From Clostridia bacterium (GTDB lineage Bacteria > Bacillota > Clostridia > Christensenellales > Pumilibacteraceae): a stretch of 64,000 nt of DNA. This document shows, piece by piece, positions 1 to 64,000 of this stretch; the stretch's first letter is position 1, and each line of letters starts with the position of its first letter. The notes under the pieces are model-generated. The model was given only the letters and a program-made list of their open reading frames with translations. It did no database searches and had not been told where the DNA came from. The position numbers were made by a program, and so were the translations under genes. The DNA lies in the NCBI GenBank assembly GCA_022793815.1, contig JAAWDP010000007.1, forward strand, positions 1-64,000, in the 5' to 3' direction.

Positions 1-298
1 AAGACATTTACTTCGATACTTCCTTCTTTACTCGACGATTTCGCATGTTCTATGTTTCTTTATGCTTCTTACTCGTTCTCGCTTTTCTTCTCGTTTCAAT
101 GTTTACTTTCTTTTCTCTCTTTGCAGTTGTCAATGTACGAATGATGCGAATCTTTTTCAAACCCCGAAGGGTGTAAAAAAAGCATAATGGTATTCACGAC
201 AGTTAATATCCGATTATGCCAGCGGTATTGTATATTCAATACATGGTTGCCGAACTTTGTCCGACTCTGATTCGCAAAGGCCGTCACTTACGGACAGC
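1..298 (-). other. 5' leader of a leftward transcript, possibly an rRNA operon leader
   Basis: No credible gene lies in the first 430 bases. Read leftward, a strong promoter at 305-333 starts a transcript of about 298 nt that leaves the window. It contains small hairpins (around 275-298 and 160-175) and, near 113-133, the string CATTGACAACTGCAAAGAG. This resembles the boxA-like CTTTGAAAACTG element that precedes rRNA genes in Firmicutes, and it is followed by an A/G-rich unstructured stretch as in rrn leaders. The identity of the downstream gene is inference because it is outside the window. The 63-codon open frame inside (96-287) has no recognisable features. Confidence 0.35.
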
Positions 299-304
299 CT
301 ATAT

Positions 305-333
305 ATGATACCACACTATAATATAAATGTCAA
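305..333 (-). promoter_or_regulatory. Sigma-A promoter, leftward
   Basis: On the minus strand TTGACA (333-328) is separated by 17 bases from TATCAT (310-305). It lies just downstream of the EFR1 gene terminator and fires toward the left edge. Confidence 0.6.
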
Positions 334-380
334 CGATTTTTAATAAAGTTTTTTAAAAATTTTTTAGCTTTGAAAACAGC

Positions 381-411
381 AAAAAAACCGACGGGCAAAT
401 GCCAGTCGGTT
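381..411 (-). terminator. Intrinsic terminator of the EFR1/epimerase unit
   Basis: Minus-strand hairpin AACCGAC...GTCGGTT followed by a run of seven T, 22 bases after the stop of the EFR1 gene. Confidence 0.8.
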
Positions 412-432
412 ATAAAGCCGTTATTTTAATAT

Positions 433-1353
433 TTATTCCGCCTCGGTTTCACTTTCGCTTTCGCAAAATTCCTGCGTTGCCGCCTTTTCTTTGCAGTAAG
501 CGAAATATTTGTCATAGGCTTTGCGGCAGAAATCCCTGTGTTTTTCGTCCGTACCGATAACTTTCGGCGTTTTCAGCTCGCCTATGCATTCGGTAAACGA
601 ATAAGCCCCGTTTACGCGCCACTTATCGAAAAGACCTATCTTTACCGCGTCTTTCGGGCAATGCAGGGAACAGCGCATACACATAAGGCATTTGTTGCCG
701 AATTTGAATTTGCCGTCTTTGAACGAAATGTTTTTTGCGGGACAGTTTTCGATGCAACGATTGCAATGCACGCAGGCGTCCGTCACTTTATACCATCTGC
801 CGTTGAACTTTCCGCCCCATTGCTGAATACGCAAAACTCCCGCGGCGACGCCGCCGAACGGCGGATATTTCTGCTTGACTTCGTCTCCGCGCAGAATTTC
901 GCGGCAATCGACGGGTATGACGGATTTCGCCGCAGCCCACATCGAATTCGCCATTTCGTCGCTGTGACGGAAAATTATATTGTACGGCATTACATAGTGG
1001 TATTCGTTGGTAAGCACATAGCCGCGTTTTTTCAGAATTTTTTTCAATTTCACTGACGAAGCGTTATTCATGGCAAGCGGTTCGCCCGACGTTTTCAACA
1101 CGAACGTGCGAATGGGTTTTGCCTGCCTGACAAGACGCTTTGCGAATGCCAGCACTATATTAGGCGCATTGAATCCGTATATGGGATAGGCTATGCCGAA
1201 AAAATCGCAGCCGCTCGGGTCTGTTTCGCCCTTGGCATTTTCTATATTTTTTATTTCCGCTTCGACGTTTTCGGTTTCAAACGCCCTTGCGTATTCTTCG
1301 GCTATCCGCTTGGTATTGCCCGTACCCGAAAAGTACCATATCACCGCTTTCAT
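433..1353 (-). CDS. EFR1-type flavodoxin/ferredoxin fusion protein
   Basis: A 306-aa cytoplasmic redox protein. The N-terminal half is flavodoxin-like, with the FMN phosphate-binding loop FSGTGNTKRIAEEY at about residues 7-20. The C-terminal half carries two 4Fe-4S motifs, CVHCNRCIENCP and CLMCMRCSLHCP. Proteins of this architecture (EFR1 family) are presumed to pass low-potential electrons between FMN and iron-sulfur clusters; the partner is unknown. I start it at 1353 rather than an upstream ATG at 1377, because this ATG overlaps the TGA of the preceding epimerase gene as ATGA, a typical translational coupling. The two genes form an operon closed by the terminator at 381-411. Confidence 0.85.
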   Translation of the reverse strand: MKAVIWYFSGTGNTKRIAEEYARAFETENVEAEIKNIENAKGETDPSGCDFFGIAYPIYGFNAPNIVLAFAKRLVRQAKPIRTFVLKTSGEPLAMNNASSVKLKKILKKRGYVLTNEYHYVMPYNIIFRHSDEMANSMWAAAKSVIPVDCREILRGDEVKQKYPPFGGVAAGVLRIQQWGGKFNGRWYKVTDACVHCNRCIENCPAKNISFKDGKFKFGNKCLMCMRCSLHCPKDAVKIGLFDKWRVNGAYSFTECIGELKTPKVIGTDEKHRDFCRKAYDKYFAYCKEKAATQEFCESESETEAE

Positions 1354-2909
1354 TCGGCTGCGTCCCCTTTGTCCCAAGACACCTCTGCGAAATTTCTGTC
1401 GAGTTCGTATCGGCGGTCCTCGTCTTTGCCGTGCGAATCGTACCAGATTTGCGCCCAGATTTTATCCTTTTTGCACAGACGGTCGAAATCCCAGACAAGG
1501 CTTTTGTAAACCGGATTGTACCAATGCCCCGCTCTGAGTACAGTATACGCGCTGGCGGTGAACTTTTCTCCGTCCTGCGTTTCCCATTCGAGGTCGCGGT
1601 ACACGTCGCCTTTTTCGAAATTTTCGCTGAGCAGTTTTCCGCCGTGTCCTTGCGCAACCGACTTCAAATCGCTTTCGCAGATTTCGGAATCCGACTTCGA
1701 AAAATCGAATCCGTAGTCTATTTCGGTAGGAACGGTACGCAATTTCTCGTAATCTATGTCCGCTCCGTCCGCCCTGCCCTCACATAAGAGGTCGAAATTG
1801 TCCCATTTTCTCGGAAGAGCGTCATAATTTTCCTTTCCGCCGAAATAAGCCGCCAGTCTCTGCGTATCGCCGTGTTTTGCCCAGTATGCGGGCGCATTGT
1901 AATTTTTAAACAGCTTCTTGATTGCCGCCGAACGGATAATGCCTTTCGGAACGATTTTGCCGAGCGCATAGGCAGGATGCAGTTTGGCAATGTGATTCCA
2001 ATAATCCTTTACGCTCTGAGTTTGATATTCGAACAGTTCTTCGAGCGCTTCGCCGTCGGTAAACCACAATCCGTGGAAATTCCGTGTCGCGTTGTAATAG
2101 GGCCGGAAAAAGTCCTTTGCAGAGCCGCCTATGATTTTAAATCCGTCGTTCAGAGTATCGTACCCGGTTATGCGGTTTTGCGCGCCGCCGCCGAGGTTGA
2201 AACACTTTTTCCAAAACTTGCCGCCGAGGTCCTCTTCCGTGTCTTTCTTTAAAATGTTCGCTATGAGAAGACCGCTGTCATGCGCGGTAGCCCATTCGAG
2301 CGGTGAATTGAAGCACGTATGGAACATGAGTCCGTCGCTCATATTATCCGAAAGCATGTTGTCGTGCAGCATGGCGGTCTGACGGATAACCGCCCATTTC
2401 GCGATTTTGGATTGCAGTACGCAGAACTCGCCGCGCAGTTTCGTCGCGGCGTAAACGTCGAACGGCGAAACAAGCAGCGGGTCTCCCACTCTGCCCCAGG
2501 GGTGAAGATGATTTCGGTTGCCGTAAAGAGCCATCGTGGAAATATGTATGAACTTAGGCTGATTTTGGGTTATCTTTTCCACTGCCGAGACAAGAGTTCG
2601 CGCACCGATTTCGTTGGCTTCGACAGCCGCTTTAGGATTGAAATCGGATACGGGCGGAATCACCGCCCCCATGTTTATAACGTAATCGCAATCCGACGCC
2701 AGACGCGCGCAAACATTTTCGTCGGCAACCGAACCTATTATTACTTCGGTTTTATTTTTAAGCGGCTTGCATTTTTTCAAAAGCTTTTTTATGTTTTCGG
2801 GCGAACGCGAAAGCAGTTTGATATGTTCGATTTTTTCGTCCATCGCGCAAAGCTGCTCCATGACGGCGCGACCCATGTTTCCTGTTGACCCGGTTATAGC
2901 CAATCTCAT
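1350..2909 (-). CDS. NAD(P)-dependent epimerase/dehydratase-like protein (extended SDR) with long C-terminal extension
   Basis: A 519-aa protein whose first ~330 residues look like an extended short-chain dehydrogenase. There is a Rossmann dinucleotide loop TGSTGNMG at residues 6-13 and a Ser/Tyr-x3-Lys-like region (STMALYG, then DVYAATKLRGE). The C-terminal ~190 residues have no domain I recognise and include Trp-rich stretches. The substrate is unknown; a sugar- or steroid-like substrate is possible for the family. It is coupled by a 4-base overlap to the downstream EFR1 redox gene, which suggests a joint redox reaction, but this is inference. Confidence 0.7.
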   Translation of the reverse strand: MRLAITGSTGNMGRAVMEQLCAMDEKIEHIKLLSRSPENIKKLLKKCKPLKNKTEVIIGSVADENVCARLASDCDYVINMGAVIPPVSDFNPKAAVEANEIGARTLVSAVEKITQNQPKFIHISTMALYGNRNHLHPWGRVGDPLLVSPFDVYAATKLRGEFCVLQSKIAKWAVIRQTAMLHDNMLSDNMSDGLMFHTCFNSPLEWATAHDSGLLIANILKKDTEEDLGGKFWKKCFNLGGGAQNRITGYDTLNDGFKIIGGSAKDFFRPYYNATRNFHGLWFTDGEALEELFEYQTQSVKDYWNHIAKLHPAYALGKIVPKGIIRSAAIKKLFKNYNAPAYWAKHGDTQRLAAYFGGKENYDALPRKWDNFDLLCEGRADGADIDYEKLRTVPTEIDYGFDFSKSDSEICESDLKSVAQGHGGKLLSENFEKGDVYRDLEWETQDGEKFTASAYTVLRAGHWYNPVYKSLVWDFDRLCKKDKIWAQIWYDSHGKDEDRRYELDRNFAEVSWDKGDAAE

Positions 2910-3014
2910 TTCGTTTCGTCCTTCCTCTGTTTTTCGGCTCGGTTCTTCCGAGCGCGTTTACCGTATCAATTTACCATAAACCGATTTTTTTGTCAAATTT
3001 ATAAAGGGTACATG

Positions 3015-3044
3015 TAAAAAAGACGGCGTATATTGCCGTCTTTT
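3015..3044 (-). terminator. Intrinsic terminator of the helicase-nuclease gene
   Basis: Minus-strand hairpin AAAGACGGC-loop-GCCGTCTTT followed by T's, starting 18 bases after the stop codon at 3062. Confidence 0.8.
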
Positions 3045-3061
3045 CGACCTGTTTCTTTATA

Positions 3062-6000
3062 TTAAAGCGATGCGTTTTTGCGCTCTTCCGCCGCCGCCAG
3101 TATGCGTGCGATTTGCCCTTTCTCGTCATGCCACCACTTCTGCGACCAAACGCGGTAAATCTTCCAGCCCCGAAGCGCAAGATAACGCAGGCGATGTATG
3201 TCGCGCTCTCTCGCATTGGGCAGACGCTCGTAAAGTCCGTCGTCGCACTCTATGCCGAGAAGATATTTTCCGCCGTCGCCTTTTACAGCCAAATCGACTT
3301 TGTATCTGCCCATGCCGACGTTTCGTTCTATTTCAAGACCTTCGTTTTCGAGCGCGGCGCAAACTTTGTCCGCAAACACCGCGTTTCCCTTTTCGTCTTG
3401 TGTATTATCCGACCGGGCAAACGATTCGAGCACGGCTTTCGCTCCGTCCGTATCTCCGTTGCTGACCGCATACGCATATTCCAAATATTTTTTGAAAATA
3501 TACGGACCTTCGTTTTTGAGGTCGTCGGTTTTCAATTGGTCGGGCGTTATGCTGGTTATGATGTGGATTTTACGTTTTGCACGCGACACCGCGACATTGA
3601 GTCGGTTTTCGCCGCCGTTTTGGTTGAGCCAGCCGAAATTGCGTATCATTTTGCCGTTTGCCGTTTTCGCATAAGCCGTGGAAAAAATTATAACGTCCCT
3701 TTCGTCGCCCTGTACGTTTTCTATGTTTTTGACAAACAGTCCGACGTCTTCTCCGTTTTGGGTGCGGTTTTCCTCTTCTTTGAGCGCGGTTCCGAAGCGA
3801 CGGTCCTTTACGCTTTCTTTATCGAGCATGTCGCGAACCAAATCGCGCTGACTGCTGTTGAAAGTTATTACGCCTATGGTTTCTTTGCGCTCTTTATCCG
3901 AAAGATATTTTTTCAGAAGCGCGACCACGGCTCGGGCTTCGGCGAAATTGCGCCTGTCCTCCCAAAGTCCGTCTTCCACCTTCTTCACGCTTATCGGCGG
4001 CTGCGCGGGACGCGATGTGTTCGGCGAAATGTTGAGCCTGCCCTTATAGAATGCATAATTCGAGAACGCTATCAGCTCTTCGTATTTCGAACGGTAATGA
4101 TAATCGAGCAAGACTTCGGGGAAACGGAATCTTGCCAAATCGAGCAGACTTTCCTCTTCGAGCGCGGCGTCTGTATCCTCGTCCGATTCTTCCATTTCCA
4201 ATCGTCCGTCACCGAGCGACGAAGGTCGCAGTTGTTTGTGGTCGCCGGCTATCACGACTTTTTTCGCACGCGCTATCGCAGGCACTCCGCGTTCGATGTA
4301 TATCTGCGACGCCTCGTCGAATATGACAAGCGAGAAAAGCCCGTTTTCCAGCGGAAGCAATTCGGATACGGCTTCGGGCGTCATAAGCCAGATTTTCAGT
4401 CCTTTGAAAAGTTCGAAACCAAACTTGTTTACAAACCGCGACACGCTCCACTTGCGTTTGCCGTCCATTATTCTCAGCATTTCGCCCTTGCGTTTACCTG
4501 CGGATATATTATCCGCGAAATTCTCACTAAGCACCGATTTGAACCGTTCGCGGCATTCGTCCTTTTTCACGGCAAGCAGATTGCATACGTCGCGCACCGT
4601 TATGTCGAATGTTTCCAATGCACCGAGCACTTTGCGGTTATTGCTTTCGAATTCGGTAATATAGCGGTAGGCTATATAATCGCGCAAATCGCGGCATAAT
4701 TTTTTCACGGGTTCGCCCGTTTGTACGTGAATGTTGTATACGCATCCGAAGTAAAGTTTTTGAGCCGCGCTCAGATGTTCGCAGGCGGATTCGAGAGAGC
4801 GCATGCGTTCGTACTCTTTAAAGCCGTTATACAATTCGGTCGGGTCCTTGAAAAAGCGCTTGGCAAGTTTGCCGTCCGTACTCGTGAAATATTTTTTCAA
4901 AATCGGTTTTAACGCTTTGCGGTATTTTCCGCCGCCGAAAAGCCGTCCGAACAAACCCTTGCCGGCAAAGGAAACATACTCGTCGACTGCCCCGTCTATT
5001 TCCTTTAATGCGCCCGTAACCTGCATGCCGCTCAAATCGGATACGGTCTGCGCCAGCCACGGATATTTCTCGCTTAAAGCATATCTGTCAAGGCATGTTT
5101 GCAAAAGCAAGTCGTCGCAAAACCATTCGCAGATTTCGACTATGCTGTCGTAGCCGAGTTCGGAAAGCTGTTTGCATATATTCGATGCAAATACTTTCAG
5201 TCTGTCCGCATCCGCTTTTTTAAACGGGTTTTCGAAATTGTCGTCGTATATTCTGCTCAGAGGCGCGCCGCAGGAACTGTCGTAAAACATTTTTTCCGCA
5301 ATGTTTTCGAGGTGCGCAAGCCGTTGCTCGATTCTGTCCGAGGCGGCATTGAATTTACTTTCGTCGAACTTTGTTTTTTCCGAACAGGCAAACACTTTCG
5401 CCAAGCTCTCGTAAAAAACTTCTTTATCCTTAACGTCGCCTATCATTACGGCATAACGCGACAGATTCCCGAGCCTCGAATATATAACGTCGAGAGCGGC
5501 TTTTTTCTGCGAAACCATAAGTACATTGCCGCCCTCGTTTACGCAGTCGGCTATCATAGAAGTTATGACCTGCGACTTACCCGTACCCGGCGGCCCCTGC
5601 AAAACCAGCCTGTCGGTTTTGTCTATATTGATTATCGCGCTTTCCTGCGAACTGTTGAGGTCGTTTATATAATTGAGTCCGCGCTCGGACGGCGGAGTGA
5701 TGTCGGCGCTGTCGCCCGCGCTCTCGCTGTCGGAATAGATATCTCTCTCCTCGGGCGAACAAAGCAAATCGCCGAGTATTTCGTTTACGGTATCGCTTTC
5801 TATGAGTGCGCGGAAATCTTGTTGCAACGCATCGGAATACAGCGAAAACCTTCCCACTACGGCATTTTCCACAAGCTCGAACTGTCCTTCGCGGTATTTC
5901 GGAAACTTTGCGGCGGTATACGAAACGAACTTTTTGATTCCCGAACCGGGCTTCTTTTCCATCTGCAAACCGTAAGATGCAAAATATTCGATTACGTCGT

Positions 6001-6808
6001 CGAGGAACTTATATTGACGCACCTCTTCCACGACGTTGTTTTCCACCGCGGCGTTCTTGCCCGTAAACTTGAAATGCGTGAGCACGAGCGCACTGTTGAA
6101 TACCACGTCTTTATCCGTTTCCAGCTCCAAACACACGCTCTCGGGCGTAACCGCAAGCGTGCACGGAAACAGTGCAAGCGGCGCGCGAACCGTGAAATCC
6201 TCACCGACCATTTTTCCCTGAATAAAAGGATATCCCACATACAGCGTGGATTCGCCGCTTTCGCGCTTTATGCGCTGCGACTCGCGGTCCAAGGTTTTGA
6301 ATTCGCCGAAACGCTTTTCGTTTTCCACGGCGTCGCCCACCGACATATCAAGCACTTTGATTTTGGCGCCCCGTTCCTGTTTTTTCAAAAACTCCACGAT
6401 TTTAAAACCGCTCAAATTTCCCGCTTCTTCGCTTACGACAAGGTCGACGCCGTAGCGCGGAGAAAGTTTCGGCATATACAGCAATCTGTTTCTGCGGTTT
6501 ATGTTTACAAGACGGTTTTCCAGGTTTTTCAGAGTTTCGCGGACATACGGCACCATTACCTCGCTTGCCGACATGCGTTGGCGATGATACTCGCCGAGGA
6601 TTTCCATAAACTCGTCGCCGTATTTTTGTTCGAACGTTTTACCGAGTCCCGAAACATAGGTGAGTTCCTTTTTTGTTTTCGGACGCAGGCGCGCAAGCTC
6701 CCAAAGCGCGGCATCGGTACACACAAGCGACTTATTTCCGCTTTCGGAAGGACGTCGTCTTATCTCGTCCCTCTTTTCGGTAAGCTGTTTCAATAATTCT
6801 CCGTCCAT
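3062..6808 (-). CDS. HRDC-DUF4011-SF1 helicase-Vsr/MTES_1575-like nuclease (probable defence protein)
   Basis: A 1248-aa multidomain protein. Residues ~28-77 read as an HRDC domain. The DUF4011-type region follows (LENRLVNINRRNRLLY near residue 95). An SF1 helicase core has Walker A GPPGTGKS at about residue 404 and Walker B VIFDEAS at about 826, with later helicase motifs such as NVAVSRAKRK. The last ~90 residues look like a Vsr/MTES_1575 PD-(D/E)XK nuclease (YKVDLAV...LLGIECDDG). DUF4011-helicase-Vsr proteins have been reported as single-gene anti-phage candidates; that role is inferred here. The ATG at 6808 has GAGAGG five bases upstream; the GTG at 6814 would overlap that ribosome site. 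It is transcribed after the MATE gene with a 19-base gap. Confidence 0.8.
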   Translation of the reverse strand: MDGELLKQLTEKRDEIRRRPSESGNKSLVCTDAALWELARLRPKTKKELTYVSGLGKTFEQKYGDEFMEILGEYHRQRMSASEVMVPYVRETLKNLENRLVNINRRNRLLYMPKLSPRYGVDLVVSEEAGNLSGFKIVEFLKKQERGAKIKVLDMSVGDAVENEKRFGEFKTLDRESQRIKRESGESTLYVGYPFIQGKMVGEDFTVRAPLALFPCTLAVTPESVCLELETDKDVVFNSALVLTHFKFTGKNAAVENNVVEEVRQYKFLDDVIEYFASYGLQMEKKPGSGIKKFVSYTAAKFPKYREGQFELVENAVVGRFSLYSDALQQDFRALIESDTVNEILGDLLCSPEERDIYSDSESAGDSADITPPSERGLNYINDLNSSQESAIINIDKTDRLVLQGPPGTGKSQVITSMIADCVNEGGNVLMVSQKKAALDVIYSRLGNLSRYAVMIGDVKDKEVFYESLAKVFACSEKTKFDESKFNAASDRIEQRLAHLENIAEKMFYDSSCGAPLSRIYDDNFENPFKKADADRLKVFASNICKQLSELGYDSIVEICEWFCDDLLLQTCLDRYALSEKYPWLAQTVSDLSGMQVTGALKEIDGAVDEYVSFAGKGLFGRLFGGGKYRKALKPILKKYFTSTDGKLAKRFFKDPTELYNGFKEYERMRSLESACEHLSAAQKLYFGCVYNIHVQTGEPVKKLCRDLRDYIAYRYITEFESNNRKVLGALETFDITVRDVCNLLAVKKDECRERFKSVLSENFADNISAGKRKGEMLRIMDGKRKWSVSRFVNKFGFELFKGLKIWLMTPEAVSELLPLENGLFSLVIFDEASQIYIERGVPAIARAKKVVIAGDHKQLRPSSLGDGRLEMEESDEDTDAALEEESLLDLARFRFPEVLLDYHYRSKYEELIAFSNYAFYKGRLNISPNTSRPAQPPISVKKVEDGLWEDRRNFAEARAVVALLKKYLSDKERKETIGVITFNSSQRDLVRDMLDKESVKDRRFGTALKEEENRTQNGEDVGLFVKNIENVQGDERDVIIFSTAYAKTANGKMIRNFGWLNQNGGENRLNVAVSRAKRKIHIITSITPDQLKTDDLKNEGPYIFKKYLEYAYAVSNGDTDGAKAVLESFARSDNTQDEKGNAVFADKVCAALENEGLEIERNVGMGRYKVDLAVKGDGGKYLLGIECDDGLYERLPNARERDIHRLRYLALRGWKIYRVWSQKWWHDEKGQIARILAAAEERKNASL

Positions 6809-6827
6809 AGACACCTCTCTTTATTTT

Positions 6828-8273
6828 TTACTCCGGCTGCAAACTCCGTTCGCCGTCTTTTGTTTCGGCGATTTCCTTTTGCAGACGCCGCCGTTTCATT
6901 GCCCCGAGTTCTTTTTTCGATACTACTATGTAACAAATCAAATGAACCAGCGCGGTCACAGCCCACGAAACGGGAAAGGACAGATACAAAATACCGAGAG
7001 TGGGTACAGCCCTGAAAAGCGTAAACACCCAAACGATACGCAGTCCGCACACTCCGACAACCGATACCAGCATAGGCATAAACGAATGTCCTATTCCTCG
7101 CAGTCCGCCGACAAGCACTTCCATTACACCGCACAGACAGTACGGAATCAAGGTATACAGCAGTCGTTCGACGCACAGTTTCACGACCTCGGGATTCGTA
7201 TTGTAAATTCGGCACAGCACGCCGCCGAGCATATAGACCGCGCAGCCGAGCACCGCTCCCACAACAACGACTATCGCCGTACATTGCAGCAATATAAGAT
7301 TTATATTTTCGTGTTTGTCCGCGCCGTAGTTCTGACCTATAAACGTAAGGCATGCCTGCGAAACGGAGTTCATGGATACATACACGAAACCTTCTATGTT
7401 CGAGGCGGCGGCATTGCCTGCCATTGCCACATCGCCGAATCCGTTTATAGACGATTGTATGACCACGTTGGAAAGCGAAAAAATCGTTCCCTGCAATCCC
7501 GCGGGCAAGCCTATTTTGACTATTTCAATGAGTTCTCTTTTGTGTATTTTGAGTTTTTTGAAACTCAGCGGCGGATAGCGTTTGCCGATTTTAAGCCAAA
7601 TCACGACCAGCACCGCCGCGACGCCCTGCGCCGTTATCGTCGCTATTCCCACGCCTGCCACGCTCATGTGAAATACTATCACGAGCAGCAGATTAAGCCC
7701 CACGTTGGCTATTCCCGCAAACGCAAGAAAAACAAGCGGACGTTTGGTATCGCCGCACGCCCGCATAACCGACGCGCCGAAATTGTAAAGTACCAGAAAG
7801 GGCATGCCGAGAAAGTATATGCGCAGATACAGCGTAGCGGACGGTAGCACGTTTGCGGGGGTAGACATTATTTTCAGCATATAACCCGACAAAAAGAACC
7901 CCGCCGCGCCTATAACTATGCCGCCTATCACGCTGAGCAGTATTGCCGTATGTTCGACGCGAGCCGCCTTTGCCGCATCCTTTGCGCCGACGCACCTTGC
8001 CATTGCGGAAAGCGCGCCCACGCTCAGCCCGAGAAAAAGGTTTGTTATCAAATTCACAAGAGCGCCCGTCGAGCCGACCGCCGCCATTGCGCTGTCGCAC
8101 TCCTGAGGCGTTCCGGCAAACCGTCCTACTACGATTATGTCCGACGCATTGTACAGGAGCTGCAACACCCCCGTAAGTATCAGCGGCAACGTGAACCCGA
8201 TTATTTTTTTCAGCAGCGGACGCGAGCAGAAATCCTCCTCGCGCCGCCGTCTTTCTTTGAGCGTTCTTTCCAT
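6828..8273 (-). CDS. MATE family multidrug/sodium antiporter
   Basis: A 481-aa integral membrane protein with about 12 predicted hydrophobic helices in the two-fold repeat typical of MATE exporters. The N-terminal motif LPLILTGVLQLLYNASDIIV matches the family. MATE proteins export cationic drugs or metabolites using a Na+ or H+ gradient; the substrate cannot be read from sequence. The start has an AAGGA site and its own promoter at 8299-8328. The C-terminus is rich in Lys/Glu and likely cytoplasmic. The helicase-nuclease gene follows closely and may be co-transcribed. Confidence 0.85.
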   Translation of the reverse strand: MERTLKERRRREEDFCSRPLLKKIIGFTLPLILTGVLQLLYNASDIIVVGRFAGTPQECDSAMAAVGSTGALVNLITNLFLGLSVGALSAMARCVGAKDAAKAARVEHTAILLSVIGGIVIGAAGFFLSGYMLKIMSTPANVLPSATLYLRIYFLGMPFLVLYNFGASVMRACGDTKRPLVFLAFAGIANVGLNLLLVIVFHMSVAGVGIATITAQGVAAVLVVIWLKIGKRYPPLSFKKLKIHKRELIEIVKIGLPAGLQGTIFSLSNVVIQSSINGFGDVAMAGNAAASNIEGFVYVSMNSVSQACLTFIGQNYGADKHENINLILLQCTAIVVVVGAVLGCAVYMLGGVLCRIYNTNPEVVKLCVERLLYTLIPYCLCGVMEVLVGGLRGIGHSFMPMLVSVVGVCGLRIVWVFTLFRAVPTLGILYLSFPVSWAVTALVHLICYIVVSKKELGAMKRRRLQKEIAETKDGERSLQPE

Positions 8274-8298
8274 TTAAGCATTTGTCCTTCAAGCCCTT

Positions 8299-8328
8299 AT
8301 TATAACGCCGACTCGGAGTTTTTGTCAA
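8299..8328 (-). promoter_or_regulatory. Sigma-A promoter for the MATE gene
   Basis: Minus-strand TTGACA (8328-8323), 18-base spacer, TATAAT (8304-8299), giving a 5' leader of about 20 bases before the MATE start codon. Confidence 0.65.
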
Positions 8329-8342
8329 GCGGAGAGCCTTTG

Positions 8343-8376
8343 AAAAAAGGCGGCGCAAGCAAAAACCTGCGCCGCC
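8343..8376 (-). terminator. Intrinsic terminator of the lipoprotein gene
   Basis: GC-rich minus-strand hairpin GGCGGCGCAGG...CTTGCGCCGCC followed by six T, 16 bases after the lipoprotein stop codon. Confidence 0.85.
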
Positions 8377-8391
8377 CCGAATCCTTTTAGG

Positions 8392-9395
8392 TTAATTTGC
8401 TGCGCCGCCGTCCTCGGCAACCGCGGTAACGGATTTCGCAAAGCGAAGTACATCCGTTTCGAAAAAAGCATAACTGTCCGCTTCCGTAAAATACATGAAT
8501 ATATAGCCGTCGCCGTTGAAAACATACAGCGCGATATATCCGATATCCACCTCGTCGTAAACTTTCGCATACGAATATTTTACGCCTGCCGCCGTCACAC
8601 CGGACGAATAGGTCAGCTCGCTTTCGAGAAGAAGGTTCACGGCAAGTTGCAGTTCTTCCAAACTCTCTACTACTATCGGTTCTTCGTCGGGATTGTCAGA
8701 ACGGGTGCTTTCTACGGATATTTTCATTCCGCCGTTACTGTACTCGCCCGCCATCTCCTCATAAGTGGAATTGAGCGTGAACTTTATTCCCTGATATTCG
8801 AAATCTTTGTCGGTAACTCCGTCGAACTTGCCTATTCCGTCGGTGGTGACAAGAGATGCGGCATACTTTTCGACGTCTGCTTTCATGCCTCCGTCGTAAT
8901 CGGATTTTTCGAGGCTGAACGAAACTTCGTAGAAGAAGTTGGGGTCCTCATAGCATGCTTCGTACTGAATGAGGCTCATGTTGTATCCGTCGTCATACGT
9001 GAATGCAAACGTGGCGTAGTATGTAGGCTCTTCCACGTACTCTATCTTTTTGTTTTCGGAGTACAGTTCGCGCACGACTTTTGCGAAACCGGGCAAATCG
9101 AATGCATTGAATTTTGCCATTTCGGATTTCGGCACTTTCGCGCCGACAACAAGCATGCCCGATTTGCTGTCGCGGTACTTGAATATGGTACCCTGCGTAA
9201 CGGGGTCGTCGCTTTCCAAATCTTCGGCTTTAATCGATTCCTTTTTGAATCCGCTGTTCAGCGTAATACTGACGCCTTCCTCGTAAATACCTTATCTTCC
9301 ACTCCAAAACCGAAACAGGAAAAAGCGGTAAGCGACAGAAAAGCAACCGCAGCAAGACAAATGCCTACGGTAATTGCTGTAATCCTTTTTCTCAT
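8392..9395 (-). pseudogene. Lipoprotein gene broken by a frameshift near 9290
   Basis: Two frames together make one secreted lipoprotein of about 333 residues. An ATG at 9395 (ribosome site AGGAG upstream) opens a signal peptide beginning MRKRITAITVG with the lipobox LTAFSC, and runs into a stop near 9257. The rest (stop at 8392) lies in another frame that opens at about 9290 with GIYEEGVSITLNSGFKKE. The shift equals loss of one base. The large frame alone could only start at a TTG at 9219 and would have no signal peptide. The mature part has no recognised domain; it is acidic and Tyr-rich. Either a recent mutation, a sequencing/assembly error, or phase switching; no slippery heptamer or long homopolymer is visible at the junction. 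Confidence 0.7.
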
Positions 9396-9467
9396 AACTT
9401 CAATCTCCTATACAATAAAATTTTATGCTATATAAAATCGCGGTTTACGCGGTGATTTTTTACGGCT

Positions 9468-9959
9468 TCAAATATCGTAAGCCTCGATTATTTCGCCGAA
9501 GTACAGCGTATGAAAATCTTTATGTTCGTACATGTCGCGGGTAAGTGCGGAATCTATCCGAGCGTCTTCCATGTTGACGGAAAGAATTACTTTACATTCG
9601 AGGATAAAACCGCAGTCCGCTATGACGTAAGAATCTATTTGCCGCGCGCGTTTCGGATGAAGGTGCAGCTGCGAAAACTTATCGGTTTTAAAACCCGACA
9701 AATGGTCGCATATCACGATTTCGTCGCGCATGTCCTTGACGGGCATGCAGACCGCAAACGATTTCGTTTTATCGATTATCTCGTGCGAAAGTTTGCTTTC
9801 GCGCACGGGAAGAACAAACACGCGCCGATTCCAAAATGTACCGATACTGCCCCAGTGCGTACTCATTACGTTGGGCGGATTTGTTCCGCAGGTCACAAAC
9901 AGTCCGCACATGTTCATCGTTTCCGTTATCTTTTGTGCCTGCTTTTCGGAAAGATACAT
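9468..9959 (-). CDS. Flavin reductase-like FMN-binding protein
   Basis: A 163-aa soluble protein of the flavin reductase/FMN-binding split-barrel type. Family-like features are the start LSEKQAQKITETMN, the segment NVMSTHWGSIGTFW (flavin-binding region) and FAVCMPVKDMRDE. Such proteins reduce or bind FMN and often serve anaerobic redox enzymes. The ATG is preceded by AAAGGAGAAAAAG. It lies between a cyclophilin gene and the lipoprotein gene on the same strand. Confidence 0.75.
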   Translation of the reverse strand: MYLSEKQAQKITETMNMCGLFVTCGTNPPNVMSTHWGSIGTFWNRRVFVLPVRESKLSHEIIDKTKSFAVCMPVKDMRDEIVICDHLSGFKTDKFSQLHLHPKRARQIDSYVIADCGFILECKVILSVNMEDARIDSALTRDMYEHKDFHTLYFGEIIEAYDI

Positions 9960-9988
9960 CTTTTTCTCCTTTCAGCGGCAAGCCGATT

Positions 9989-10507
9989 TTAAGCGCCTTC
10001 TACCGTTACGGTTTTGATAACAACGGGCTCAGTCGGCACATCTTCGTAATACGACCAGTTGCCCGTCGGAGTTTTGCCGAGTCTGACCGCGGTATCGACC
10101 GACTTTTCGTCGGCGCATTCGCCGAATGCGGCATATTCGCCGTCCAGAAAAGGGCAGTCCGCCACGCAAATGAAAAACTGCGAAGTAGCGCTGTCGGGCA
10201 CGACGGTGCGCGCCATGGATATCACGCCCTTTTTATGCTTTAAGGGATTTTTCACCCCGTTGCTCGCAAATTCGCCCTTTATCGGAGACAGTTCCTTTGC
10301 GGGAATCAGTTTGCCTGCCTCGTGTTTGAATCCGCCGCCCTGAATCATGAATCCGTCGATTATTCTGTGAAAACACAATCCGTCGTAATATCCCCGCTTC
10401 GCGAGGTCGACGAAATTTTTAACCGACAGCGGCGCGGCTTTTTCGTTAAGCTTCAATTTGATTTCGCTTCCGTCGGTGAAAACCAATGTTGCCTTTATGT
10501 CGCTCAT
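9989..10507 (-). CDS. Peptidyl-prolyl cis-trans isomerase, cyclophilin type
   Basis: A 172-aa single-domain cyclophilin. Diagnostic stretches are FHRIIDGFMIQGG at about residues 47-59 and a later SQFFICVADCPFLDG, with the catalytic Arg of FHRI present. It has no signal peptide, so it should act in the cytoplasm on proline isomerisation during folding. The ATG follows AAGGAG at a good distance. The flavin reductase gene begins 30 bases downstream and is likely co-transcribed. Confidence 0.9.
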   Translation of the reverse strand: MSDIKATLVFTDGSEIKLKLNEKAAPLSVKNFVDLAKRGYYDGLCFHRIIDGFMIQGGGFKHEAGKLIPAKELSPIKGEFASNGVKNPLKHKKGVISMARTVVPDSATSQFFICVADCPFLDGEYAAFGECADEKSVDTAVRLGKTPTGNWSYYEDVPTEPVVIKTVTVEGA

Positions 10508-10549
10508 ATTCTGCTCCTTGCTTGCGCAATTATCTTTTCCTATATTTTA

Positions 10550-13114
10550 CTATAAATTTTTAAGTCTGTCAACTGCTCTCGCGCATGCGCCGTCGCCTTT
10601 TTCCGCGCCCTCGGAATAATATTCGAGCGCACGCCTGCTGTTTCCGCCGTCCTCCGCAAGCACACCGAGGTTATACAGCGCAGGCAAAAAATCCTTTTCC
10701 GCCGCTTTTCCGAAAGCGTCCGCGGCTCCGCGCATGTCCCCGTCGTCGCGCAAAATACAGCCGTAATTGTAAAGGCCGGTGACGTCGCCCTTTGCCGCCG
10801 CCTCTTCGAAACAGCGGCGCGCTTTGCTCCTGTCCTTTTCCACTCCTCTGCCGTCGCCGTACATGAGTCCGAGAGAAACAAGCGCCCCCGTCACTCCGTT
10901 CTTCGCTGCGCGTTTATAAAACTTTGCGGCGGCGGCGGTATCGGTCTTGCCGCCTATTCCGCCCTCGTTGAAACAGGCATAAGCGTACTGAGCGTTACCG
11001 TAGCCGCCGAGCGCCGCTTTTTCGTAGCACGCTCTCGCTTTCACGGCGTCGCTCTGCGTTCCCACGCCCTTTTCGTAGCAGTAGCCGAGATTATACAGTG
11101 CGCCCAAATGATGTTTCTGCGAAGCCTGCAAAAAATAGCCGAATGCCTCCTCGGCGTTGCGGGGCACTCCGTCGCCGCGCAAATACAGCACGCCGAGGTT
11201 ATACAGCGCGCGCACATTGCCCGATTTTGCCGCTTTTTTATAGCATGCCGCGGCTTTGCCGGCATTTCTTTTTTCGCCCGTATCGTATCTGAGCCCCTTT
11301 TCGTAATACTCTTCCGCTTCTTCGCTGCTTTCGCAAAGCCTGCTTTCTATTCTTTCGTAAGCCTTTGCCGCGCGGGACGACCCGTTTTCTTTTGCCATCG
11401 CGTTGTACATACGTGCTTTCACATAATCAATGCCCGTTCCTATGCCCGATTCGTAGCACCAGGCGACATTGCACGCGCCGTTCACATCGCCGCCGTCCGC
11501 GGCATTTTTATAAAGTTCGTAGGCTTTTACGGGATTTCTCGCGACGCCCTGTCCGTTTTCGTAGCAGTAACCGAGATTGTTCATGGCGCGGACGTTTTTG
11601 CCGTCCGCCGCTTTTTTGTACCACAAAGCCGCTTTTTTGGCATCTTTCCCGACGCCCACTCCGTTGAAATAGCAATATCCGAGATTGCACTGCGCCATGG
11701 CGTTTCCTTTTTCCGACGCGGCAACGTACAGCGATACCGCTTTCTGCGGATTTTTGGCTATGCCGTCGCCGTACTCATAACAAACGCCGAGATTAAGCAT
11801 GGCAAGTTCGTGCCCCGCCTCCGCCGCTTTCGTATAACAGTATACGGCTTTCGCCTTGTCTTTGGGTTTGCCTCCGCGTCCGAAGTCGTAGTCGAGCGCT
11901 TCCGCATAATACTTTTCGCCGCCGTCGCCGACCCGACCGATTTGCACCCTTGCCGACGAATAGCCGAACACGGCATCAATTTCGTCCTTTTCGCTTCTTT
12001 CGGTATCCGTATTTTCGGCAATCTTTTCTTCGCCGCGCGAAAGCTGTTCCAATTTCCGCTGGTATAACAGCTTCTCGGCTTTCAGCCTTTCTATTTCCGC
12101 CGCCATTTCTGCGGTTCTCGCTTCTCTCTGCGCATCCGGCGTCCTCTGTCCGCCGTCGATTTTATCCAGTTTCAGTCTTATGCCCGCCGCAAGCTTATCC
12201 AGCATATCGGATGCGGAAGGATATGCGTCTATGTACTGACATCCGTCGAAATATTCGCGGTAACAGCCTGCGCTCTTTTCCGTTGCCGAATCGATGTTGT
12301 CGATACGGAATTCCGCATTCGGCTTTTTAAGCTTTCTTGCCTCTTCCATTTCGAAAAGCACGTAATTTTCCGAGTCGTTGTCGAATGCCGCATACGAACT
12401 TATCAGCAAAAAAAGTTTGGTGGAAGAAATGGCTTTCACCAATGCCCGTTCGAATTTTTCGCCTATTTCCAAATCTTCGAGGTTGCGCTCGGAAATAAAA
12501 CAGGTTATTCCTTCCGATTCCAGTCTGTTTACCACGGTTTCGGCAATCATGCCGTCCTTGGATTTATGACATACGAAAACGTCCTGTCCGCCGTGGAAAT
12601 TTTTGGACGCGCGCTCTATCTGTCTGTCCGCCTCGTCCATATATTCCAACCGTGCAAGCGAGTCTGCTACGTTTATTTCGACGAATCTTCTGATAACGCT
12701 GCGTTCGTTCTCCTTAGCATAACGTATCACGTTGCGCATGACAAGTTCCAGACTTGCCGCATTGGGCGCAAGGTTTTTTTCGTCCGTCAGAAATTCTATG
12801 TACTTGTTCCGCTTGTTGTTCTTTTTGAGCGCAAGCGCATAAAAATACTTGGCTTCGAAGTCGTAACCGTTTATATCGAGGATTTCGTCGGCAATCTCTT
12901 TCATTTCCTCGAAATCGTGATAACGCGCATTTACGCACTCTTTGAGCCGCTCGCGAAGATTTCCGAGTTTTGCCTGCGCACCGCTGTCCTTACCCGTTTT
13001 TTCGGCAAAACGGATATAGTTGACGCTTCCGCAATAGGGACACGTCGCCTTGTCTTCGGTCGCCGCATTAAGCCGCGCACCGCAATACGTGCATCTCAAA
13101 GTCTTTGTTTCCAT
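10550..13114 (-). CDS. Zinc ribbon-TIR-coiled coil-Sel1 repeat protein
   Basis: An 854-aa cytoplasmic protein. Residues 8-29 form a zinc ribbon (CTYCG...CPYCG). Residues ~176-320 are a TIR domain (QDVFVCHKSKD; CFISERNLEDLEIGEKFERA; SENYVLFEMEEA). E255, four residues after Y251, is at the position of the TIR NADase catalytic glutamate. A short coiled coil (~345-385) leads to about a dozen Sel1/TPR-like repeats (~400-850; for example AMNNLGYCYENGQGV). TIR domains in bacteria often deplete NAD+ or make signal nucleotides in defence, and Sel1 repeats bind proteins; the role here is inference. It is expressed from a leaderless promoter (13121-13149). A host-signalling adaptor role is an alternative. 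Confidence 0.8.
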   Translation of the reverse strand: METKTLRCTYCGARLNAATEDKATCPYCGSVNYIRFAEKTGKDSGAQAKLGNLRERLKECVNARYHDFEEMKEIADEILDINGYDFEAKYFYALALKKNNKRNKYIEFLTDEKNLAPNAASLELVMRNVIRYAKENERSVIRRFVEINVADSLARLEYMDEADRQIERASKNFHGGQDVFVCHKSKDGMIAETVVNRLESEGITCFISERNLEDLEIGEKFERALVKAISSTKLFLLISSYAAFDNDSENYVLFEMEEARKLKKPNAEFRIDNIDSATEKSAGCYREYFDGCQYIDAYPSASDMLDKLAAGIRLKLDKIDGGQRTPDAQREARTAEMAAEIERLKAEKLLYQRKLEQLSRGEEKIAENTDTERSEKDEIDAVFGYSSARVQIGRVGDGGEKYYAEALDYDFGRGGKPKDKAKAVYCYTKAAEAGHELAMLNLGVCYEYGDGIAKNPQKAVSLYVAASEKGNAMAQCNLGYCYFNGVGVGKDAKKAALWYKKAADGKNVRAMNNLGYCYENGQGVARNPVKAYELYKNAADGGDVNGACNVAWCYESGIGTGIDYVKARMYNAMAKENGSSRAAKAYERIESRLCESSEEAEEYYEKGLRYDTGEKRNAGKAAACYKKAAKSGNVRALYNLGVLYLRGDGVPRNAEEAFGYFLQASQKHHLGALYNLGYCYEKGVGTQSDAVKARACYEKAALGGYGNAQYAYACFNEGGIGGKTDTAAAAKFYKRAAKNGVTGALVSLGLMYGDGRGVEKDRSKARRCFEEAAAKGDVTGLYNYGCILRDDGDMRGAADAFGKAAEKDFLPALYNLGVLAEDGGNSRRALEYYSEGAEKGDGACARAVDRLKNL

Positions 13115-13120
13115 GTTTCA

Positions 13121-13149
13121 ATTATATTCCTTTCGGTTGGAATTGTCAA
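13121..13149 (-). promoter_or_regulatory. Leaderless sigma-A promoter of the TIR-Sel1 gene
   Basis: Minus-strand TTGACA (13149-13144), 17-base spacer, TATAAT (13126-13121), then exactly six bases (TGAAAC) before ATG at 13114. With standard promoter geometry +1 is the A of ATG, so the mRNA would have no 5' leader or ribosome binding site. Confidence 0.7.
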
Positions 13150-13264
13150 GAACAGCCGCCGAAGACGCGCCAAGTTTAACCGTTTTATAATAGTATTTTA
13201 ATTTTGTTTTAATGTTCAAAATGCGGGTATGTTTCGTTTTTTTGTTTTTATTCCGTGCAAAGAC

Positions 13265-13293
13265 GTGACAATCGGCTCATTAGGTGATATACT
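13265..13293 (+). promoter_or_regulatory. Sigma-A promoter of the mscS unit
   Basis: GTGACA (13265-13270), 17-base spacer, TATACT (13288-13293). It lies upstream of the AGGAGG ribosome site at 13311-13316. Confidence 0.6.
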
Positions 13294-13325
13294 AAATCCG
13301 ACAAAGACAAAGGAGGTTGCGTCTT

Positions 13326-14198
13326 TTGCTATCGATAATGTTTTCCTCTTTCTCCGACGAGCTTTATGCCGTATGGGAATCGATAAAACGGTTCCTGACG
13401 GGCGCGGGCTGGAAGATTGTCACCGCTCTCGCCTCTTTGGTTATAGGCATAATAGTCGTGAGAATAGTTATGGGGATTCTTAGAAAAATCCTTTTGAAAA
13501 GAGGGGCGGACAATACGCTTGCCAATTTCATACTGACCGTAACGCGGTTTTTGCTGTGGCTGGTGCTTTTGTTTATTCTGGCTGGTATTTTGGAAATACC
13601 GCTGTCGCCGCTCGTCACCGCACTGGGCGCCGTGGCTCTTGCCGTGGGACTTGCGCTGAAAGATTCGCTGTCCAACCTTGCGAACGGCGTCATGCTTATA
13701 GGAATGAAACCTTTTAAAGAAGGCGATTTCGTGGAAATAGACGGCATGTCGGGAAACGTGCAATCGGTAGGACTGCTGACCACGCAACTATTGACGCCCG
13801 ACAATAAAAAAGTAATTCTGCCGAATTCGAAAATCACATCGGCGAGCATTGTTAATTACAATGTCCGACCGACGCGGCGTGTCGATTGGGAATTTACCGT
13901 TTCTTACGACAGCGACGTCGACGAAGTGAAGCGCGTGCTGCAAAGCGTACTGAACGAACACCCCAAAATTCTGAGCGAACCCGACACCACGGTAAGACTG
14001 CACCGTCACGACGAAAGCGCGCTGGCGTTTGTCGTCCGCGCCTGGGTAAACACTCCCGACTATTGGGACGTTTTCTGGGACGTAAACGAAAATGCGCTTA
14101 AAGCATTGAAAGATGCGGGAATCGAAATTCCGTACCCTCAAATGGACGTGCATATCGACGGCGCCTGCAATAACGGCAAGGAGGATAAGCAATCATGA
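13326..14198 (+). CDS. Small-conductance mechanosensitive channel (MscS family)
   Basis: About 290 aa. Two to three N-terminal membrane helices (WKIVTALASLVIGIIVV; TRFLLWLVLLFILAGIL) are followed by a Gly/Ala-rich pore helix (ALGAVALAVGLALKDSLSN) and the beta domain signature FKEGDFVEIDG, then a cytoplasmic alpha/beta domain. It opens under membrane tension to release solutes on osmotic downshift. The start is not certain. TTG at 13326 sits nine bases after AGGAGG and is my choice; TTG at 13317 touches the ribosome site, and the ATG at 13338 is 21 bases away. Its stop overlaps the next ATG as ATGA, so the two are translationally coupled. Confidence 0.85.
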   Translation: MLSIMFSSFSDELYAVWESIKRFLTGAGWKIVTALASLVIGIIVVRIVMGILRKILLKRGADNTLANFILTVTRFLLWLVLLFILAGILEIPLSPLVTALGAVALAVGLALKDSLSNLANGVMLIGMKPFKEGDFVEIDGMSGNVQSVGLLTTQLLTPDNKKVILPNSKITSASIVNYNVRPTRRVDWEFTVSYDSDVDEVKRVLQSVLNEHPKILSEPDTTVRLHRHDESALAFVVRAWVNTPDYWDVFWDVNENALKALKDAGIEIPYPQMDVHIDGACNNGKEDKQS

Positions 14199-14749
14199 TT
14201 GGCGTAATTAACGACATAGCGTCCCTCATACTCGTCCCCGTTTTGACCGTGCTGCTTGTGCTGGTATTGATTGTTCTCATTGCGCCGAAAAAATCGGACA
14301 CTTTGGCAACCCTGGCTTACGAACTTCAAAAGCTGATTGCATTGTGCGGACAGAAAGAACCCGACGCAAAGTTCCTGAAAAAAGCGGACATGGCTGCGGC
14401 GAAGTGCGCGCTGCTTGCCGACAGAGCGTCTTTCGAACAGAAACAGGATATCGGAAACATTCCCGATAAAATCGCCGCCGCAAGAAAAATTCTGCATGCG
14501 CTGCACACCGCAAAAACCCCGAAAGAACAGTGCGGCGAATTTTTGGAAAAAGCCGTCGTCCCTCTCAAAAGCGCATATTCGTTTCTTATCGGCACGCTGG
14601 GAATCACCGCGGCGCCCGGGGACGCCACCTTGAAATTCTTCCGTAAAAACATGCGCAGCGAAAACGCAAAAAAATATTTGGAATCCATAAAAAACGGACC
14701 GCCCAAACCTTCCGACGAGGAAGCAGTCAAGCCCGAAGAAACCGAATAA
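14195..14749 (+). CDS. Single-pass membrane protein of unknown function, mscS partner
   Basis: A 184-aa protein with one N-terminal hydrophobic segment (about residues 3-29, VINDIASLILVPVLTVLLVL) and a Lys/Ala/Glu-rich, probably helical remainder. I recognise no domain. The 4-base overlap with the MscS channel gene suggests a partner or a regulator of the channel, but nothing in its sequence proves this. A bidirectional terminator follows. Confidence 0.7.
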   Translation: MIGVINDIASLILVPVLTVLLVLVLIVLIAPKKSDTLATLAYELQKLIALCGQKEPDAKFLKKADMAAAKCALLADRASFEQKQDIGNIPDKIAAARKILHALHTAKTPKEQCGEFLEKAVVPLKSAYSFLIGTLGITAAPGDATLKFFRKNMRSENAKKYLESIKNGPPKPSDEEAVKPEETE

Positions 14750-14780
14750 TCAAACGTCTGCGGTTTGCCTCGGGTAAAGT

Positions 14781-14806
14781 AAAAGCCGAGAATATTCTCG
14801 GCTTTT
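14781..14806. terminator. Bidirectional intrinsic terminator
   Basis: Perfect hairpin AAAAGCCGAGAA/TTCTCGGCTTTT with T-runs on both strands, shared by the mscS unit (plus) and the rplI-ECF unit (minus). Confidence 0.85.
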
Positions 14807-14817
14807 AATTTATTCGT

Positions 14818-15420
14818 TTATCGGTTTTTGCCGCCGCTCATAAATTCGAGCGTAGGCAGTTTCGGCGCTACCGCCATGGCTACCGCAAAGGATATGCCAA
14901 CCTGAATAAGCGACGGGACAAGCGTAGCCGCGCCGTTTATCAAAGCAAGCGTTCCGGCGCCGTCGCCGCCCTCTCCCATAAAGCCGAACAGCGTCAACAG
15001 AAAATCCGCAAAAAAATAGCCGACCGTCACAATAGCCGCACTCGGCAAAAATGCCGTTACCGCACGCAGATACGGGCTTTTGCCGACGAGAATTTTTTTG
15101 AAAAGCAGTCCGCAAACAAAGCCTTCCAATCCTTTTACGATAAAAGTGAAGGGCGCGTACACCATATAGCCCGTCGCTATGTCGGCAAGCGACGAACCGA
15201 GCGCGCCGACCGCCATTGCGCCCACGGGACCGAGAACCACGCCGCTCGTCATGACTACCGCGTCGCCGAAATTGATATACCCTATTCCGACCGGAATCTG
15301 TATGAGCATGGTCGCCGCAAACGTCATCGCCGTAAGCAGCGCGCACATGACTATGTACAGCGTGCTGACCCTTTTCTTTGTATTTTCGCCTCTCTCGGCG
15401 GAAGAATTATTCGAATCCAT
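14818..15420 (-). CDS. ECF transporter substrate-binding (S) component
   Basis: A 200-aa membrane protein with about six hydrophobic segments. The stretches IPVGIGYINFGDAVVMTSG and GFVCGLLFKKI are typical of S components of energy-coupling-factor vitamin importers. S components capture one vitamin and share an ATPase/T module encoded elsewhere. The substrate is not certain: the IGYINFGDAVV pattern occurs in S components for pyrimidine- or flavin-type compounds, and no riboswitch is present. It lies five bases behind rplI and is likely co-transcribed with it. The first ~15 residues are polar and cytoplasmic. Confidence 0.8.
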   Translation of the reverse strand: MDSNNSSAERGENTKKRVSTLYIVMCALLTAMTFAATMLIQIPVGIGYINFGDAVVMTSGVVLGPVGAMAVGALGSSLADIATGYMVYAPFTFIVKGLEGFVCGLLFKKILVGKSPYLRAVTAFLPSAAIVTVGYFFADFLLTLFGFMGEGGDGAGTLALINGAATLVPSLIQVGISFAVAMAVAPKLPTLEFMSGGKNR

Positions 15421-15425
15421 AACGA

Positions 15426-15869
15426 TTATCTCGCAACCACATTCACCGTCAGCACGGCGCTTACTTCCGCATACGGTTTCACCGTGACTTTATAAGTTCC
15501 CAGCGATTTTATAGGCGAAGTCAGCACTATTTTGCGTTTGTCTATTTCGATACCGTCGCTTGCCAGCGCTTCCGCAATATCCGCGCCGCCGAGCGACCCG
15601 TAAAGTCTGCCGTTTTCTCCCGTTTTGATTGCCACCGTCACCGCGGTTTTGTTAAGCTTTTCGGCGAGAGCGAGCGCGGCGGCTTTCTCTTCCTTTTTCC
15701 TGTGTTCGTCCGCCGCCTTCTTTATATTGACGCTGTTGACATTGGATGCGTTTGCTTCGACCGCAAGATTGTTTTTGAACAGGTAATTTCTCGCATATCC
15801 GTCAGACACATTGATGATATCCCCTTTCTTGCCCTGGCTTTTCACGTCCGCTGTAAGTATGACTTTCAT
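15426..15869 (-). CDS. rplI: 50S ribosomal protein L9
   Basis: A 147-aa protein of the usual length. The N-terminal domain matches L9 closely (GKKGDIINVSDGYARNYL at residues 14-31) and is followed by a long Lys/Ala/Glu helix and the C-terminal domain (GRLYGSLGGADIAEAL). L9 binds 23S rRNA domain V near the L1 stalk and limits frameshifting and mRNA slippage. Here it is first in a two-gene unit with an ECF S component, not with rpsF-ssb-rpsR. Confidence 0.95.
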   Translation of the reverse strand: MKVILTADVKSQGKKGDIINVSDGYARNYLFKNNLAVEANASNVNSVNIKKAADEHRKKEEKAAALALAEKLNKTAVTVAIKTGENGRLYGSLGGADIAEALASDGIEIDKRKIVLTSPIKSLGTYKVTVKPYAEVSAVLTVNVVAR

Positions 15870-15895
15870 TCCGTGCGCTCCTTTACGTTTTTTTT

Positions 15896-15925
15896 ATTTT
15901 AGCACAACTGCGGAGGCAATGTCAA
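15896..15925 (-). promoter_or_regulatory. Sigma-A promoter of rplI
   Basis: Minus-strand TTGACA (15925-15920), 18-base spacer, TAAAAT (15901-15896), about 25 bases before the rplI start. Confidence 0.6.
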
Positions 15926-15954
15926 GGATACTGCGATTTTTCCGTAAACTTGCG

Positions 15955-16062
15955 TCAGCACCCGATGGTTTTCGCTCCGCGCAGTTTCACCCGGTTCATA
16001 TATTTTTCTATTCCGTCCACATAGTAAGCCCTGCCGGTTTCGGGACGAAAATCGGTATTATT
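15955..16062 (-). pseudogene. Short C-terminal coding remnant
   Basis: An open minus frame of 35 codons with no start codon, ending at TGA 15955. It translates to protein-like sequence that includes FRPETGRAYYVDGIEKYM and KLRGAKTIGC. It lies between the metal exporter stop and the rplI promoter and is preceded in frame by TGA. I do not recognise the parent family. It may be the tail of a lost gene or may not be translated at all. Confidence 0.25.
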
Positions 16063-16079
16063 TCAATATGAACCTACAT

Positions 16080-17039
16080 TTATACGGCAAGAAATACCAA
16101 CTCGACAACGGTGCCGATAAGCACGGAAAACGCAAACAGCGTCGCAAACACGGCGATGTTTTCTTTGACGTTTTTGTTCTCTTTGAAAAGCACGGCAAGC
16201 CCGAGCCCGGCATTGACTATAAGCCCGGCGCATGCTCCGCCGAGAGAAAGCGCGCCGCGGGCATATAAACCCGCTATCGCCACAGACGACGCGCAGTTGG
16301 GGATTAGTCCCACTACGGACGCCAAAAGCGGTTGCAGCAGACGGGAATTTTCCATAAAAGCAACCAGTCTTTCTTCCGTTACGTAATAAATGATTATGCC
16401 GAGCGCGACGTTTAGAGCAAGAATGTACAGCGAAACCGTGAGCGTGTGCAAAAGCGGATGCCACAGATAGCGGTCGAGATATTGTCCTATTTTCTTTTTC
16501 TTTGCCGCGACTGCGTCCCTGCCGTCTGCGGCGGCGCTGTCCCCGCTATGCTCCGCATGCTCGCCCTGCTCGCCGAGTTCGTGTCCGTGACAGCCTTTTA
16601 CACGAAAATGCTCGTCCGCTCCCGACTCGGTCAGCCGTTTTTTCTCGCGCCGCGAAAGAATCAGACTTGTGCCGTATCCCAATACGAGCGCGGCGGAGAA
16701 TTTGAGAATAAGCAGCGGCACAAGTTTATATGCGGTTTCGGGATTGCTTAAAAGAATGGGGATTGCCTCGTCGCTGGTTGCGACGAACACCGCGAAAAGA
16801 GTACCGAGCGTTATGTGTCTGCCGGCATACATTTTTGCGGCGACTACGGAAAAGCCGCACTGCGGCAAAAGACCGACTCCGCTTCCTATAAGCGGCGCCC
16901 ATGGTCCTTTCAATGCTTTTTCCGTTCTGATTTTTCCTATCGCCGCATGTTCGAGCACTTCTATAAGCACATGCGCGACCAGCAGCAGCGGCATGAGTTT
17001 TAAAGTATCGATAAGCGCGTCGAGCAAAACTTCGGTCAT
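16080..17039 (-). CDS. ArsP_2-type heavy-metal exporter (putative manganese transporter)
   Basis: A 319-aa membrane protein with about 10 hydrophobic helices in two similar halves. Each half has a P-x-C-G/P-N-C-type motif: GVGLLPQCGFSVVAAKMYAG and GLIPNCASSVAIAGLYARG. Between them is a His-rich cytoplasmic loop (CHGHELGEQGEHAEHSG) that probably binds metal. This matches the ArsP_2 putative 10TM heavy-metal exporter family; manganese is the usual guess. I start at ATG 17039, which has GGAG five bases upstream. A GTG at 17081 lies upstream of the predicted transcription start and has no ribosome site. Confidence 0.8.
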   Translation of the reverse strand: MTEVLLDALIDTLKLMPLLLVAHVLIEVLEHAAIGKIRTEKALKGPWAPLIGSGVGLLPQCGFSVVAAKMYAGRHITLGTLFAVFVATSDEAIPILLSNPETAYKLVPLLILKFSAALVLGYGTSLILSRREKKRLTESGADEHFRVKGCHGHELGEQGEHAEHSGDSAAADGRDAVAAKKKKIGQYLDRYLWHPLLHTLTVSLYILALNVALGIIIYYVTEERLVAFMENSRLLQPLLASVVGLIPNCASSVAIAGLYARGALSLGGACAGLIVNAGLGLAVLFKENKNVKENIAVFATLFAFSVLIGTVVELVFLAV

Positions 17040-17071
17040 AACCTCTCCAAAAGGGTTTTTATTGCCCTTAG

Positions 17072-17100
17072 ATTCTATCACTTTTTTTTGTTTTTAACAA
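17072..17100 (-). promoter_or_regulatory. Sigma-A promoter of the metal exporter
   Basis: Minus-strand TTGTTA (17100-17095), 17-base spacer, TAGAAT (17077-17072). The predicted start near 17065 rules out the longer GTG start and leaves a short leader with a small AAGGG/CCCTT hairpin. Confidence 0.55.
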
Positions 17101-17170
17101 GCGGACGGGCGCCGATTGAAAATTTTTCCTCTTCCCGAAACATTTAATTTTTCGAACACTCTTTTTTTAC

Positions 17171-17199
17171 TTGCCGAATTAAAGCGTATGTGGTATTAT
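17171..17199 (+). promoter_or_regulatory. Promoter of the hydrogenase-sensor operon
   Basis: TTGCCG (17171-17176), 17-base spacer, TATTAT (17194-17199), 66 bases before the first gene of the operon. Confidence 0.45.
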
Positions 17200-17265
17200 T
17201 TAGGTATATTTTAAGGGTTTATGCGCATACGGTTTAACGGCGCAAGCCTTGGAGGAAAACGCATT

Positions 17266-17517
17266 ATGACAATTCAAATCTGTATCGGAAGCGCATGTCA
17301 CTTGCGCGGTTCTTACGACGTAATCGAAAAACTCAAAAGCCTTATCGCTGCGGACAACATGGAGGACAAAATAACGCTTAAAGCAAGTTTCTGTCTGGGG
17401 CGCTGCGGCGAGTTCGTAACGGTAAAAGCCGACGGAGAGTTTATCGAAGGCGTAAATGCCCAAACAATCGAAAGCATTTACAAAGAGAAACTCAAACCCG
17501 CGGCTTTGAAGGGGTAA
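17266..17517 (+). CDS. Thioredoxin-like [2Fe-2S] ferredoxin
   Basis: An 83-aa protein with four cysteines in the NuoE/thioredoxin-like ferredoxin spacing: CIGSACHLRG near the N-terminus and CLGRCGEF near residue 45. It probably carries one [2Fe-2S] cluster and passes electrons to the hydrogenase-like proteins encoded next. The ATG at 17266 has GGAGGA upstream; an in-frame ATG at 17221 has none. It is the first gene of a four-gene operon and is separated from the next gene by four bases. Confidence 0.85.
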   Translation: MTIQICIGSACHLRGSYDVIEKLKSLIAADNMEDKITLKASFCLGRCGEFVTVKADGEFIEGVNAQTIESIYKEKLKPAALKG

Positions 17518-17521
17518 AGTT

Positions 17522-19207
17522 ATGGCATTTCTGAATTTCAATTCGTCCAACTGCCGCAACTGTTATAAATGTCTTCGGGAATGTCCCGTCAAAGCGATAA
17601 GCGTCATAGACGACAAGGCTCAAATAAACGAGGACCTCTGTATTCTGTGCGGTCACTGCGCGAACGCGTGCCGTTTCAATGCAAAGGAAATAGAGGACGC
17701 CACCGCCGCCGTCAAAAATCTCATCGCTTCGAAAAGAAAAACCTATGTTTCGCTTGCTCCGTCCTTTATTTCGTCGTTCGACGTAAAAGGTTTTACGGCA
17801 ATGGAAAACGCGCTCAAAGCTTTGGGCTTCGACTTTGTCGAAGAAACCGCCGTCGGCGCGGACGCCGTTACGAAACAATATAAATCGCTGCTCGGAAGCG
17901 GAAAATACCGCAATCTCATAGCATCGGCTTGCCCTGCGACGGTACGGCTTATAGCACAGTATTATCCCGACGCTCTGCCGTTTCTGGCGCCCGTGGACAG
18001 TCCTATGGTTGCGCACGCAAAGCAGCTTAAAAAGGATTTCGGAAACGACATCGCGGTTGTTTTCGTGGGTCCCTGCCTTGCGAAAAAGCGAGAGGCTCGC
18101 GACAGCGGCGTAATAGACGCCGTGCTTACTTTCGAAGAGCTGGGCGACATGCTGGAAGAAAAGGGAATTGTCCCCGACGGGTCGCTTGCCGATTCTCCCC
18201 GTGCGCTCCGCGCGCGTTACTACCCCATAAACCGCGGAATAATAAAGTCGTTCGATTCGTTTGTCGGCGGCTACGAATATCTCAGCGTGGACGGGGTCAA
18301 CCGCAGTAAAGACATATTGGAAAACATAGACGCGCTTTCGGGAATGTTCATAGAAATGCACGCCTGCGAGTTTTCGTGCATAAACGGTCCGTGCGTCGGA
18401 AAACGCAAGGACGGCGGTTTGTTCAAATCCACCGAGCGCGTCCGCACTTACACCCGCGAAGGCGCGGAAAAAACCGAGTTCCCTCTGCGCGGCGGCACTT
18501 TTGCTCATAAATACGAGCGGATTGCGAAAAAAACAGTGATTCCGCCCGATTACGAAATCCGCAGAATTTTGGAAGCAACGGGCAAATTCAAGCCCGAGGA
18601 CGAATTAAACTGCGGCGCGTGCGGTTATCCCACCTGCCGCGACAAAGCGATAGCCGTATACAACAATATGGCGCAAATAGACATGTGCGTGCCGTACATG
18701 CGCGAAAAAGCCGAAAGTCTGTCGTTTGACATTATTCAGAATTCACCGAACGGAATTTTTGCGGTGGACGAGAATTTCCGAATAACGGATATCAACGAAA
18801 AAGCCGCCACATTGCTGTCCATTCCCAGAACGGGCTGCAAAGGCGAACTTTTGGAACGCTATTTCAATCCCACCGATTTCTACATCGTCGCCGCGGACTC
18901 CAAGCCGATTGACAACAAAAAACTGCAATTGGAAAAAAGCGGAGCATGGGTGGAAATGTCGATAAGAAAAGTCGAGGGGCAAAACATTCTGTTCTGCATT
19001 ATGAAAGACGTGACGGACGAAATACTGGACAAATCACGGCTGGACAAACTGAAAACCGACACTTACCGCACCACGGACGAAGTAATAGGAAAACAGATGC
19101 GCGTCGTTCAGGAAATTGCCTCGCTTCTCGGCGAAACGGCGGCGGAAACCAAAATCGCGCTTTTGAAACTCAAAGAAACTCTTGCCGGCGCGGAGGATAA
19201 TAAATAA
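17522..19207 (+). CDS. PAS-containing sensory [FeFe] hydrogenase (group C, HydS-like)
   Basis: A 561-aa protein. Two 4Fe-4S motifs (CRNCYKCLRECP; CILCGHCANACRF) lead into an H-cluster domain with divergent motifs: SACPATV (L1), GPCLAKKRE (L2) and EMHACEFSCINGPC (L3). A CGACGYPTCRDKA iron-sulfur motif follows at about residue 363 and a PAS domain at about 395-500 (NSPNGIFAVDENFRITDINE). This order matches the group C, putatively H2-sensing hydrogenases. The usual TSCCP has become SACP, which fits a sensor more than a fast catalyst. It shares one base (TAATG) with the next gene, a SpoIIE-type phosphatase, its likely output partner. Confidence 0.85.
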   Translation: MAFLNFNSSNCRNCYKCLRECPVKAISVIDDKAQINEDLCILCGHCANACRFNAKEIEDATAAVKNLIASKRKTYVSLAPSFISSFDVKGFTAMENALKALGFDFVEETAVGADAVTKQYKSLLGSGKYRNLIASACPATVRLIAQYYPDALPFLAPVDSPMVAHAKQLKKDFGNDIAVVFVGPCLAKKREARDSGVIDAVLTFEELGDMLEEKGIVPDGSLADSPRALRARYYPINRGIIKSFDSFVGGYEYLSVDGVNRSKDILENIDALSGMFIEMHACEFSCINGPCVGKRKDGGLFKSTERVRTYTREGAEKTEFPLRGGTFAHKYERIAKKTVIPPDYEIRRILEATGKFKPEDELNCGACGYPTCRDKAIAVYNNMAQIDMCVPYMREKAESLSFDIIQNSPNGIFAVDENFRITDINEKAATLLSIPRTGCKGELLERYFNPTDFYIVAADSKPIDNKKLQLEKSGAWVEMSIRKVEGQNILFCIMKDVTDEILDKSRLDKLKTDTYRTTDEVIGKQMRVVQEIASLLGETAAETKIALLKLKETLAGAEDNK

Positions 19208-20364
19208 TGTCTTTCGTCGACTACGGCTATGTCAGCCTGAACAAAAAACGCGAAGAGCTGTGCGGCGACCGCGTCGAACACACCTGTTCCGACGGAGTGC
19301 ACACGTTTGTGCTTGCGGACGGACTGGGAAGCGGCGTCAAGGCAAATATTCTCGCTACGCTGACAAGCAAAATTCTGTGCACGATGGCGGCGGCGCACAT
19401 TCCGATTTCCGAATGTATCGACACGATAATAGATTCTCTGCCCGTCTGCAAAGTGCGCGGCGTCGCTTATGCCACGTTTACGGTGATTTCCGTGAACGAG
19501 CGCGGCGAGGGGTATCTGTTCGAATACGACAATCCGCCCGCCGTTTACATACGCGACGGAGAGCTGCTCGAGCTGGAACGCAACGAACGCATTTACGGCG
19601 GCAAAAAGGTCTATTTCTCGCCCATTTCCATGAAAGAGGGCGACCAGATTATAACCACCAGCGACGGTGTCGTGCACGCGGGTATCGGCATGTCGCTGAA
19701 CTTCGGTTGGGATATTGCCGAAATCCGCGAGTTCAACCAGATACATTATACGAAAGATACGGCGGCGATGACCGCGGCAAGCATATTGGCGAACGCATGC
19801 TATTCGCTGTACGGCAAACAATGCGGAGACGATACGACGGTGCTGTGCGTAAAGTTGATGCCCGAAAGAGCGCTCAACCTTATGATAGGTCCGCCCGTAG
19901 ACCCCGCGCGAGACGAAGCCGTCGTCGGAGAGTTTCTCGCCCATGCGGGGAAACATGCCGTCTGCGGCGGTACGAGTTCGCAGGTGGTTGCCCGCGTCAT
20001 GAAAAAAGAGCTTACGTCTTCGTTCGAGTTCCCCGACCGTGACGTTCCGCCGATTGGCTATATAGACGGCATAGACCTTGTCTGCGAAGGCGTGCTTACG
20101 CTGAAAAAAGCGCTTTTCTACGCCGAACAATATCTTAACCCCGCCTATCCCGAAATCAAACAGTTTAACGGCAAAGACGGCGCGTCGCTGCTTGCGGATT
20201 TGCTTCTGTGCAAAAGCGGTTCGGTCAACATCTTCGTCGGACGAAACGTCAATCTTGCTCACGAAGGTCTGGGAATCGACAACAAATCGAAACTCGACAT
20301 CGTCGTCAAACTGCTGGGTATTTTAAAAGCGCTCGGCAAAAAAGTGGAAATCAAATATTACTGA
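19207..20364 (+). CDS. SpoIIE-family PP2C-type protein phosphatase
   Basis: A 385-aa soluble protein. The N-terminal ~240 residues are a PPM/SpoIIE phosphatase domain: GDRVEHT and FVLADGLGSGVKAN (metal-binding Asp with DGxGSG), GDQIITTSDGVVHAG, and CGDDTTVLCVK at the end. The C-terminal ~140 residues are not recognised. SpoIIE phosphatases dephosphorylate Ser/Thr-phosphorylated proteins such as anti-sigma antagonists. Lying between a sensory hydrogenase and a catalytic one, it probably carries a hydrogen or redox signal; its target is not in the window. Confidence 0.85.
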   Translation: MSFVDYGYVSLNKKREELCGDRVEHTCSDGVHTFVLADGLGSGVKANILATLTSKILCTMAAAHIPISECIDTIIDSLPVCKVRGVAYATFTVISVNERGEGYLFEYDNPPAVYIRDGELLELERNERIYGGKKVYFSPISMKEGDQIITTSDGVVHAGIGMSLNFGWDIAEIREFNQIHYTKDTAAMTAASILANACYSLYGKQCGDDTTVLCVKLMPERALNLMIGPPVDPARDEAVVGEFLAHAGKHAVCGGTSSQVVARVMKKELTSSFEFPDRDVPPIGYIDGIDLVCEGVLTLKKALFYAEQYLNPAYPEIKQFNGKDGASLLADLLLCKSGSVNIFVGRNVNLAHEGLGIDNKSKLDIVVKLLGILKALGKKVEIKYY

Positions 20365-20439
20365 CGGCAACACGGATTCAAAATACAATCAAGTCAATGT
20401 TTTTTGGTTGCTTTTACGAAAAAGCAACAGGAGGTTTTT

Positions 20440-21903
20440 ATGGAAAGAGTATCGGATACCAGAGTTTTCGACACCAGAGTGCAGGTGCTGAAATATTCGG
20501 TACTGAAATCGCTGATACGCAGAGCTTACGAGGGCAAAGACAAAGTTGCGCTTGCCCCCTACGAAATACCGAAAGAAATAGTACCGGGTCCGAAAACGGA
20601 CATGCGTTGTTGCATTTACAAAGCACGCGCGGTGGTGGAAGAACGCGTCCGCATGGCTATGGGCGGCGACGAAAGCAATCCGAACATAATAGAATGTCTG
20701 CCCGTCGCATGCGACGAATGCCCGATTGCCAGCTATTACGTCACCCCTGCCTGCCGCGGCTGCATAAATCATCGCTGCGAAGAGGTATGTCCCGCAAAAG
20801 CGATAACCATAGACGGTCAAGCCAAAATAGACCAATCAAAATGTCTGGACTGCGGTAAATGCGCAAAGGTCTGCCCCTATAAAGCGATAATAGAATTTAC
20901 GCGGCCGTGCGTCACAAGCTGCAAAATAGGCGCAATAAAGATAGACGAGGACAAAAAAGCGAAAATAGACAACGACAAATGCGTCATGTGCGGCGCGTGC
21001 GTCTATTCCTGTCCGTTCGGCGCGATAACCGACAAATCCTTCGTTCTCGACTGCGTAAAGATTTTGCAGGACGCCGAAAAAAGCGGCACCAAGGTATACG
21101 CTTTGATTGCGCCCGCCATCGTCAGCCAGTTCAAATATGCGAAAATAGAACAGATAGTCGAAGGAATCAAAATGCTCGGCTTCCACAACGTCATCGAAAC
21201 GGCGATGGGCGCCGATATAACGTTGCATAAAGAACTCAACGAACTGAAAGAAGTTGACAAACTGACGACTTCGTGCTGTCCGTCGTTCGTTATGTACATA
21301 GAAAAACATTTCCCAAAACTCAAACAGTACATTTCGCATTCCCCCTCGCCCATGGTGGAAGCAGCCAAATTAATCAAGCGCACTTCGCCCGACAGCAAGG
21401 TAGTATTTATAGGACCGTGTTCGTCCAAAAAATACGAATACAAACTGGAAAAGACGGGCGGAGCCGTGGATTGCGTTATTTCGTTCGAAGAGCTTCAAGC
21501 CTTCCTCGATGCGCGCGACATAGATGTTTCGTCGCTTCCCGAAAGTCCGCTTAACAATGCCTCTTTCTACGGTCGTATATTCGCCAAGAGCGGCGGCATA
21601 GCGCAAGGCGTCGCGGAGCTTAAAGAAAAATACGGGATTACGAAAGAAGTATGCCCCATTGCACTGAACGGTCTGGAAGAAATAAAACTTGCCATGCTTA
21701 AAATGAACGCCGGCAAGCTTCCCGAAAATTTCATAGAAGGCATGGCGTGCGTGGGCGGCTGTCTGAACGGTTCGCTGTGTCTGCACCACGAAGAAAAGAA
21801 CGTGCGCGACGTGGACAAGTACGGGCAGCAAGCCAAGGAAAAGGACATCGGCGGCTCGGTCGCACTGTACAACATGACTCTCGAAAACGAACAAAACAAG
21901 TAG
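20440..21903 (+). CDS. Monomeric [FeFe] hydrogenase (group B-like)
   Basis: A 487-aa cytoplasmic enzyme. The N-terminal half carries several cysteine motifs, including CRGCINHRCEEVCPAKAI, CLDCGKCAKVCPYKAI and CVMCGACVYSCPFGAI. The H-cluster domain has TSCCPSF (L1), GPCSSKKYE (L2) and MACVGGCLNG (L3). It should catalyse reversible proton reduction to H2 with ferredoxin. Maturation genes hydEFG are not in the window. The start at 20440 has GGAGG ten bases before it; the in-frame start at 20404 does not. It lies 75 bases downstream of the phosphatase gene. Confidence 0.88.
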   Translation: MERVSDTRVFDTRVQVLKYSVLKSLIRRAYEGKDKVALAPYEIPKEIVPGPKTDMRCCIYKARAVVEERVRMAMGGDESNPNIIECLPVACDECPIASYYVTPACRGCINHRCEEVCPAKAITIDGQAKIDQSKCLDCGKCAKVCPYKAIIEFTRPCVTSCKIGAIKIDEDKKAKIDNDKCVMCGACVYSCPFGAITDKSFVLDCVKILQDAEKSGTKVYALIAPAIVSQFKYAKIEQIVEGIKMLGFHNVIETAMGADITLHKELNELKEVDKLTTSCCPSFVMYIEKHFPKLKQYISHSPSPMVEAAKLIKRTSPDSKVVFIGPCSSKKYEYKLEKTGGAVDCVISFEELQAFLDARDIDVSSLPESPLNNASFYGRIFAKSGGIAQGVAELKEKYGITKEVCPIALNGLEEIKLAMLKMNAGKLPENFIEGMACVGGCLNGSLCLHHEEKNVRDVDKYGQQAKEKDIGGSVALYNMTLENEQNK

Positions 21904-21929
21904 ATAACCATTACGGAGGAAATTATAAA

Positions 21930-23318
21930 GTGAATTATTCGGACAAAGTGCACGAAGAGTGCGGCGTGCTCGGCTTTTACGATGTGGACGGGCACAGCGT
22001 GGCACACGAAATTTATCACGGTCTGTTTGCACTGCAACACCGCGGTCAGGAGAGCTGCGGCATTGCGACCAACGACGACGGACACATCAATCAGGTGAAA
22101 GACAAAGGACAGGTAAGCGAGGTATTCAATAAACAAAACCTCGATTCTCTGACCGGTAATATCGGCGTCGGGCATGTACGCTATGCTCGCGGCAGCGAAC
22201 CCAGAGAAAACGCCCAGCCGCTTGTTTCGCGCTATTGCAAAGGTTCTCTCACCCTTGCTCACAACGGAAGCATTACCAATGCGGACGCGCTGAGAGAGGA
22301 ACTCGAAAGCCGCGGCGCGGTGTTCCAGTCCACGAACGATACGGAAGTCATCATGCACCTTATAGCGATAGCGAGAACCACGTCGCACAGCGTGGAAGCC
22401 GCCGCGCTTGCCGTTATGGACAAGCTGGAAGGCGCATACAGCATGGTGCTTATGAGTCCGAGAAAACTTATGGGTATACGCGACCCGCAGGGCTTTCACC
22501 CCCTTTGTATCGGAAAAAAGGGCAAGAGCTATATTCTTGCGTCCGAATCGTGCGCGCTGGACACGATGCGCGCAAAATTCATACGCGACGTCGAACCCGG
22601 GGAAATAGTGCTTATCGAAGGTGAAAAAGTCACTTCGATAAAGCACGGCAGTTACGGAAAGAAACCGTCGCTGTGCGTTTTCGAATATATGTATTTTGCC
22701 CGTCCCGATTCGGTAATCGACGGCATTTCGGTTTACGACACCAGAATAAAAGTGGGTAAACTGCTGGCACACGCCGCTCCCGTGGATGCGGACTTTGTTA
22801 TGGGCGTTCCCGATTCGGGTCTTAATTTCGCCCAAGGGTACGCCATGGAAAGCGGTATTCCTTACGGCGAAGGGCTTATAAGAAACCGCTATACGGGAAG
22901 AACTTTTATAAAGCACACGCAAGCCGAACGCGAGGCGGCGGTCAGCATAAAACTCAATGCTCTTGCTTCCGCGGTCAACGGTAAAAAGGTTATAATGGTG
23001 GACGACTCGATTGTGCGCGGCACGACATGCGCCAACATAATTAAAATGCTGAAAGACAAGGGTGCAAAGGAAGTGCATCTTCGCATTGCGTCGCCTCCTT
23101 TCCTTTTCCCCTGCTATTTCGGCACGGATATTCCTTCCAAAAAAGAACTCATCGCAGACCGATGCAGCGTGGAAGAAATCCGCGCGCTTGTGGGAGCGGA
23201 CTCGCTGGCATATCTGCCAGTCGAGCGCATGAACGACATAGGGCTGAGAAAGGATTTCGGCTATTGCTCGGCTTGCTTTACGGGCAAATACCCCGTCAAA
23301 GTTCCGGAAGCGAAATAA
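21930..23318 (+). CDS. purF: Amidophosphoribosyltransferase
   Basis: A 462-aa enzyme for the first committed step of purine synthesis: PRPP plus glutamine to phosphoribosylamine. The glutaminase nucleophile is C11 after a short propeptide (EECGVLGFYD). The domain includes LQHRGQESCGIA and HNGSITNAD. The PRPP loop VIMVDDSIVRGTT and a late cysteine motif (GYCSACFTGKYP) also match. The start is a GTG at 21930 with GGAGGA nine bases upstream; frames opening earlier overlap the hydrogenase gene and have no ribosome site. It follows the hydrogenase by 26 bases, an unusual neighbour for purF. Confidence 0.95.
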   Translation: MNYSDKVHEECGVLGFYDVDGHSVAHEIYHGLFALQHRGQESCGIATNDDGHINQVKDKGQVSEVFNKQNLDSLTGNIGVGHVRYARGSEPRENAQPLVSRYCKGSLTLAHNGSITNADALREELESRGAVFQSTNDTEVIMHLIAIARTTSHSVEAAALAVMDKLEGAYSMVLMSPRKLMGIRDPQGFHPLCIGKKGKSYILASESCALDTMRAKFIRDVEPGEIVLIEGEKVTSIKHGSYGKKPSLCVFEYMYFARPDSVIDGISVYDTRIKVGKLLAHAAPVDADFVMGVPDSGLNFAQGYAMESGIPYGEGLIRNRYTGRTFIKHTQAEREAAVSIKLNALASAVNGKKVIMVDDSIVRGTTCANIIKMLKDKGAKEVHLRIASPPFLFPCYFGTDIPSKKELIADRCSVEEIRALVGADSLAYLPVERMNDIGLRKDFGYCSACFTGKYPVKVPEAK

Positions 23319-23342
23319 TTTTTTATCGGTTTTGCAAAAACA

Positions 23343-23372
23343 CAAAACCCCGAAAAGACTTTCGGGGTTTTG
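23343..23372. terminator. Bidirectional intrinsic terminator between purF and degV
   Basis: Hairpin CAAAACCCCGAAA/TTTCGGGGTTTTG with T-rich flanks on both strands. Confidence 0.85.
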
Positions 23373-23391
23373 CTTTATCCTTATATTGCGA

Positions 23392-24240
23392 TTATTTTTC
23401 CGCGCCGTCGTTGATGTACAGTATTCCGAGCGTTCCGCGTCCGCAATGCGACGTTATCGTGGAACTTGCAACCGTGATTTTTATTTCGGCAAACGGCGCG
23501 AGCGATTTTACTTTTTCGCGTACCAATTCCACCGTTTCGGGGCGCGCGGAAGAGTGCGTGATAAAAATGCGGGTATAATCGGGGGTATTGTATCTCGAAA
23601 GGGTTTCTTCCACATACTTCAAAATCGATTTGTCAAACGACCCCATGTATTTTTTACCGACCTCTATTTTGCCGTCTATCAGTTGCAGCGAGGGTTTTAT
23701 TTTCAATACGGTTGCCGCAAACCGCGCAAGACCCGAACAGCGTCCGCCCTTATGCAGATATTCCATAGTGTCTACGACAAACGACGCCTGCACGAACGGT
23801 ACGCGCGCCTTCGTCTTTTCGTATATTTCTTTTGCGCCGAGTCCTTTCGCCGCCAGTTCGCAGGCATAAAGCACCAAAAGTCCCGTACCGCTGGAAAGGG
23901 AAAGACTGTCGATTACGTACACCCCGTCCATTTCCTTTGCCGCCGACAAAGCGTTTGCATGCGTTGCGCTTATCTGCGACGAAATATTTATGTGCACCAC
24001 TTCGTCGCCGTTTGCCGTATACTTTCCGAAAAACTCCTTGAAATCTTCGGGAGAGCGCGCCGCGGTTTTGGGCAATATCTTTTTTTCGTTATACGTGCGG
24101 AATATGTCGTCGGGCGTAACCGTTTCTCCGTCGAGATAGCATTCCCCGTCCAAAATGACATTAAGCGGTATTACGCCTATACCGTATTTTTCGAAATCTT
24201 CGCCGAGGTCGGCAGTCGAATCCGTCGTTATTCTTACCAT
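23392..24240 (-). CDS. DegV family fatty-acid-binding protein
   Basis: A 282-aa DegV protein. The N-terminus RITTDSTADLGEDF, central INISSQISATHANA and the lid region VDTMEYLHKGGRCSG are characteristic. DegV (FakB) proteins bind a fatty acid and present it to a FakA kinase for phosphorylation; no FakA gene is in the window. The ATG has AAGGAG upstream. It ends at the shared terminator next to purF. Confidence 0.9.
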   Translation of the reverse strand: MVRITTDSTADLGEDFEKYGIGVIPLNVILDGECYLDGETVTPDDIFRTYNEKKILPKTAARSPEDFKEFFGKYTANGDEVVHINISSQISATHANALSAAKEMDGVYVIDSLSLSSGTGLLVLYACELAAKGLGAKEIYEKTKARVPFVQASFVVDTMEYLHKGGRCSGLARFAATVLKIKPSLQLIDGKIEVGKKYMGSFDKSILKYVEETLSRYNTPDYTRIFITHSSARPETVELVREKVKSLAPFAEIKITVASSTITSHCGRGTLGILYINDGAEK

Positions 24241-24273
24241 TTTTTCTCTCCTTATTTGCTATTAAGATTATTG

Positions 24274-24972
24274 TCAGAGTTTTTCGTCATTATATATCAA
24301 CAACAGCATGCGTTCCAAAAGCGAGCCTTTCGTGAGCCTGTAAAACATTTTGCCGCGCACCGTATCGGTAGGCACCAACCCGAATGCCCTCGAATCCGTA
24401 GAATCGTCGCGGTGGTCGCCGAGTACAAGCAATCTGTCTGCGTCAATCAAAAGCGCGTGCTTTTCCATGTTTTCGGGCGTTGCATCGGGAGATACGTTAT
24501 TTGCCAGTTTGCCGCCGACAAACGAACTTGCCAGCGTCGGATAATCTCCCGTGTATTCTTCCTGTACAAGCACGAACTTTTCACCGCCCGCCGCCTGTCT
24601 GTAAATGGACACCGTGCCGATTGCGTCGTTGTTTTTTATAAAAACTATCCTGTCGCCGCCTATGCCTATAACGCGCTTTATGAGCGCTTCTTCCGTCCCG
24701 TCCTCGTCCTTCATTCGGAACGTAATGATGTCGCCGTGCTTAAACGACGTGGGATTTTTCGTCATCAGCAGATAATCGCCGTCCGATAGCGTGGGACTCA
24801 TGCTGGTCCCCACAACATGACACATTCCTACCGCCGACACGAAAATCAGCAGAACGCTCATGAACAGCATTATGAAATAAAGCGCGTAAGTAACATACGG
24901 ATTTTCCGCGGTTTCGTTCCACAAATATCTGTCTTTCAAAAATTTAGGGGTTTTCTTGATTTTTTCGGTCAT
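24274..24972 (-). CDS. lepB: Signal peptidase I
   Basis: A 232-aa membrane-anchored serine protease that removes signal peptides from exported proteins. One hydrophobic segment (about residues 28-48) is followed by the catalytic serine motif VGTSMSPTLSDGDYL and the lysine region LIKRVIGIGGDRI. The late box GDHRDDSTDSR is also conserved. It starts inside the end of the DUF951 gene (29-base overlap), so the pair is coupled. Confidence 0.92.
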   Translation of the reverse strand: MTEKIKKTPKFLKDRYLWNETAENPYVTYALYFIMLFMSVLLIFVSAVGMCHVVGTSMSPTLSDGDYLLMTKNPTSFKHGDIITFRMKDEDGTEEALIKRVIGIGGDRIVFIKNNDAIGTVSIYRQAAGGEKFVLVQEEYTGDYPTLASSFVGGKLANNVSPDATPENMEKHALLIDADRLLVLGDHRDDSTDSRAFGLVPTDTVRGKMFYRLTKGSLLERMLLLIYNDEKL

Positions 24973-25153
24973 TGCCGCTCCCTATCCGCGCCTTTACGCT
25001 GCGTTTCAATTTATCTATTTCCATAATCAGTCTGTGACCGCAGCCCAGACATTCTATCTTTACATCGGACGCGGAAGCAATCACTTTGAATCTGTCCGAA
25101 CCGCACGGATGCGCTTTTTTGAGTCTGAGTTCTTCGCCGACTTCGAATATCAT
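24944..25153 (-). CDS. DUF951 domain protein
   Basis: A 69-aa small protein. The core HPCGSDRFKVIASASDVKI followed by CLGCGHRL matches the DUF951 family: two CxxC-like cysteine pairs, probably zinc-binding, in an SH3-like fold. The function is unknown; in Firmicutes it is usually found near housekeeping genes. The longer open frame upstream (to 25393) overlaps the hydrolase gene and reads as its shadow. It overlaps lepB by 29 bases. Confidence 0.85.
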   Translation of the reverse strand: MIFEVGEELRLKKAHPCGSDRFKVIASASDVKIECLGCGHRLIMEIDKLKRSVKARIGSGNDRKNQENP

Positions 25154-25157
25154 TTCT

Positions 25158-26756
25158 CTATACCCAAAGCATGGTGTTGACCAAAATACCTTTGCCGCGC
25201 ACACAGAAATATACCGCCGAGGCGAACGAATGAAGCGCCCCTTCTCCCGACTTGAATTCTTCCGCGCTGAGCGTGAATTTAGTCCAGTTCCCCGAGCGTT
25301 CCATTTTTTTTCGGCAAACGTATTCCGCTTCTCCGCCGCGCTCGCGCGTGCGGACGGCAAATTCCGCTTCCTGTTCTTTTTCGCTGTAAACAATCAATTG
25401 CAGTACGCTGCTTTCGTCTGCACGGAACTGAATATCGCCGGGTTTGTACGTTGCAAGCTCGCCGCCTTCCGCACAAACGCCGAGTATATCGTATGCGCCG
25501 CTCCGCATTACTATGTCGTCGCCGCCGCCCGGCGAAACGAAATCGTCGGTACCGCTGTCGCTGTCGTAAAGCAATCTGCTTTTCACGAAATTGTCGGCGT
25601 GCACTCCCATAAGCGCAGGCGTTTTAACCAATAGCGGAGTGGAAAAAGTGAATCCGTCCTCGTAGACCACGGACGCAAAAGCATACACGGGACGCATGGT
25701 ATCGTAAACCGGCACTTTCGCTATATATTCGCCCTCGCCCGCCGACAGCAGTTTGACGTTTCTCCAATTGCGGAACTCCCCTATTTCTATGGAGTGCGCG
25801 ACGAAAAGTTCGACTTTCTCCACCGCCAAGCGCATATCGGCTTTTACGACGTAATAAAGCGACCGTTCGCTTTCCCTCGCGGTTATCTCGGGCGCGGCTA
25901 TTTCGAGAGGCAACCCCATTTTCAAATATCTGTTAAGCCATGCGCGGATACATGTCTGCTGTTTCGCAAGCACGGCGCGTCCCACTCGCTCGCCGACGGA
26001 AAGATAGTATTTATCGCCAGTTCCGGCATAAACCGCGCTCATGCGGTCGAAAAACCCGTCCGAATCGTTGCTGCACAGCACCGAAAGCATGGGAAACCGC
26101 GACAGCGACACATAACTCCCGTTATCCATGCAGGCTTTGAAACTTATTTCGTCGTCTCCTGCTTTAAGTGCGGGGTCGGTCGTAAATATCGTAATTCCGC
26201 ATTTCAAGTCCTCTATCGCCGACGCTTTTATTACCTGACTTCCGCCGGCGCCTATACCGATAAGCGCGATACTGTCGGAAAGTCTTTCGTCGCTTTGTAC
26301 TTTCGTTATCGCTCGCAAAAGCACGGTAGTCCAAATATATCTGCACGACTGTTTAGGATTGGACGGGATTAAGCTCAATGCGTCGGGATGTTTGAAATAA
26401 GCCGCTCCGTCCAGTTCTTTCGGATATATGGTGAATCGCTCTTTACCGTCGCGCTGCCCCGCATAATCCACTGCCAAAACGGCATACCCCGATTCCAGAT
26501 ACTGTTCGGCGTCGAATTTATCGATATCGTCCCCCAAATCGCACATCGCTATAATTACGGGCGGTTTTCTTTCCTTGGGAAGCCAGAGGTGCGCGAAAAT
26601 ACGGGTGACGCCGCTTGCCGTTCGCTCTCCCGAAAAATACAGCCGCTCGCTCAAAGTACCGTCTTGTCTTGTTTCGCTTGTCAAAACCGATACGTCGAGC
26701 GGCAGCGCCGTGCGGTCGTAATCGCTCCATAAACTCTGCGGACTTAAAATTTCCAT
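25158..26756 (-). CDS. Alpha/beta-hydrolase-like protein lacking the catalytic serine
   Basis: A 532-aa protein. The first ~320 residues look like an alpha/beta hydrolase of the acetyl-esterase/dienelactone-hydrolase type: a lid-to-core LWLPKERKPPVIIAM, then SGYAVLAVDYAGQRDG and an elbow SIALIGIGAGGSQV. The nucleophile elbow should be GxSxG but reads GIGAGG, so serine is replaced by alanine. The C-terminal ~200 residues are beta-rich and may be an immunoglobulin-like or carbohydrate-binding fold. No signal peptide is seen. It is either a non-catalytic binding protein or uses another residue. It is expressed from a leaderless promoter at 26763-26791. Confidence 0.55.
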   Translation of the reverse strand: MEILSPQSLWSDYDRTALPLDVSVLTSETRQDGTLSERLYFSGERTASGVTRIFAHLWLPKERKPPVIIAMCDLGDDIDKFDAEQYLESGYAVLAVDYAGQRDGKERFTIYPKELDGAAYFKHPDALSLIPSNPKQSCRYIWTTVLLRAITKVQSDERLSDSIALIGIGAGGSQVIKASAIEDLKCGITIFTTDPALKAGDDEISFKACMDNGSYVSLSRFPMLSVLCSNDSDGFFDRMSAVYAGTGDKYYLSVGERVGRAVLAKQQTCIRAWLNRYLKMGLPLEIAAPEITARESERSLYYVVKADMRLAVEKVELFVAHSIEIGEFRNWRNVKLLSAGEGEYIAKVPVYDTMRPVYAFASVVYEDGFTFSTPLLVKTPALMGVHADNFVKSRLLYDSDSGTDDFVSPGGGDDIVMRSGAYDILGVCAEGGELATYKPGDIQFRADESSVLQLIVYSEKEQEAEFAVRTRERGGEAEYVCRKKMERSGNWTKFTLSAEEFKSGEGALHSFASAVYFCVRGKGILVNTMLWV

Positions 26757-26762
26757 ATATAT

Positions 26763-26791
26763 ATTTTAATACAAACCTGCTTTTATGTCAA
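26763..26791 (-). promoter_or_regulatory. Leaderless sigma-A promoter of the hydrolase-like gene
   Basis: Minus-strand TTGACA (26791-26786), 17-base spacer, TAAAAT (26768-26763), then six bases (ATATAT) to the ATG at 26756. Confidence 0.65.
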
Positions 26792-26835
26792 GGCGTTTTG
26801 CCGTATGCGTTTTATTTCCGACGGCGTATCTTTCG

Positions 26836-26864
26836 TTGACTTTTGCGCTTATGTAATGTATACT
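26836..26864 (+). promoter_or_regulatory. Sigma-A promoter of the radical SAM gene, near-leaderless
   Basis: TTGACT (26836-26841), 17-base spacer, TATACT (26859-26864), with the ATG nine bases further on. The mRNA would carry at most about three bases before the start codon, and no ribosome site is present. The divergent hydrolase promoter is only 45 bases away. Confidence 0.65.
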
Positions 26865-26873
26865 TTTTCCGTT

Positions 26874-27740
26874 ATGGAAAACTGCACTCTTTGTCCCCGT
26901 CGGTGCGGCGCGGACAGAAACAACACGCGCGGCTACTGCGGCGCAGACAATACTTTCCGCATAGGTTTCATCGGCGCACACTTCGGCGAAGAACCGCCCG
27001 TGACGGGCAAAAAAGGCAGCGGCGCGGTGTTCTTTTCGGGCTGTCCTCTGAAATGCGTCTATTGCCAAAACGCGGACATTTCCGCAAACGGCAACGGCAG
27101 AGAGTTTACGCCGAGCGAGCTGGAGCGCCGTTTTCTCGAACTGGGAGAAAAGTGCGAAAACATAAACCTTGTGACTGCGGGGCATTATCTTAATGTACTG
27201 ATTCCCGTACTCGAAAAAGTCAAACCGAAACTGCATGTCCCCGTCGTCTATAACAGCAGCGGATATGAAACCGCAGACGCCGTAAGACACCTTGACGGAC
27301 TTGTCGACGTTTATTTGCCCGATTACAAATATTATTCGGACAAACTTGCCGAGGCTTATTCGTCCTGCCCCGATTACCGCGAAACCGCGACTGCGGCGAT
27401 AGACGAAATGGTAAGACAGCGGCCTTTTGCGGTTTTCGAAAACTCTCTGATTAAGAAAGGCGTCGTCATACGCCACTTGGTTTTGCCCGAAAGCCGTTTG
27501 GATTCGATAGCCGTCATGCGCGACATCGCATTGCGCTGGAAGGACAAAGTTCTTATCTCTCTCATGAGTCAATACACGCCTTCGTTTAACCGCTCGCAAT
27601 ACAAACAACTGTCCAGACGCATAACTTCATTCGAGTACGAAAGTGTTCTAAGCGAAGCGGTGCGGCTGGGGCTGAACGGCTTTATGCAGGAAAGAACAAG
27701 CGCGACCGACGCCCTCACGCCGATTTTCGAAACACGGTAA
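26874..27740 (+). CDS. Radical SAM protein, PflA-like
   Basis: A 288-aa protein. An N-terminal cysteine cluster (CTLCPRRCGADR...GYCGA) is followed by the radical SAM motif CPLKCVYCQN. It resembles PflA-related activases and the YgiQ/AmmeMemoRadiSam-like group that reads TxGHYL and NSSGYE (seen here as NLVTAGHYLN and VVYNSSGYE). It probably forms a 5'-deoxyadenosyl radical from SAM. No glycyl radical partner lies next to it, so the substrate is unknown. An in-frame ATG at 26805 is upstream of the promoter and is not used. Confidence 0.85.
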   Translation: MENCTLCPRRCGADRNNTRGYCGADNTFRIGFIGAHFGEEPPVTGKKGSGAVFFSGCPLKCVYCQNADISANGNGREFTPSELERRFLELGEKCENINLVTAGHYLNVLIPVLEKVKPKLHVPVVYNSSGYETADAVRHLDGLVDVYLPDYKYYSDKLAEAYSSCPDYRETATAAIDEMVRQRPFAVFENSLIKKGVVIRHLVLPESRLDSIAVMRDIALRWKDKVLISLMSQYTPSFNRSQYKQLSRRITSFEYESVLSEAVRLGLNGFMQERTSATDALTPIFETR

Positions 27741-27770
27741 AAAATCGCATTTTTTGACATTTAAAAAAAC

Positions 27771-27797
27771 AAAAACGCCGCAATAGGCGTTTTTTTC
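27771..27797. terminator. Intrinsic terminator after the radical SAM gene
   Basis: Hairpin AAAAACGCC-GCAATA-GGCGTTTTT followed by T's, 30 bases after the stop. Confidence 0.85.
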
Positions 27798-27898
27798 ATA
27801 AGAAATATTTTCTGCGGAAAATAAATAGCACCGCTTATTTGCGAAGTATAGCGCACTGTACTTTTTTCGGTTTAGACTGCAAATTGAAATTCATATAG

Positions 27899-28093
27899 TT
27901 AAAAAAACGGGAAAACACCGAAATACAATAAAATTCCGATAACCGTCAAGAGTGCAATGGGGTTAGCGGAAAATCCCGGCCATAGCGCCCACGCCAAATG
28001 GTCCGGCGTCATTGCGGTTATGGCTATAATTTTTAAAATATTCGAATTCAGTTTTTGTATTTCGAATATGTTACGGCTTCCGTTTCCATAGCG
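27899..28093 (-). pseudogene. TraX-like N-terminal fragment
   Basis: The 376-base gap between the radical SAM gene and dgt holds a minus-strand open frame without a start codon, closed by TAA at 27899. It reads KLNSNILKIIAITAMTPDHL and then AWALWPGFSANPIALLTVIG. This resembles the first membrane helix of TraX-family proteins (LKIIAxIxMTxDHxAW), after which the sequence diverges and stops. TraX-like proteins are membrane acetyltransferase-like proteins of Firmicutes. This is a decayed 5' portion with no remaining downstream part. The rest of the gap shows nothing I can name. Confidence 0.45.
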
Positions 28094-28116
28094 TTAGAAT
28101 ATTTCTCCTGTCGGGT

Positions 28117-29301
28117 TCAATCGAAATAATTTTTAATGCGTACGCCGAACAGTTCTTCGTAAATCGCGAGGAAATAGTCGTCGGTCATGCTGGCTATAAA
28201 GTCTGCGGCAATAAGTTCTTTCGGCTCGGCGAGATAATCTTTTACGCCGTTTTTGTAAGCGAGCTTTTTGTCGATAAATTTTATGTGGTGACGGTAGACT
28301 ATCGACTTTTCGTCCTGCTCCGTTAAATCGCCGACTATGCGTTCGAACAGTTTTTTCATCATGGGCGCAATCGTCGTGTCATAGTATTTGCGCACTTTAT
28401 CGGTAAGATATATAACTTTGTAATTCTCATCCTTCAATCGTTTCAAAAGTTCGAAGTGCTGTTTGTCGAGAATTATGCCGTCCTTATTCAGGGAGTTTTC
28501 CGTTATGTTCACGCACATATTGTTGATTATAGCAGAATTGCTATGCGCCAATTCGTCCGAAGCGAAATCGCTTTCGCAGCCGATTCCCGCCCTCACGTAA
28601 TCCTGCCTGTCTTTGCCGAGATACGCTATTATGTCGCATATACGCACAAGACAGCCCTCTTTCGTCGCCGGAACAAGCTTTTTTATGTAACTTGCATCGC
28701 GCATACAGGCATCGACGCGCCTGTCGAAGTCGGCGAAGTCCTTTATCCCTGCGGGGCGGTAACTGTCGGAAGGCATTTCCCCGTTGTGACAAAGTATACC
28801 GTCCAGCGTTTCCAATGTGAGATTATATTCGAAAATCTTATCGAGAACGCGCACCGACTGCACGTTATGGCTGAATCCGAGTCCTATTCGTTCACGAAGC
28901 AGTTCGTCGAGTATTTTTTCGCCTGCATGCCCGAACGGCGTGTGCCCTATGTCGTGCCCCAGCGCAATCGCTTCTATGAGATTGCAATCGAGCGAAAGCG
29001 CGCTTCCGACCGTCCTCGCAATGCGCGATACCAACTGCACATGCAACGCCCTTCTGGTTATATCGTCGTTGCGGTAAAAAGACAGCACCTGCGTTTTATC
29101 CGAAAGGCGGTTGTAATATGCGCTGTTTAATATTTTGTCCGCGTCCCGTACAAACGCGGGGCGAAGCGCCGTTTCTTTGTCGCGTTCGCCGTCGCGGCGC
29201 AAATACTTGAACGAAGCATTTTTACCGCCCCTTCTCTTTTCTATTTCACGCTCCGCTTTTTCGGACAGGCGCTCCATTGTGTTTCTTTCTTTTGAAATCA
29301 T
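28117..29301 (-). CDS. dgt: dGTP triphosphohydrolase-like HD domain protein
   Basis: A 394-aa HD-superfamily enzyme. The N-terminal NSAYYNRLSDKTQVLSF and ARALHVQLVSR-like region, followed by LGHDIGHTPFGHAGE, are diagnostic of deoxyguanosinetriphosphate triphosphohydrolases. The H..HD..D metal-binding residues are present. It hydrolyses dNTPs to deoxynucleosides and triphosphate, controlling pools. The start at 29301 has GAGG upstream; a second ATG eight codons in is possible. It is transcribed away from the DUF1540 gene. Confidence 0.88.
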   Translation of the reverse strand: MISKERNTMERLSEKAEREIEKRRGGKNASFKYLRRDGERDKETALRPAFVRDADKILNSAYYNRLSDKTQVLSFYRNDDITRRALHVQLVSRIARTVGSALSLDCNLIEAIALGHDIGHTPFGHAGEKILDELLRERIGLGFSHNVQSVRVLDKIFEYNLTLETLDGILCHNGEMPSDSYRPAGIKDFADFDRRVDACMRDASYIKKLVPATKEGCLVRICDIIAYLGKDRQDYVRAGIGCESDFASDELAHSNSAIINNMCVNITENSLNKDGIILDKQHFELLKRLKDENYKVIYLTDKVRKYYDTTIAPMMKKLFERIVGDLTEQDEKSIVYRHHIKFIDKKLAYKNGVKDYLAEPKELIAADFIASMTDDYFLAIYEELFGVRIKNYFD

Positions 29302-29388
29302 ACTGCCTCGCTTATTTGACGTATACTGCTATAAAATCCGCACTCTCGGGATATACTACGGATATACTCGATTTATGGGAGGATTATC

Positions 29389-29691
29389 ATGAAAGATTTG
29401 AAATGCGGAATGAAAAACTGTCGATACAATAAGGGTTACTGCTGCTGTGCAAAACAAATCGACGTTACGGAAGAAACCGACTGCTCTACTTATCTGCCCG
29501 AAGAAGGCGCAAACCGTTCTCTGTTTGAAGCGGGAAGCGATTTCGTGAAGTCGGATTACAGCGTCGATACGAAAGTTTCATGCGGCGCAAAATGTATTTT
29601 CAACAGAGCGGGCACCTGCATAGCAAACGGTATTACCGTAATGGGCGACGGTAACAACGACGCCACCTGTCTGACTTTCATAAAAGACTGA
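29389..29691 (+). CDS. DUF1540 cysteine-rich protein
   Basis: A 100-aa protein with two copies of the DUF1540 pattern: CGMKNCRYNKGYCCCAKQI near the N-terminus and CGAKCIFNRAGTCIANGI near residue 65. Each copy is followed by a further conserved cysteine. The ~11 cysteines suggest metal or cluster binding; the function is unknown, and relatives are common in spore-forming Clostridia. The ATG has GGAGGATT upstream. It is convergent with lysA, with one base between the stops. Confidence 0.85.
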   Translation: MKDLKCGMKNCRYNKGYCCCAKQIDVTEETDCSTYLPEEGANRSLFEAGSDFVKSDYSVDTKVSCGAKCIFNRAGTCIANGITVMGDGNNDATCLTFIKD

Positions 29692-29692
29692 A

Positions 29693-30961
29693 TTATCTTT
29701 TAAAACAGGCAAATTCGGGGTAAATATCCAGTGTCGCAAAATAATCGGTCGGGGTTTCGGCTCGTCTTATGAGTTCGTAAGTCCCGTCCGATTTTTTTAA
29801 TATCTCCGCGCTGCGAAGTTTTCCGTTGTAATTGTAACCCATGGAAAACCCGTGAGCGCCCGCGTCGTGCAGCACGACTATGTCCCCTTCTTCGAGTTCG
29901 GGCAGCATTCTGTCCACGGCGAATTTATCGTTGTTTTCGCAAAGCGAACCGACTACGTCATACTTGCGGTCGGCTTTTTTATTTTCCTTTCCGAGTACGG
30001 TTATGTGGTGGTACGCGCCGTACATTGCGGGTCGCATCAAATTGGCGGCGCAGGCGTCGAGTCCGGCATACTCCTTATACGTATGTTTGAATCGGATGAC
30101 TTCGCTGACGAGTTGACCGTATGGAGCAAGCATAAATCTGCCCGATTCGGTGAAAATTTTGTAACGTCTGCCGTACTTTTTGAAAATCGAAGCGGCGTTT
30201 TTTTCTATTCTTTTGCCGATTTCGGCAATATCGCATTTATCTTCGCTCGGTCGGTACGGAACGCCCAGTCCGCCCGAAAGGTTGACGAATTCCACTTTTA
30301 CGCCGCATTTATCTTCGACCTCGGCGGCGGTTTCCATGAGCAAAAGCGAGAGCGCGGGCCAATAATCGTTGCCGCGCGTGTTGCTTGCCAAAAACGCATG
30401 CAGACCGAAGCGCTTTACTCCTTTTTGTTTGAGTATCCGAGCCGCCTCGAAAAGCTGCTTTTTCGTCATTCCGTATTTCGCGTCGGAAGGCCGCCCCATA
30501 ATTTCTCCCGCGATTTCGAAATCGCCGCCGGGATTATATCTGAGGCACAGCCGTTCGGGAATGAACGCGGCTTTTTCGAGCGCGTCTATGTGCGTTATAT
30601 CGTCGAGGTTTATTATCGCGCCCAACTGCGCCGCAAGCGCAAATTCGGCGTCCGCCGTTTCGTTGGACGAAAACATTATATCGTCGCCCTCGAATCCGAG
30701 CGCTTTTGCCATCATGAGTTCGGTCAAAGACGAGCAGTCCACGCCGCAGCCGCAGCTCTTCAATATTTTCAGAACAGCGGGATTCGGAGTGGCTTTGACC
30801 GCAAAATACTCTCTGAATCCTTCGTTCCAGGAAAATGCGGAAATAAATTCCTCCGCTTGCTTGCGTATTCCGTTTTCGTCGTATATATAAAACGGCGTCG
30901 GATATTTTTCTTTGAGTTTCTTTGCCTCGTCGAGGTTAATTATCGTATGTTTTTCATTCAT
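29693..30961 (-). CDS. lysA: Diaminopimelate decarboxylase
   Basis: A 422-aa PLP-dependent fold III decarboxylase that makes lysine from meso-diaminopimelate. The PLP lysine lies in YFAVKATPNP (residue ~50). GSLCENNDKFAVDR supplies the second-subunit cysteine, and HDAGAHGFSMGYNYNGKLR matches the C-terminal signature. The usual HIGS stacking-histidine motif reads GLHAFLASN, a variant I recall from shorter Firmicutes homologues. It overlaps the preceding ankyrin gene by eight bases. Confidence 0.88.
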   Translation of the reverse strand: MNEKHTIINLDEAKKLKEKYPTPFYIYDENGIRKQAEEFISAFSWNEGFREYFAVKATPNPAVLKILKSCGCGVDCSSLTELMMAKALGFEGDDIMFSSNETADAEFALAAQLGAIINLDDITHIDALEKAAFIPERLCLRYNPGGDFEIAGEIMGRPSDAKYGMTKKQLFEAARILKQKGVKRFGLHAFLASNTRGNDYWPALSLLLMETAAEVEDKCGVKVEFVNLSGGLGVPYRPSEDKCDIAEIGKRIEKNAASIFKKYGRRYKIFTESGRFMLAPYGQLVSEVIRFKHTYKEYAGLDACAANLMRPAMYGAYHHITVLGKENKKADRKYDVVGSLCENNDKFAVDRMLPELEEGDIVVLHDAGAHGFSMGYNYNGKLRSAEILKKSDGTYELIRRAETPTDYFATLDIYPEFACFKR

Positions 30962-31880
30962 TTATGATTCCCGTACACTCCTCTTGCGGCTGTGTTTTCT
31001 CGCGTACATACTGAGCCAGTTTGAAATTTCCGTCCGCAACGGCGTTTTCCAATACCGTTTTTCCGCGGTAAGAATCCGTAAGCTTGTAGCCGTGAGCAAG
31101 GAGATATTCGAGCGGAGCCATTCCCGTAGTCATTGTGGCGCGGCACGCCTTTTCCAAGAAAAATTCGTTTCCGTTTTCGAAATCGTATCCGATGTCGGAA
31201 AGCATGTCCAAAACGCCGACCCGTCCCGCAAAAAGAGCGGTGGCTACGGCTTGCCTGGACGAAACATACAGTTCGCTGTGGTCTATTATGTACATCAGCA
31301 CCGCTTCTTCACCGCCTGCGACAGCGGAATCGAAACAAGTCTGGTCTATCCACTGCCTGTGGGAAGAAATATAAGCCAACATATCTTCGTGTCCGTTATT
31401 TATTATTTCGAAAATTATTCTCGGATAGATATGCCGCGCTATGTAATCGTCGGATAAACCGAACCTCGTTTTGAAAACCGCGAGACTTTCCGTATCCCCA
31501 ACCGCGGCGCGGTTGTTCAGATACGGTTCGAAATAATCGTCGTCACGTCCCGTCAGTTCTATCGCGTCGTCGAGAATGGAAAAGTAGCTTTCCTTATCCG
31601 TTTTATCGAATCCGCGGTAGTCGCAAAGCGAACCGAGATATTTCCTCGCTATCTGCATGGACAGAGCACCGAACTCAATCAGCGTTTTTATTACGTCGTA
31701 ATTAAACTTTTTGCAGGCGTTGAGCATGGCTCTGCTTCCTTTGGCATGCACGTTTGCGCCTTCGGAGAGCGCCAGCCTTATTTCCGCCGCATTAGTAAAA
31801 CCGCTCTTCGTAAGTTCTATGAGCTTTTCGTCACGTTGTTTTTGCTCGTTGAGAGCCTGTATTTTCGCCATATCGGGCAT
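30954..31880 (-). CDS. Ankyrin-repeat-like protein
   Basis: A 308-aa soluble protein made largely of ~33-residue helical repeats with ankyrin-like turns (EIRLALSEGANVHAKGSRAM; PLEYLLAHGYKLTDSYRGKT; ENAVADGNFKLAQYV). A Glu/Lys-rich helix occupies the first ~30 residues. It is likely a protein-binding scaffold; the partner is unknown. The ATG has AAGGAG upstream. It sits between a thioesterase gene (12 bases upstream) and lysA (8-base overlap), so all three share a transcript. Confidence 0.7.
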   Translation of the reverse strand: MPDMAKIQALNEQKQRDEKLIELTKSGFTNAAEIRLALSEGANVHAKGSRAMLNACKKFNYDVIKTLIEFGALSMQIARKYLGSLCDYRGFDKTDKESYFSILDDAIELTGRDDDYFEPYLNNRAAVGDTESLAVFKTRFGLSDDYIARHIYPRIIFEIINNGHEDMLAYISSHRQWIDQTCFDSAVAGGEEAVLMYIIDHSELYVSSRQAVATALFAGRVGVLDMLSDIGYDFENGNEFFLEKACRATMTTGMAPLEYLLAHGYKLTDSYRGKTVLENAVADGNFKLAQYVREKTQPQEECTGIINE

Positions 31881-31892
31881 TTTTGCTTCTCC

Positions 31893-32360
31893 TTACGACA
31901 ATATACTCGCTAAATTTTTGCGCATTTCACGCCTTTTGACGCCGTTTTCGAACTCGACCTTTTCTTCGTAAGTTTCCAGTCTCAGCTTGGGCACTTGCGT
32001 CGGACATTCGTTTTCGTCAAGCGCGACCACTATCACATACGCGCGGTTTATCTGTTTCCTTGTGCCGTCAAGCGCCTCTATGAAAGTATCGACTCGCACT
32101 TCCATGCTGGTTTTCCCGACATGCGTGATTTTTCCGGCAAGTATCAGTGCATCTCCCTCGTGCGCGGGCGCCTGAAATTCCAGTACGTCCACCCGAGCCG
32201 TGGTCACGTTTTTTCCGCTGTGTCTTCTCGCAACCGCTGCGGCGACAATATCTATCCACTCCATAAGTCTGCCGCCGAAGAGTCTTCTATACCCGTTGGT
32301 ATCGGCAGGCATTATTATTTGTATCTGTTCCGTATATGATTGTGCTACCGTTTTTTCCAT
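31893..32360 (-). CDS. Acyl-CoA thioesterase, hotdog fold
   Basis: A 155-aa single-hotdog thioesterase of the YciA/BACH type. MPADTNGYRRLFGGRLMEWID at residues ~18-38 carries the conserved NxxGxxFGG-like pattern with the catalytic Asp in MEWID, and FQAPAHEGDALILAGKI follows. It hydrolyses acyl-CoA to free acid and CoA; the chain-length preference is unknown. It is the first gene of a unit with the ankyrin protein and lysA and is driven by a leaderless promoter. Confidence 0.88.
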   Translation of the reverse strand: MEKTVAQSYTEQIQIIMPADTNGYRRLFGGRLMEWIDIVAAAVARRHSGKNVTTARVDVLEFQAPAHEGDALILAGKITHVGKTSMEVRVDTFIEALDGTRKQINRAYVIVVALDENECPTQVPKLRLETYEEKVEFENGVKRREMRKNLASILS

Positions 32361-32366
32361 GCTACT

Positions 32367-32395
32367 ATTTTATCACAACAACGGTCAATAGTCAA
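32367..32395 (-). promoter_or_regulatory. Leaderless sigma-A promoter of the thioesterase unit
   Basis: Minus-strand TTGACT (32395-32390), 17-base spacer, TAAAAT (32372-32367), then six bases (AGTAGC) to ATG at 32360. Confidence 0.65.
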
Positions 32396-32426
32396 CGTCT
32401 TTCGGCTTTTTCGAGCAGCCCGCAAT

Positions 32427-32459
32427 CAAAAAACTTGCCGCTTTTACGGGAAAAGCGGC
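32427..32459 (-). terminator. Intrinsic terminator of the mnmE-smpB unit
   Basis: Minus-strand hairpin GCCGCTTTT-CCCGT-AAAAGCGGC followed by AAGTTTTTTG, 28 bases after the stop of the last gene. Confidence 0.8.
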
Positions 32460-32487
32460 GTTTTTTTATTGTTTCTTTTCGTGAAAC

Positions 32488-32946
32488 CTATTCACCCAAC
32501 AGTCTGCGCGCCGCTATCTGTGCAACACTGCGGCAAAGCGCGGGGCACGGACGGCGCTTGTAATATTCTTCGTCGCGATGTTCGGGTTTTGCTCCGCCCG
32601 TATATTTGATTCCTTTCAATAGTTCCGCACAGATAATCGAGCCGTTTTCTTCGGTGCAGTCTTGCGCCATCGAACGGACAAGTTCATAATCCCGTTCTCG
32701 GTTTTCTTTACTGCCGTCGCTTTTTATAATTCCGCTCAGCATAAAAGCCGCTGCCACTGCGCCGCAGACATGACGCATTCTGCCCATTCCGCCGCCGAAC
32801 GGCGCGCCCAGTTTCAATAACGTCTGTTCGTCGAGCCCGCTCTCTTCTTTAAACGCAAGCAAAACCGCCTGCGCACAGCTCTTTCCGTTTCTGAAATTAT
32901 TTTCCGCTTGCTCGCCTTTGATACGTACCGTTTCTTCTATATCCAT
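32488..32946 (-). CDS. C_GCAxxG_C_C family redox protein
   Basis: A 152-aa protein with the family's spaced cysteines: GKSCAQAVLLAF, then GAPFGGGMGRMRHVCGAVAAAF (GxMGRxxxxCGAV-type), and a late CPALCRSVA. The family is common in anaerobes and is presumed redox-active or cluster-binding; no reaction is established. It begins 21 bases after smpB and is the last gene of the mnmE operon. Confidence 0.85.
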   Translation of the reverse strand: MDIEETVRIKGEQAENNFRNGKSCAQAVLLAFKEESGLDEQTLLKLGAPFGGGMGRMRHVCGAVAAAFMLSGIIKSDGSKENRERDYELVRSMAQDCTEENGSIICAELLKGIKYTGGAKPEHRDEEYYKRRPCPALCRSVAQIAARRLLGE

Positions 32947-32967
32947 TTCCGCACCTGCCGTAAATTT

Positions 32968-33417
32968 TTATCGCTTTGCCTGTCTTATTTCCCTCTCGGT
33001 ATCGCGCTTTATGTCGCGCTCTTTTATCGTCTGACGTTTGTCGTGAAGTTTTTTGCCCTCGGCAAGCCCTATTTCCATCTTGATATAATTATCTTTGAAA
33101 TAAAGTTTTCTCGGAACAACGGTATAGCCTTTGCGGTTTATTTTCCCGGCAATTTTATCTATTTCCGTTCGGTGCAGTAAAAGTTTTCTGTCGCGCCTTT
33201 CTTCGGGGTTGAACGCCGACCCTTTCTCGTAAGCGGCTATAAAAGCGTTTTTCAGCCACATTTCGCCGCCGCGTATCAAACAAAAAGCATCGTTGATATT
33301 GGCATGACCGAGTTTTACCGATTTTACTTCCGCTCCCGTCAAAGAAATTCCGGCTTCGTATGTGTCGGTAAAAAAATATTCGAAATCGGCTTTTTTGTTT
33401 TTTGTTATGATTTTCAT
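32968..33417 (-). CDS. smpB: SsrA-binding protein
   Basis: A 149-aa protein of the usual length. FEYFFTDTYEAGISLTGAEV, SFxxI-like NINDAFCLIRGGEMWLKN and the basic tail KKLHDKRQTIKERD are characteristic. It binds tmRNA and brings it to stalled ribosomes in trans-translation. ATG 33417 is chosen; the longer frame to 33468 overlaps mnmE and lacks a ribosome site, while CGGAGAA precedes this ATG. No tmRNA gene was found in the window. Confidence 0.95.
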   Translation of the reverse strand: MKIITKNKKADFEYFFTDTYEAGISLTGAEVKSVKLGHANINDAFCLIRGGEMWLKNAFIAAYEKGSAFNPEERRDRKLLLHRTEIDKIAGKINRKGYTVVPRKLYFKDNYIKMEIGLAEGKKLHDKRQTIKERDIKRDTEREIRQAKR

Positions 33418-33452
33418 TGTTTCTCCGTTTATACTGTTTTTACGTCGCCCCG

Positions 33453-34733
33453 TTATTTTCCCACGCAAAACCGCGAAAACACGGCATTTACTACGTCCGC
33501 GGTCGCAGTCGCTCCGTCCACCGAACCCAGCGCGCTAATTGCCTCCAATAAATCAACGGTAATAAGCTCGGGTTCTCTTTTTTCCCTGACGGATGACAGC
33601 GCATATTTCAATGCATCTATCGCTCTGACAAGAGATTCATACTGGCGCAGATTTGTAAGCATTACTTCTCCGCTCGTATCGGTATCCGCTTTTTCGAATA
33701 TCTTTCTCTTTAATTCTTCTATGCCCTCTTTTGTTTTTCCGCTGACATTTATTTTTTCCTCGCTTTTTAAACCGAGGTCCGCTTTCGTCTGCACTTTTAT
33801 CGCATTTTTTCTTTCGGCCATGGTTTCGTCAAGCGTAATTATCACATCGGCGCTTTTTGCCGCCGTGACGGACCTCTCTATTCCCAATCGCTCCGCTTCG
33901 CCCGATGTTTCTTTTCTTATACCGGCGGTATCCGTGACGTTGAATCTTACTCCTTCGTATATATATGATTCTTCAACAGTGTCGCGAGTGGTCCCCGCCT
34001 CGTCGGTCACTATAGCTCTGTCATAACCGACCAGCGCATTCAAAAGAGTGGATTTTCCTTCATTGGGTTTTCCTACGATAACGACGTTTACCCCGTCCTT
34101 TGCTTTTTTTCCGTTTTCGTATGTCTTTGCGAGTTTTTCTGCTTCTTCTATAATTTGCTCGCATTTTTTTCCGCACTGCTCGATAGTTTCAACTTCCAAA
34201 TCCTCTTCCGGATAATCGAGGGCTACATTCAATTCGGCGGTGATTGCTGTCGTTTTTTCCTTTAACTCCGCTATTTTTTCGGCAAGTTTTCCTCCCGCCA
34301 AATTATATGCGGCTTTAACTGCGCTTTCGCTTTGGGCATCTATCAAGTCTATTATACCTTCCGCTTCGGTAAGACCTAATTTATTGTTTTCGAGTGCTCT
34401 TCTCGTGAATTCTCCCTTTTCCGCCTGTCTTGCTCCAATCTTGATAAAAGCGCGTATTATGTTTTCCACAATCACGGGCGAACCGTGACAGAAAATTTCC
34501 ACTACATTTTCACCCGTATAACTGGCAGGAGCAAAATATACCACTGCCACTACGTCGTCTTTTACAGTGTCTGTATCAATCACACCGTAAAGTGCTTTCC
34601 TGTCTTCCGTTTTGTTTTTTGTTTTAAATAATTGTCCTAGCATTTCCACGCTTTCTTCACCGGAAAGCCTTATTACCGAAATAGCACCTCTTCCGTGAGC
34701 GCTGGAAAGAGCGATTATTGTTTTTTCTTTCAT
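33453..34733 (-). CDS. mnmE: tRNA modification GTPase
   Basis: A 426-aa enzyme that with MnmG makes the cmnm5 group on U34 of certain tRNAs. The N-terminal folate-binding domain has AHGRGAISVIRLSG. The inserted G domain has GKPNEGKSTLLNAL (P-loop), DEAGTTRD and DTAGIR. The C-terminus ends FSRFCVGK with the catalytic cysteine. Slightly shorter than the usual ~455. mnmG, normally next to it, is not in the window. It overlaps the upstream membrane protein gene by four bases (ATGA). Confidence 0.95.
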   Translation of the reverse strand: MKEKTIIALSSAHGRGAISVIRLSGEESVEMLGQLFKTKNKTEDRKALYGVIDTDTVKDDVVAVVYFAPASYTGENVVEIFCHGSPVIVENIIRAFIKIGARQAEKGEFTRRALENNKLGLTEAEGIIDLIDAQSESAVKAAYNLAGGKLAEKIAELKEKTTAITAELNVALDYPEEDLEVETIEQCGKKCEQIIEEAEKLAKTYENGKKAKDGVNVVIVGKPNEGKSTLLNALVGYDRAIVTDEAGTTRDTVEESYIYEGVRFNVTDTAGIRKETSGEAERLGIERSVTAAKSADVIITLDETMAERKNAIKVQTKADLGLKSEEKINVSGKTKEGIEELKRKIFEKADTDTSGEVMLTNLRQYESLVRAIDALKYALSSVREKREPELITVDLLEAISALGSVDGATATADVVNAVFSRFCVGK

Positions 34734-35296
34734 ATTTCGTTCACTCCTTCTTCCGTCTCTTTTTCTTCTGTCTTTGTTTTTACTGCGATAACTTTCATAT
34801 AAAAATACGAATTTAAAAATTCTATAATGGCTGCTATAATCAGCGTTCCGAAAAATGCAGCAATTCCGCTTACCGAATCGTTTTTTATTTTATAACAAAT
34901 ATTTATTACTCCCAAAACCGCGATTGCCGGTAAAATGAGTTTATATAAACCTTTCATCGCACTTAACATTAAATACTTTATTTCTTTCTTTCCTAATTTT
35001 TTTTCTTCTGTCTTATGCTTGCTCATAATATATGCTTCGGTAAACTTTTTTCTTTTATAATTTCGCGTCAATATTCTTATTGCAACAGCCGCTGCCGACA
35101 TTACCGCAGCTATCGGAAGCGTTAAATAAAGTTCCGTTCTTTTAAGTACGTTTGCGCCTCCGAGCGCCGCTGTCAGCGCAGCCGAAATTATAAATCCGAT
35201 ATCGCAAATAAAACATACGAGGGTTAAAGTTATTGCTTTTCCTTTCATCCTCGCTTTTGCCGTTTCTTTTATAACGTCCTCTTTTTTCTGACTCAT
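34730..35296 (-). CDS. Four-helix membrane protein of unknown function
   Basis: A 188-aa protein with about four hydrophobic segments (residues ~22-45, ~55-75, ~108-130, ~140-165) and charged Lys/Glu termini. I recognise no family. It is the first gene of the mnmE-smpB operon, directly next to the predicted origin, in the position where rnpA-yidC-jag usually precede mnmE; it does not look like YidC. It is transcribed from a leaderless promoter. Confidence 0.75.
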   Translation of the reverse strand: MSQKKEDVIKETAKARMKGKAITLTLVCFICDIGFIISAALTAALGGANVLKRTELYLTLPIAAVMSAAAVAIRILTRNYKRKKFTEAYIMSKHKTEEKKLGKKEIKYLMLSAMKGLYKLILPAIAVLGVINICYKIKNDSVSGIAAFFGTLIIAAIIEFLNSYFYMKVIAVKTKTEEKETEEGVNEI

Positions 35297-35302
35297 TTCA
35301 TT

Positions 35303-35331
35303 ATTATATATCTTTTGTTTTTATTTGTCAA
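35303..35331 (-). promoter_or_regulatory. Leaderless sigma-A promoter of the mnmE operon
   Basis: Minus-strand TTGACA (35331-35326), 17-base spacer, TATAAT (35308-35303), then six bases (AATGAA) to ATG at 35296. Confidence 0.75.
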
Positions 35332-35343
35332 TGCACTTTCTTT

Positions 35344-35690
35344 TTTATCCACTTTTATTTAATAGTTGATTTATCCACATTGTGGATAAATCGGTGGATA
35401 ACTTTGTTTGCAGTTATAATTCATTATTTTTTTGCTTTTTTTCTTACCTAAAACATTATTTAATTATTTATATTGTGGAAAACCTTTTTCTGATTGTTTA
35501 AAGAAAACTTATTCTTGTCCACATTGAAATAGTATTATTTATTATTATATATGAATTTTAAATACAATATCTTGCGGTCTGTTTTACTTGTACACAATTG
35601 TGAACAGACTAATATAAATAATACTATTAAATTAAATATTAAATTAAATATTAAATAATCCTTAACTTATAAAACAAAATTTTCATTTTA
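35344..35690. other. Candidate chromosomal replication origin (oriC)
   Basis: A 430-base gene-free gap between divergent genes. It has perfect DnaA boxes TTATCCACA (35371-35379) and TGTGGATAA (35381-35389), and near matches at 35345 (TTATCCACT), 35393 (GGTGGATAA), 35474 (TGTGGAAAA), 35515 (TTGTCCACA) and 35588 (TTGTACACA). To the right lies a very AT-rich stretch (35610-35660) with tandem copies of AAATTAAATATT, suitable as an unwinding element. Nearby are mnmE, rsmG and parB, classic origin neighbours, and gene orientation flips here. dnaA is not in the window. Confidence 0.65.
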
Positions 35691-35691
35691 C

Positions 35692-35720
35692 TTGACAACT
35701 TGCTTTGTTAAATTTATAAT
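35692..35720 (+). promoter_or_regulatory. Leaderless sigma-A promoter of rsmG
   Basis: TTGACA (35692-35697), 17-base spacer, TATAAT (35715-35720), then six bases (TTCATT) to ATG at 35727. A consensus promoter with transcription predicted to start on the A of ATG. Confidence 0.8.
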
Positions 35721-35726
35721 TTCATT

Positions 35727-36401
35727 ATGATAACATTGGAAGAAAAGTTTTATAAAAGTCTCGACGGCGAAAAAAAATTTCTTTTCGAAAAATATGTCGA
35801 TTTACTGATACGGTGGAACGAAAAATTCAATTTGACCGCTATTACCGAGCCGAGTGAAATAAACGTCAAACATTTCGCCGATTCGATTGCAGCCGTCGAT
35901 TATTGCAATGGAAGTTTATTGGATATAGGTGCGGGAGCGGGATTTCCTTCGGTGCCGTTGAAGATAATAAAACCGTCGCTTAATGTAACGATGGCGGACA
36001 GTTTGAATAAGAGAGTAAATTTTTTGAACGAAGTAATAAAAGAACTTAAACTGGAAAGAACAGCGGCGGTTCATATAAGAGCGGAAGAGATAAAGGAAAG
36101 GGAAAAGTACGATACGGTAGTGGCAAGGGCGGTTGCACCGCTTTCTACGTTGGCGGAATATATGTTGCCGTTTGTTAAAGTCGGAGGAAAAGCAATTGCA
36201 TATAAAAGCAGCGATGTCGAAAATGAACTGAAACAAGCGGAAAAAGCAATAGAAGTTTTGGGTGGTGAGAAAGCGCAAATAATAAAAATGAAATTGACTG
36301 ATGAAATAGAAAGAAGTATAGTAATAATAACAAAGAAAAAAAACACTCCTTCCAAGTATCCGAGAGCGGGAAACAAGCCGAGAACCAATCCGATTAAATA
36401 A
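35727..36401 (+). CDS. rsmG: 16S rRNA (guanine527-N7)-methyltransferase
   Basis: A 224-aa SAM-dependent methyltransferase that modifies G527 of 16S rRNA. LIRWNEKFNLTAI at residues ~28-40, the SAM motif LLDIGAGAGFPSVPLKI and VVARAVAPLSTLAEY are typical. The C-terminus has a basic tail (KKKNTPSKYPRAGNKPRTNP), as is common in this family. It faces the predicted origin on its left. mnmG and soj/parA, its usual neighbours, are absent. Confidence 0.95.
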   Translation: MITLEEKFYKSLDGEKKFLFEKYVDLLIRWNEKFNLTAITEPSEINVKHFADSIAAVDYCNGSLLDIGAGAGFPSVPLKIIKPSLNVTMADSLNKRVNFLNEVIKELKLERTAAVHIRAEEIKEREKYDTVVARAVAPLSTLAEYMLPFVKVGGKAIAYKSSDVENELKQAEKAIEVLGGEKAQIIKMKLTDEIERSIVIITKKKNTPSKYPRAGNKPRTNPIK

Positions 36402-36412
36402 AAACGATTAAA

Positions 36413-36446
36413 AAAAGCGAAAAACAAGAAAGTTTTCGCTTTTTTC
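36413..36446. terminator. Bidirectional terminator between rsmG and the CDF gene
   Basis: Hairpin AAAAAAGCGAAAA/TTTTCGCTTTTTT with A/T runs on both sides, serving convergent genes. Confidence 0.75.
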
Positions 36447-36460
36447 ATAAGAATCCAGTT

Positions 36461-37435
36461 TTATTTGTCTTTATTTTCCACAGGACGCGGATTTGTATGA
36501 ACGGTGCAATGTTTTACGAGAGGAAAACGGTATTCTATTTCGTCGTGAACTTTATCCGCTATGCCGTGTGCTTCATATAAAGACAAGTCTCCGTCTGCCG
36601 AGATTTCGACGTCGACGTAAATGCGGTCGCCGAATTTTCTTGTTCTTACGGAATCGATACCGAGAACGCCGTCTATGGAAATAATAAGTTCCTTTATCTT
36701 TCTTTCCGTGGATTTATCGCATGCCATATCGGTCATTTTATCGATGCTTTCTTTGAATACGGAAACTGCGGCTTTTATAATCAAAATTCCTATAATAATT
36801 GCCGCTATCGAATCCATTATCGGATATCCGAGCATTGCGCAGAGAATGCCTATAAAACTTCCCACGCTGGATAAAGCGTCGGAACGGTGATGCCATGCGT
36901 CTGCTTTCAAAGCACCCGAATTTATCTTTTTTGCGCAAGCGGAAGTTATCCAAAACATCGCTTCTTTGACCGCAACCGAAACGATTGCCGCAGACAATGC
37001 AAGAGGAGTGGGAACGGCAAGTTCTTTATATGAACCGTCGACAATATTTTCGACTCCTTTTATTCCAATCAAAGAACCTGTGACACCGAGCATGATTGCA
37101 AGAAGTATGGCGGCAACGCACTCGAAACGCTCGTGACCGTAAGGGTGATTTCTGTCGGCTTTCCTGGATGCGATTTTGACGCCGACAATAACAATGAGTG
37201 TGGAAAAAACATCGGATGCCGAGTGGATTGCATCGGAAATCATGGCAAATGAATTGCCTAAAATACCGGCAATCAATTTAAAAGCCGTGAGAGCGGCGTT
37301 TACCAAAATACTTATTATGCAAACTTTCATTGCAACGGAAGCATAATTGTTTCTGTGTTTTTCTTCGCGCTCTGAATTTTTATTGTCGTCTGTTTCGAAT
37401 AATTCCGTATTGTCCGAAAGATTCTTTTTTTTCAT
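36461..37435 (-). CDS. Cation diffusion facilitator transporter
   Basis: A 324-aa membrane protein with six predicted helices, then a cytoplasmic metal-binding domain. The transport-site motifs HSASD (helix 2) and HHRSD (helix 5) match the H/DxxxD pairs of CDF proteins that export Zn, Mn, Fe or Co in exchange for protons. The C-terminal domain has VDVEISADGDLSLYEAHGIAD. The ATG has AGAGGA upstream. Its promoter is not obvious; transcription may come from the upstream small-RNA promoter through its terminator. Confidence 0.9.
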   Translation of the reverse strand: MKKKNLSDNTELFETDDNKNSEREEKHRNNYASVAMKVCIISILVNAALTAFKLIAGILGNSFAMISDAIHSASDVFSTLIVIVGVKIASRKADRNHPYGHERFECVAAILLAIMLGVTGSLIGIKGVENIVDGSYKELAVPTPLALSAAIVSVAVKEAMFWITSACAKKINSGALKADAWHHRSDALSSVGSFIGILCAMLGYPIMDSIAAIIIGILIIKAAVSVFKESIDKMTDMACDKSTERKIKELIISIDGVLGIDSVRTRKFGDRIYVDVEISADGDLSLYEAHGIADKVHDEIEYRFPLVKHCTVHTNPRPVENKDK

Positions 37436-37504
37436 AAAATCCTCTGCCGTAAGTAAAATTCGGTTTATTTTATATTAAGTAGTTAAGTGATTTAATGATA
37501 CGGA

Positions 37505-37619
37505 AAAAAATAAAAAACTTCCGCAGGGCACATTTTATGCGTCCCGCGGAAAGAAATTTTTTTTATCCGCTGCCTCGTAAAGAAGCCCGACCTTTTCGGT
37601 CTGTTCGATATTTCGGTGT
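37505..37619 (-). ncRNA. Putative ~115-nt small RNA (or regulated leader) ending in a strong terminator
   Basis: A consensus promoter starts a minus-strand transcript at about 37619 that has no open frame. Proceeding 5' to 3' it contains hairpin GACC-GAAAA-GGTC, hairpin GCTTC-TTTAC-GAGGC, the string GCAGCGGA, and then a terminator stem TCCGCGGGACGC/GTGCCCTGCGGA followed by a T-rich run near 37518-37505. GCAGCGGA can also pair with the TCCGC at the base of the terminator, so an antiterminated form could exist. The CDF transporter gene begins about 70 bases downstream. It could therefore be a stand-alone sRNA or a metal- or ligand-responsive leader. It matches no RNA family I know (SRP RNA, 6S, NiCo and yybP-ykoY considered). 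Confidence 0.5.
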
Positions 37620-37625
37620 CTGTTT

Positions 37626-37654
37626 ATTATAAAGGAAATAAAAAAATATGTCAA
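37626..37654 (-). promoter_or_regulatory. Consensus sigma-A promoter of the putative small RNA
   Basis: Minus-strand TTGACA (37654-37649, overlapping the fprA stop codon), 17-base spacer, TATAAT (37631-37626). It matches both hexamers perfectly. Confidence 0.75.
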
Positions 37655-38841
37655 GAGAAATCAGACGCAATGGCTGCTGCGAGATTTTCTATTTGTTTGA
37701 TGCAGTTTTCGTCGCAAGAGGATTTTACGGTAACCGTCGGCAATGAAAAATCCGCTTTCATATCCGCCAGAAAATCTTTCATATTTTTTGCGGCAGTCGG
37801 CGCCCAGGTGCCGTTTTCAATAAAGCCGATTCTTCGACCGATAACTGCGGACTTTTTCAGATGGGATAAAAACTGTTCTATTTTAGGGAACATGTTTCCA
37901 TAGTATGTGGGAGATGCTATCACAATGTTTTTATATTCGAAACAGTCGGATATTATATAACTTATATCCGTATAAGAAACATCGACCGTTTTGTTGGGAA
38001 TATTTTTTTCGCAAAGTAGTGCCGACAGTAAATCCGCAGCATACTTTGTGTTTTTATACATAGTGGCATAAACGATGAGTACGCCGTTGTTTTCCGGTGT
38101 ATATGAACTCCATTTCGAATATTTGCTTATGGCAAAATCACAGTCTTTGTCGAATATGATTCCGTGAAGAGGGAGTATTTTTTCGATTTTGAGTTTGGCC
38201 GCTTTGTTGAGCAAAGCAGTGACGTTGTTTCCGAATCGTCCCACTATATTGGAATAATATCTGCGGGCTTCGTCCGTCCAGGAATCGCGGTTTTTTGATG
38301 AAGAAAAGAGCAAACTTCCCTGCTCCGAACCGAATGAACCGAAAGCATCCGCACTGAAAAGAGAGTGGGTTGCACTTTCATAGGAAACGATGACTTCGGG
38401 CCAATGAACCATGGGAGCGGCAATAAAAGAGAGTGAGTGTTTACCGAGAGACAAGGTATCCCCTTCTTTTACTGTTTTGGTTCTGTCGGTGAAATCCTTT
38501 CCCGAAAATTGATTTATAAATTTCAATGCAGTCGGCGAAGTGACCAAAGTTGCGGTTTTGTAAATATCGAGAACCGAGCTTATCAAAGCGCTGTGGTCGG
38601 GTTCTGCATGATGCACTATCAAATAGTCGAGCGGCTTACCTTTGAGAGTGTCTTTTATATTTTGCAGAAATTCATCACGGACCGCTTCGTCCGCCGTATC
38701 AAGCAGCGCGGTTTTTTCGTCGTCTATCAAATAAGAGTTATATCTCATTCCGCTCGGAATAGGAAAAAGATTTTCGAAGAGAGTTTTACTCTTATCGCAG
38801 GCTCCGACGTAATAAATGCTGTCAAAAATTCTTCTTTTCAT
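37651..38841 (-). CDS. FprA-type flavodiiron protein
   Basis: A 396-aa cytoplasmic enzyme that reduces O2 (or NO) to water in anaerobes. The N-terminal metallo-beta-lactamase domain has HHAEPDHSAL (HxExDH diiron ligands at residues ~75-84) and HWPE. The C-terminal flavodoxin domain has LIVYATMYKNTKYAADLL and NVVIASPTYYGNMFP-like sequence. ATG 38841 has GAGGAA upstream; the longer frame to 38877 starts before the predicted transcript. No rubredoxin domain is attached. Confidence 0.9.
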   Translation of the reverse strand: MKRRIFDSIYYVGACDKSKTLFENLFPIPSGMRYNSYLIDDEKTALLDTADEAVRDEFLQNIKDTLKGKPLDYLIVHHAEPDHSALISSVLDIYKTATLVTSPTALKFINQFSGKDFTDRTKTVKEGDTLSLGKHSLSFIAAPMVHWPEVIVSYESATHSLFSADAFGSFGSEQGSLLFSSSKNRDSWTDEARRYYSNIVGRFGNNVTALLNKAAKLKIEKILPLHGIIFDKDCDFAISKYSKWSSYTPENNGVLIVYATMYKNTKYAADLLSALLCEKNIPNKTVDVSYTDISYIISDCFEYKNIVIASPTYYGNMFPKIEQFLSHLKKSAVIGRRIGFIENGTWAPTAAKNMKDFLADMKADFSLPTVTVKSSCDENCIKQIENLAAAIASDFS

Positions 38842-38875
38842 AATTGTAATTCCTCTGAATATTTTCGTCGGATTC

Positions 38876-38905
38876 ATTATAATATATTCCGCATGGCTCT
38901 GTCAA
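38876..38905 (-). promoter_or_regulatory. Sigma-A promoter of fprA
   Basis: Minus-strand TTGACA (38905-38900), 18-base spacer, TATAAT (38881-38876), giving a leader of about 28 bases. The remaining gap up to the tRNA genes (38906-39185) shows only a weak hairpin at 39078-39102. Confidence 0.7.
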
Positions 38906-39185
38906 CAAAGAAAATCATCGAAAATTATTGACGCGGAAAAAAACTACGATAAGAAAAAATCGGATTTTCATGAATGATTTGTATAAAATTGCAAATATTA
39001 AATAATTATCTATAAAAATACAATAAACTTCAATAAAGAGGAAAATTAGGGATAAGATGATGTCCTAATAGAAAAACAGCCGTAAAACATAAGAATACGG
39101 CGGAAAAGAAGAGAAATTTTAAAAAATCACTGTAATGTTATTAAAACATACAAAAAAACGCTTGCCGTTATGACAAACGTTGTCT

Positions 39186-39262
39186 TGGTCGAGGTGACAA
39201 GACTTGAACTTGCGACCTCTGCGTCCCGAACGCAGCGCTCTACCAAACTGAGCCACACCTCG
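39186..39262 (-). tRNA. tRNA-Pro (anticodon CGG)
   Basis: A 77-nt cloverleaf on the minus strand. The acceptor CGAGGTG pairs with CACCTCG, followed by A73 and an encoded CCA. The anticodon stem CTGCG/CGCAG encloses the loop TTCGGGA, giving CGG and G37, and the T arm reads GTTCAAGTC. It reads CCG proline codons. Confidence 0.92.
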
Positions 39263-39347
39263 TTAAAAACGGAAAAAGACCGATTTCGGTTCAAAGCCTG
39301 TATTCCGATAAAATTAACCGTTGCCTTTGGCAAGCGGTCTTAAAAAA

Positions 39348-39424
39348 TGGTCGAGGTGACAAGATTTGAACTTGCGACCCCTGCGTCCCTAACACAGTGC
39401 TCTACCAAACTGAGCCACACCTCG
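39348..39424 (-). tRNA. tRNA-Pro (anticodon AGG)
   Basis: A 77-nt near-copy of the neighbouring tRNA-Pro with the same acceptor and encoded CCA. The anticodon stem is CTGTG/CGCAG (one T-G wobble) and the loop TTAGGGA gives anticodon AGG. Most bacteria read CCU/CCC with GGG or UGG tRNAs, so an A34 proline tRNA is unusual and may need conversion to inosine or read CCU only. Confidence 0.88.
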
Positions 39425-39613
39425 ACATGCTTTAAGATTATATAATAAAAAATAGAATTTGTCAATGAAATAAATACGTATTTGGTATTTTGGGATGCTT
39501 ATTTTTCAGCGTATCGCGTATTTATTAAAATTTAATATGATTTTAATGAAAACAATGTGAGTTTTTAATATTCTGAATTTATAATCAACGTATCATTTGA
39601 TTTAGGAGGATTT

Positions 39614-39916
39614 ATGAAAAAAGAACTTGATAAAGGCATGGCTGCGCTTGTGCTTGCAGGACTTGCCGTGGTATGGCTTATTTATCTGTTGGTCGCAGAG
39701 TTCAGTCCGGGGCTTACATTCGGCGTGGGAATAGCAAAGACGGTCATTTTGTGCCTGACTTATCTGGTGCTGCTGTATAATGCATGGGGTTGGAGCGATA
39801 AGTTGATTTTCCGTATTTTGTTCCTTATTACAACGGCATTTCTCATATTTTGCGCCATCGCGCCCTATATCCCCGGTATCGATATGGGAAACTTACCGCT
39901 CATCGGTTTGAAATAG
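39614..39916 (+). CDS. Small three-helix membrane protein
   Basis: A 100-aa protein with three hydrophobic segments (residues ~10-30, ~36-56, ~64-86) and short polar ends. It has no recognised domain. GGAGGA precedes the ATG. It stands alone between the tRNA genes and parB with its own terminator. Amphipathic or antiporter-partner roles are possible, but there is no evidence for either. Confidence 0.75.
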   Translation: MKKELDKGMAALVLAGLAVVWLIYLLVAEFSPGLTFGVGIAKTVILCLTYLVLLYNAWGWSDKLIFRILFLITTAFLIFCAIAPYIPGIDMGNLPLIGLK

Positions 39917-39930
39917 TCCTTTAAATAAAA

Positions 39931-39958
39931 AAACCTTGCTTTACGGCAAGGTTTTTTT
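39931..39958 (+). terminator. Intrinsic terminator of the small membrane protein gene
   Basis: Hairpin AAACCTTGC-TTTAC-GGCAAGGTTT followed by seven T. Confidence 0.85.
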
Positions 39959-40108
39959 ATTTACCGAAACATTTATATATTAAAAGCGATAATTTATTTT
40001 AATAATTCGCTTTTATATTTTAATATATTGTTTGACCTTTTGAATAGAATATAGTATAATAATGTATATATAAGATATTAAATTATGTTTTCATAAAGGA
40101 GTAACGAT

Positions 40109-41032
40109 ATGCCAATAAAAAAGGGATTAGGTAAAGGTTTGAGCGCGCTTTTATCGGGTTCAGAAGAAGAGTACGGCGGTTCTTTTAAAGATGAGCCGAT
40201 TGAAGATAAAAGTGAAGCGGCAAACGGTTCGTCCGTAGAAATTGCACTTAATTTAATTGACCCGAACGTCAATCAGCCGCGTAAAGTGTTCGATGAATTG
40301 GCTATGGGCGAATTGGTAAACAGTATAAGAATACACGGAGTGATTTCCCCCATTATTCTTGTACGAACCGGCGAAAGGTATATGATTATTGCGGGTGAGC
40401 GTCGTTATCGTGCGAGCAAGAAAGCCGGACTAAAAACTATACCTGCTATTATCAGAGATTACACGCCGCAGCAAGTCAAAGAAATATCTCTTATAGAGAA
40501 CTTACAGCGTGAGGACCTTAATCCGATAGAAACCGCAAATGCAATCAAGCAGCTTATGGACGAGTATAATTATACGCAGGAAGAAGTTGCAGACCGTATC
40601 GGAAAGAGCCGACCGGCGATAGCAAACACGTTGCGATTGCTGGCATTGTCCGAGCCCGTTATACATCTTATCGAGCAAGGTAAGCTCTCCGCAGGGCATG
40701 CAAGATGCTTGGTTGTGGTGGAAGACGAGCAAGCCCAGCTGATGCTGGCAAAGAACGGCATAGATAATAAAGTGACCGTAAGAGATTTTGAGAAGATGGT
40801 TAAAAACTATCTTTCACCGAAGCCGCAGAAAAAACCGCAAGAACAAAGTCTGGAACTTAAAGATTTGGTTTCCAGAATGCAAAGAGTTTTTGCGACAAAA
40901 GTAACGGCGCTCGGTAACGACGGAAAGGGACGCATATATATTGACTACTATTCGCGTGACGATTTGGATAGAATCGTCGAGATAGTGGAAACTGTCCAAA
41001 AAGCCCAGATGCAAGCAAGAGAATCGGAATAA
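40109..41032 (+). CDS. parB: Chromosome-partitioning protein ParB
   Basis: A 307-aa protein. It begins KKGLGKGLSALLSG as typical chromosomal ParB. The CTP-binding/ParB motif lies in MIIAGERRYRASKKAGL with the partner motif ISLIENLQREDLNPIE, followed by the helix-turn-helix (YTQEEVADRIGKSRPAIAN) that reads parS, and a C-terminal dimer domain. It loads on parS and slides as a CTP clamp. No parA (soj) gene is adjacent. parS-like sites start 50 bases downstream. AAAGGAG precedes the ATG. Confidence 0.95.
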   Translation: MPIKKGLGKGLSALLSGSEEEYGGSFKDEPIEDKSEAANGSSVEIALNLIDPNVNQPRKVFDELAMGELVNSIRIHGVISPIILVRTGERYMIIAGERRYRASKKAGLKTIPAIIRDYTPQQVKEISLIENLQREDLNPIETANAIKQLMDEYNYTQEEVADRIGKSRPAIANTLRLLALSEPVIHLIEQGKLSAGHARCLVVVEDEQAQLMLAKNGIDNKVTVRDFEKMVKNYLSPKPQKKPQEQSLELKDLVSRMQRVFATKVTALGNDGKGRIYIDYYSRDDLDRIVEIVETVQKAQMQARESE

Positions 41033-41051
41033 AAAGCAAATATCAAAGAAA

Positions 41052-41082
41052 AGACCGCGACAAAAAATGTCGCGGTCTTTTC
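41052..41082 (+). terminator. Intrinsic terminator of parB
   Basis: Hairpin AAGACCGCGACA/TGTCGCGGTCTT followed by TTT. Confidence 0.85.
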
Positions 41083-41098
41083 TGTTTCACATGAAACA
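41083..41098 (+). promoter_or_regulatory. parS site 1
   Basis: TGTTTCACATGAAACA differs from the consensus ParB site TGTTTCACGTGAAACA at one base. It lies immediately after the parB terminator. Confidence 0.8.
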
Positions 41099-41186
41099 AA
41101 ATAAACATTTAAAGATGCTTAAAATGCAAAAACAGGCTTTGCGCCACCCTTTAAAATGAAGAAGTCGGGTAAATTATCTGTCGAAA

Positions 41187-41202
41187 AGTTTCATGTGAAA
41201 CA
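41187..41202 (+). promoter_or_regulatory. parS site 2
   Basis: AGTTTCATGTGAAACA differs from the parS consensus at two bases. It is nearly the reverse complement of site 1. Confidence 0.7.
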
Positions 41203-41321
41203 AGATTAAAGCGGTCTATGTGCGTGCTAGGCATTTATATAAATATATATATTTAAAATTGATTTTAAGTAGATAAAAGATTATAGGCAGTGAAAAAATG
41301 TGTTAAATATGGACGAACAAT

Positions 41322-41337
41322 TGTTTCTTGTGGAACT
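41322..41337 (+). promoter_or_regulatory. parS-like degenerate site 3
   Basis: TGTTTCTTGTGGAACT has four mismatches to parS but shares TGTTTC-TGTGGAAC with site 4. ParB binding is doubtful. Confidence 0.35.
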
Positions 41338-41585
41338 TGAATTCATTCATGTGATAAACCATATATCAATTCGTAATATTATATATTCGAAGGGGTCTTA
41401 AATGATAATGCTTGAAAAATATTAACTATTAGTCCGCAACATAAATACAGCGAAACGATTAGGCGGTATAAATCGATATAATAAACCTAAAAATAGAGAG
41501 TGTGAAAAAGTAACATAATATAAGGGAAAGAATTAAGCAATTGGAGTGTATCGAATTTAAAAGTAACTATTTAAAATAAAAATAA

Positions 41586-41601
41586 TGTTTCGTGTGGAAC
41601 A
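41586..41601 (+). promoter_or_regulatory. parS-like degenerate site 4
   Basis: TGTTTCGTGTGGAACA has three mismatches to the parS consensus. It keeps the outer half-site bases TGTTTC and AACA. Confidence 0.4.
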
Positions 41602-42993
41602 AAGCATATTATCCCAAGTATCAAAAGACGTTTAATAAAAAATATATCATAAGGTAAATATAACCTCGACATAGAAAATATAAGATAATTTAAGCGTAGC
41701 AGACCGCGAGCTGCTCTGTTTAAAATAAAAGCAAAAAATACAAAAATATATGGAATTAGCAATTAAAAGAGAAAATATTATAAAATTATTCTCCAATATA
41801 ATAACAGTCCCGAGGCAAAAAAATATCAAAATTATGATTTAATAATCATATATTTAAGAGGGTATCTTTTATTGAGCGTTTTAAAAGCCCAACGGCGTCA
41901 ATTATTATTAAAACATAATTATTATAAAATTATGCGGCAAGCGTGTATAAGATGCCGGCAATTTTCCGATAAGTCAATCGATGTTAAAATCCGAAGGAAG
42001 GCTTTATCCGAAAAAGGCACAGCAATCGGCATTCGCGACTGCATTTATCTTTGTGTAGAAAGTTTTGTGAGTGACACTTGTTATAAACGGGGACACTGCT
42101 GTCATCTGATAAACAAGCCAAGCGGAATCAATGTGAAAAGGCGTTTATTGTAATCGATGTTCCTGTTAGGGATAACATCAGGCTTTCCGGCGAGGCGGCT
42201 GTCATGAACGGTAAACATAATTCGGAGATTGAGAACTGCGGAGGAGCAGAAAAAGCCACACTTATACCAAACGTGACCGAAAAATCGGGATAAAAGTAAA
42301 AAAGAGACGAAAAGCGATAAAAGTCAAGAAAAATTCGCTACTCACGCAGAATGTCCCCTGTTTTTTCTCGGGCAAAATTTTGTTGATTCTGCATAATGTT
42401 ATTATTTCATAAATTTTATTTTCGGAATCGGTAAATACAAAACGTGTGAACGCGGCATTGTCATTCAATTGGCTCGCAAATATCGTCTTCGACGACTCGG
42501 GATTCTTTGGTTTCAAAACCGAAGCAAATATAGAATTTTATAAAAAGTATTCGGAAAAATGGCGGAAAGAGGTGAAAATGTGATAATATCGTTATGTTTT
42601 AATAACTTTGCGCTTAATAAAGATTAAAACGGCAATAAAAAGCAGGACTTTAAATAAATTTGGTGTAATATTGATAAACCATGCAAAAAAGTACAAATAC
42701 CGCATGTAAAAATCGGATATCTCTCAGAGCGCAAAAAAATTCTCGTACTTTTTTCCGACCTCTTACGTAAAAAATACCATATATTTCTTATTCCCCGAAA
42801 AAATCGAGTTAAGGCGAAAATTAACCTGTAAAATCTGAAGGCAAAAAAATCGGCGAAAAAATCTTAAAAAAACGACCGAATTAAACACAAAATTAAAAAC
42901 AAAAAATTTATTGTTTAATTATATTATTAAAAAGAGAAATATTTGCATATAAGTTTTAACAATAAAAACAAAAAATTCATTTTTTAATTTGCG

Positions 42994-43029
42994 ATTTAGA
43001 TTTTAACTTGAATTTAGATTTTAACTTGA
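42994..43029 (+). repeat. 18-bp tandem repeat, two copies
   Basis: Two perfect adjacent copies of ATTTAGATTTTAACTTGA, about 50 bases upstream of the promoter at 43078-43106. Confidence 0.8.
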
Positions 43030-43077
43030 TATGATGGGGTTTTGTTGGCGATTTGTATGAGAGAGCGTAGAGGGAAT

Positions 43078-43106
43078 TTGACTTTTGCCGAGAAAAGGTG
43101 TAAAAT
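43078..43106 (+). promoter_or_regulatory. Sigma-A promoter of the CMD/aldo-keto reductase unit
   Basis: TTGACT (43078-43083), 17-base spacer, TAAAAT (43101-43106), 45 bases before the start codon. Confidence 0.65.
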
Positions 43107-43150
43107 ATTAAAAAAATAGCATAGGGCAGTAATTGCAAGGAGAGTGAAAT

Positions 43151-43909
43151 ATGGCGGCAAGCGAAAAAGCAAAAGCTTACAACAAGAAAATGTTTCCGTA
43201 CAGAGAAACGCTTTTTAAACAAACCGACCCTGAATTTATAGAGAGGTTCGATAATTTTGCTTTCGACGATGTAATAAGCACCGTCGATTTGGATGACATA
43301 AGCCGGTTTCATGCGATAATAGCGTCGCTTATAGGTGTAGGCGGAGTGGATGAATACAGAATGATGATAGCCGCGGCCATGAGATTCGGAGTGACTCCCG
43401 CCGAAATAAAAGAAATAGCCTATCAGTCGGTGGCATATATAGGGATAGGACGGGCGTATCCGTTTTTGCACGCAACAAACGAAGTTTTTGTGGAAAACGG
43501 TATCGAAATGCCGCTTGCGTCCGCTCAAACCACTACCGACGAAAACCGCAGAGAAAAGGGAGAACAGGCTCAAATCGAAATATTCGGCGAACAGATGCGC
43601 GGATATGCCGAGTCCGGCGATAAAGACACCGTGCATATAAGGCGGTGGCTGGCAGAAAATTGTTTCGGCGATTATTATACGCGCAAAGTATTGGATTATA
43701 AAAAACGCGAAATGATTACATTCTGTTTTCTTGCGGCACAGGGCGGTTGCGAACCGCAGTTGATTTCGCACATAAAAGCGAATTTGCGCCTCGGAAACGA
43801 CCGTGAGTATTTAATTAAAATAGCGTCGCAAATACTGCCGTATATCGGCTATCCGAGAGCATTGAACGCGCTTGCGTGTATCGAAGAAACGACGGTAAAA
43901 CAGCGGTAA
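43151..43909 (+). CDS. Carboxymuconolactone decarboxylase (CMD) family protein
   Basis: A 252-aa helical protein with two CMD/AhpD-like segments. One centres on ARISRFHAIIASLIGVGGVDEYR-like sequence (about residues 55-100) and the other on KRREMITFCFLAAQGGCEPQ (about 185-215). The family includes peroxidase-like and decarboxylase proteins; the CxxC of AhpD is absent in the first copy, so peroxidase activity is unlikely there. AAGGAG precedes the ATG. It is followed after 45 bases by an aldo/keto reductase, probably in one operon. Confidence 0.8.
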   Translation: MAASEKAKAYNKKMFPYRETLFKQTDPEFIERFDNFAFDDVISTVDLDDISRFHAIIASLIGVGGVDEYRMMIAAAMRFGVTPAEIKEIAYQSVAYIGIGRAYPFLHATNEVFVENGIEMPLASAQTTTDENRREKGEQAQIEIFGEQMRGYAESGDKDTVHIRRWLAENCFGDYYTRKVLDYKKREMITFCFLAAQGGCEPQLISHIKANLRLGNDREYLIKIASQILPYIGYPRALNALACIEETTVKQR

Positions 43910-43954
43910 GGCAACCCGTAAAAATACGGGAATAAGGCAAAAAAGAGGGTCGAA

Positions 43955-45097
43955 ATGAAGGGCAAAACGGCATTTTCGGAAGTGAAAAAGAATTTCGGGT
44001 TCGGTTGTATGCGGCTTCCCATGAACGGCGGCGAAGTCGATTATGCGCAGACCTGCCGCATGGCGGATATGTTTCTCGACGAGGGATTCAACTATTTCGA
44101 TACCGCGCACGGCTACATAGAGGAGAAAAGCGAAATCGCCGTCCGCGAATGTCTTGTAAAAAGGTATCCGCGGGAAAAGTTTGTTTTGGCAAATAAACTT
44201 TCGGGGTCGTATTTCGACACTAACGGGCAAATCCGTCCGCTTTTCGAAAAACAATTGGCTGCTTGCGGTGTGGATTATTTCGATTTTTACCTCATGCATG
44301 CGCAAACGGCTGCGCTATTTGAAAAGTTCAGGCGCTGTAATGCTTATGAAACTGCTTTTCGTTTGAAAGAAGAGGGAAAAGTCGGGCATGTCGGACTGTC
44401 GTTTCATGACCGCGCGGAAGTGCTTGACGAAATTTTAACCGAATATTCCGACATCGAATTTGTGCAGATACAGTTTAATTATGCGGATTTCGACGATGCA
44501 TGCATACAGAGCGGAAAATGCTATGACGTTTGCCGCAAGCACGGCAAACCCATTATTGTTATGGAGCCGGTTAAAGGAGGAACGCTTGTAAATCTGCCCG
44601 AACGCGCGGCACGGATTTTGTCAAAGAACACAAGCCAAAGCAGCGCGGCTTTTGCCATTCGTTATGCGGCAAGTTTCGACGGAATATTCATGGTGCTGTC
44701 GGGAATGAGCAATACGGAGCAAATGAAAGACAATTTATCCGCCATGAAAGATTTCGAAAAGATGAGCGCAGCGGAATTCGAAACCGTTTCTCAAATCAAA
44801 CAAATATTGAAAGAGCGCGACATTATATCGTGTACGGCGTGCCGCTATTGTACGGACGGATGTCCGAAAAAAATATCCATACCCGATTTGTTTTCGTGCA
44901 TGAATGCGAAAAAGCAATTCAACGATTGGAACAGCGCGTATTATTACGGAGTTTTTACGAAAAACGGAGGAAAGGCATCCGATTGTATCGCTTGCGGCAA
45001 ATGCGAAAGCGCTTGTCCGCAGCATTTGCCGATTCGCGGTTTGCTTAAAAGCGTAGCCGAGCAGTTTGACTGCGGCGAACCCGAAACGGGCGACTGA
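43955..45097 (+). CDS. Aldo/keto reductase with C-terminal 4Fe-4S domain
   Basis: A 380-aa enzyme. The N-terminal ~280 residues form the AKR barrel: GFGCMRLPM, the Asp/Tyr pair in FDTAHGYIEE, the Lys in ANKL and the His in LMHAQT. The C-terminal ~90 residues carry two 4Fe-4S motifs, CTACRYCTDGCP and CIACGKCESACP. Such ferredoxin-linked AKRs are common in Clostridia; the substrate is unknown. The upstream CMD gene is probably co-transcribed. Confidence 0.9.
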   Translation: MKGKTAFSEVKKNFGFGCMRLPMNGGEVDYAQTCRMADMFLDEGFNYFDTAHGYIEEKSEIAVRECLVKRYPREKFVLANKLSGSYFDTNGQIRPLFEKQLAACGVDYFDFYLMHAQTAALFEKFRRCNAYETAFRLKEEGKVGHVGLSFHDRAEVLDEILTEYSDIEFVQIQFNYADFDDACIQSGKCYDVCRKHGKPIIVMEPVKGGTLVNLPERAARILSKNTSQSSAAFAIRYAASFDGIFMVLSGMSNTEQMKDNLSAMKDFEKMSAAEFETVSQIKQILKERDIISCTACRYCTDGCPKKISIPDLFSCMNAKKQFNDWNSAYYYGVFTKNGGKASDCIACGKCESACPQHLPIRGLLKSVAEQFDCGEPETGD

Positions 45098-45153
45098 TAG
45101 GCTCGGGCTTTAACAGACATACTATACCGAGAGAAAATGCGGAGTGTAATAAA

Positions 45154-45873
45154 GTGGAAAATGTAAGAATAGCCGTTGTCGATGACGAAAAAGCCGACTC
45201 CGATTTGATTTCGGGATATATCAGCCGATATGCTCGGGAAAAAGGCGAAGATTTTTTCGTGGCGCAATATTTCACCGCCGCCACCGCCGCGGTCAACTGC
45301 CGCAACGGATACGATATTATTTTTATGGATGTCGAATTGCCCGACGGAAACGGAATAGACGTAATAAAAAAAATACGGGAAAAGAACAAGGACGTTATTG
45401 TCGTTTTTGTTACGAATATGGCGCAGTTCGCCGTGCGCGGATATGAAGTGCGTGCATTGGACTATGTGGTAAAGCCCGTGTCGTATTTCAATTTTGCCGC
45501 AAAATTCACGGAGGCTTTGGAAACTTTCCGAATGCGCAGCGACGAATATATCTGGATTTCCAACAAAGATGGGAAAATAAGACTGAGCGCGGCGAGTATT
45601 GTTTACGTGGAAGTTTTTCAGCACATGTTGGTATACCATACCACGGAAGGGGATTACAAGGCAAGCGGTTCGCTTCTCAGCGCGCAGGAAGCGCTGAAAA
45701 ACAGGAGTTTTTCGCCGTGCAACAGATGTTATCTCGTCAATTTGAGATACGTCACGAAGGTACAGGGCTTGACTGCTACGGTCGGAGGGAAACAGCTTCA
45801 GATTTCCACCCGAAGCCGCAGCTCCTTCATGAGGGATTTAAACGACTATCTTGCCGGCGGTGGGGGGGGATAA
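45154..45873 (+). CDS. LytTR-family response regulator
   Basis: A 239-aa cytoplasmic regulator. The receiver domain (about 1-120) has VDDEKAD, phospho-acceptor Asp in IFMDVELPDGNG and Lys in VVKPVSY. The LytTR DNA-binding domain (about 140-235) has IWISNKDGKIRLSAASIVYVE and NRCYLVNLRYV. The C-terminus is encoded by a G8 tract and overlaps the ribosome site of the kinase gene that follows. The likely targets are the genes immediately downstream. Confidence 0.92.
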   Translation: MENVRIAVVDDEKADSDLISGYISRYAREKGEDFFVAQYFTAATAAVNCRNGYDIIFMDVELPDGNGIDVIKKIREKNKDVIVVFVTNMAQFAVRGYEVRALDYVVKPVSYFNFAAKFTEALETFRMRSDEYIWISNKDGKIRLSAASIVYVEVFQHMLVYHTTEGDYKASGSLLSAQEALKNRSFSPCNRCYLVNLRYVTKVQGLTATVGGKQLQISTRSRSSFMRDLNDYLAGGGGG

Positions 45874-45874
45874 C

Positions 45875-47215
45875 ATGATTTTATCCGACTTGTTTTTTTA
45901 TAAAATTCTGTTTGCCGCTGAAATATCGGTCGCTGAATTTCTGTTCACGTTCCGCCTGAAAAAAAGACGCATGTTTTGGGTGCGGTTCCCGCTGTGCTGC
46001 GCGGCGCTTGCCGTGCTTGCCGCGTTTTTCCCCACACCGTTCGAATCGCCGTGGTACTCGTTTTTTACGTTCTTTTCGATATTCGCGCTGTCGATTCCGA
46101 TATTGGTTTTTTGCTACGACGAGCCCGTGATAAATTCCGTTTTTTGCGCAATCGCGGCTTATACCTTGCAGCATATCGCCTACGAGCTTGCGAATTTAAC
46201 GCTGACTTTGATTGTTTGGGGAAGCAGTCCGCTCCTCGGCGTATACGGGGGGACGAGCATAGAACTGTTTGCGTTTACGAAAGTTTCGCTGTTTTATTTG
46301 CTGATTTACATTTTCTGCTATATGATAAGCTATGCAGCGGTTTATTTTGCTTTTTGCAAAAAAATAGTCAAGGGCACGGACTTGCGCATTAGAAGTCTGT
46401 CGCTGCTGTTTTTGATAGGCGCCGGGCTCTTGGTCAACATTTTGCTTCATTCGTTTATTATTTACAAAAAGTATGACAGCGTCAGCGTAACAGTGGACTG
46501 CGTATACAATCTGCTGTGCTGCCTGCTGCTATTGAGCGGTCAGTTCTCGCTGCTGAAAAGCAAAGAACTCGCGGGCGAATTGGACATAGTGAAAAGATTG
46601 CGGCACGAAGAGAAAGAGCAGTATGCGCTGATTAAAGAAAATATGGACATCATAAACTTGAAGTGCCACGACATGCGGCATCAGATAAGAGAAATAGGCT
46701 CGGGAAAAAATGTGCCCGACGACGTCATCGAGGAGTTGGAAAAATCGGTGCAGCTTTACGATACCGCCGTAAAAACGGGAAACGAAACGCTGGACGTGAT
46801 ACTTACGGAAAAAAGTTTGCGGGCGCATGCGGAAGGCGTTACGCTTTCATGCGTGGCGGACGGCGCGGCGCTTAATTTTATAGGGGACGGCGACTTGTAT
46901 TCGTTGCTGGGAAACGCGGTCGACAACGCTTTGGAAGCCGTGATGAAGATAGACGAAAAAGAAAAGAGAATAATAAGCATAAATGTTTCACGAGTCGAAG
47001 ACTTCGTAACCGTCTGTATCAGAAATTCGTTCGACGGCAACATAAAGTTTGACGAACAGGGCATGCCGCTGACATCGAAAGCCGACCCCAATTATCACGG
47101 TTACGGAATAAAAAGCATGAAATACATAGCGGAGAAATATGACGGCAGTCTGTCCTTTAACGTAAAAGACGGTATGTTCAAACTCAATCTGCTGCTGCCT
47201 TCGAACAACGAATAA
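45875..47215 (+). CDS. GHKL-type sensor histidine kinase
   Basis: A 446-aa membrane kinase with about six to seven N-terminal hydrophobic helices (to residue ~215), a coiled linker, and a catalytic domain. The H-box-like sequence is KCHDMRHQI (about residue 267). The GHKL ATPase has NAVDNALEAVMKID and YGIKSMKYIAEKYDG. The architecture is AgrC/NatK-like, and such kinases often sense peptides. The start at 45875 is one base after the response regulator stop and uses the G8 tract as its ribosome site. Confidence 0.9.
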   Translation: MILSDLFFYKILFAAEISVAEFLFTFRLKKRRMFWVRFPLCCAALAVLAAFFPTPFESPWYSFFTFFSIFALSIPILVFCYDEPVINSVFCAIAAYTLQHIAYELANLTLTLIVWGSSPLLGVYGGTSIELFAFTKVSLFYLLIYIFCYMISYAAVYFAFCKKIVKGTDLRIRSLSLLFLIGAGLLVNILLHSFIIYKKYDSVSVTVDCVYNLLCCLLLLSGQFSLLKSKELAGELDIVKRLRHEEKEQYALIKENMDIINLKCHDMRHQIREIGSGKNVPDDVIEELEKSVQLYDTAVKTGNETLDVILTEKSLRAHAEGVTLSCVADGAALNFIGDGDLYSLLGNAVDNALEAVMKIDEKEKRIISINVSRVEDFVTVCIRNSFDGNIKFDEQGMPLTSKADPNYHGYGIKSMKYIAEKYDGSLSFNVKDGMFKLNLLLPSNNE

Positions 47216-47236
47216 GAAATCAAATGCCACGAATAA

Positions 47237-47267
47237 GCGGTTGATATTGAATTGACAACCGCTTTTT
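47237..47267 (+). terminator. Probable intrinsic terminator after the kinase gene
   Basis: Hairpin GCGGTTG...CAACCGC followed by TTTTTG, 22 bases after the kinase stop. Confidence 0.65.
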
Positions 47268-47336
47268 GCTATACTCTCGGCAGACGTGATTTTTATGAAA
47301 AAGTCCGTCGGTTTTTTCGAAAGGAGGAGAGGAAAA

Positions 47337-47645
47337 ATGGTAAAGCTGCCGAAAAAAATCGATAAAGTTCCCTGGGGAATTATGTTCGGCATAAGCGGAA
47401 TCATCGCTTTTTACACGCTGGTCGGCGTTATAGCGTCGCACATCATACTCAACAGTATCGCCGCGCAGACAAGCGATTCCGTAGCATTTTTGGCAAATTG
47501 GTGGCAGGCATTGCTGTTTGCGGTGAGTCTTTTGACTGCCGTATCGGCAATAGGTTCGCTTGTGCTGTACATAATACGTTCGACGGCGCACAAGGCAGAC
47601 CCGAAAGAAACAACGGGAGGGAGTGAAAATCATGAAAACGGCTGA
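47337..47645 (+). CDS. Small two-helix membrane protein
   Basis: A 102-aa protein with two hydrophobic segments (residues ~14-38 and ~50-75) and a polar C-terminus. It is not recognised. AAAGGAGGAGAGG precedes the ATG at 47337; an in-frame ATG at 47286 has no such site. It overlaps the start of the giant GH3 gene by 14 bases, so the two are translationally coupled and the small protein may aid membrane insertion or signalling of that enzyme. Confidence 0.75.
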   Translation: MVKLPKKIDKVPWGIMFGISGIIAFYTLVGVIASHIILNSIAAQTSDSVAFLANWWQALLFAVSLLTAVSAIGSLVLYIIRSTAHKADPKETTGGSENHENG

Positions 47646-50600
47646 ACATACGAAGTTTTTGATTAAGCGCTCGGCATGGCTACTGATTACGGTATTCTTT
47701 GCCGTATTTTTTCTGATTGCCGTTGTGGGTTCGAGCATAGCCAACGACTATTCCGGCGCGATTAACGGCAGACTGGGTTTGAGCGAATACGTCAAAGTTA
47801 CCGCCGAAACGGACGAAGAATCGGATACGGAATATTTCAAGTCCGATTATTACAAAGAGGACGGAAGTTACGACAACGAAAAGATGCGTATGAACAGCCG
47901 TCGCGTCGGATTGCAGGCGGCTGTCGAAGGCAGCGTGCTGCTGTGGAACAACGAGGACGCACTGCCGCTTAAAGACAATGCAAAAGTAAGTTTATTCGGC
48001 GTGTCCTATATAAATTATGCGTTTACGGGCACCGGGTCGGGACAAATGCCCGATCACCCCGTAGACGGGTCGCTTATGATGGCGCTCAGAAATAACGGAG
48101 TGCAGGTAAATCCGACATTGAATGCGAGATATCTGACGCTTGCAACCAAATATGTGCGCACAACGAATTGCGGCGACAGGGATTTATATACTTTCGGAAT
48201 AAACGAAGCGCCGTATGACGAAATACGCGAGGCTGTGGCTCAAAGTATAGACTCTTACGGGGACGCCGCCGTTATGACGGTTTCCCGACGCGCAGGCGAG
48301 TTTGTCGACATAACCGAGCGGGTTTCCGAAAAATTCATAGACGAAAACAATTATCTCGACCTTTCCGAAACCGAATCGAATTTGCTCAAACAATTGGTTT
48401 CGCTGAAAGAGCAGAAGAAAATCAAAAAAATAATTTTGGTAATAAACAGTGCGAATGCGATGCAGTTTGCGCATATCGCAAAGGATTACGAGATAGACGC
48501 GTGCCTGTGGGCGGGGCAGGGCGGCGACAGCTCGTTTGTGCAGATAGCCGACGCGCTTACCGCAAAAGGCGACTATGTTCTTTCGGGACGGCTTTCGGAC
48601 ACGTTTGTCTACTACAACAGAGCCAACCCGTCTTATGCAAACTTCGGAGACATGACTTTTACGGAAACCGAGGCAGGTGTTCCCGAGGGGTCGCAGAAAA
48701 ACGACGTCAATACCAACAATTCGAAATATGTCGTGTACAGGGAAGGAATTTACGTCGGATACAGGTATTACGAAACACGCTATGAAGATGCGGTTCTCGG
48801 GCGAGGCAATGCGGAATATCCCGTCGGCATCGGGGCGGACTGCGCAAACTGGCAGTATTCGAAAGAGGTGGCGTTTCCGTTCGGATACGGACTTTCGTAT
48901 ACCGAGTTTAAGCACGGCGAACCCGTGTTCGAGGACAAAGGGGACGTATACGAAGTTTCCATGGAAATAGAAAACAGCGGCGTGCTTTACGACGGCAAAG
49001 ACGTAATGCAGGTTTATTTGCAGAAACCTTATACCGAATACGACGTGCAAAACGGAATAGAAAAGGCGGCGGTCGAGTTGGTCGGTTTTGCAAAAACCGA
49101 TAAATTGAGGGCGGGGGAGAAACAGACGCTCACGGTAACGGTAGACAAAGAACGACTGAAAACTTACGACTCTTACGGCAAAAGAACTTATATTCTCGAA
49201 AAAGGCGACTATTATCTTTCCGTCGGAAACAATGCGCACGATGCGCTAAACAACATTCTTGCGCATAAGGGCAAGTCGACGGCGGACTCGATGGATTACG
49301 ACGGTGATGCTAAACGGGCCTTCAAAATCCGCATAGAGGAGGACGATTTCGAAAAATACGCCGTTTCCTCTCAGACAGAAGCAAAAATAACAAATCTGTT
49401 CGACGAAGCGGATATAAATATTTACGAGGGAACGAAGGACCAAAAAATCGCATATCTGTCTAGAAACGATTGGAAAAACACTTTCCCGACAGCCGTCCGA
49501 ATGAAGTGCACGGACCCGATAATGGTGCAAGACATGCAATACGGCAAGAGTGTCGAAGTCAAAGAAGGCGACATTATGCCGACTTACGGAAAAGTGACGG
49601 CTGCGGAAGGCGAACTCACGCTGGCTATGCTTATGGACCTGGAATTCGGCGACTCGAAATGGCAGGATTTGCTGAATCAGATGACGGTCGGCGAACAGCA
49701 GTATCTTTGTTCTTACGGGCTGTCCAATATGGCAGGCGCGGAAAGTGTGAACGCGCCCGGCGCGAAAGGCAACGACGGACCGCTCGGATTCAGGACGGAC
49801 AACAACGAACTGAAAATCACGTTTGCATTCCCGAGCCCCGTTGTGACGGCGTCCACATTCAATACGGCGCTTTTGGAAAGACTGGGCAATGCTTACGGCA
49901 TGGAAGCTCTGCATATCGAAATGGACGACGAAAGCGGACAGAAACATTCGGTCGCGTATGCGCCCGGTGCGAACATTCACCGTTCGGCGTATGCCGGCAG
50001 AAATTTCGAGTATTACAGCGAGGATTCTTTTCTGAGCGGCGAGATGCTTGCGGCGCAGGTTAAAGGCATGCAAAATCGCGGGCTTATCGTAATGACCAAA
50101 CACTTTGTTTTGAACGACCAAGAATCTTTCCGTTACGGCATTACCACTTGGGCGAACGAACAGAGCATAAGGGAAATCTACTGCCTGCCTTTCGAAATTG
50201 CGGTAACGAAGTCCGAAATGAACGGAATCATGTCGTCGTTTAACCGTATAGGCTGTACGTGGGCGGGACGGCATAAAGGGCTTTTGACCGATTTGCTGAG
50301 AGGAGAATGGGGCTTCGGCGGATTGGTTCAAACGGACTCCATGGGCGGAAATCCGCTGCACATGTACCATATCGACGCGAAAGCCGGCGGACTTGCCGCA
50401 GGTAACGACCTTTGGATGGCGGGCAACGGAAGCGAAACGTATTTCAAAGGAATCGAAGAAAATCCCACCGTCATGCTGGCTATGAGAGAGGCTTGTCACA
50501 GAATACTTTATGCCCAGCTTCATTCCAGTGCGATGAACGGCACAGACTCTTCCACCCGAATCGTAAAAGTCAAGGTTTGGTGGCAGCATGCGCTTTTGGG

Positions 50601-52806
50601 ATTGCAGATAGGCGCGGGAATAATATTCGGTTTGCTGGTTTTGGTGACGGTGTTCGCGTATGTTTACTGTTCGAAAGCATGGGTAAGCATGTGCGAAAAG
50701 GCGGCGGCGAAAAATTCGATTCCGCCTAAAACCAAAGGCGGCGCATTCTGGCGCAAGCATAAATATTGGATTATTCCCGTTATTGCGGTGCTTGTTGTTG
50801 CGGTGATACTTATAAGCGTGCTGGTGCCGATATACGGAACGAAAAAAACCGACGAACCGCACAAACCCGTGGCGCACGTATGTTCCGACGTGTGCGCGGA
50901 ATGCGGAAAATGTTTGGACTACGAATGCACGAAACCTCAATGCGCCGACAAATGCGAAGGGCATATTCCGCATAAAACTTGCGCGGTTTGCGATAAGTGC
51001 ATAGATTATCACTGCGAAGAACATGCGGACAAATGCGGAACGGGCAAACCCGTATATACTTTGGAAGCTGAAGCTTTATCGGTGCAGACAGACGGCGTAA
51101 ACATAAAAACTTATACGGAAAACGGCATAACTTACGTCGGCGGAATGAACGACGCGCCCGGCAACAGCATTACGTTCTTTGTGCGCGCGGACGAGAATAC
51201 CGTTGCGACGCTTGCGGTTACGGTTTGCAAAAGACCCGAAGAAACGGTATTTACCAATCTTGTGGGTGTGGAAGTGAACGGCGAACTGTATTCGTCGAAA
51301 GCCACGGTCGATTCGACGGGGACGGGCGGCGATACCTGGACCGATTTCATCGAAGTGCGTTTGGGTTGTATAAGGCTGGCAAAAGGCATGAATACCGTCA
51401 AATTCACGACTCTTACGGCGACATGGATAAGCAGTTACAATTTCGACAACATCAAACTTTACAGTGATGCGGCAATAATGAGCGACGAAGATTTCGTGCA
51501 CTATTGTCCGACTTGCGGAAAGTGCATGAGTCTCGATTGCGCCGACCATGCGGATAAATGCGGCGTTTCGCAATCGCACACCGCATATACGAGCGACGCT
51601 TCGCACGCGGTGCTTACGGCGGGAGTAAAGGGCAATTCCCAAATAAACCAAAAAGACGGCGTTTGGCTTATCGAACAGTTTAACGGCAATGTCGGCGCGA
51701 CGGCGGCGTTTGAGTTTTGGGCGGATGCGGCCGGGCCGGCGTCCCTTGTAATAGGCAGTACGAGGCGGGGATTCGATGTAAGACCCACGAGCGTATACGA
51801 TATAGCGGTGAACGGCGAAAAAATCAAAAGCACGGCTGTTTTGAAGAGCAACGGCTCGGATGAATGGTTTACTCCCGTCGGACTGAATCTCGGGTGCGTC
51901 AAACTGAAAAAAGGGAAAAATACGGTGACGGTAACGGTGCTTTACGACGGGGACGTGGCGAACAATCTGTCCTATATTTCTCTGCTGTCGGATAGGGAAA
52001 TTCATATCGCAAGCACAGTGGAAGGTCGGACGCCGACGTGTACGGCAGAAGGACTTTCCGACGGAACGGCATGTGCGGACTGCGGAAAAATATTGGCGCA
52101 GCAGCAGCCCGTTCCCGTTACCGAGCATGAAAGAAAACTTGTGAAAACCGAAGCGCAGCACGGCGTGTGCGCGCTGCCCGGACATCCTGCTTATTGGCAG
52201 TGCGGAAACTGTCACGAACTGTTTTCGGACGAGGAAGGGCTGCACAAAACCACCGAGGAAGAAATTTTCGGTTCGGCGACGCATGACTGCGCTCCGTGTA
52301 CGGTATGCGGTAAATGCACCGACGACGCATGCACCGAGCCCGATTGCCTGGATAAGTGCGCCGACGGCGGCAAACACAGGTTTTCCGCAGGCGATGCGGT
52401 TCTCGGCGCGGGGACGGGGGGAATACATCTCGGCACGGGCGATTACAAGGGCGAATCTGTTCCCATAGTCGAGGGCATGAACGGAAACGACGGCGCGAAT
52501 ATGACCTTTACGGTGAATGTGAGAGCAGGCGGCAAAGTGCGTTTAATCATGATGTCGTCATTGATTGGCTGGGATGTGAAATTCAACGATTCTTACGATG
52601 TTTACGTCAACGGTAAACGAGTCGAAGTTTCCGCGGACCTGTTTATCCCCAAAAGCGCGGACGGAAATAATAACTGGACTACTCTTGTCGATATCGATTT
52701 GGGCGAAATTCGGCTCGGCGCAGGCGCAAACGAAATAAAGATAGTTGCGCACGGGTGGGGCTGCACAAATCTCGGGCACATTTTCCTCGAAACGGTAAAC
52801 GAATAG
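47632..52806 (+). CDS. Giant membrane-anchored, circularly permuted glycoside hydrolase family 3 protein
   Basis: A 1724-aa surface protein. An N-terminal membrane helix (about 12-36) precedes a GH3 catalytic unit in inverted order: C-terminal-type alpha/beta domain (~80-420), fibronectin-III-like domain (~430-520), then the TIM barrel (~660-960) with TKHFVLNDQE and nucleophile Asp ~901 in GLVQTDSMGG. Two further helices (~986-1012, ~1044-1068) flank a short cytoplasmic loop. The remaining 650 residues alternate Cys-rich repeats (CxECGKCLDYEC-type, four copies) with three beta-rich modules resembling CBM6/35, plus a CTAEGLSDGTACADCGK unit. It likely hydrolyses beta-glycosides at the cell surface and is probably controlled by the LytTR/GHKL pair upstream. 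Confidence 0.85.
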   Translation: MKTAEHTKFLIKRSAWLLITVFFAVFFLIAVVGSSIANDYSGAINGRLGLSEYVKVTAETDEESDTEYFKSDYYKEDGSYDNEKMRMNSRRVGLQAAVEGSVLLWNNEDALPLKDNAKVSLFGVSYINYAFTGTGSGQMPDHPVDGSLMMALRNNGVQVNPTLNARYLTLATKYVRTTNCGDRDLYTFGINEAPYDEIREAVAQSIDSYGDAAVMTVSRRAGEFVDITERVSEKFIDENNYLDLSETESNLLKQLVSLKEQKKIKKIILVINSANAMQFAHIAKDYEIDACLWAGQGGDSSFVQIADALTAKGDYVLSGRLSDTFVYYNRANPSYANFGDMTFTETEAGVPEGSQKNDVNTNNSKYVVYREGIYVGYRYYETRYEDAVLGRGNAEYPVGIGADCANWQYSKEVAFPFGYGLSYTEFKHGEPVFEDKGDVYEVSMEIENSGVLYDGKDVMQVYLQKPYTEYDVQNGIEKAAVELVGFAKTDKLRAGEKQTLTVTVDKERLKTYDSYGKRTYILEKGDYYLSVGNNAHDALNNILAHKGKSTADSMDYDGDAKRAFKIRIEEDDFEKYAVSSQTEAKITNLFDEADINIYEGTKDQKIAYLSRNDWKNTFPTAVRMKCTDPIMVQDMQYGKSVEVKEGDIMPTYGKVTAAEGELTLAMLMDLEFGDSKWQDLLNQMTVGEQQYLCSYGLSNMAGAESVNAPGAKGNDGPLGFRTDNNELKITFAFPSPVVTASTFNTALLERLGNAYGMEALHIEMDDESGQKHSVAYAPGANIHRSAYAGRNFEYYSEDSFLSGEMLAAQVKGMQNRGLIVMTKHFVLNDQESFRYGITTWANEQSIREIYCLPFEIAVTKSEMNGIMSSFNRIGCTWAGRHKGLLTDLLRGEWGFGGLVQTDSMGGNPLHMYHIDAKAGGLAAGNDLWMAGNGSETYFKGIEENPTVMLAMREACHRILYAQLHSSAMNGTDSSTRIVKVKVWWQHALLGLQIGAGIIFGLLVLVTVFAYVYCSKAWVSMCEKAAAKNSIPPKTKGGAFWRKHKYWIIPVIAVLVVAVILISVLVPIYGTKKTDEPHKPVAHVCSDVCAECGKCLDYECTKPQCADKCEGHIPHKTCAVCDKCIDYHCEEHADKCGTGKPVYTLEAEALSVQTDGVNIKTYTENGITYVGGMNDAPGNSITFFVRADENTVATLAVTVCKRPEETVFTNLVGVEVNGELYSSKATVDSTGTGGDTWTDFIEVRLGCIRLAKGMNTVKFTTLTATWISSYNFDNIKLYSDAAIMSDEDFVHYCPTCGKCMSLDCADHADKCGVSQSHTAYTSDASHAVLTAGVKGNSQINQKDGVWLIEQFNGNVGATAAFEFWADAAGPASLVIGSTRRGFDVRPTSVYDIAVNGEKIKSTAVLKSNGSDEWFTPVGLNLGCVKLKKGKNTVTVTVLYDGDVANNLSYISLLSDREIHIASTVEGRTPTCTAEGLSDGTACADCGKILAQQQPVPVTEHERKLVKTEAQHGVCALPGHPAYWQCGNCHELFSDEEGLHKTTEEEIFGSATHDCAPCTVCGKCTDDACTEPDCLDKCADGGKHRFSAGDAVLGAGTGGIHLGTGDYKGESVPIVEGMNGNDGANMTFTVNVRAGGKVRLIMMSSLIGWDVKFNDSYDVYVNGKRVEVSADLFIPKSADGNNNWTTLVDIDLGEIRLGAGANEIKIVAHGWGCTNLGHIFLETVNE

Positions 52807-52821
52807 AAACACGGTGAAAAC

Positions 52822-52853
52822 AAAGCCGTTTTGCTTCGGCGAAACGGCTTTTG
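52822..52853 (+). terminator. Intrinsic terminator of the GH3 gene
   Basis: Hairpin AAAGCCGTTT...GAAACGGCTTTT, 16 bases after the stop. Confidence 0.8.
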
Positions 52854-52891
52854 TCATGCTTCAAAAAGACGGTAAAACGGATTTGCAGCAG

Positions 52892-52920
52892 TTGACAAAA
52901 TCCGTCGGTTGAGGTATAAT
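52892..52920 (+). promoter_or_regulatory. Consensus sigma-A promoter of dnaN
   Basis: TTGACA (52892-52897), 17-base spacer, TATAAT (52915-52920). A 5' leader of about 64 bases ends with AAAAGGAGCG before the ATG. Confidence 0.75.
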
Positions 52921-52990
52921 ATAGGGAAATAAGAAAGGCTTTCGGCGGCGAAAACATCGGCGTCGGACAAAAGACGAAAAGGAGCGATTT

Positions 52991-54094
52991 ATGAAGGTAA
53001 TTTGCAGCGGCGGCGATTTATCCGATGCGGTAGGAAAAGTAATCAAAGCGGTTTCGGCGCGCAACGCGAACCCGATACTCGAAGGAATAAAACTCAAAGC
53101 GGAGCAGGGAACGCTTACTCTCACCGCTACCGACCTTGAATTGGCTATCGAAAAAAGCATAGTCGCAGACGTCAAGATAGAGGGCGAAACCGTAGTGCCA
53201 GGAAGACTGTTTTCCGAGTTTGTACGCAAACTCAACAGGGAACAAATCGAACTTTCCGTTGCCGACGGCAATCAGCTGAAAATAAGATATATGCAGTCCG
53301 AAGGCGTGCTTCAATGTCTGAATGCCGACGAATATCCTCAAATCAAGGAATTGAGCGAGGCGCAGACTTTTTACATGATAAAGAACGAGTTCAAGGACCT
53401 TGTAAACAAAGTTGCGTTTTCCGTGAGCACGGACGAGAGCCGCCCCATTTTGAAAGGCGTATTGCTCGAAATCGACAATGTATCGGTGACGGGCGTCGCG
53501 CTTGACGGCTACCGTCTTGCGAAATGCGTCAAGCCCGTGGAAAAGACGACGGCGATGATGAGCGCGATTGTACCGGCAAGATGCATAACGGAAATAGCGC
53601 GTCTTGTCGAGGACACGACCGACCCCGTCAAAATTTCCATTCAGCGCAATTATATGCTTGTGGACCTCGTGCATACAAAGATAACTTCGCGCCTTTTGGA
53701 CGGCGATTTCATAAATTATAAGCAGATAATCCCCGCGGCGTTCGAAACGACGGTTACCGTTCCGAAGGAACAGTTCGAATCGGGACTGGAAAGAGCCATG
53801 CTCCTGTCCCGCAGCGAAAAGAACAATCTTGTGCGGTTCGACGTAAAAGAGGATGTATTACAGCTCTCGTCCAACAGCGAGGCAGGTACTATAACCGAGA
53901 AAATCCCCGTTAAAATTACGGGCATGGATATGTCCATCGCTTTCAATGCGCGTTATTATGCGGAGCTTTTGAAATTTGTCGAGTCGGAATATATCGTAAT
54001 AAAGTTCACCAGTCCGTCCGCTCCGTGTATCGTTGTTCCAACGGATTCACCGGAAGATTTCATATATCTCATACTGCCCGTAAGAATGATGTAG
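52991..54094 (+). CDS. dnaN: DNA polymerase III beta sliding clamp
   Basis: A 367-aa clamp of normal length. It begins MKVICSGGDLSDAVGKVIKA and has the family segments PILEGIKLKAE, TDESRPILKGVLLE and the C-terminal LILPVRMM that forms the end of the clamp's peptide-binding site. It encircles DNA and tethers the replicase. It has its own promoter and terminator, and neither dnaA nor recF is beside it, unlike the dnaA-dnaN arrangement of most Firmicutes. Confidence 0.96.
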   Translation: MKVICSGGDLSDAVGKVIKAVSARNANPILEGIKLKAEQGTLTLTATDLELAIEKSIVADVKIEGETVVPGRLFSEFVRKLNREQIELSVADGNQLKIRYMQSEGVLQCLNADEYPQIKELSEAQTFYMIKNEFKDLVNKVAFSVSTDESRPILKGVLLEIDNVSVTGVALDGYRLAKCVKPVEKTTAMMSAIVPARCITEIARLVEDTTDPVKISIQRNYMLVDLVHTKITSRLLDGDFINYKQIIPAAFETTVTVPKEQFESGLERAMLLSRSEKNNLVRFDVKEDVLQLSSNSEAGTITEKIPVKITGMDMSIAFNARYYAELLKFVESEYIVIKFTSPSAPCIVVPTDSPEDFIYLILPVRMM

Positions 54095-54111
54095 GTCAAA
54101 AGCAAACAAAA

Positions 54112-54138
54112 AGCCGCAAAAAAGTTGCGGCTATTTTT
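54112..54138 (+). terminator. Intrinsic terminator of dnaN
   Basis: Hairpin AGCCGCAA...TTGCGGCT followed by ATTTTTG. Confidence 0.8.
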
Positions 54139-54153
54139 GTCTTATGTCGCGGA

Positions 54154-55476
54154 TTATTCTTTGACCGATTTGCTCGGACGGTAGAAAACGAACAGAAATA
54201 CTATTGCGACTATGCAGACAAGCGTTTCCGTAACGGGGTAGGAAAGCCAAATACCCGTCATTCCGAAGAGCCGAGAGAAAATCAGAACTACGGGAAGAAG
54301 AACCGCCAGTCCGCGCAGCAGGGAAATTATTTGGGCGGGGAAAGGCTTTTGTGTGGACGAGAAGAATACGGAAACCGCCGAAGAAAGTCCCACGCAGACG
54401 GTAGCGCTGAAATACAGGCGCATGCCCCGAACGGCATAAGCGGCGAGTTCGACGTTGCGCTCGCGATTGAAAACGGAGACTATTTGTTCCGTCGGAATGT
54501 AAAGCGCGACGGTAAGCAGGGCTGTGACCAAAAACACCGTGACAACGCCGTAGCGCAGATATTCGCGCAGCATGGCTTCGTCTCCGCTTCCGTATGCCGA
54601 ACTTAAAAGAGGCTGCATGCCCTGTTCTATTCCCGTGAATACGGAAACCACGACGAACGAAATATTGGCAACGACGGAATAGGCGGCGGTACCGACGTTC
54701 CCCGCCAAGTTCAAAATGAGCAGGTTGAATACAATCATGGAAATGCCTGCGGAAAACTGTGTTATCAAAGAAGGCACGCCTATGGACATTATTTTGCCGC
54801 AGACGGAAAATTTCGGAGCGGTTTTAATAAGTCGGAAGGTGTTTTTGCGTCTTATGAAATGGAAGGACAATACTGCGATTCCTATTATGGGCGACAGTCC
54901 CGTAGCAAGCACCGCGCCGAAAATGCCCATATTGCAGGGGAAAATGAAAAGGTAGTCCAGCAGAATATTCGAAAAAGAACTGATAACCATTGCCGCCATG
55001 CTCAGTTTCGGCGCGCCGTCGTTTCGGACGAAGCACAGCAGAAGTTCTTTCAGAACGAAGGCGGGGGAAAACAGAATAAGCACTTTCAGATAGGTATTCG
55101 TCATATCGAATACGTGTTCGTCCGCGCCCAGCAGTCTTGCCAAAGGAGCGGACAGCGTAAGCGCAACGATTACAAGCGCGGCGGCAAAGATTCCGCCTAT
55201 TGCCAGGGCGTGGGTAAATACGGAGTTTGCTTCTGCGGTTTCGCCCTGGCTTTTGTGGTATGCGAATCTCGTTGCAGCGCCTACGCCGAGCATAAGAGAT
55301 ACGCCGTAAACCAGATTATATGCGGGCAAGGCAAGGCTCAGCGCGGTAAGTCCCTCTGTCCCCAGTCCCGCGGACACGAAAAACGTATCTGCCAGGATAT
55401 ATCCGGACACGGCAATCATGCCGAGTATACTCAGCGATACGTATTTCATAAATGACAGAAGAGATTTTTTTGTCAC
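54154..55476 (-). CDS. MATE family exporter, attenuator-controlled
   Basis: A 440-aa membrane protein with about 12 helices. ADTFFVSAGLGTEGLTALSLAL near residue 30 and PLLSSAYGSGDEAMLREYLRYG near residue 245 fit the MATE family. The start is a GTG at 55476 with AAGGAG eight bases upstream. The 5' leader of about 110 bases contains a strong terminator-like hairpin directly before the ribosome site, so expression probably depends on antitermination. The substrate is unknown. Confidence 0.88.
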   Translation of the reverse strand: MTKKSLLSFMKYVSLSILGMIAVSGYILADTFFVSAGLGTEGLTALSLALPAYNLVYGVSLMLGVGAATRFAYHKSQGETAEANSVFTHALAIGGIFAAALVIVALTLSAPLARLLGADEHVFDMTNTYLKVLILFSPAFVLKELLLCFVRNDGAPKLSMAAMVISSFSNILLDYLFIFPCNMGIFGAVLATGLSPIIGIAVLSFHFIRRKNTFRLIKTAPKFSVCGKIMSIGVPSLITQFSAGISMIVFNLLILNLAGNVGTAAYSVVANISFVVVSVFTGIEQGMQPLLSSAYGSGDEAMLREYLRYGVVTVFLVTALLTVALYIPTEQIVSVFNRERNVELAAYAVRGMRLYFSATVCVGLSSAVSVFFSSTQKPFPAQIISLLRGLAVLLPVVLIFSRLFGMTGIWLSYPVTETLVCIVAIVFLFVFYRPSKSVKE

Positions 55477-55487
55477 AAAGACTCCTT

Positions 55488-55545
55488 AAAAAAATGCGCC
55501 GACTGCGTTCTGTCTGCGAAGCCTATCGACAGAACCGTTCGGCGC
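55488..55545 (-). terminator. Attenuator-type terminator in the MATE leader
   Basis: Minus-strand hairpin GCGCCGA...GTTCTGTC/GACAGAAC...TCGGCGC followed by seven T (55494-55488), ending four bases before the AAGGAG of the MATE gene. An upstream element GCTTTT/AAAAGC (about 55550-55571) could be part of a switching structure. Confidence 0.65.
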
Positions 55546-55592
55546 CTGCTTTTACCCGGCGGCAAAAGCAACTATATTCATTTAACGCTTTT

Positions 55593-55621
55593 ATTATAGC
55601 ATGCTTCTTTTCGTGACGCAA
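55593..55621 (-). promoter_or_regulatory. Promoter of the attenuated MATE gene
   Basis: Minus-strand TTGCGT (55621-55616), 17-base spacer, TATAAT (55598-55593). Confidence 0.6.
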
Positions 55622-55697
55622 GCATTTTAATGCGGTTTGCAAAAAGAGAACAAGCGCCGCGTGCGAATAACGGACTGCTTTCGGACAGTGGGGACGC

Positions 55698-55726
55698 TTG
55701 ACAGAAAACGTGCGCTGTGTTACAAT
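55698..55726 (+). promoter_or_regulatory. Sigma-A promoter of the RAYT gene
   Basis: TTGACA (55698-55703), 17-base spacer, TACAAT (55721-55726). The predicted start near 55733 lies after an ATG at 55729, supporting the later ATG at 55756. Confidence 0.65.
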
Positions 55727-55755
55727 AAATGAAAAGGTTTTACCGAGGTGAAGAA

Positions 55756-56514
55756 ATGGCGCGGAAAGCGAGAGAGCGGGCTATGTCCGGCATATATTAT
55801 GCGGAAGCAGTCGGCAACAACAAACTCATCTTTATAGAGGCGGACGATTACCGCTATTTTCTTTCGCTTGCGCGGCAGGCGGCGGAGGAAGATTTTTCCG
55901 AAATATGCGCTTATGCGCTGTTTCCCGAACACGTACATTTTGTTTTGAAAGAGGGGCTAAACGGTATATCCGAGTTCATGCGCAAAATACTTCCGAAGTA
56001 TACGGCGCATTACAACGGCAAGTACGGACGCGACGGGAAACTGTTTTACGACAGATTCAAGTCGCAGCCGTTGGAATCCGAAGAGGAAACGCTCAATGCC
56101 GTGAGGTATATTCACCGTCTGCCGCTTTCGGACGGCGCAAGCGGCGGTTTGAAATACGAATGGTCGAGTTATAATGCATACGACCGCAGCGAAAGCAGTG
56201 TTCGCGGCGGTACGGTAATGATGATTTGCGGCGATTCGCCGCAGCGGTTTCGGTTGGAAATGGATGCGGAAGCGACGCCGATGAGTCCGCCGACAAAACC
56301 CACTGACGAACAGGTTGCTCAAATGCTGAGAAACAGACTTGCGGGAATGAGTGCGGAAGAGGTGGAAAACATGAGCGAGGAAAAACATGCGGAGCTCGTG
56401 CGCTATCTGCATGATGCGGGAGTCAGCATACGCAGGCTGGCTTTGCTGCTCGGCGTCGGCAAAAGCGAAATAGAGCGCTGTCTTAAAACGGTGCGAGGCG
56501 GAGAAAATAAATGA
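55756..56514 (+). CDS. REP-associated tyrosine transposase-like protein (RAYT, Y1/HUH)
   Basis: A 252-aa protein. The HUH histidine pair is in LFPEHVHFVL (residue ~57-66), and the catalytic tyrosine is probably in VRYIHRLPL (residue ~117). The C-terminal ~80 residues include a helix-turn-helix-like stretch (DAGVSIRRLALLLGVGKSEI). Such single-copy domesticated transposases nick single-stranded DNA at REP hairpins. No REP array or terminal inverted repeats are visible here, so it does not look like an active insertion sequence. GAGGTG precedes the ATG; the next small gene overlaps by four bases. Confidence 0.8.
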   Translation: MARKARERAMSGIYYAEAVGNNKLIFIEADDYRYFLSLARQAAEEDFSEICAYALFPEHVHFVLKEGLNGISEFMRKILPKYTAHYNGKYGRDGKLFYDRFKSQPLESEEETLNAVRYIHRLPLSDGASGGLKYEWSSYNAYDRSESSVRGGTVMMICGDSPQRFRLEMDAEATPMSPPTKPTDEQVAQMLRNRLAGMSAEEVENMSEEKHAELVRYLHDAGVSIRRLALLLGVGKSEIERCLKTVRGGENK

Positions 56515-56699
56515 CGGAAAGAGATTTTATGAGAATATTCGAAAGTTACGACGGAGAAATAAGCATGTCGGACTTTTCGCCCGAAGAACTGGAAGACATT
56601 GCCCGCCTTTACGAAACAGACTCGGAAGCGTTCAAACGCAAGTATTTCGAATTTCATGACGACGTTAAAAGTCCGTCTTTGAAAAAGCAGGATTGGTAA
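56511..56699 (+). CDS. Small acidic protein coupled to the RAYT gene
   Basis: A 62-aa protein, acidic in its middle (DGEISMSDFSPEELEDIARL) and with no recognised domain or membrane segment. The ATGA overlap with the RAYT-like gene suggests joint translation. Its function is unknown. Confidence 0.6.
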   Translation: MTERDFMRIFESYDGEISMSDFSPEELEDIARLYETDSEAFKRKYFEFHDDVKSPSLKKQDW

Positions 56700-56751
56700 A
56701 AGCAAAAGAGTCCTTTTAAAGCGGTGCAGAGTTATACGGGAGAAATACAAA

Positions 56752-58797
56752 ATGACAAAAAACAACAAATCGGTGGAACCGAATATTGCGGATTTGGCAA
56801 ACGGTTGGCTTAAATCTTACGGCTTGGATTATAAATTGGAGCAAGAGTCGTTAAATACCGAGATAGACCGAGCGCTTAACGATTATGCATCGAAAAACGG
56901 CGGCGTGGGCGGCAATCGTCCCGACGCAAAGCTTTTATTACGCGATAAAAATTCAGTCGCTTATCCTATTTTGATAGAATACAAGGGTTACAAAGACAGA
57001 TTAGTCAAATTAGACGGCGACGGAAAGATTGCCAACAAAACCGCAAAAAATACGTCCGATTTCAAAAACATAAATTCTTATGCGGTAAACGGTGCGGTAC
57101 ATTATGCCAACGCACTTTTACATTATACGAGTTATACGGATATTATTGCAATAGGTATGACGGGATATAAAGATGTTTACGGGAAATTGCAACATTCTAT
57201 CGGTGTATATTTCGTGTCAAAAAGCAATTTCGGTATCGGACAAAAAATCGACGACTATACGGATTTTTCCTTTTTGAAAAAAGAAAACTTCGACGAATTT
57301 ATCGAGAAAGTTAAAAGGTTGCAGCTGTCGCAAGAGGAAATCGATAAACTTAAAGAACAGCGTGAACGCGAAATCGATGCAAGCCTTGTAAAACTCAATA
57401 ACGATATATATCAAAACGAAAAAGGGCTTGGCGAAAACGACCGTGTTTATCTTGTTGCCGCGTCAATCATAGCAACGCTCGGCATACCGAATAAAGTAGC
57501 CGCCCTCGAAAAATCGGATTTAAAATCGTCCGACGAAGAGGGAAACCGTGACGGCGATATAATCTTACGGAAAATCAAAGCGTTTTTGAATGAAAAACAA
57601 TTGCCTCAGGAAAAGAAAGATTTAATCATTCGCACGCTTGCAAATACGCTTACTACCGACAACATCAATAAAGAAGAAAACGGTGAAAGTCAGTTAAAGC
57701 GCATATTTACAAAAATCGTAGACGATTTGGGTATTTATTATAAAATCGGTTTGACTACCGATTTTACCGGCAAGCTGTTTAACGAAATGTATAATTGGTT
57801 GGGATTTTCGCAAGATAAACTGAACGACGTCGTTTTGACACCGTTTTACATATCGACGCTTTTGGCAAAACTTGCACGTGTGGACAAGGATTCTTACGTT
57901 TGGGACTTTGCCACGGGCTCGGCGGGGCTTTTAGTTGCGTCAATGAACGAAATGCTTATTGACGCCAAAAATAAAATAAAGTCGCCGGAAGAATTGGCAA
58001 AGAAATCGGCGGCTATCAAAGCCAATCAATTGCTCGGGTTAGAGATACTTCCGAGCGTTTATATGCTTGCCATACTCAATATGATTCTTATGGGTGATGG
58101 AAGCTCTAATATTCTAAATAAAGACTCGTTAAAAGACTTTGACGGTAATTACGGATTCGGCAATACGGATAAAAAATTCCCCGCAACTGCATTTGTACTT
58201 AATCCGCCCTATTCGGCGGCGGGCAACGGTATGATATTCGTTGAGCGCGCGCTTTCTATGATGAGTAAAGGCTATGCCGCGATTATAATACAAAACTCTG
58301 CGGGTTCGGGTAAGGCAATAGAATACAATAAAAAAATATTGAAACACAGTACACTGCTTGCAAGTATAAAAATGCCGATTGATTTATTTATAGGCAAATC
58401 GAGCGTTCAGACTAATGTATATGTTTTCCGTGTGGGCGAGGCACATCACAAAGACTGTACGGTGAAATTTATCGATTTTTCAAACGACGGATATACGAGA
58501 AGCAACCGCAAAAAAGCAAGTTGCAATTTGAAAGATACCGACAGAGCAAGGGAGCGCTATCAAGAGATTGTCGATTTGGTACAATTCGGAAAAAAGAAAC
58601 TGAATATTTTTACCGAAAACGAGTATTACGAAGCAAACATAGACCCCGAAAACGGTGCAGACTGGAATAAAACCGCGCCGATAGATACAAAACCTACACT
58701 TGATGATTTTAAGAAAACGGTAAGTGATTATCTTGCATGGGAAGTTTCATGTTTATTAAAGCGTCAAGATAAGGAGAATGACCGCTTGGGAAAATAG
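56752..58797 (+). CDS. BcgI-like restriction-modification (RM) subunit: PD-(D/E)XK nuclease fused to N6-adenine methyltransferase
   Basis: A 681-aa bifunctional protein. The N-terminal domain has a PD-(D/E)XK nuclease pattern: P57-D58, then E76-Y-K78 in PILIEYKG. The rest is a HsdM-type methyltransferase, with a helical N-domain, SAM motif [14 protein letters not shown] at ~383-396 and catalytic NPPYSAAG at ~484. The fusion of nuclease and methylase, and the absence of an hsdR gene, match Type IIB/BcgI-like enzymes, where an RM subunit works with a separate S subunit (A2B in BcgI). It ends ...RLGK at TAG 58795, at a predicted -1 frameshift site that leads straight into the S subunit. Confidence 0.85.
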
Positions 58798-58837
58798 AAG
58801 CCTCACTTAACGAGAAACTGCAAAGCGTTAAGTGGGG
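58771..58837 (+). promoter_or_regulatory. Predicted -1 programmed ribosomal frameshift signal joining RM and S subunits
   Basis: Four elements lie in the right order. A Shine-Dalgarno-like AAGGAG (58771-58776) sits 11 bases before the heptamer G GGA AAA (58788-58794, X XXY YYZ in the RM frame). The RM stop TAG follows immediately. Six bases after the heptamer, a 12-bp stem CCTCACTTAACG/CGTTAAGTGGGG (58801-58812 with 58826-58837, one T-G pair) encloses a 13-nt loop. Slipping back one base places the ribosome in the S-subunit frame at ATA 58794. The layout resembles the E. coli dnaX frameshift cassette. Confidence 0.65.
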
Positions 58838-59909
58838 CGAATACAGACTCGGAAACTTATTTAAAATAAATCCAACAAAGTATTATCGTTTAGAAAATGA
58901 AGAAATCCTGTCTGAAAATGGACAAGTACATTTAGTGTCCAATTCCTCCGTAGATAACGGAGTTATGGGTTTTTCTTCCTTAAAAGCGTTAAATAAAGGA
59001 AATACGCTTACGTGCTCGGACACTACTCTCGGCGCAGACACAATGTTCTATCAAGAACGTGATTTCATCGGGTACTCTCATATACAGCATTTAGTCCCCA
59101 AATTCCAACATTTTAACAAGGCGATTGCGGAGTTTATTATTGCCGCTTGTAGAATGTCAACATCAAAGAAATATGATTATGGCAATAAATTCAATCGTGA
59201 TGCAATGAATGAAACTTTGATTCAACTCCCCCAAAAAGGCGATGAGATAGATTTTGATTTTATGGAAAGCTTTATAGCCGAACTGGAAGCTCGGCATATA
59301 GCCGAACTGGAAGCATACTTAACTGTTACGGGATTAAAAGATTATATATTAACCAAAGAAGAAGAAAAAGCGCTTGAAGATTTCAATACGCTTAACTGGA
59401 CGCATTATAACCTTGAAGATTTGTTTGGAAAATCCACACGCGGCAAACGCCTTAAAAGTGCAGACAGAATTCAAGGCGATTTGCCATTCGTGACGGCGGG
59501 CGAAGCTTGCGAAGGTGTATCGGCTTATATAGGAAACGACGTTGAAGTTTTTGAAAGCAACACTACTACTATCGATATGTTTGGCTCTGCCAAATATCGT
59601 AATTTCCGTTACGGCGCGGACGACCACGTAGCCGTAGTCCATACCGAAAAACTATCCGAGCACGCGGCTGTTTTTGTAACTACGGCGATTCACAAATCAT
59701 CTCATACTGGAAAATTCGACTATTCACGAAACTTCTATGCAAAAGATGCTGACGAATTAGACGTATTGCTTCCCGTCAATGAAGATAAACCCGATTATTT
59801 ATTTATGGCTACCTTTATATCGGCAATTCAAAAGCTTGTAATAAAAGATGTTGTTTTATATACCGATAGAAAAATAGAAGAAACAAAAAAAGTGGTTGCC
59901 GATATCTGA
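58794..59909 (+). CDS. Specificity (S) subunit of the BcgI-like system, apparently translated by frameshifting
   Basis: About 371 residues in the -1 frame relative to the RM gene, beginning [20 protein letters not shown]. It has two target-recognition-like repeats: [18 protein letters not shown]... and [20 protein letters not shown]..., with helical spacers ([20 protein letters not shown] and the C-terminal [10 protein letters not shown]). It reads DNA sequence for the RM subunit. The frame has no ATG, GTG or TTG until a GTG at 58935, which would delete ~47 residues of the first domain; the frame is preceded by TGA at 58779. Expression as an RM-S fusion of about 1050 residues is the simplest reading; otherwise the gene is damaged. 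Confidence 0.75.
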
Positions 59910-59971
59910 CGACCACTTTGATTTTAATTTATATGTATATTTGATTTATGAATGGGCTAATGCCGCGAAAT

Positions 59972-60032
59972 TGTGGATAAAACGGCGAAATTGTGGATAA
60001 CTCTGTGGATAACTCGACTATACTGTGGATAA
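59972..60032 (+). repeat. Array of four perfect DnaA boxes
   Basis: TGTGGATAA occurs at 59972-59980, 59992-60000, 60004-60012 and 60024-60032, all in one orientation, with start-to-start distances 20, 12 and 20. It fills the gap between the S-subunit stop and the yitT stop. It could be a DnaA-titrating or regulatory cluster, or part of an origin. Confidence 0.85.
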
Positions 60033-60035
60033 CTT

Positions 60036-61037
60036 TTAATTGTCGGGGGATATTTTCGATTTAAAGCCGTTGCCGATAACTTCGCTTGTCGGGGATATGT
60101 AAGCGAAAGTATCGGGATATTTTTTGAGTATTTTCTGGAAAGATGACACTTGGCTGCGGCGGACTACGCAGACAAGCATTGTCTTGCCTGTGTCCGTATA
60201 CATTCCTCTTGCCTCGATTGCCGTCACTCCGCGGTGAAGTTTTTTCATGAGTTCATCCGAAAGCTCTGTCGGCGACGAAGTTATTATTTCGAATTTCAAT
60301 GCGGCATTCAATCCGTACAGTATGGTTTCGCTTGCTCTTGCGGACGCAAACATTTCGACAAGCGCCAACAGCACGGGCGTAAGCGTATTGCCGTAGAAGA
60401 AGAACGACACCAAAACGACCGTGGAATCGAGAATGAATATAAACCAGCTTACGTTTGTCGCACTGAACCGCTTGTAAATGAATGTTGCGATTACGTCGGT
60501 TCCGCCGCAGCTGCCGCCGATTTTCAGCATGAGTCCGCCGCCTGCGCCGCCGAGCACGCCGCCCGCAACCGCCGCAAGAACGGCGTTTGCCGTTTCTTCG
60601 TCATATTGGGGAAAATCTATTGCTTTGAGTAAAATAAGCAGTCCGCTTTGAAGTACGATTCCGAGCGCGGACGTTACGGCGAATCTTTTGGAAATCAAAA
60701 AGAAAGCCGCGATGAGCAGGGGCATGTTGATTGCAAACATATAGATACCCGAACTCAGACCCGTCGAGTTTTCCAACATGGTCGCTATACCCGTGACTCC
60801 GCCGACCGCAAAATCGTGAGGCAGAATGAAAAAGTGGACTCCGAATGCCCTCAGTATGCCGGAAAGCAAAATGGCAAAAGCAAGAAAAGCATATTGCTTG
60901 GCTTTTTCCCCGGCTTTCCTTCGATTTTTCCGTTCCTTTACCTTTTTGCTTCGGGGCGTTTCCTCAGCGGCTTGGGCGGCGGGATTTTCGGGTTCTTTTT
61001 CCTGTCCGTCGGTATCGGTCGCGACGATTTCTTCCAT
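60036..61037 (-). CDS. YitT family membrane protein
   Basis: A 333-aa protein. A Lys/Arg-rich cytoplasmic N-terminus (~45 residues) precedes five to six helices with family segments GVHFFILPHDFAVGGVTGIA and GGGLMLKIGGSCGGTDVIA. The C-terminal DUF2179 domain (GVTAIEARGMYTDTGKTMLV) follows. The transport function is unproven. GGAGGAAG precedes the ATG. It ends beside the DnaA-box array, which might also influence its 3' end. Confidence 0.9.
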   Translation of the reverse strand: MEEIVATDTDGQEKEPENPAAQAAEETPRSKKVKERKNRRKAGEKAKQYAFLAFAILLSGILRAFGVHFFILPHDFAVGGVTGIATMLENSTGLSSGIYMFAINMPLLIAAFFLISKRFAVTSALGIVLQSGLLILLKAIDFPQYDEETANAVLAAVAGGVLGGAGGGLMLKIGGSCGGTDVIATFIYKRFSATNVSWFIFILDSTVVLVSFFFYGNTLTPVLLALVEMFASARASETILYGLNAALKFEIITSSPTELSDELMKKLHRGVTAIEARGMYTDTGKTMLVCVVRRSQVSSFQKILKKYPDTFAYISPTSEVIGNGFKSKISPDN

Positions 61038-61099
61038 TTTCTTGCTTCCTCCGAAAAGTAATGACGCCGAAAAACGGTTATTTCGCGCGTCATGTGAAT

Positions 61100-61128
61100 A
61101 TTATAGTTTATACCTGTTTTTTTGTCAA
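61100..61128 (-). promoter_or_regulatory. Sigma-A promoter of yitT
   Basis: Minus-strand TTGACA (61128-61123), 17-base spacer, TATAAT (61105-61100), leaving a leader of about 55 bases. The 333-base gap between yitT and fabH otherwise holds only the fabH promoter; no clear FabT or FapR operator was found. Confidence 0.7.
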
Positions 61129-61318
61129 CAAAACAAAGGGAGTCGTATAGGCTAATTTCGTATAAAAAGTATCTATATATACATATTTACATTTTATGAC
61201 AATTATCGGACCGACATTGTATTGTGGGAAAATTCTGCGAAAACCATATAAAATCGATTAAAAAACGACGAAAACGGCACAAAATATCAAATTTCATTCA
61301 AAAAGCCGCTTTTTATGA

Positions 61319-61348
61319 TTGACAAGGGTGCGAAAGGTATTTTATAAT
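61319..61348 (+). promoter_or_regulatory. Sigma-A promoter of the fatty-acid synthesis operon
   Basis: TTGACA (61319-61324), 18-base spacer, TATAAT (61343-61348). Transcription should begin near 61355, downstream of an ATG at 61351, which decides the fabH start at 61372. Confidence 0.75.
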
Positions 61349-61371
61349 CAATGGGTGAGGTGACTAACGCT

Positions 61372-62331
61372 ATGTCTTTTGTAATTTTGGGCACCGGCAG
61401 CCGACTTGCGGATAAGAGAGTGACGAACGACGATTTGTCCGAGATAATGGAAACGTCGGACGAGTGGATAAGTACGCGCACGGGGATACGCGCGCGCCAT
61501 GTTTCGACTTATGAAACCGTAGAATTTCTGGCGAGCGAAGCGGCAAAAGCCGCGTTGGACGGGGCGAAAGTCAAACCCGAAGAAATCGAATGTGTAATAT
61601 GCGCAACAATGCGCGGAGATACATTTACTCCGTCGGCGGCGTGTGCCGTTGCGGAAAAGCTGAATATCCACGCTCCGGCTTACGATATCAATGCGGCTTG
61701 TTCGGGAATGATGTATGCGTTCGATATTGCCGACTCATATATTCGCAGCGGCAAGTATAAAAAAATTCTCGTAGTTACGGTCGAGCAGATGTCCAAGCTG
61801 ATAGATTGGCAGGACAGAGCCAGCTGCGTGCTGTTCGGCGACGGGGCCGGAGCGGCTGTGCTCGGCGAAGGCGACGGACTGAAAGCCATACATATTTCGT
61901 GCGCTCCGTCGACAACCATGATACACGGCGAAAATTTCGTCGGTACATCCATTTACAATACGCTCCCCGAGCAAAAGCCCGTTTTGCACATGCAGGGGCA
62001 GGAAGTGTACAAGTTTGCGGTGTCCACGATGATGGCGGAAATAGACTGCGTGCTGGAAAAGGCGGGACTGGATAAAACAGAGATAGATTATTTTCTTCCC
62101 CATCAAGCGAACATCCGCATTATAGAGGGTGCGGCGAAAAGACTCGGATTGGGACATGACAAGGTTCTGACCAACATAGCGGAATGCGGAAATATGTCTG
62201 CAACGTCGATTTCGGTTTTGCTTGACGAATTTAACCGCAAGGGAACTTTCAAAAACGGCGATAAACTTCTGTTGGTGGCATTCGGCGCGGGTATGACAAG
62301 CGGCGCGTGCGTAATTCGGTGGAAGGCGTAA
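61372..62331 (+). CDS. fabH: 3-oxoacyl-ACP synthase III
   Basis: A 319-aa condensing enzyme that starts fatty-acid chains from acetyl-CoA and malonyl-ACP. The catalytic triad is visible: Cys in NAACSGMMYA (~106), His in PHQANIRI and Asn in CGNMSATS. The N-terminal ILGTGSRLADKRVTND is typical. GAGGTG lies nine bases before ATG 61372. It is the first gene of fabH-acpP-fabD-fabG; fabK, often between acpP and fabD in Firmicutes, is absent here. Confidence 0.93.
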   Translation: MSFVILGTGSRLADKRVTNDDLSEIMETSDEWISTRTGIRARHVSTYETVEFLASEAAKAALDGAKVKPEEIECVICATMRGDTFTPSAACAVAEKLNIHAPAYDINAACSGMMYAFDIADSYIRSGKYKKILVVTVEQMSKLIDWQDRASCVLFGDGAGAAVLGEGDGLKAIHISCAPSTTMIHGENFVGTSIYNTLPEQKPVLHMQGQEVYKFAVSTMMAEIDCVLEKAGLDKTEIDYFLPHQANIRIIEGAAKRLGLGHDKVLTNIAECGNMSATSISVLLDEFNRKGTFKNGDKLLLVAFGAGMTSGACVIRWKA

Positions 62332-62360
62332 ATAAAACTATTTTTTAAGGAGAATATACT

Positions 62361-62582
62361 ATGAACACGTTGGAACAGCTTAAAGCAATCGTAAACGATT
62401 ATAAGGGCGAAGAGGTAGACCTCAAAGAGGAAACCACGTTCGAAGACCTCGGATTCGATTCGTTGGATAAGGTCGAACTCGTAATGCAGGTCGAAAGCGA
62501 ATTCGGTATCGAAATCGGCGCGGACGTTGCGGTGAACAATATCGGCGAATTGGTTGCCAAAATCGAGGAACTCAAAAAATAA
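62361..62582 (+). CDS. acpP: Acyl carrier protein
   Basis: A 73-aa acidic helical protein with the phosphopantetheine serine in LGFDSLDKVELV (about residue 35). It carries growing acyl chains in fatty-acid synthesis. AAGGAG precedes the ATG. Its TAA shares one base with the fabD ATG. Confidence 0.95.
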   Translation: MNTLEQLKAIVNDYKGEEVDLKEETTFEDLGFDSLDKVELVMQVESEFGIEIGADVAVNNIGELVAKIEELKK

Positions 62583-63427
62583 TGAAAGCTTTTTTGTTCG
62601 CCGGACAGGGCGCACAGAAAGTGGGAATGGCTTCGGACACCGTTCATATCGAAAAGGTGCGGAGTCTTTTCTCGCTTGCGGAAAAAAAGTTCCCGGGATT
62701 GGTGGAACTTATGACGGCAGGCGACCCGGAACTGCTTAACCGAACCGTCAACACGCAGCCCGCCATGTTTTTGGCTGACCTTGCGTATGCCTATAAAGCG
62801 GAAGAAGAGGGCGGCAGACCCGACGCGGTATGCGGCTTTTCGGTGGGTGAAATCCCCGCGCTGGTTTATGCCGGCGCGCTTTCGGAAGAGGACGGACTGG
62901 AAATCATCGGACTTCGCGCACGGCTTATGGACGAGGCAAGCGCGCGTAACGGCGGAAAGATGATAGCGGTCATAGGACTTGACGTGCAGACGGTGGAAAA
63001 CATCGCGGCGCAGGTGGAGGACTGCTGGGCGGTAAATTTCAATGCGCCGTCGCAGACGGTCGTCGCGGTGGGACTGAGCGGCGCGGACAAGCTGTGCGGT
63101 CTTGTAAAAGAAAAGGGAGGCAGAGCGCTGCCGCTTCGCGTATCGGGCGCGTTCCATTGTCCCTATATGTCCTCGGCAGCGGACGGGCTGAAAGTTTTGC
63201 TGGAAAAAACGAGATTTTCTGCGCCTAAAATCCCCGTTTACGCAAACCTTACGGGAAAACCGTATGAGGGCGACGAAGACGCGCGCAAAGAACTTTTGTG
63301 GCGTCAGGTAATGAGTCCCGTTCGCTTTACGGATACCGTTGCAAACATGAAAGCGGATAAGATAGACGAGTTTGTCGAAGTGGGACCCGGAAACGTACTT
63401 ACGGGACTGATTGCGAAAAATAAGTAA
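62582..63427 (+). CDS. fabD: Malonyl-CoA:ACP transacylase
   Basis: A 281-aa enzyme that loads malonyl groups on ACP. The nucleophile serine lies in CGFSVGEIPAL (~85), the active-site His in GAFHCPYM, and the glutamine near the start in FAGQGAQKVGM. It has normal length for the short form and is coupled to acpP by a TAATG overlap. Confidence 0.93.
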   Translation: MKAFLFAGQGAQKVGMASDTVHIEKVRSLFSLAEKKFPGLVELMTAGDPELLNRTVNTQPAMFLADLAYAYKAEEEGGRPDAVCGFSVGEIPALVYAGALSEEDGLEIIGLRARLMDEASARNGGKMIAVIGLDVQTVENIAAQVEDCWAVNFNAPSQTVVAVGLSGADKLCGLVKEKGGRALPLRVSGAFHCPYMSSAADGLKVLLEKTRFSAPKIPVYANLTGKPYEGDEDARKELLWRQVMSPVRFTDTVANMKADKIDEFVEVGPGNVLTGLIAKNK

Positions 63428-63442
63428 AGGCGGTATTTTTCC

Positions 63443-64000
63443 ATGCTGAAAGGAAAAAATATTTTGGTTACGGGCGGAAGCCGCGGCATAGGCAGAGCCA
63501 TTTGTCTTAAAGCCGCAAGCGAGGGCGCAAACATAGCCGTTGTCTATGCGGGCAACGATGCGGCGGCAAACGAAACGGCGGCTGCGGTCCGCGAATTCGG
63601 AGTGAGAGCGGAAACTTACAAACTCGATGTTTCCGACTTCGATGCGGTAAAAGAAACGGTTGCCGCGATAGCAAAAGATTTCGGAAGTATCGACGGATTG
63701 GTAAACAATGCCGGCGTAACTGCGGATACGCTGCTTTTGCGCATGACGGAAGCCGACTACGACAAAGTGCTCGGAGTAAATCTGAAAGGCACTTTCAATA
63801 TGATAAAGCACGTTGCGCCGCTCATGCTTAAAGCACGAAAGGGGCGCATAGTCAATATGTCCAGCGTGGTCGGACTGAGCGGCAATGCAGGGCAGATAAA
63901 TTACTCGGCATCCAAAGCCGGCGTAGTCGGAATAACAAAGTCCGTTGCCAAAGAGCTTGCGTCGCGTTCCGTTACGTGTAACGCGATAGCGCCGGGGTTT
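63443..64000 (+). CDS. fabG: 3-oxoacyl-ACP reductase (partial at right edge)
   Basis: The first 186 codons of an SDR enzyme; the gene continues past the window. The NADPH loop TGGSRGIGRAI is near residue 11, NNAGVTAD near 85, catalytic Ser in NMSSVVGLSG, and YSASKAG (Tyr/Lys) near 153. It reduces 3-oxoacyl-ACP to the 3-hydroxy form. It starts 15 bases after fabD; the ribosome site is weak. Confidence 0.93.
   Translation, partial: MLKGKNILVTGGSRGIGRAICLKAASEGANIAVVYAGNDAAANETAAAVREFGVRAETYKLDVSDFDAVKETVAAIAKDFGSIDGLVNNAGVTADTLLLRMTEADYDKVLGVNLKGTFNMIKHVAPLMLKARKGRIVNMSSVVGLSGNAGQINYSASKAGVVGITKSVAKELASRSVTCNAIAPGF

Follow-up and report, generated by a model that had tools for sequence, protein, structure and literature searches.

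Introduction

It is well established that Actinobacteria, Deinococcus-Thermus and archaea have leaderless genes, as described in the part of PMC3160421 drawn on here. In the same part, they are predicted for 56 of 209 Firmicutes genomes with a mean of 4.2%. In the portion of PMC7438776 used here, more than 1000 starts were mapped in Clostridioides difficile, and only 15 genes were potentially leaderless. According to an excerpt of PMC9581028, in which the GeneMarkS-2 result is quoted, leaderless transcription was predicted in 21.6% of bacterial species (representative genomes).

Here we describe leaderless-type genes in the order Christensenellales. The window is the whole analysed stretch of 64,000 nucleotides, positions 1 to 64,000 of contig JAAWDP010000007.1, from a Clostridia bacterium of the family Pumilibacteraceae. 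It is part of a 1.71-Mb assembly that is 98% complete (G000, hereafter the window genome). As in Actinobacteria and Deinococcus-Thermus, TANNNT lies just before the start codon (relevant part of PMC3160421; a mycobacterial study is PMC4633059), a Shine-Dalgarno site is lacking and leadered genes occur alongside (same part of PMC3160421). Compared with the ~20–40% of genes given there for these two phyla, the share is estimated to be 5% here. In contrast to both phyla, the promoters have a full -35 box together with TATAAT, only ATG is used as start codon, and bS21 is kept. The share is similar to that of the Firmicutes predictions, but those are concentrated in Lactobacillales and Mycoplasma, as far as the part of PMC3160421 used here extends. 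The lineage shares with C. difficile the sigma-70-type promoters and the dominance of Shine-Dalgarno initiation (PMC7438776, in part), and with the GeneMarkS-2 genomes the coexistence of leaderless genes with leadered ones in the same genome (PMC9581028, in part). A literature search for leaderless together with Christensenellales gave no match. Since such genes are known elsewhere, in Actinobacteria, Deinococcus-Thermus, archaea and some Firmicutes, the present lineage is a further instance of a known phenomenon. We estimate a probability of about 85% for the main reading, in which these genes are of leaderless type and form a second initiation mode confined to one clade of the order, most simply with a single origin on the clade stem.

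Promoters and start sites in the window

A preliminary description of the window named five genes that begin with TTGACA-N17-TATAAT-N6-ATG. The spacing of 17 and 6 bases is present at all five starts, and the exact consensus at three of them (13114, 35296 and 35727, with zero mismatches). It does not hold at 26756, where TTGACA is followed by TAAAAT, or at 32360, where the boxes are TTGACT and TAAAAT. The rsmG promoter and start occupy 35692–35729 on the plus strand, with the -35 box at 35692–35697, the -10 box at 35715–35720 and the ATG at 35727. The gene itself (35727–36401, plus strand), which is of leaderless type, encodes a 224-aa 16S rRNA methyltransferase G that carries the Pfam GidB domain (PF02527). 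The mnmE operon promoter and start lie at 35294–35331 on the minus strand and lead into a first ORF (34730–35296) and then mnmE (33453–34733), which contains the Pfam MnmE domains. No Pfam match was found for this first ORF of 188 aa, nor was it called by the gene finder used here; its coding status is based on the 4-base overlap with mnmE. Two further minus-strand starts, both of which are in-frame entries in the distance test below, belong to a TIR-Sel1 gene assigned by Pfam (10550–13114; promoter and start 13112–13149) and to a gene of 532 aa (25158–26756; promoter and start 26754–26791), for whose protein no Pfam family was found. The fifth belongs to a 4HBT thioesterase gene, also assigned by Pfam (31893–32360; promoter and start 32358–32395, minus strand).

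A sixth start had been placed nine bases from its -10 box, and this is confirmed by TTGACT-N17-TATACT-N9-ATG at 26836–26876 on the plus strand, in front of a radical SAM gene (26874–27740; Pfam). The description also held that usable ribosome sites are lacking, and none of the six starts has one at normal spacing; an AAGGA lies 13 bases from the 13114 start, within the promoter spacer.

The frame behind a seventh motif match (61091–61128, minus strand, ATG at 61093) is only 51 codons long and overlaps a gene that has a GGAGG site of its own; the match is probably not a gene start. The motif by itself is therefore no proof of a gene start. Elsewhere in the window, the gene at 55698–56514, which has a weak IS200-like transposase match (under the Pfam cut-off), has an ATG two bases past TTGACA-N17-TACAAT, too near by standard geometry for a start there.

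Distance from the -10 box to ATG

The distance from promoter to ATG was analyzed in a 464-kb sample that includes the window and contains 384 genes from a small dicodon gene finder. ATGs near gene starts were sorted by reading frame, with a TANNNT -10 box (at least 5/6), a -35 box (at least 4/6) and a spacer of 16–18. The in-frame counts at distances 3 to 9 are 1, 0, 0, 13, 3, 1 and 5, and the out-of-frame counts at distance six are 2 and 0 (frame test, p = 3e-5; peak test, p = 1e-10). Counts are elevated at nine as well, with five ATGs in frame versus one and one out of frame. The peak at six persists under weaker -35 filters, in a less sharp form, and the frame test becomes weaker when the -35 filter is dropped (15 versus 7 in two frames). 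No peak appears for GTG starts (2 in frame, 3 out of frame) or TTG starts (1 in frame, 3 out of frame). Across the whole 1.71 Mb, TTGACA-N17-TANNNT-N6-ATG is found nine times and the reversed pattern zero times; the 61093 match is among the nine. When any distance from 2 to 32 is allowed, 81 places are obtained, nine of them at six and five each at 2, 8 and 9. The preliminary description had judged the exact spacing unlikely to arise by chance and had named a sharp peak at six bases as supporting evidence; the frame test and the reversed-pattern count agree with the former, and the sharp in-frame peak, absent out of frame, with the latter.

The same peak recurs in three more genomes of the clade. 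At distance six, G018 (same family) has 8 ATGs in frame versus 1 and 1, G293 (another family) 7 versus 0 and 0, and G065 (another family, 35% GC) 9 versus 2 and 0. It is absent from G076, an outgroup of the same class and another order (0 in frame versus 1 and 1). G047, which belongs to the same order, shows no clear peak (2 versus 0 and 0, p = 0.1; its stretches were partly picked at known promoters). A second mode at distance four was considered for G047 and rejected. Six promoters were viewed, five at four and one at three, and one ATG among them shares the frame of the gene that follows, while the rest are mostly chance ATGs.

By standard promoter geometry, six bases between the -10 box and ATG place +1 at the A of ATG. 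The same geometry reasoning is applied in the part of PMC3160421 used here. On this basis, the sigma-70-type promoter would direct RNA polymerase, which normally initiates some seven bases past the -10 box, to the A of the ATG or to a position one to three bases ahead of it. The resulting message, having no Shine-Dalgarno site, would be started by the ribosome at its 5´-terminal AUG, and the most likely initiating particle would be a 70S ribosome with initiator tRNA. A variant of this scheme is that transcription generally begins at a variable position one to three bases before ATG, which yields very short leaders. It gains some weight from the raised counts at distances 7 to 9, which are 3, 1 and 5 in the window genome and 3, 2 and 2 in G018. 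However, the mode is six, which by standard geometry corresponds to the A of ATG, and we consider very short leaders unlikely as the general arrangement.

Two start modes in one genome

Strong Shine-Dalgarno sites of at least five bases, at suitable positions, precede 86 of the 159 first-in-unit genes and 80 of the 145 operon-internal genes in the window genome, versus ~5% in out-of-frame controls. A genome-wide switch away from Shine-Dalgarno initiation, which would leave few genes with ribosome sites, is thus not what is found. The 16S rRNA with its anti-Shine-Dalgarno end was not found in the assembly. Leaderless geometry, defined here as a distance of 5–9 and a -35 box of at least 3/6, is present at 20/159 first genes (about 12%; control 2.5%) and at 4/145 internal genes (control 0.3%). 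Scaling up the sample and subtracting the background gives an estimate of ~70 leaderless-type genes in the genome, about 5%. Leaderless-type starts are therefore a minority mode, restricted to ATG, beside the dominant Shine-Dalgarno mode.

Three of the 20 first genes combine the geometry with a ribosome site near the candidate start, as would be expected if upstream promoters also produced leadered messages and the leaderless message were one form among others. That the distance-six promoters are near consensus speaks against such dual promoters, which we regard as rather improbable. The other 17 have no Shine-Dalgarno site of at least five bases at any nearby start. This bears on the possibility that translation really begins at a later codon, behind a normal ribosome site, and not at this ATG. 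Such a reading holds for the 61093 match in the window and for the chance ATGs in G047; against it stand both these 17 genes and the restriction of the enrichment to the coding frame, and as a general account it is very unlikely.

Conservation of the spacing at rsmG

A search of 61 relatives recovered rsmG in 54. At 29 loci of the window's own family, the upstream region has a distance of six in 11 cases and seven or eight in 2; the other 16 show none of these distances, and a few of them carry a ribosome site. The family matches in G007, G016, G028 and G036 are outside this count. The hexamer between the -10 box and ATG varies among species and the surrounding sequence has turned over, while the orthologues compared share about 50% identity. 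The spacing has been kept across orthologues of ~50% identity, which supports the view that it is selected. The preliminary description had suggested that leaderless initiation is a normal, selected mode of this lineage; the second adjective is supported by rsmG, and the first has to be qualified, as the mode is a minority one.

In other families of the clade, rsmG has distance six in G044, G055 and G293 and distance nine in G050, and the geometry is absent at rsmG in G038, G041, G043, G045, G052, G054, G056 and G060. No rsmG with the geometry was found in ten families outside the clade. Two other gene types are of leaderless type in more than one genome: SpoU-type methylase genes in both the window genome and G293, and genes with a DNA polymerase III delta domain in the window genome (distance nine) and G018 (distance six).

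Distribution within the order

A class survey of 291 genomes compared TTGACA-N17-TANNNT with ATG at six and at the control distances 10–14, with the reading frame ignored. In the class outside the order (277 genomes), 854 matches at six versus 4126 over the five control distances give a ratio of 1.03, so six is as common there as the mean control distance. In the order (121 genomes), 489 versus 1180 give a ratio of 2.07, again with the reading frame ignored. The whole pattern could be ascribed to AT-rich -10-like words that lie beside start codons in a compact genome and were picked by eye, for which the modest unfiltered whole-genome peak might be cited, but the in-frame peak, the frame and peak tests in four genomes and the lack of excess at six in the class-wide control refute this reading, which retains almost no probability.

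By family, 13 families of the order have ratios of 2.4–10 and the remaining 20 are at 1.75 or less. An RpoB tree was built from 34 genomes, four of them outgroups from the class and the other 30 from 29 families of the order; G351, G350 and G058 (RpoB absent or in fragments) and family f7 (51% complete) are absent from it. A branch with 100/100 support separates the 13 high-ratio families, represented by 14 rows, together with families f9, f20 and f21 from 13 order families, whose ratio never exceeds 1.67, and the outgroups. The ratio cut of 2.3 used for the tree label was chosen after the data had been seen. If f9, f20 and f21 are scored strictly as lacking the trait, the label takes three changes on the tree. 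Signals in these three families may be weak or diluted; rsmG has distance six in G044 (f9) and in G055 (f20, with a weak -35 box). A single gain on the clade stem is the simplest reading of the tree. On the leaderless side of the branch, hand-added counts are 391 versus 640 for 16 families (ratio 3.05, frame ignored); for the remaining 17 order families, 4 of them outside the tree, they are 98 versus 540 (ratio 0.91). The trait marks one clade inside the order, and so clean a boundary is less usual than leaderless genes themselves.

As a rule, leaderless initiation arose too long ago for its origin to be studied. Here, presence and absence are adjacent in families of one order in which Shine-Dalgarno initiation is intact, and gains, losses and changes of the machinery can therefore be compared directly. 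In genomes of the clade, starts may be misplaced by gene callers that depend on ribosome sites. Leaderless messages also respond differently to some antibiotics, as stated in the part of PMC9581028 used here.

Translation machinery and gene classes

Loss of bS21 was rejected as a cause of the trait, with PF01165 present in 33/34 genomes on both sides of the branch (the one miss is G056, family f21). Loss of S1 was likewise rejected, as rpsA-type matches occur in 34/34 genomes, none of them above the model cut-off. The S1-domain protein scores 127–253 bits against the rpsA model in the clade and 285–338 in other families of the order. Its identity was compared in 20 of the 34 genomes (14 in the clade and 6 outside; sequences L213–L232) for pairs with 66–71% RpoB identity, a band set after the data had been seen. 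Within this band, S1 identity is 48.6% for pairs from the clade, 50.5% for pairs from outside it and 38.5% for mixed pairs, and the RsmG control gives 40.9, 41.6 and 39.1. The S1-domain protein thus changed strongly on the branch of the trait, by more than either RpoB or RsmG. Its link to the trait is a lead only, because it concerns one branch and one control protein. In the review table of PMC9031893, used in part, S1 and S2 are required for leadered messages and mildly inhibitory for leaderless ones; the same part of this review states that the ribosomes of low-GC Gram-positives, Bacillus among them, lack bS1. In G065, a genome of 0.9 Mb, the S1-type match (C6:31309-32292) contains one in-frame TAA, and the protein is possibly broken or shortened.

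RNA-modification enzymes make up 8 of the 37 distance-six leaderless genes in four genomes versus 0 of 30 random genes. The class was first noticed in the window genome (5/13); the later three genomes contribute 0/8, 2/7 and 1/9, and their sum of 3/24 versus 0/30 is weak by itself. The enzymes are RsmG, a SpoU type, TsaE, TilS and RsmF in the window genome, and RsmG and a SpoU type in G293; none is found among the 8 genes of G018. G065 has a member of the PF03602 family, which we take to be RsmD. MnmG is of leaderless type at distance nine. The loci, that of MnmG included, are 35727 in the window, L039, L040, L049, L054, L178, L205 and L057:4974-6827. These leads could be combined into one scenario, in which dual-mode initiation arose once on the clade stem, a remodelled S1-domain protein rendered initiation at a 5´-AUG efficient and rRNA and tRNA modification enzymes preferentially moved to the leaderless mode. 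We offer this combination as speculation and doubt that it is correct in all its parts.

Putative replication origin

Six TTATCCACA-like words (at most one mismatch) lie within 180 bases at 35345–35523 of the window, in the interval 35297–35726 between the divergent leaderless genes of the mnmE operon and rsmG. The GC-skew minimum of the window, at about 34–36 kb, coincides with these words, and judging from its sequence 35297–35726 is probably a replication origin. The region 34000–46000 is markedly AT-rich, with 37–43% GC versus about 49% elsewhere. A group of four perfect TTATCCACA boxes, all on the same strand, is found within 61 bases at 59972–60032, between convergent hsdS-like and YitT-like genes and ~24.5 kb from the putative origin, and these boxes could form a DnaA-binding or titration site.

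Follow-up and report, generated by a model that had tools for sequence, protein, structure and literature searches.

The closest described counterparts of the system analysed here are the Type IIB enzymes BcgI and BsaXI, in which an RM subunit uniting a nuclease with an N6-adenine methyltransferase works with a separate S subunit built from two recognition domains (TRDs) and helical spacers. BcgI contains two RM chains per S chain (PMC3874165), as a first-pass annotation of this DNA had noted, and BsaXI has the composition (RM)2S (PMC11997821). In the single-chain Type IIB enzymes AloI, CjeI and TstI (RMS), RM and a two-TRD S share one open frame and only the fusion is made, at 1 RM : 2 TRDs. 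AloI and TstI function at this ratio (PMC3874165, PMC4027205), and how the RM-S fusions AloI and CjeI could keep one RM per recognition domain has been called a mystery (PMC3874165). A further point of comparison is EcoKI, whose hsdM and hsdS genes lie in different frames at their junction; there S has a start codon and is translated by coupling to M, and the junction is not described as having a slippery heptamer. An engineered fusion of M to S still restricts in vivo, and in vitro it is active only with added M (PMC3510504), which sets a precedent for assembly from M and M-S. Frameshifting was likewise considered in one Type II system, CR.NsoJS138I, where it was tested and no product was seen (PMC3850674).

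Cassettes of the dnaX and IS3-family kind combine an SD-like element, a slippery heptamer and a downstream stem-loop, and serve polymerase subunits and transposases. To our knowledge, most described cases of -1 frameshifting in bacteria concern transposons, dnaX and some phage genes. The system described here, located in a 64,000-nt stretch of clostridial DNA (the window), is by its sequence a BcgI-like R-M system combined with a dnaX-like recoding cassette, which would here serve a restriction system and give the longer product. We put the probability of this overall explanation, a BcgI-like (Type IIB/IIG) R-M system with S from a programmed -1 frameshift, at about 0.9. The papers searched yielded no restriction system shown to use programmed frameshifting, though one may be listed in REBASE or in survey supplements; this agrees with the first-pass annotation, which knew of none using it in this way. 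The main texts of the GeneTack survey, with its 146 candidate frameshift clusters (PMC3711429), and of the E. coli heptamer survey (PMC4066793) do not name restriction systems as frameshift cases.

The RM and S frames and their junction

The source contig is contig 20 of a 1.7-Mb genome that is 98% complete. On its forward strand, the RM gene (56752-58797) encodes 681 aa ending in LGK, followed by TAG, and is laid out as an N-terminal PD-(D/E)XK-like nuclease region, a helical linker and an N6-adenine methyltransferase. The methyltransferase motifs, I (57904-57933) and NPPY, motif IV (58201-58212), together span 57904-58212, and the protein matches Pfam N6_Mtase at 2.2e-19. Sequence inspection of the N-terminal region reveals P57 D58 ... 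E76 Y77 K78 (56920-56985, plus strand), which can be read as a PD-(D/E)XK nuclease motif; across 21 homologues P57, D58, Y77 and K78 are invariant and E76 is nearly so. The putative nuclease assignment draws on this motif together with PADLOC, whose REase_MTase_IIG profile PDLC03616 (Type IIG REase-methyltransferase) matches RM at 1.9e-239; the Pfam score for VRR_NUC lies below that family's cut-off. A fold model of moderate confidence matches HsdM and the BsaXI RM, and the PDB holds no sequence relative of RM or S. One in-frame fused relative (L107, 4001-5983) reads IHYK instead of IEYK at the nuclease motif, with His at the position of the near-invariant Glu, and may therefore lack nuclease activity. 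Just upstream of RM in the window, a 261-aa ORF (55729-56514) resembles, as read by eye, a Y1 (REP-type) transposase.

The S frame lies at -1 relative to RM on the same strand (58794-59909) and extends for 371 aa past the slip site. A TGA at 58779-58781 bounds it upstream; it is open only from 58782 until its stop at 59907-59909, and its earliest ATG, GTG or TTG is the GTG at 58935. This codon lies within TRD1, so ordinary initiation would cut into that domain, which upholds the original observation that the S frame has no start codon preserving TRD1. An ATG at 58778 was discarded as an S start; it belongs to the +1 frame, not to that of S, and opens a 10-codon ORF. The S protein carries Pfam Methylase_S, the Type I/IIB specificity domain, and its AlphaFold model (mean pLDDT 90) consists of two recognition domains and two helical regions, matching HsdS subunits and the BsaXI S chain. 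From the model, TRD1 is placed at approximately 58830-59243 (with further guidance from the homologue L003), the conserved helical region CR1 joining both TRDs at 59253-59390, TRD2 at approximately 59394-59786 and the C-terminal helical region CR2 at 59796-59906, all on the plus strand.

The window thus holds both parts of a BcgI-like system, an RM with nuclease and N6-adenine methyltransferase and a two-TRD S, and an RM2:S1 composition is presumed by analogy with BcgI and BsaXI. Unlike their separate S, this one lacks a start codon of its own and would be made as RM-S by -1 frameshifting. With AloI, CjeI and TstI it has in common an RM and a two-TRD S in one chain, but the two do not share one open frame: the single-chain enzymes exist as the fusion only, whereas the window would make both RM and RM-S, and its in-frame relatives are one-TRD proteins.

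At the end of RM, the SD-like stimulator AAGGAG (58771-58776) stands 11 nt before the slippery heptamer G_GGA_AAA (58788-58794), which is in RM-frame register and would slip to GGG AAA; the RM stop TAG (58795-58797) follows directly. These elements lie exactly where the first-pass annotation had put them, on the plus strand. The stem-loop that it reported is also present (58800-58838), with 13 bp (58800-58812 pairing with 58826-58838) and a 5-nt spacer rather than the 12 bp and 6 nt originally given; the spacer is 6 nt if the outer G-C pair is left out. Its folding energy is -20.3 kcal/mol (z = -6.4), and none of 200 shuffles was equally stable. As had been noted, these are the parts of known -1 cassettes such as dnaX, and the spacings match: an X_XXY_YYZ heptamer in register, a downstream structure that is under selection and falls within the 5-8 nt after the heptamer given in PMC4066793, and the optional upstream SD-like stimulator. 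By itself GGGAAAA is common, with 24 occurrences in the window against 16 expected; its significance is in frame and place, not in mere occurrence.

Directly after S, four exact DnaA boxes (TTATCCACA, minus strand) occupy 59972-60032, and an inverted pair of exact boxes lies at 35371-35389; the window contains 6 exact boxes against 0.34 expected. With dnaN at 52991-54094, the boxes at 59972-60032 may mark part of a replication origin region.

Distribution of the family and conservation of the cassette

A scan of 84,980 species genomes recovered 80 RM relatives at 76-94% identity, and further loci in E. coli genomes, sampled Clostridia, phages, viral contigs and a plasmid bring the set to about 95 homologues whose RM is 64-94% identical. 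Carriers span a dozen or so phyla, Bacillota, Bacteroidota, Pseudomonadota and Spirochaetota among them, and over 80 of the copies retain the slip signal with hardly a change. The frameshift family is widespread and highly mobile, occurring in phages, on plasmids and in many phyla. Per genome it is rare (6 of 391 in a class sample, 2 of 398 in a phylum sample); 22 of 5426 complete E. coli genomes contain most of the locus, and a viral pattern scan gave one locus. In the phylogeny, all frameshift loci fall into one clade with support 100, and relatives with an own-ATG S lie outside it. The deepest clade member, L106 (64% identity), keeps the heptamer and the stem, its RM stop lying 24 nt further on. 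Homologues that start S in the ordinary way and lack the heptamer, which the first-pass annotation had named as evidence that would count against it, are absent from the family and appear only among relatives no more than about 51% identical (L114, L095, L096). The independent genomes share the -1 arrangement, and the missing base whose presence was to be checked, an assembly indel at the junction, is thereby ruled out.

The 80 loci chosen by RM similarity, with the junction ignored, comprise one that is cut off, four in-frame fusions and 75 readable non-fused loci. GGGAAA(A/G) stands in register at the junction in 72 of these 75, which is the unbiased measure of its conservation, the 82 distinct junctions considered below having been picked by having the heptamer. 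L027 has A_AAA_AAA, so that a slippery heptamer is present in 73 of the 75; in the other two (L037 and L075) it is degenerate with the arrangement otherwise kept, which speaks against the frameshift reading. Elsewhere in RM bodies, the in-frame rate of GGGAAA(A/G) is 3.3e-4 per codon. The codon before GGA ends in G at 82 of 82 junctions, against 27% expected from each gene's codon use, and it encodes Leu, Ser, Glu, Gln, Pro, Val or Ala; a single Trp codon in this position was a spurious match in the fused L034. The heptamer Gly is likewise GGA in 82 of 82, compared with at most 74% for any one codon (median 45%) in 35 other conserved Gly columns. On this evidence from alignments, the junction is selected at the nucleotide level, beyond the protein. 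The heptamer ends in A at 56 loci and in G at the other 26 (L012-L119), contrary to the lysine codon use of the genes themselves: AAA-ending copies are mostly Clostridial, and AAG makes up 30% of Lys codons in genes of AAA-ending copies and 15% in those of AAG-ending ones. A tRNA-Lys(CUU) is not supported as the reason for the Clostridial AAA ending, only tRNA-Lys(UUU) having been found in this 98% complete genome.

Conservation extends to both flanks of the heptamer. Cells of the stem are paired in 95.6% of cases, against 33-46% in slid controls; double changes occur in 6 of the 13 pairs, and compensatory cells number 50 against 10.2 in shuffled data (0 of 500 shuffles as high). At stem columns 22/42, A-U has become G-C in L017, L036, L067 and L069 and C-G in L048, and these loci are scattered over the tree. 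An SD-like word precedes the heptamer by 6-19 nt at 67 of 82 junctions, where the remainder of the genes would predict 12.0, and its position is sharply peaked, with about 10 nt between word and heptamer. Homologue RM stops are TAG, TAA or TGA and sometimes lie later than the heptamer end. In the test on homologous junctions that had been set beforehand, heptamer, stop, stem-loop and SD-like element are thus conserved together, and the stem covaries.

The S proteins themselves vary around this constant junction. Complete S at frameshift loci is mostly 358-416 aa with two domains, and L021 has the longest S frame, at 530 aa. Shorter versions in L042, L045, L071, L088 and L109 have internal stops and look broken; in L088, a stop ends recognition domain 1 and the second domain continues in another frame. 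In L003, from a sister species of the same genus, heptamer, stop and stem are shared with the window, as are RM and TRD2, despite a different TRD1 (about 1073-1452), a difference that amounts to a domain swap. L116 (E. coli SCU-104) and L101 have an extra copy of an EELEAAHI repeat in the S helical spacer relative to L092, a difference akin to the known variation in spacer length among S subunits of Type I systems.

Two readings that do without ribosomal slippage can be weighed against these patterns. Phase variation is common among restriction genes, and in some E. coli genomes S is a PGAP-annotated pseudogene without its N-terminus; the -1 frame might accordingly be a fossil frameshift or a phase-variable switch, a mutation turning the system off. 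However, the junction has no long repeat tract, a motif search puts S in the -1 frame in 77 homologues and out in the other direction in none, and S stays open in most complete loci, so this reading is barely credible. Transcriptional slippage, in which RNA polymerase would add or drop a base in a run and fuse the frames in part of the mRNA, would yield the same RM-S chain, and L101 and L027 do have seven-A runs. We nevertheless judge it highly improbable: GGGAAAA has four A against the eight or more of used runs (PMC3711429), the conserved elements on either side of the heptamer, SD-like word and stem, are stimulators of the ribosome, and the codon register is kept.

Two cassettes in E. coli prophages and the start of S

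E. coli prophages carry the system in two forms. The first (L092, L104, L105, L108 and the 22 complete genomes mentioned above) has G_GGA_AAG with the common stem, and the second (L101-L103, L120, L121) has A_AAA_AAG with a different stem, AAACTCCCG...CGGGAGTTT (-17.6 to -19.0 kcal/mol), at the same place in the junction; their RM proteins are very similar and the start of S differs. According to PMC4066793, the most efficient heptamers measured in E. coli are C_CCA_AAG, G_GGA_AAG and A_AAA_AAG, of which the second and third are precisely those found in the E. coli copies. Two cassettes so unlike, with nothing in common but the frameshift function, are difficult to account for in any other way. 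Against the frameshift reading, the same study reports G_GGA_AAA, the heptamer of the window and of Clostridia, as inefficient in E. coli (PMC4066793).

The second form also bears on translational coupling, in which ribosomes terminating RM would reinitiate at a rare junction start (AUA overlapping UAG, as ATAG) and produce free S. The EcoKI hsdM/hsdS junction, with its 1-nt overlap in ATGA (PMC3510504), offers a precedent, distant relatives have own-ATG S genes, and the first S codon past the slip is ATA at 45 and ATG at 11 of the 82 junctions, a count that excludes three rows set aside. Yet that codon is GTA at 23 junctions and GCA at 3, so that 26 of 82 have a non-start codon there; ATG occurs at all junctions with a TGA stop and at no others, solely as a by-product of that stop; and at 39 of 82 the S frame is free of ATG, GTG and TTG between its upstream stop and a point 54 nt beyond the first base of the heptamer. 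An S start at or near the M stop, as in EcoKI, is thus missing, and AUA or any other S start codon was rejected for most loci. Reinitiation, moreover, has no need of a G before GGA, of GGA itself or of a stem 5 nt on, all of which are conserved; the RM stop moves in L061, L083 and L106 while the heptamer stays; and the A_AAA_AAG cassette has GCA or GTT at the would-be start position. Coupling is therefore an improbable source of S in general, though reinitiation could add free S at the 11 of 82 loci with a TGA stop and ATGA overlap. The conserved cassette, the covarying stem and the unrelated A_AAA_AAG cassette at the same place all favour the -1 frameshift first proposed for this junction, and, as far as sequence comparison can show, it is very highly probable that S is made by programmed -1 ribosomal frameshifting.

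Subunit ratio and implications

Under programmed frameshifting, most ribosomes would terminate at TAG and release RM, and a minority, with the SD-like element behind and the stem-loop ahead, would slip from G_GGA_AAA to GGG_AAA and read on into S, giving an RM-S fusion. We infer that the slippage rate is high enough to be useful. RM and RM-S would then pair through both recognition domains of S, bringing 2 RM to 2 TRDs, and S would never be produced free of RM. The EcoKI MS fusion needs M in vitro, and a frameshift giving RM plus RM-S would supply just such a pair.

Relatives that have lost the signal indirectly support a ratio-setting role of this kind. In-frame RM-S fusions occur in L032, L034, L072 and L090 among the 80 loci, and in L107; in all of them the heptamer is gone and one recognition domain is present instead of two, and in L032 the stem is gone as well (-3.7 kcal/mol). 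They probably represent four separate events (L032/L034, L072, L090, L107), at least three of which are forced by well-supported branches. With only one TRD per RM in the fusions, one RM per recognition domain would be kept either way, and it is this that backs the role. On the other side, AloI and TstI work at 1:2, and the fold therefore does not strictly need a 2:2 ratio. On balance we lean towards frameshifting as the device that sets 2 RM : 2 TRDs, and it seems fairly likely that each enzyme has one RM and one RM-S with no free S, lineages that lose the signal rebalancing by dropping a TRD.

The frameshift might instead be real and limit enzyme assembly on entry into a new host, as a delay or a restraint on dose, rather than fix a 2:2 ratio. 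The high mobility of the system would suit such a role, and RM alone should be inactive, BcgI needing both subunits (PMC3874165). But cutting and methylation arrive in one enzyme, which leaves no methylation-first window, and the in-frame fusions drop one TRD rather than lower expression; we hold this role to be unlikely.

Programmed frameshifting, for its part, would account for the truncated and pseudogene calls that PGAP makes for S in E. coli, and many copies of the RM/S system are probably misannotated. The two cassette versions in E. coli prophages make the frameshift testable in E. coli. Frameshifting also suggests how an RM-S fusion can retain one RM for each recognition domain. If true, a frameshift conserved across many phyla in an enzyme of DNA defence would give this form of recoding a further, clear role in the cell.
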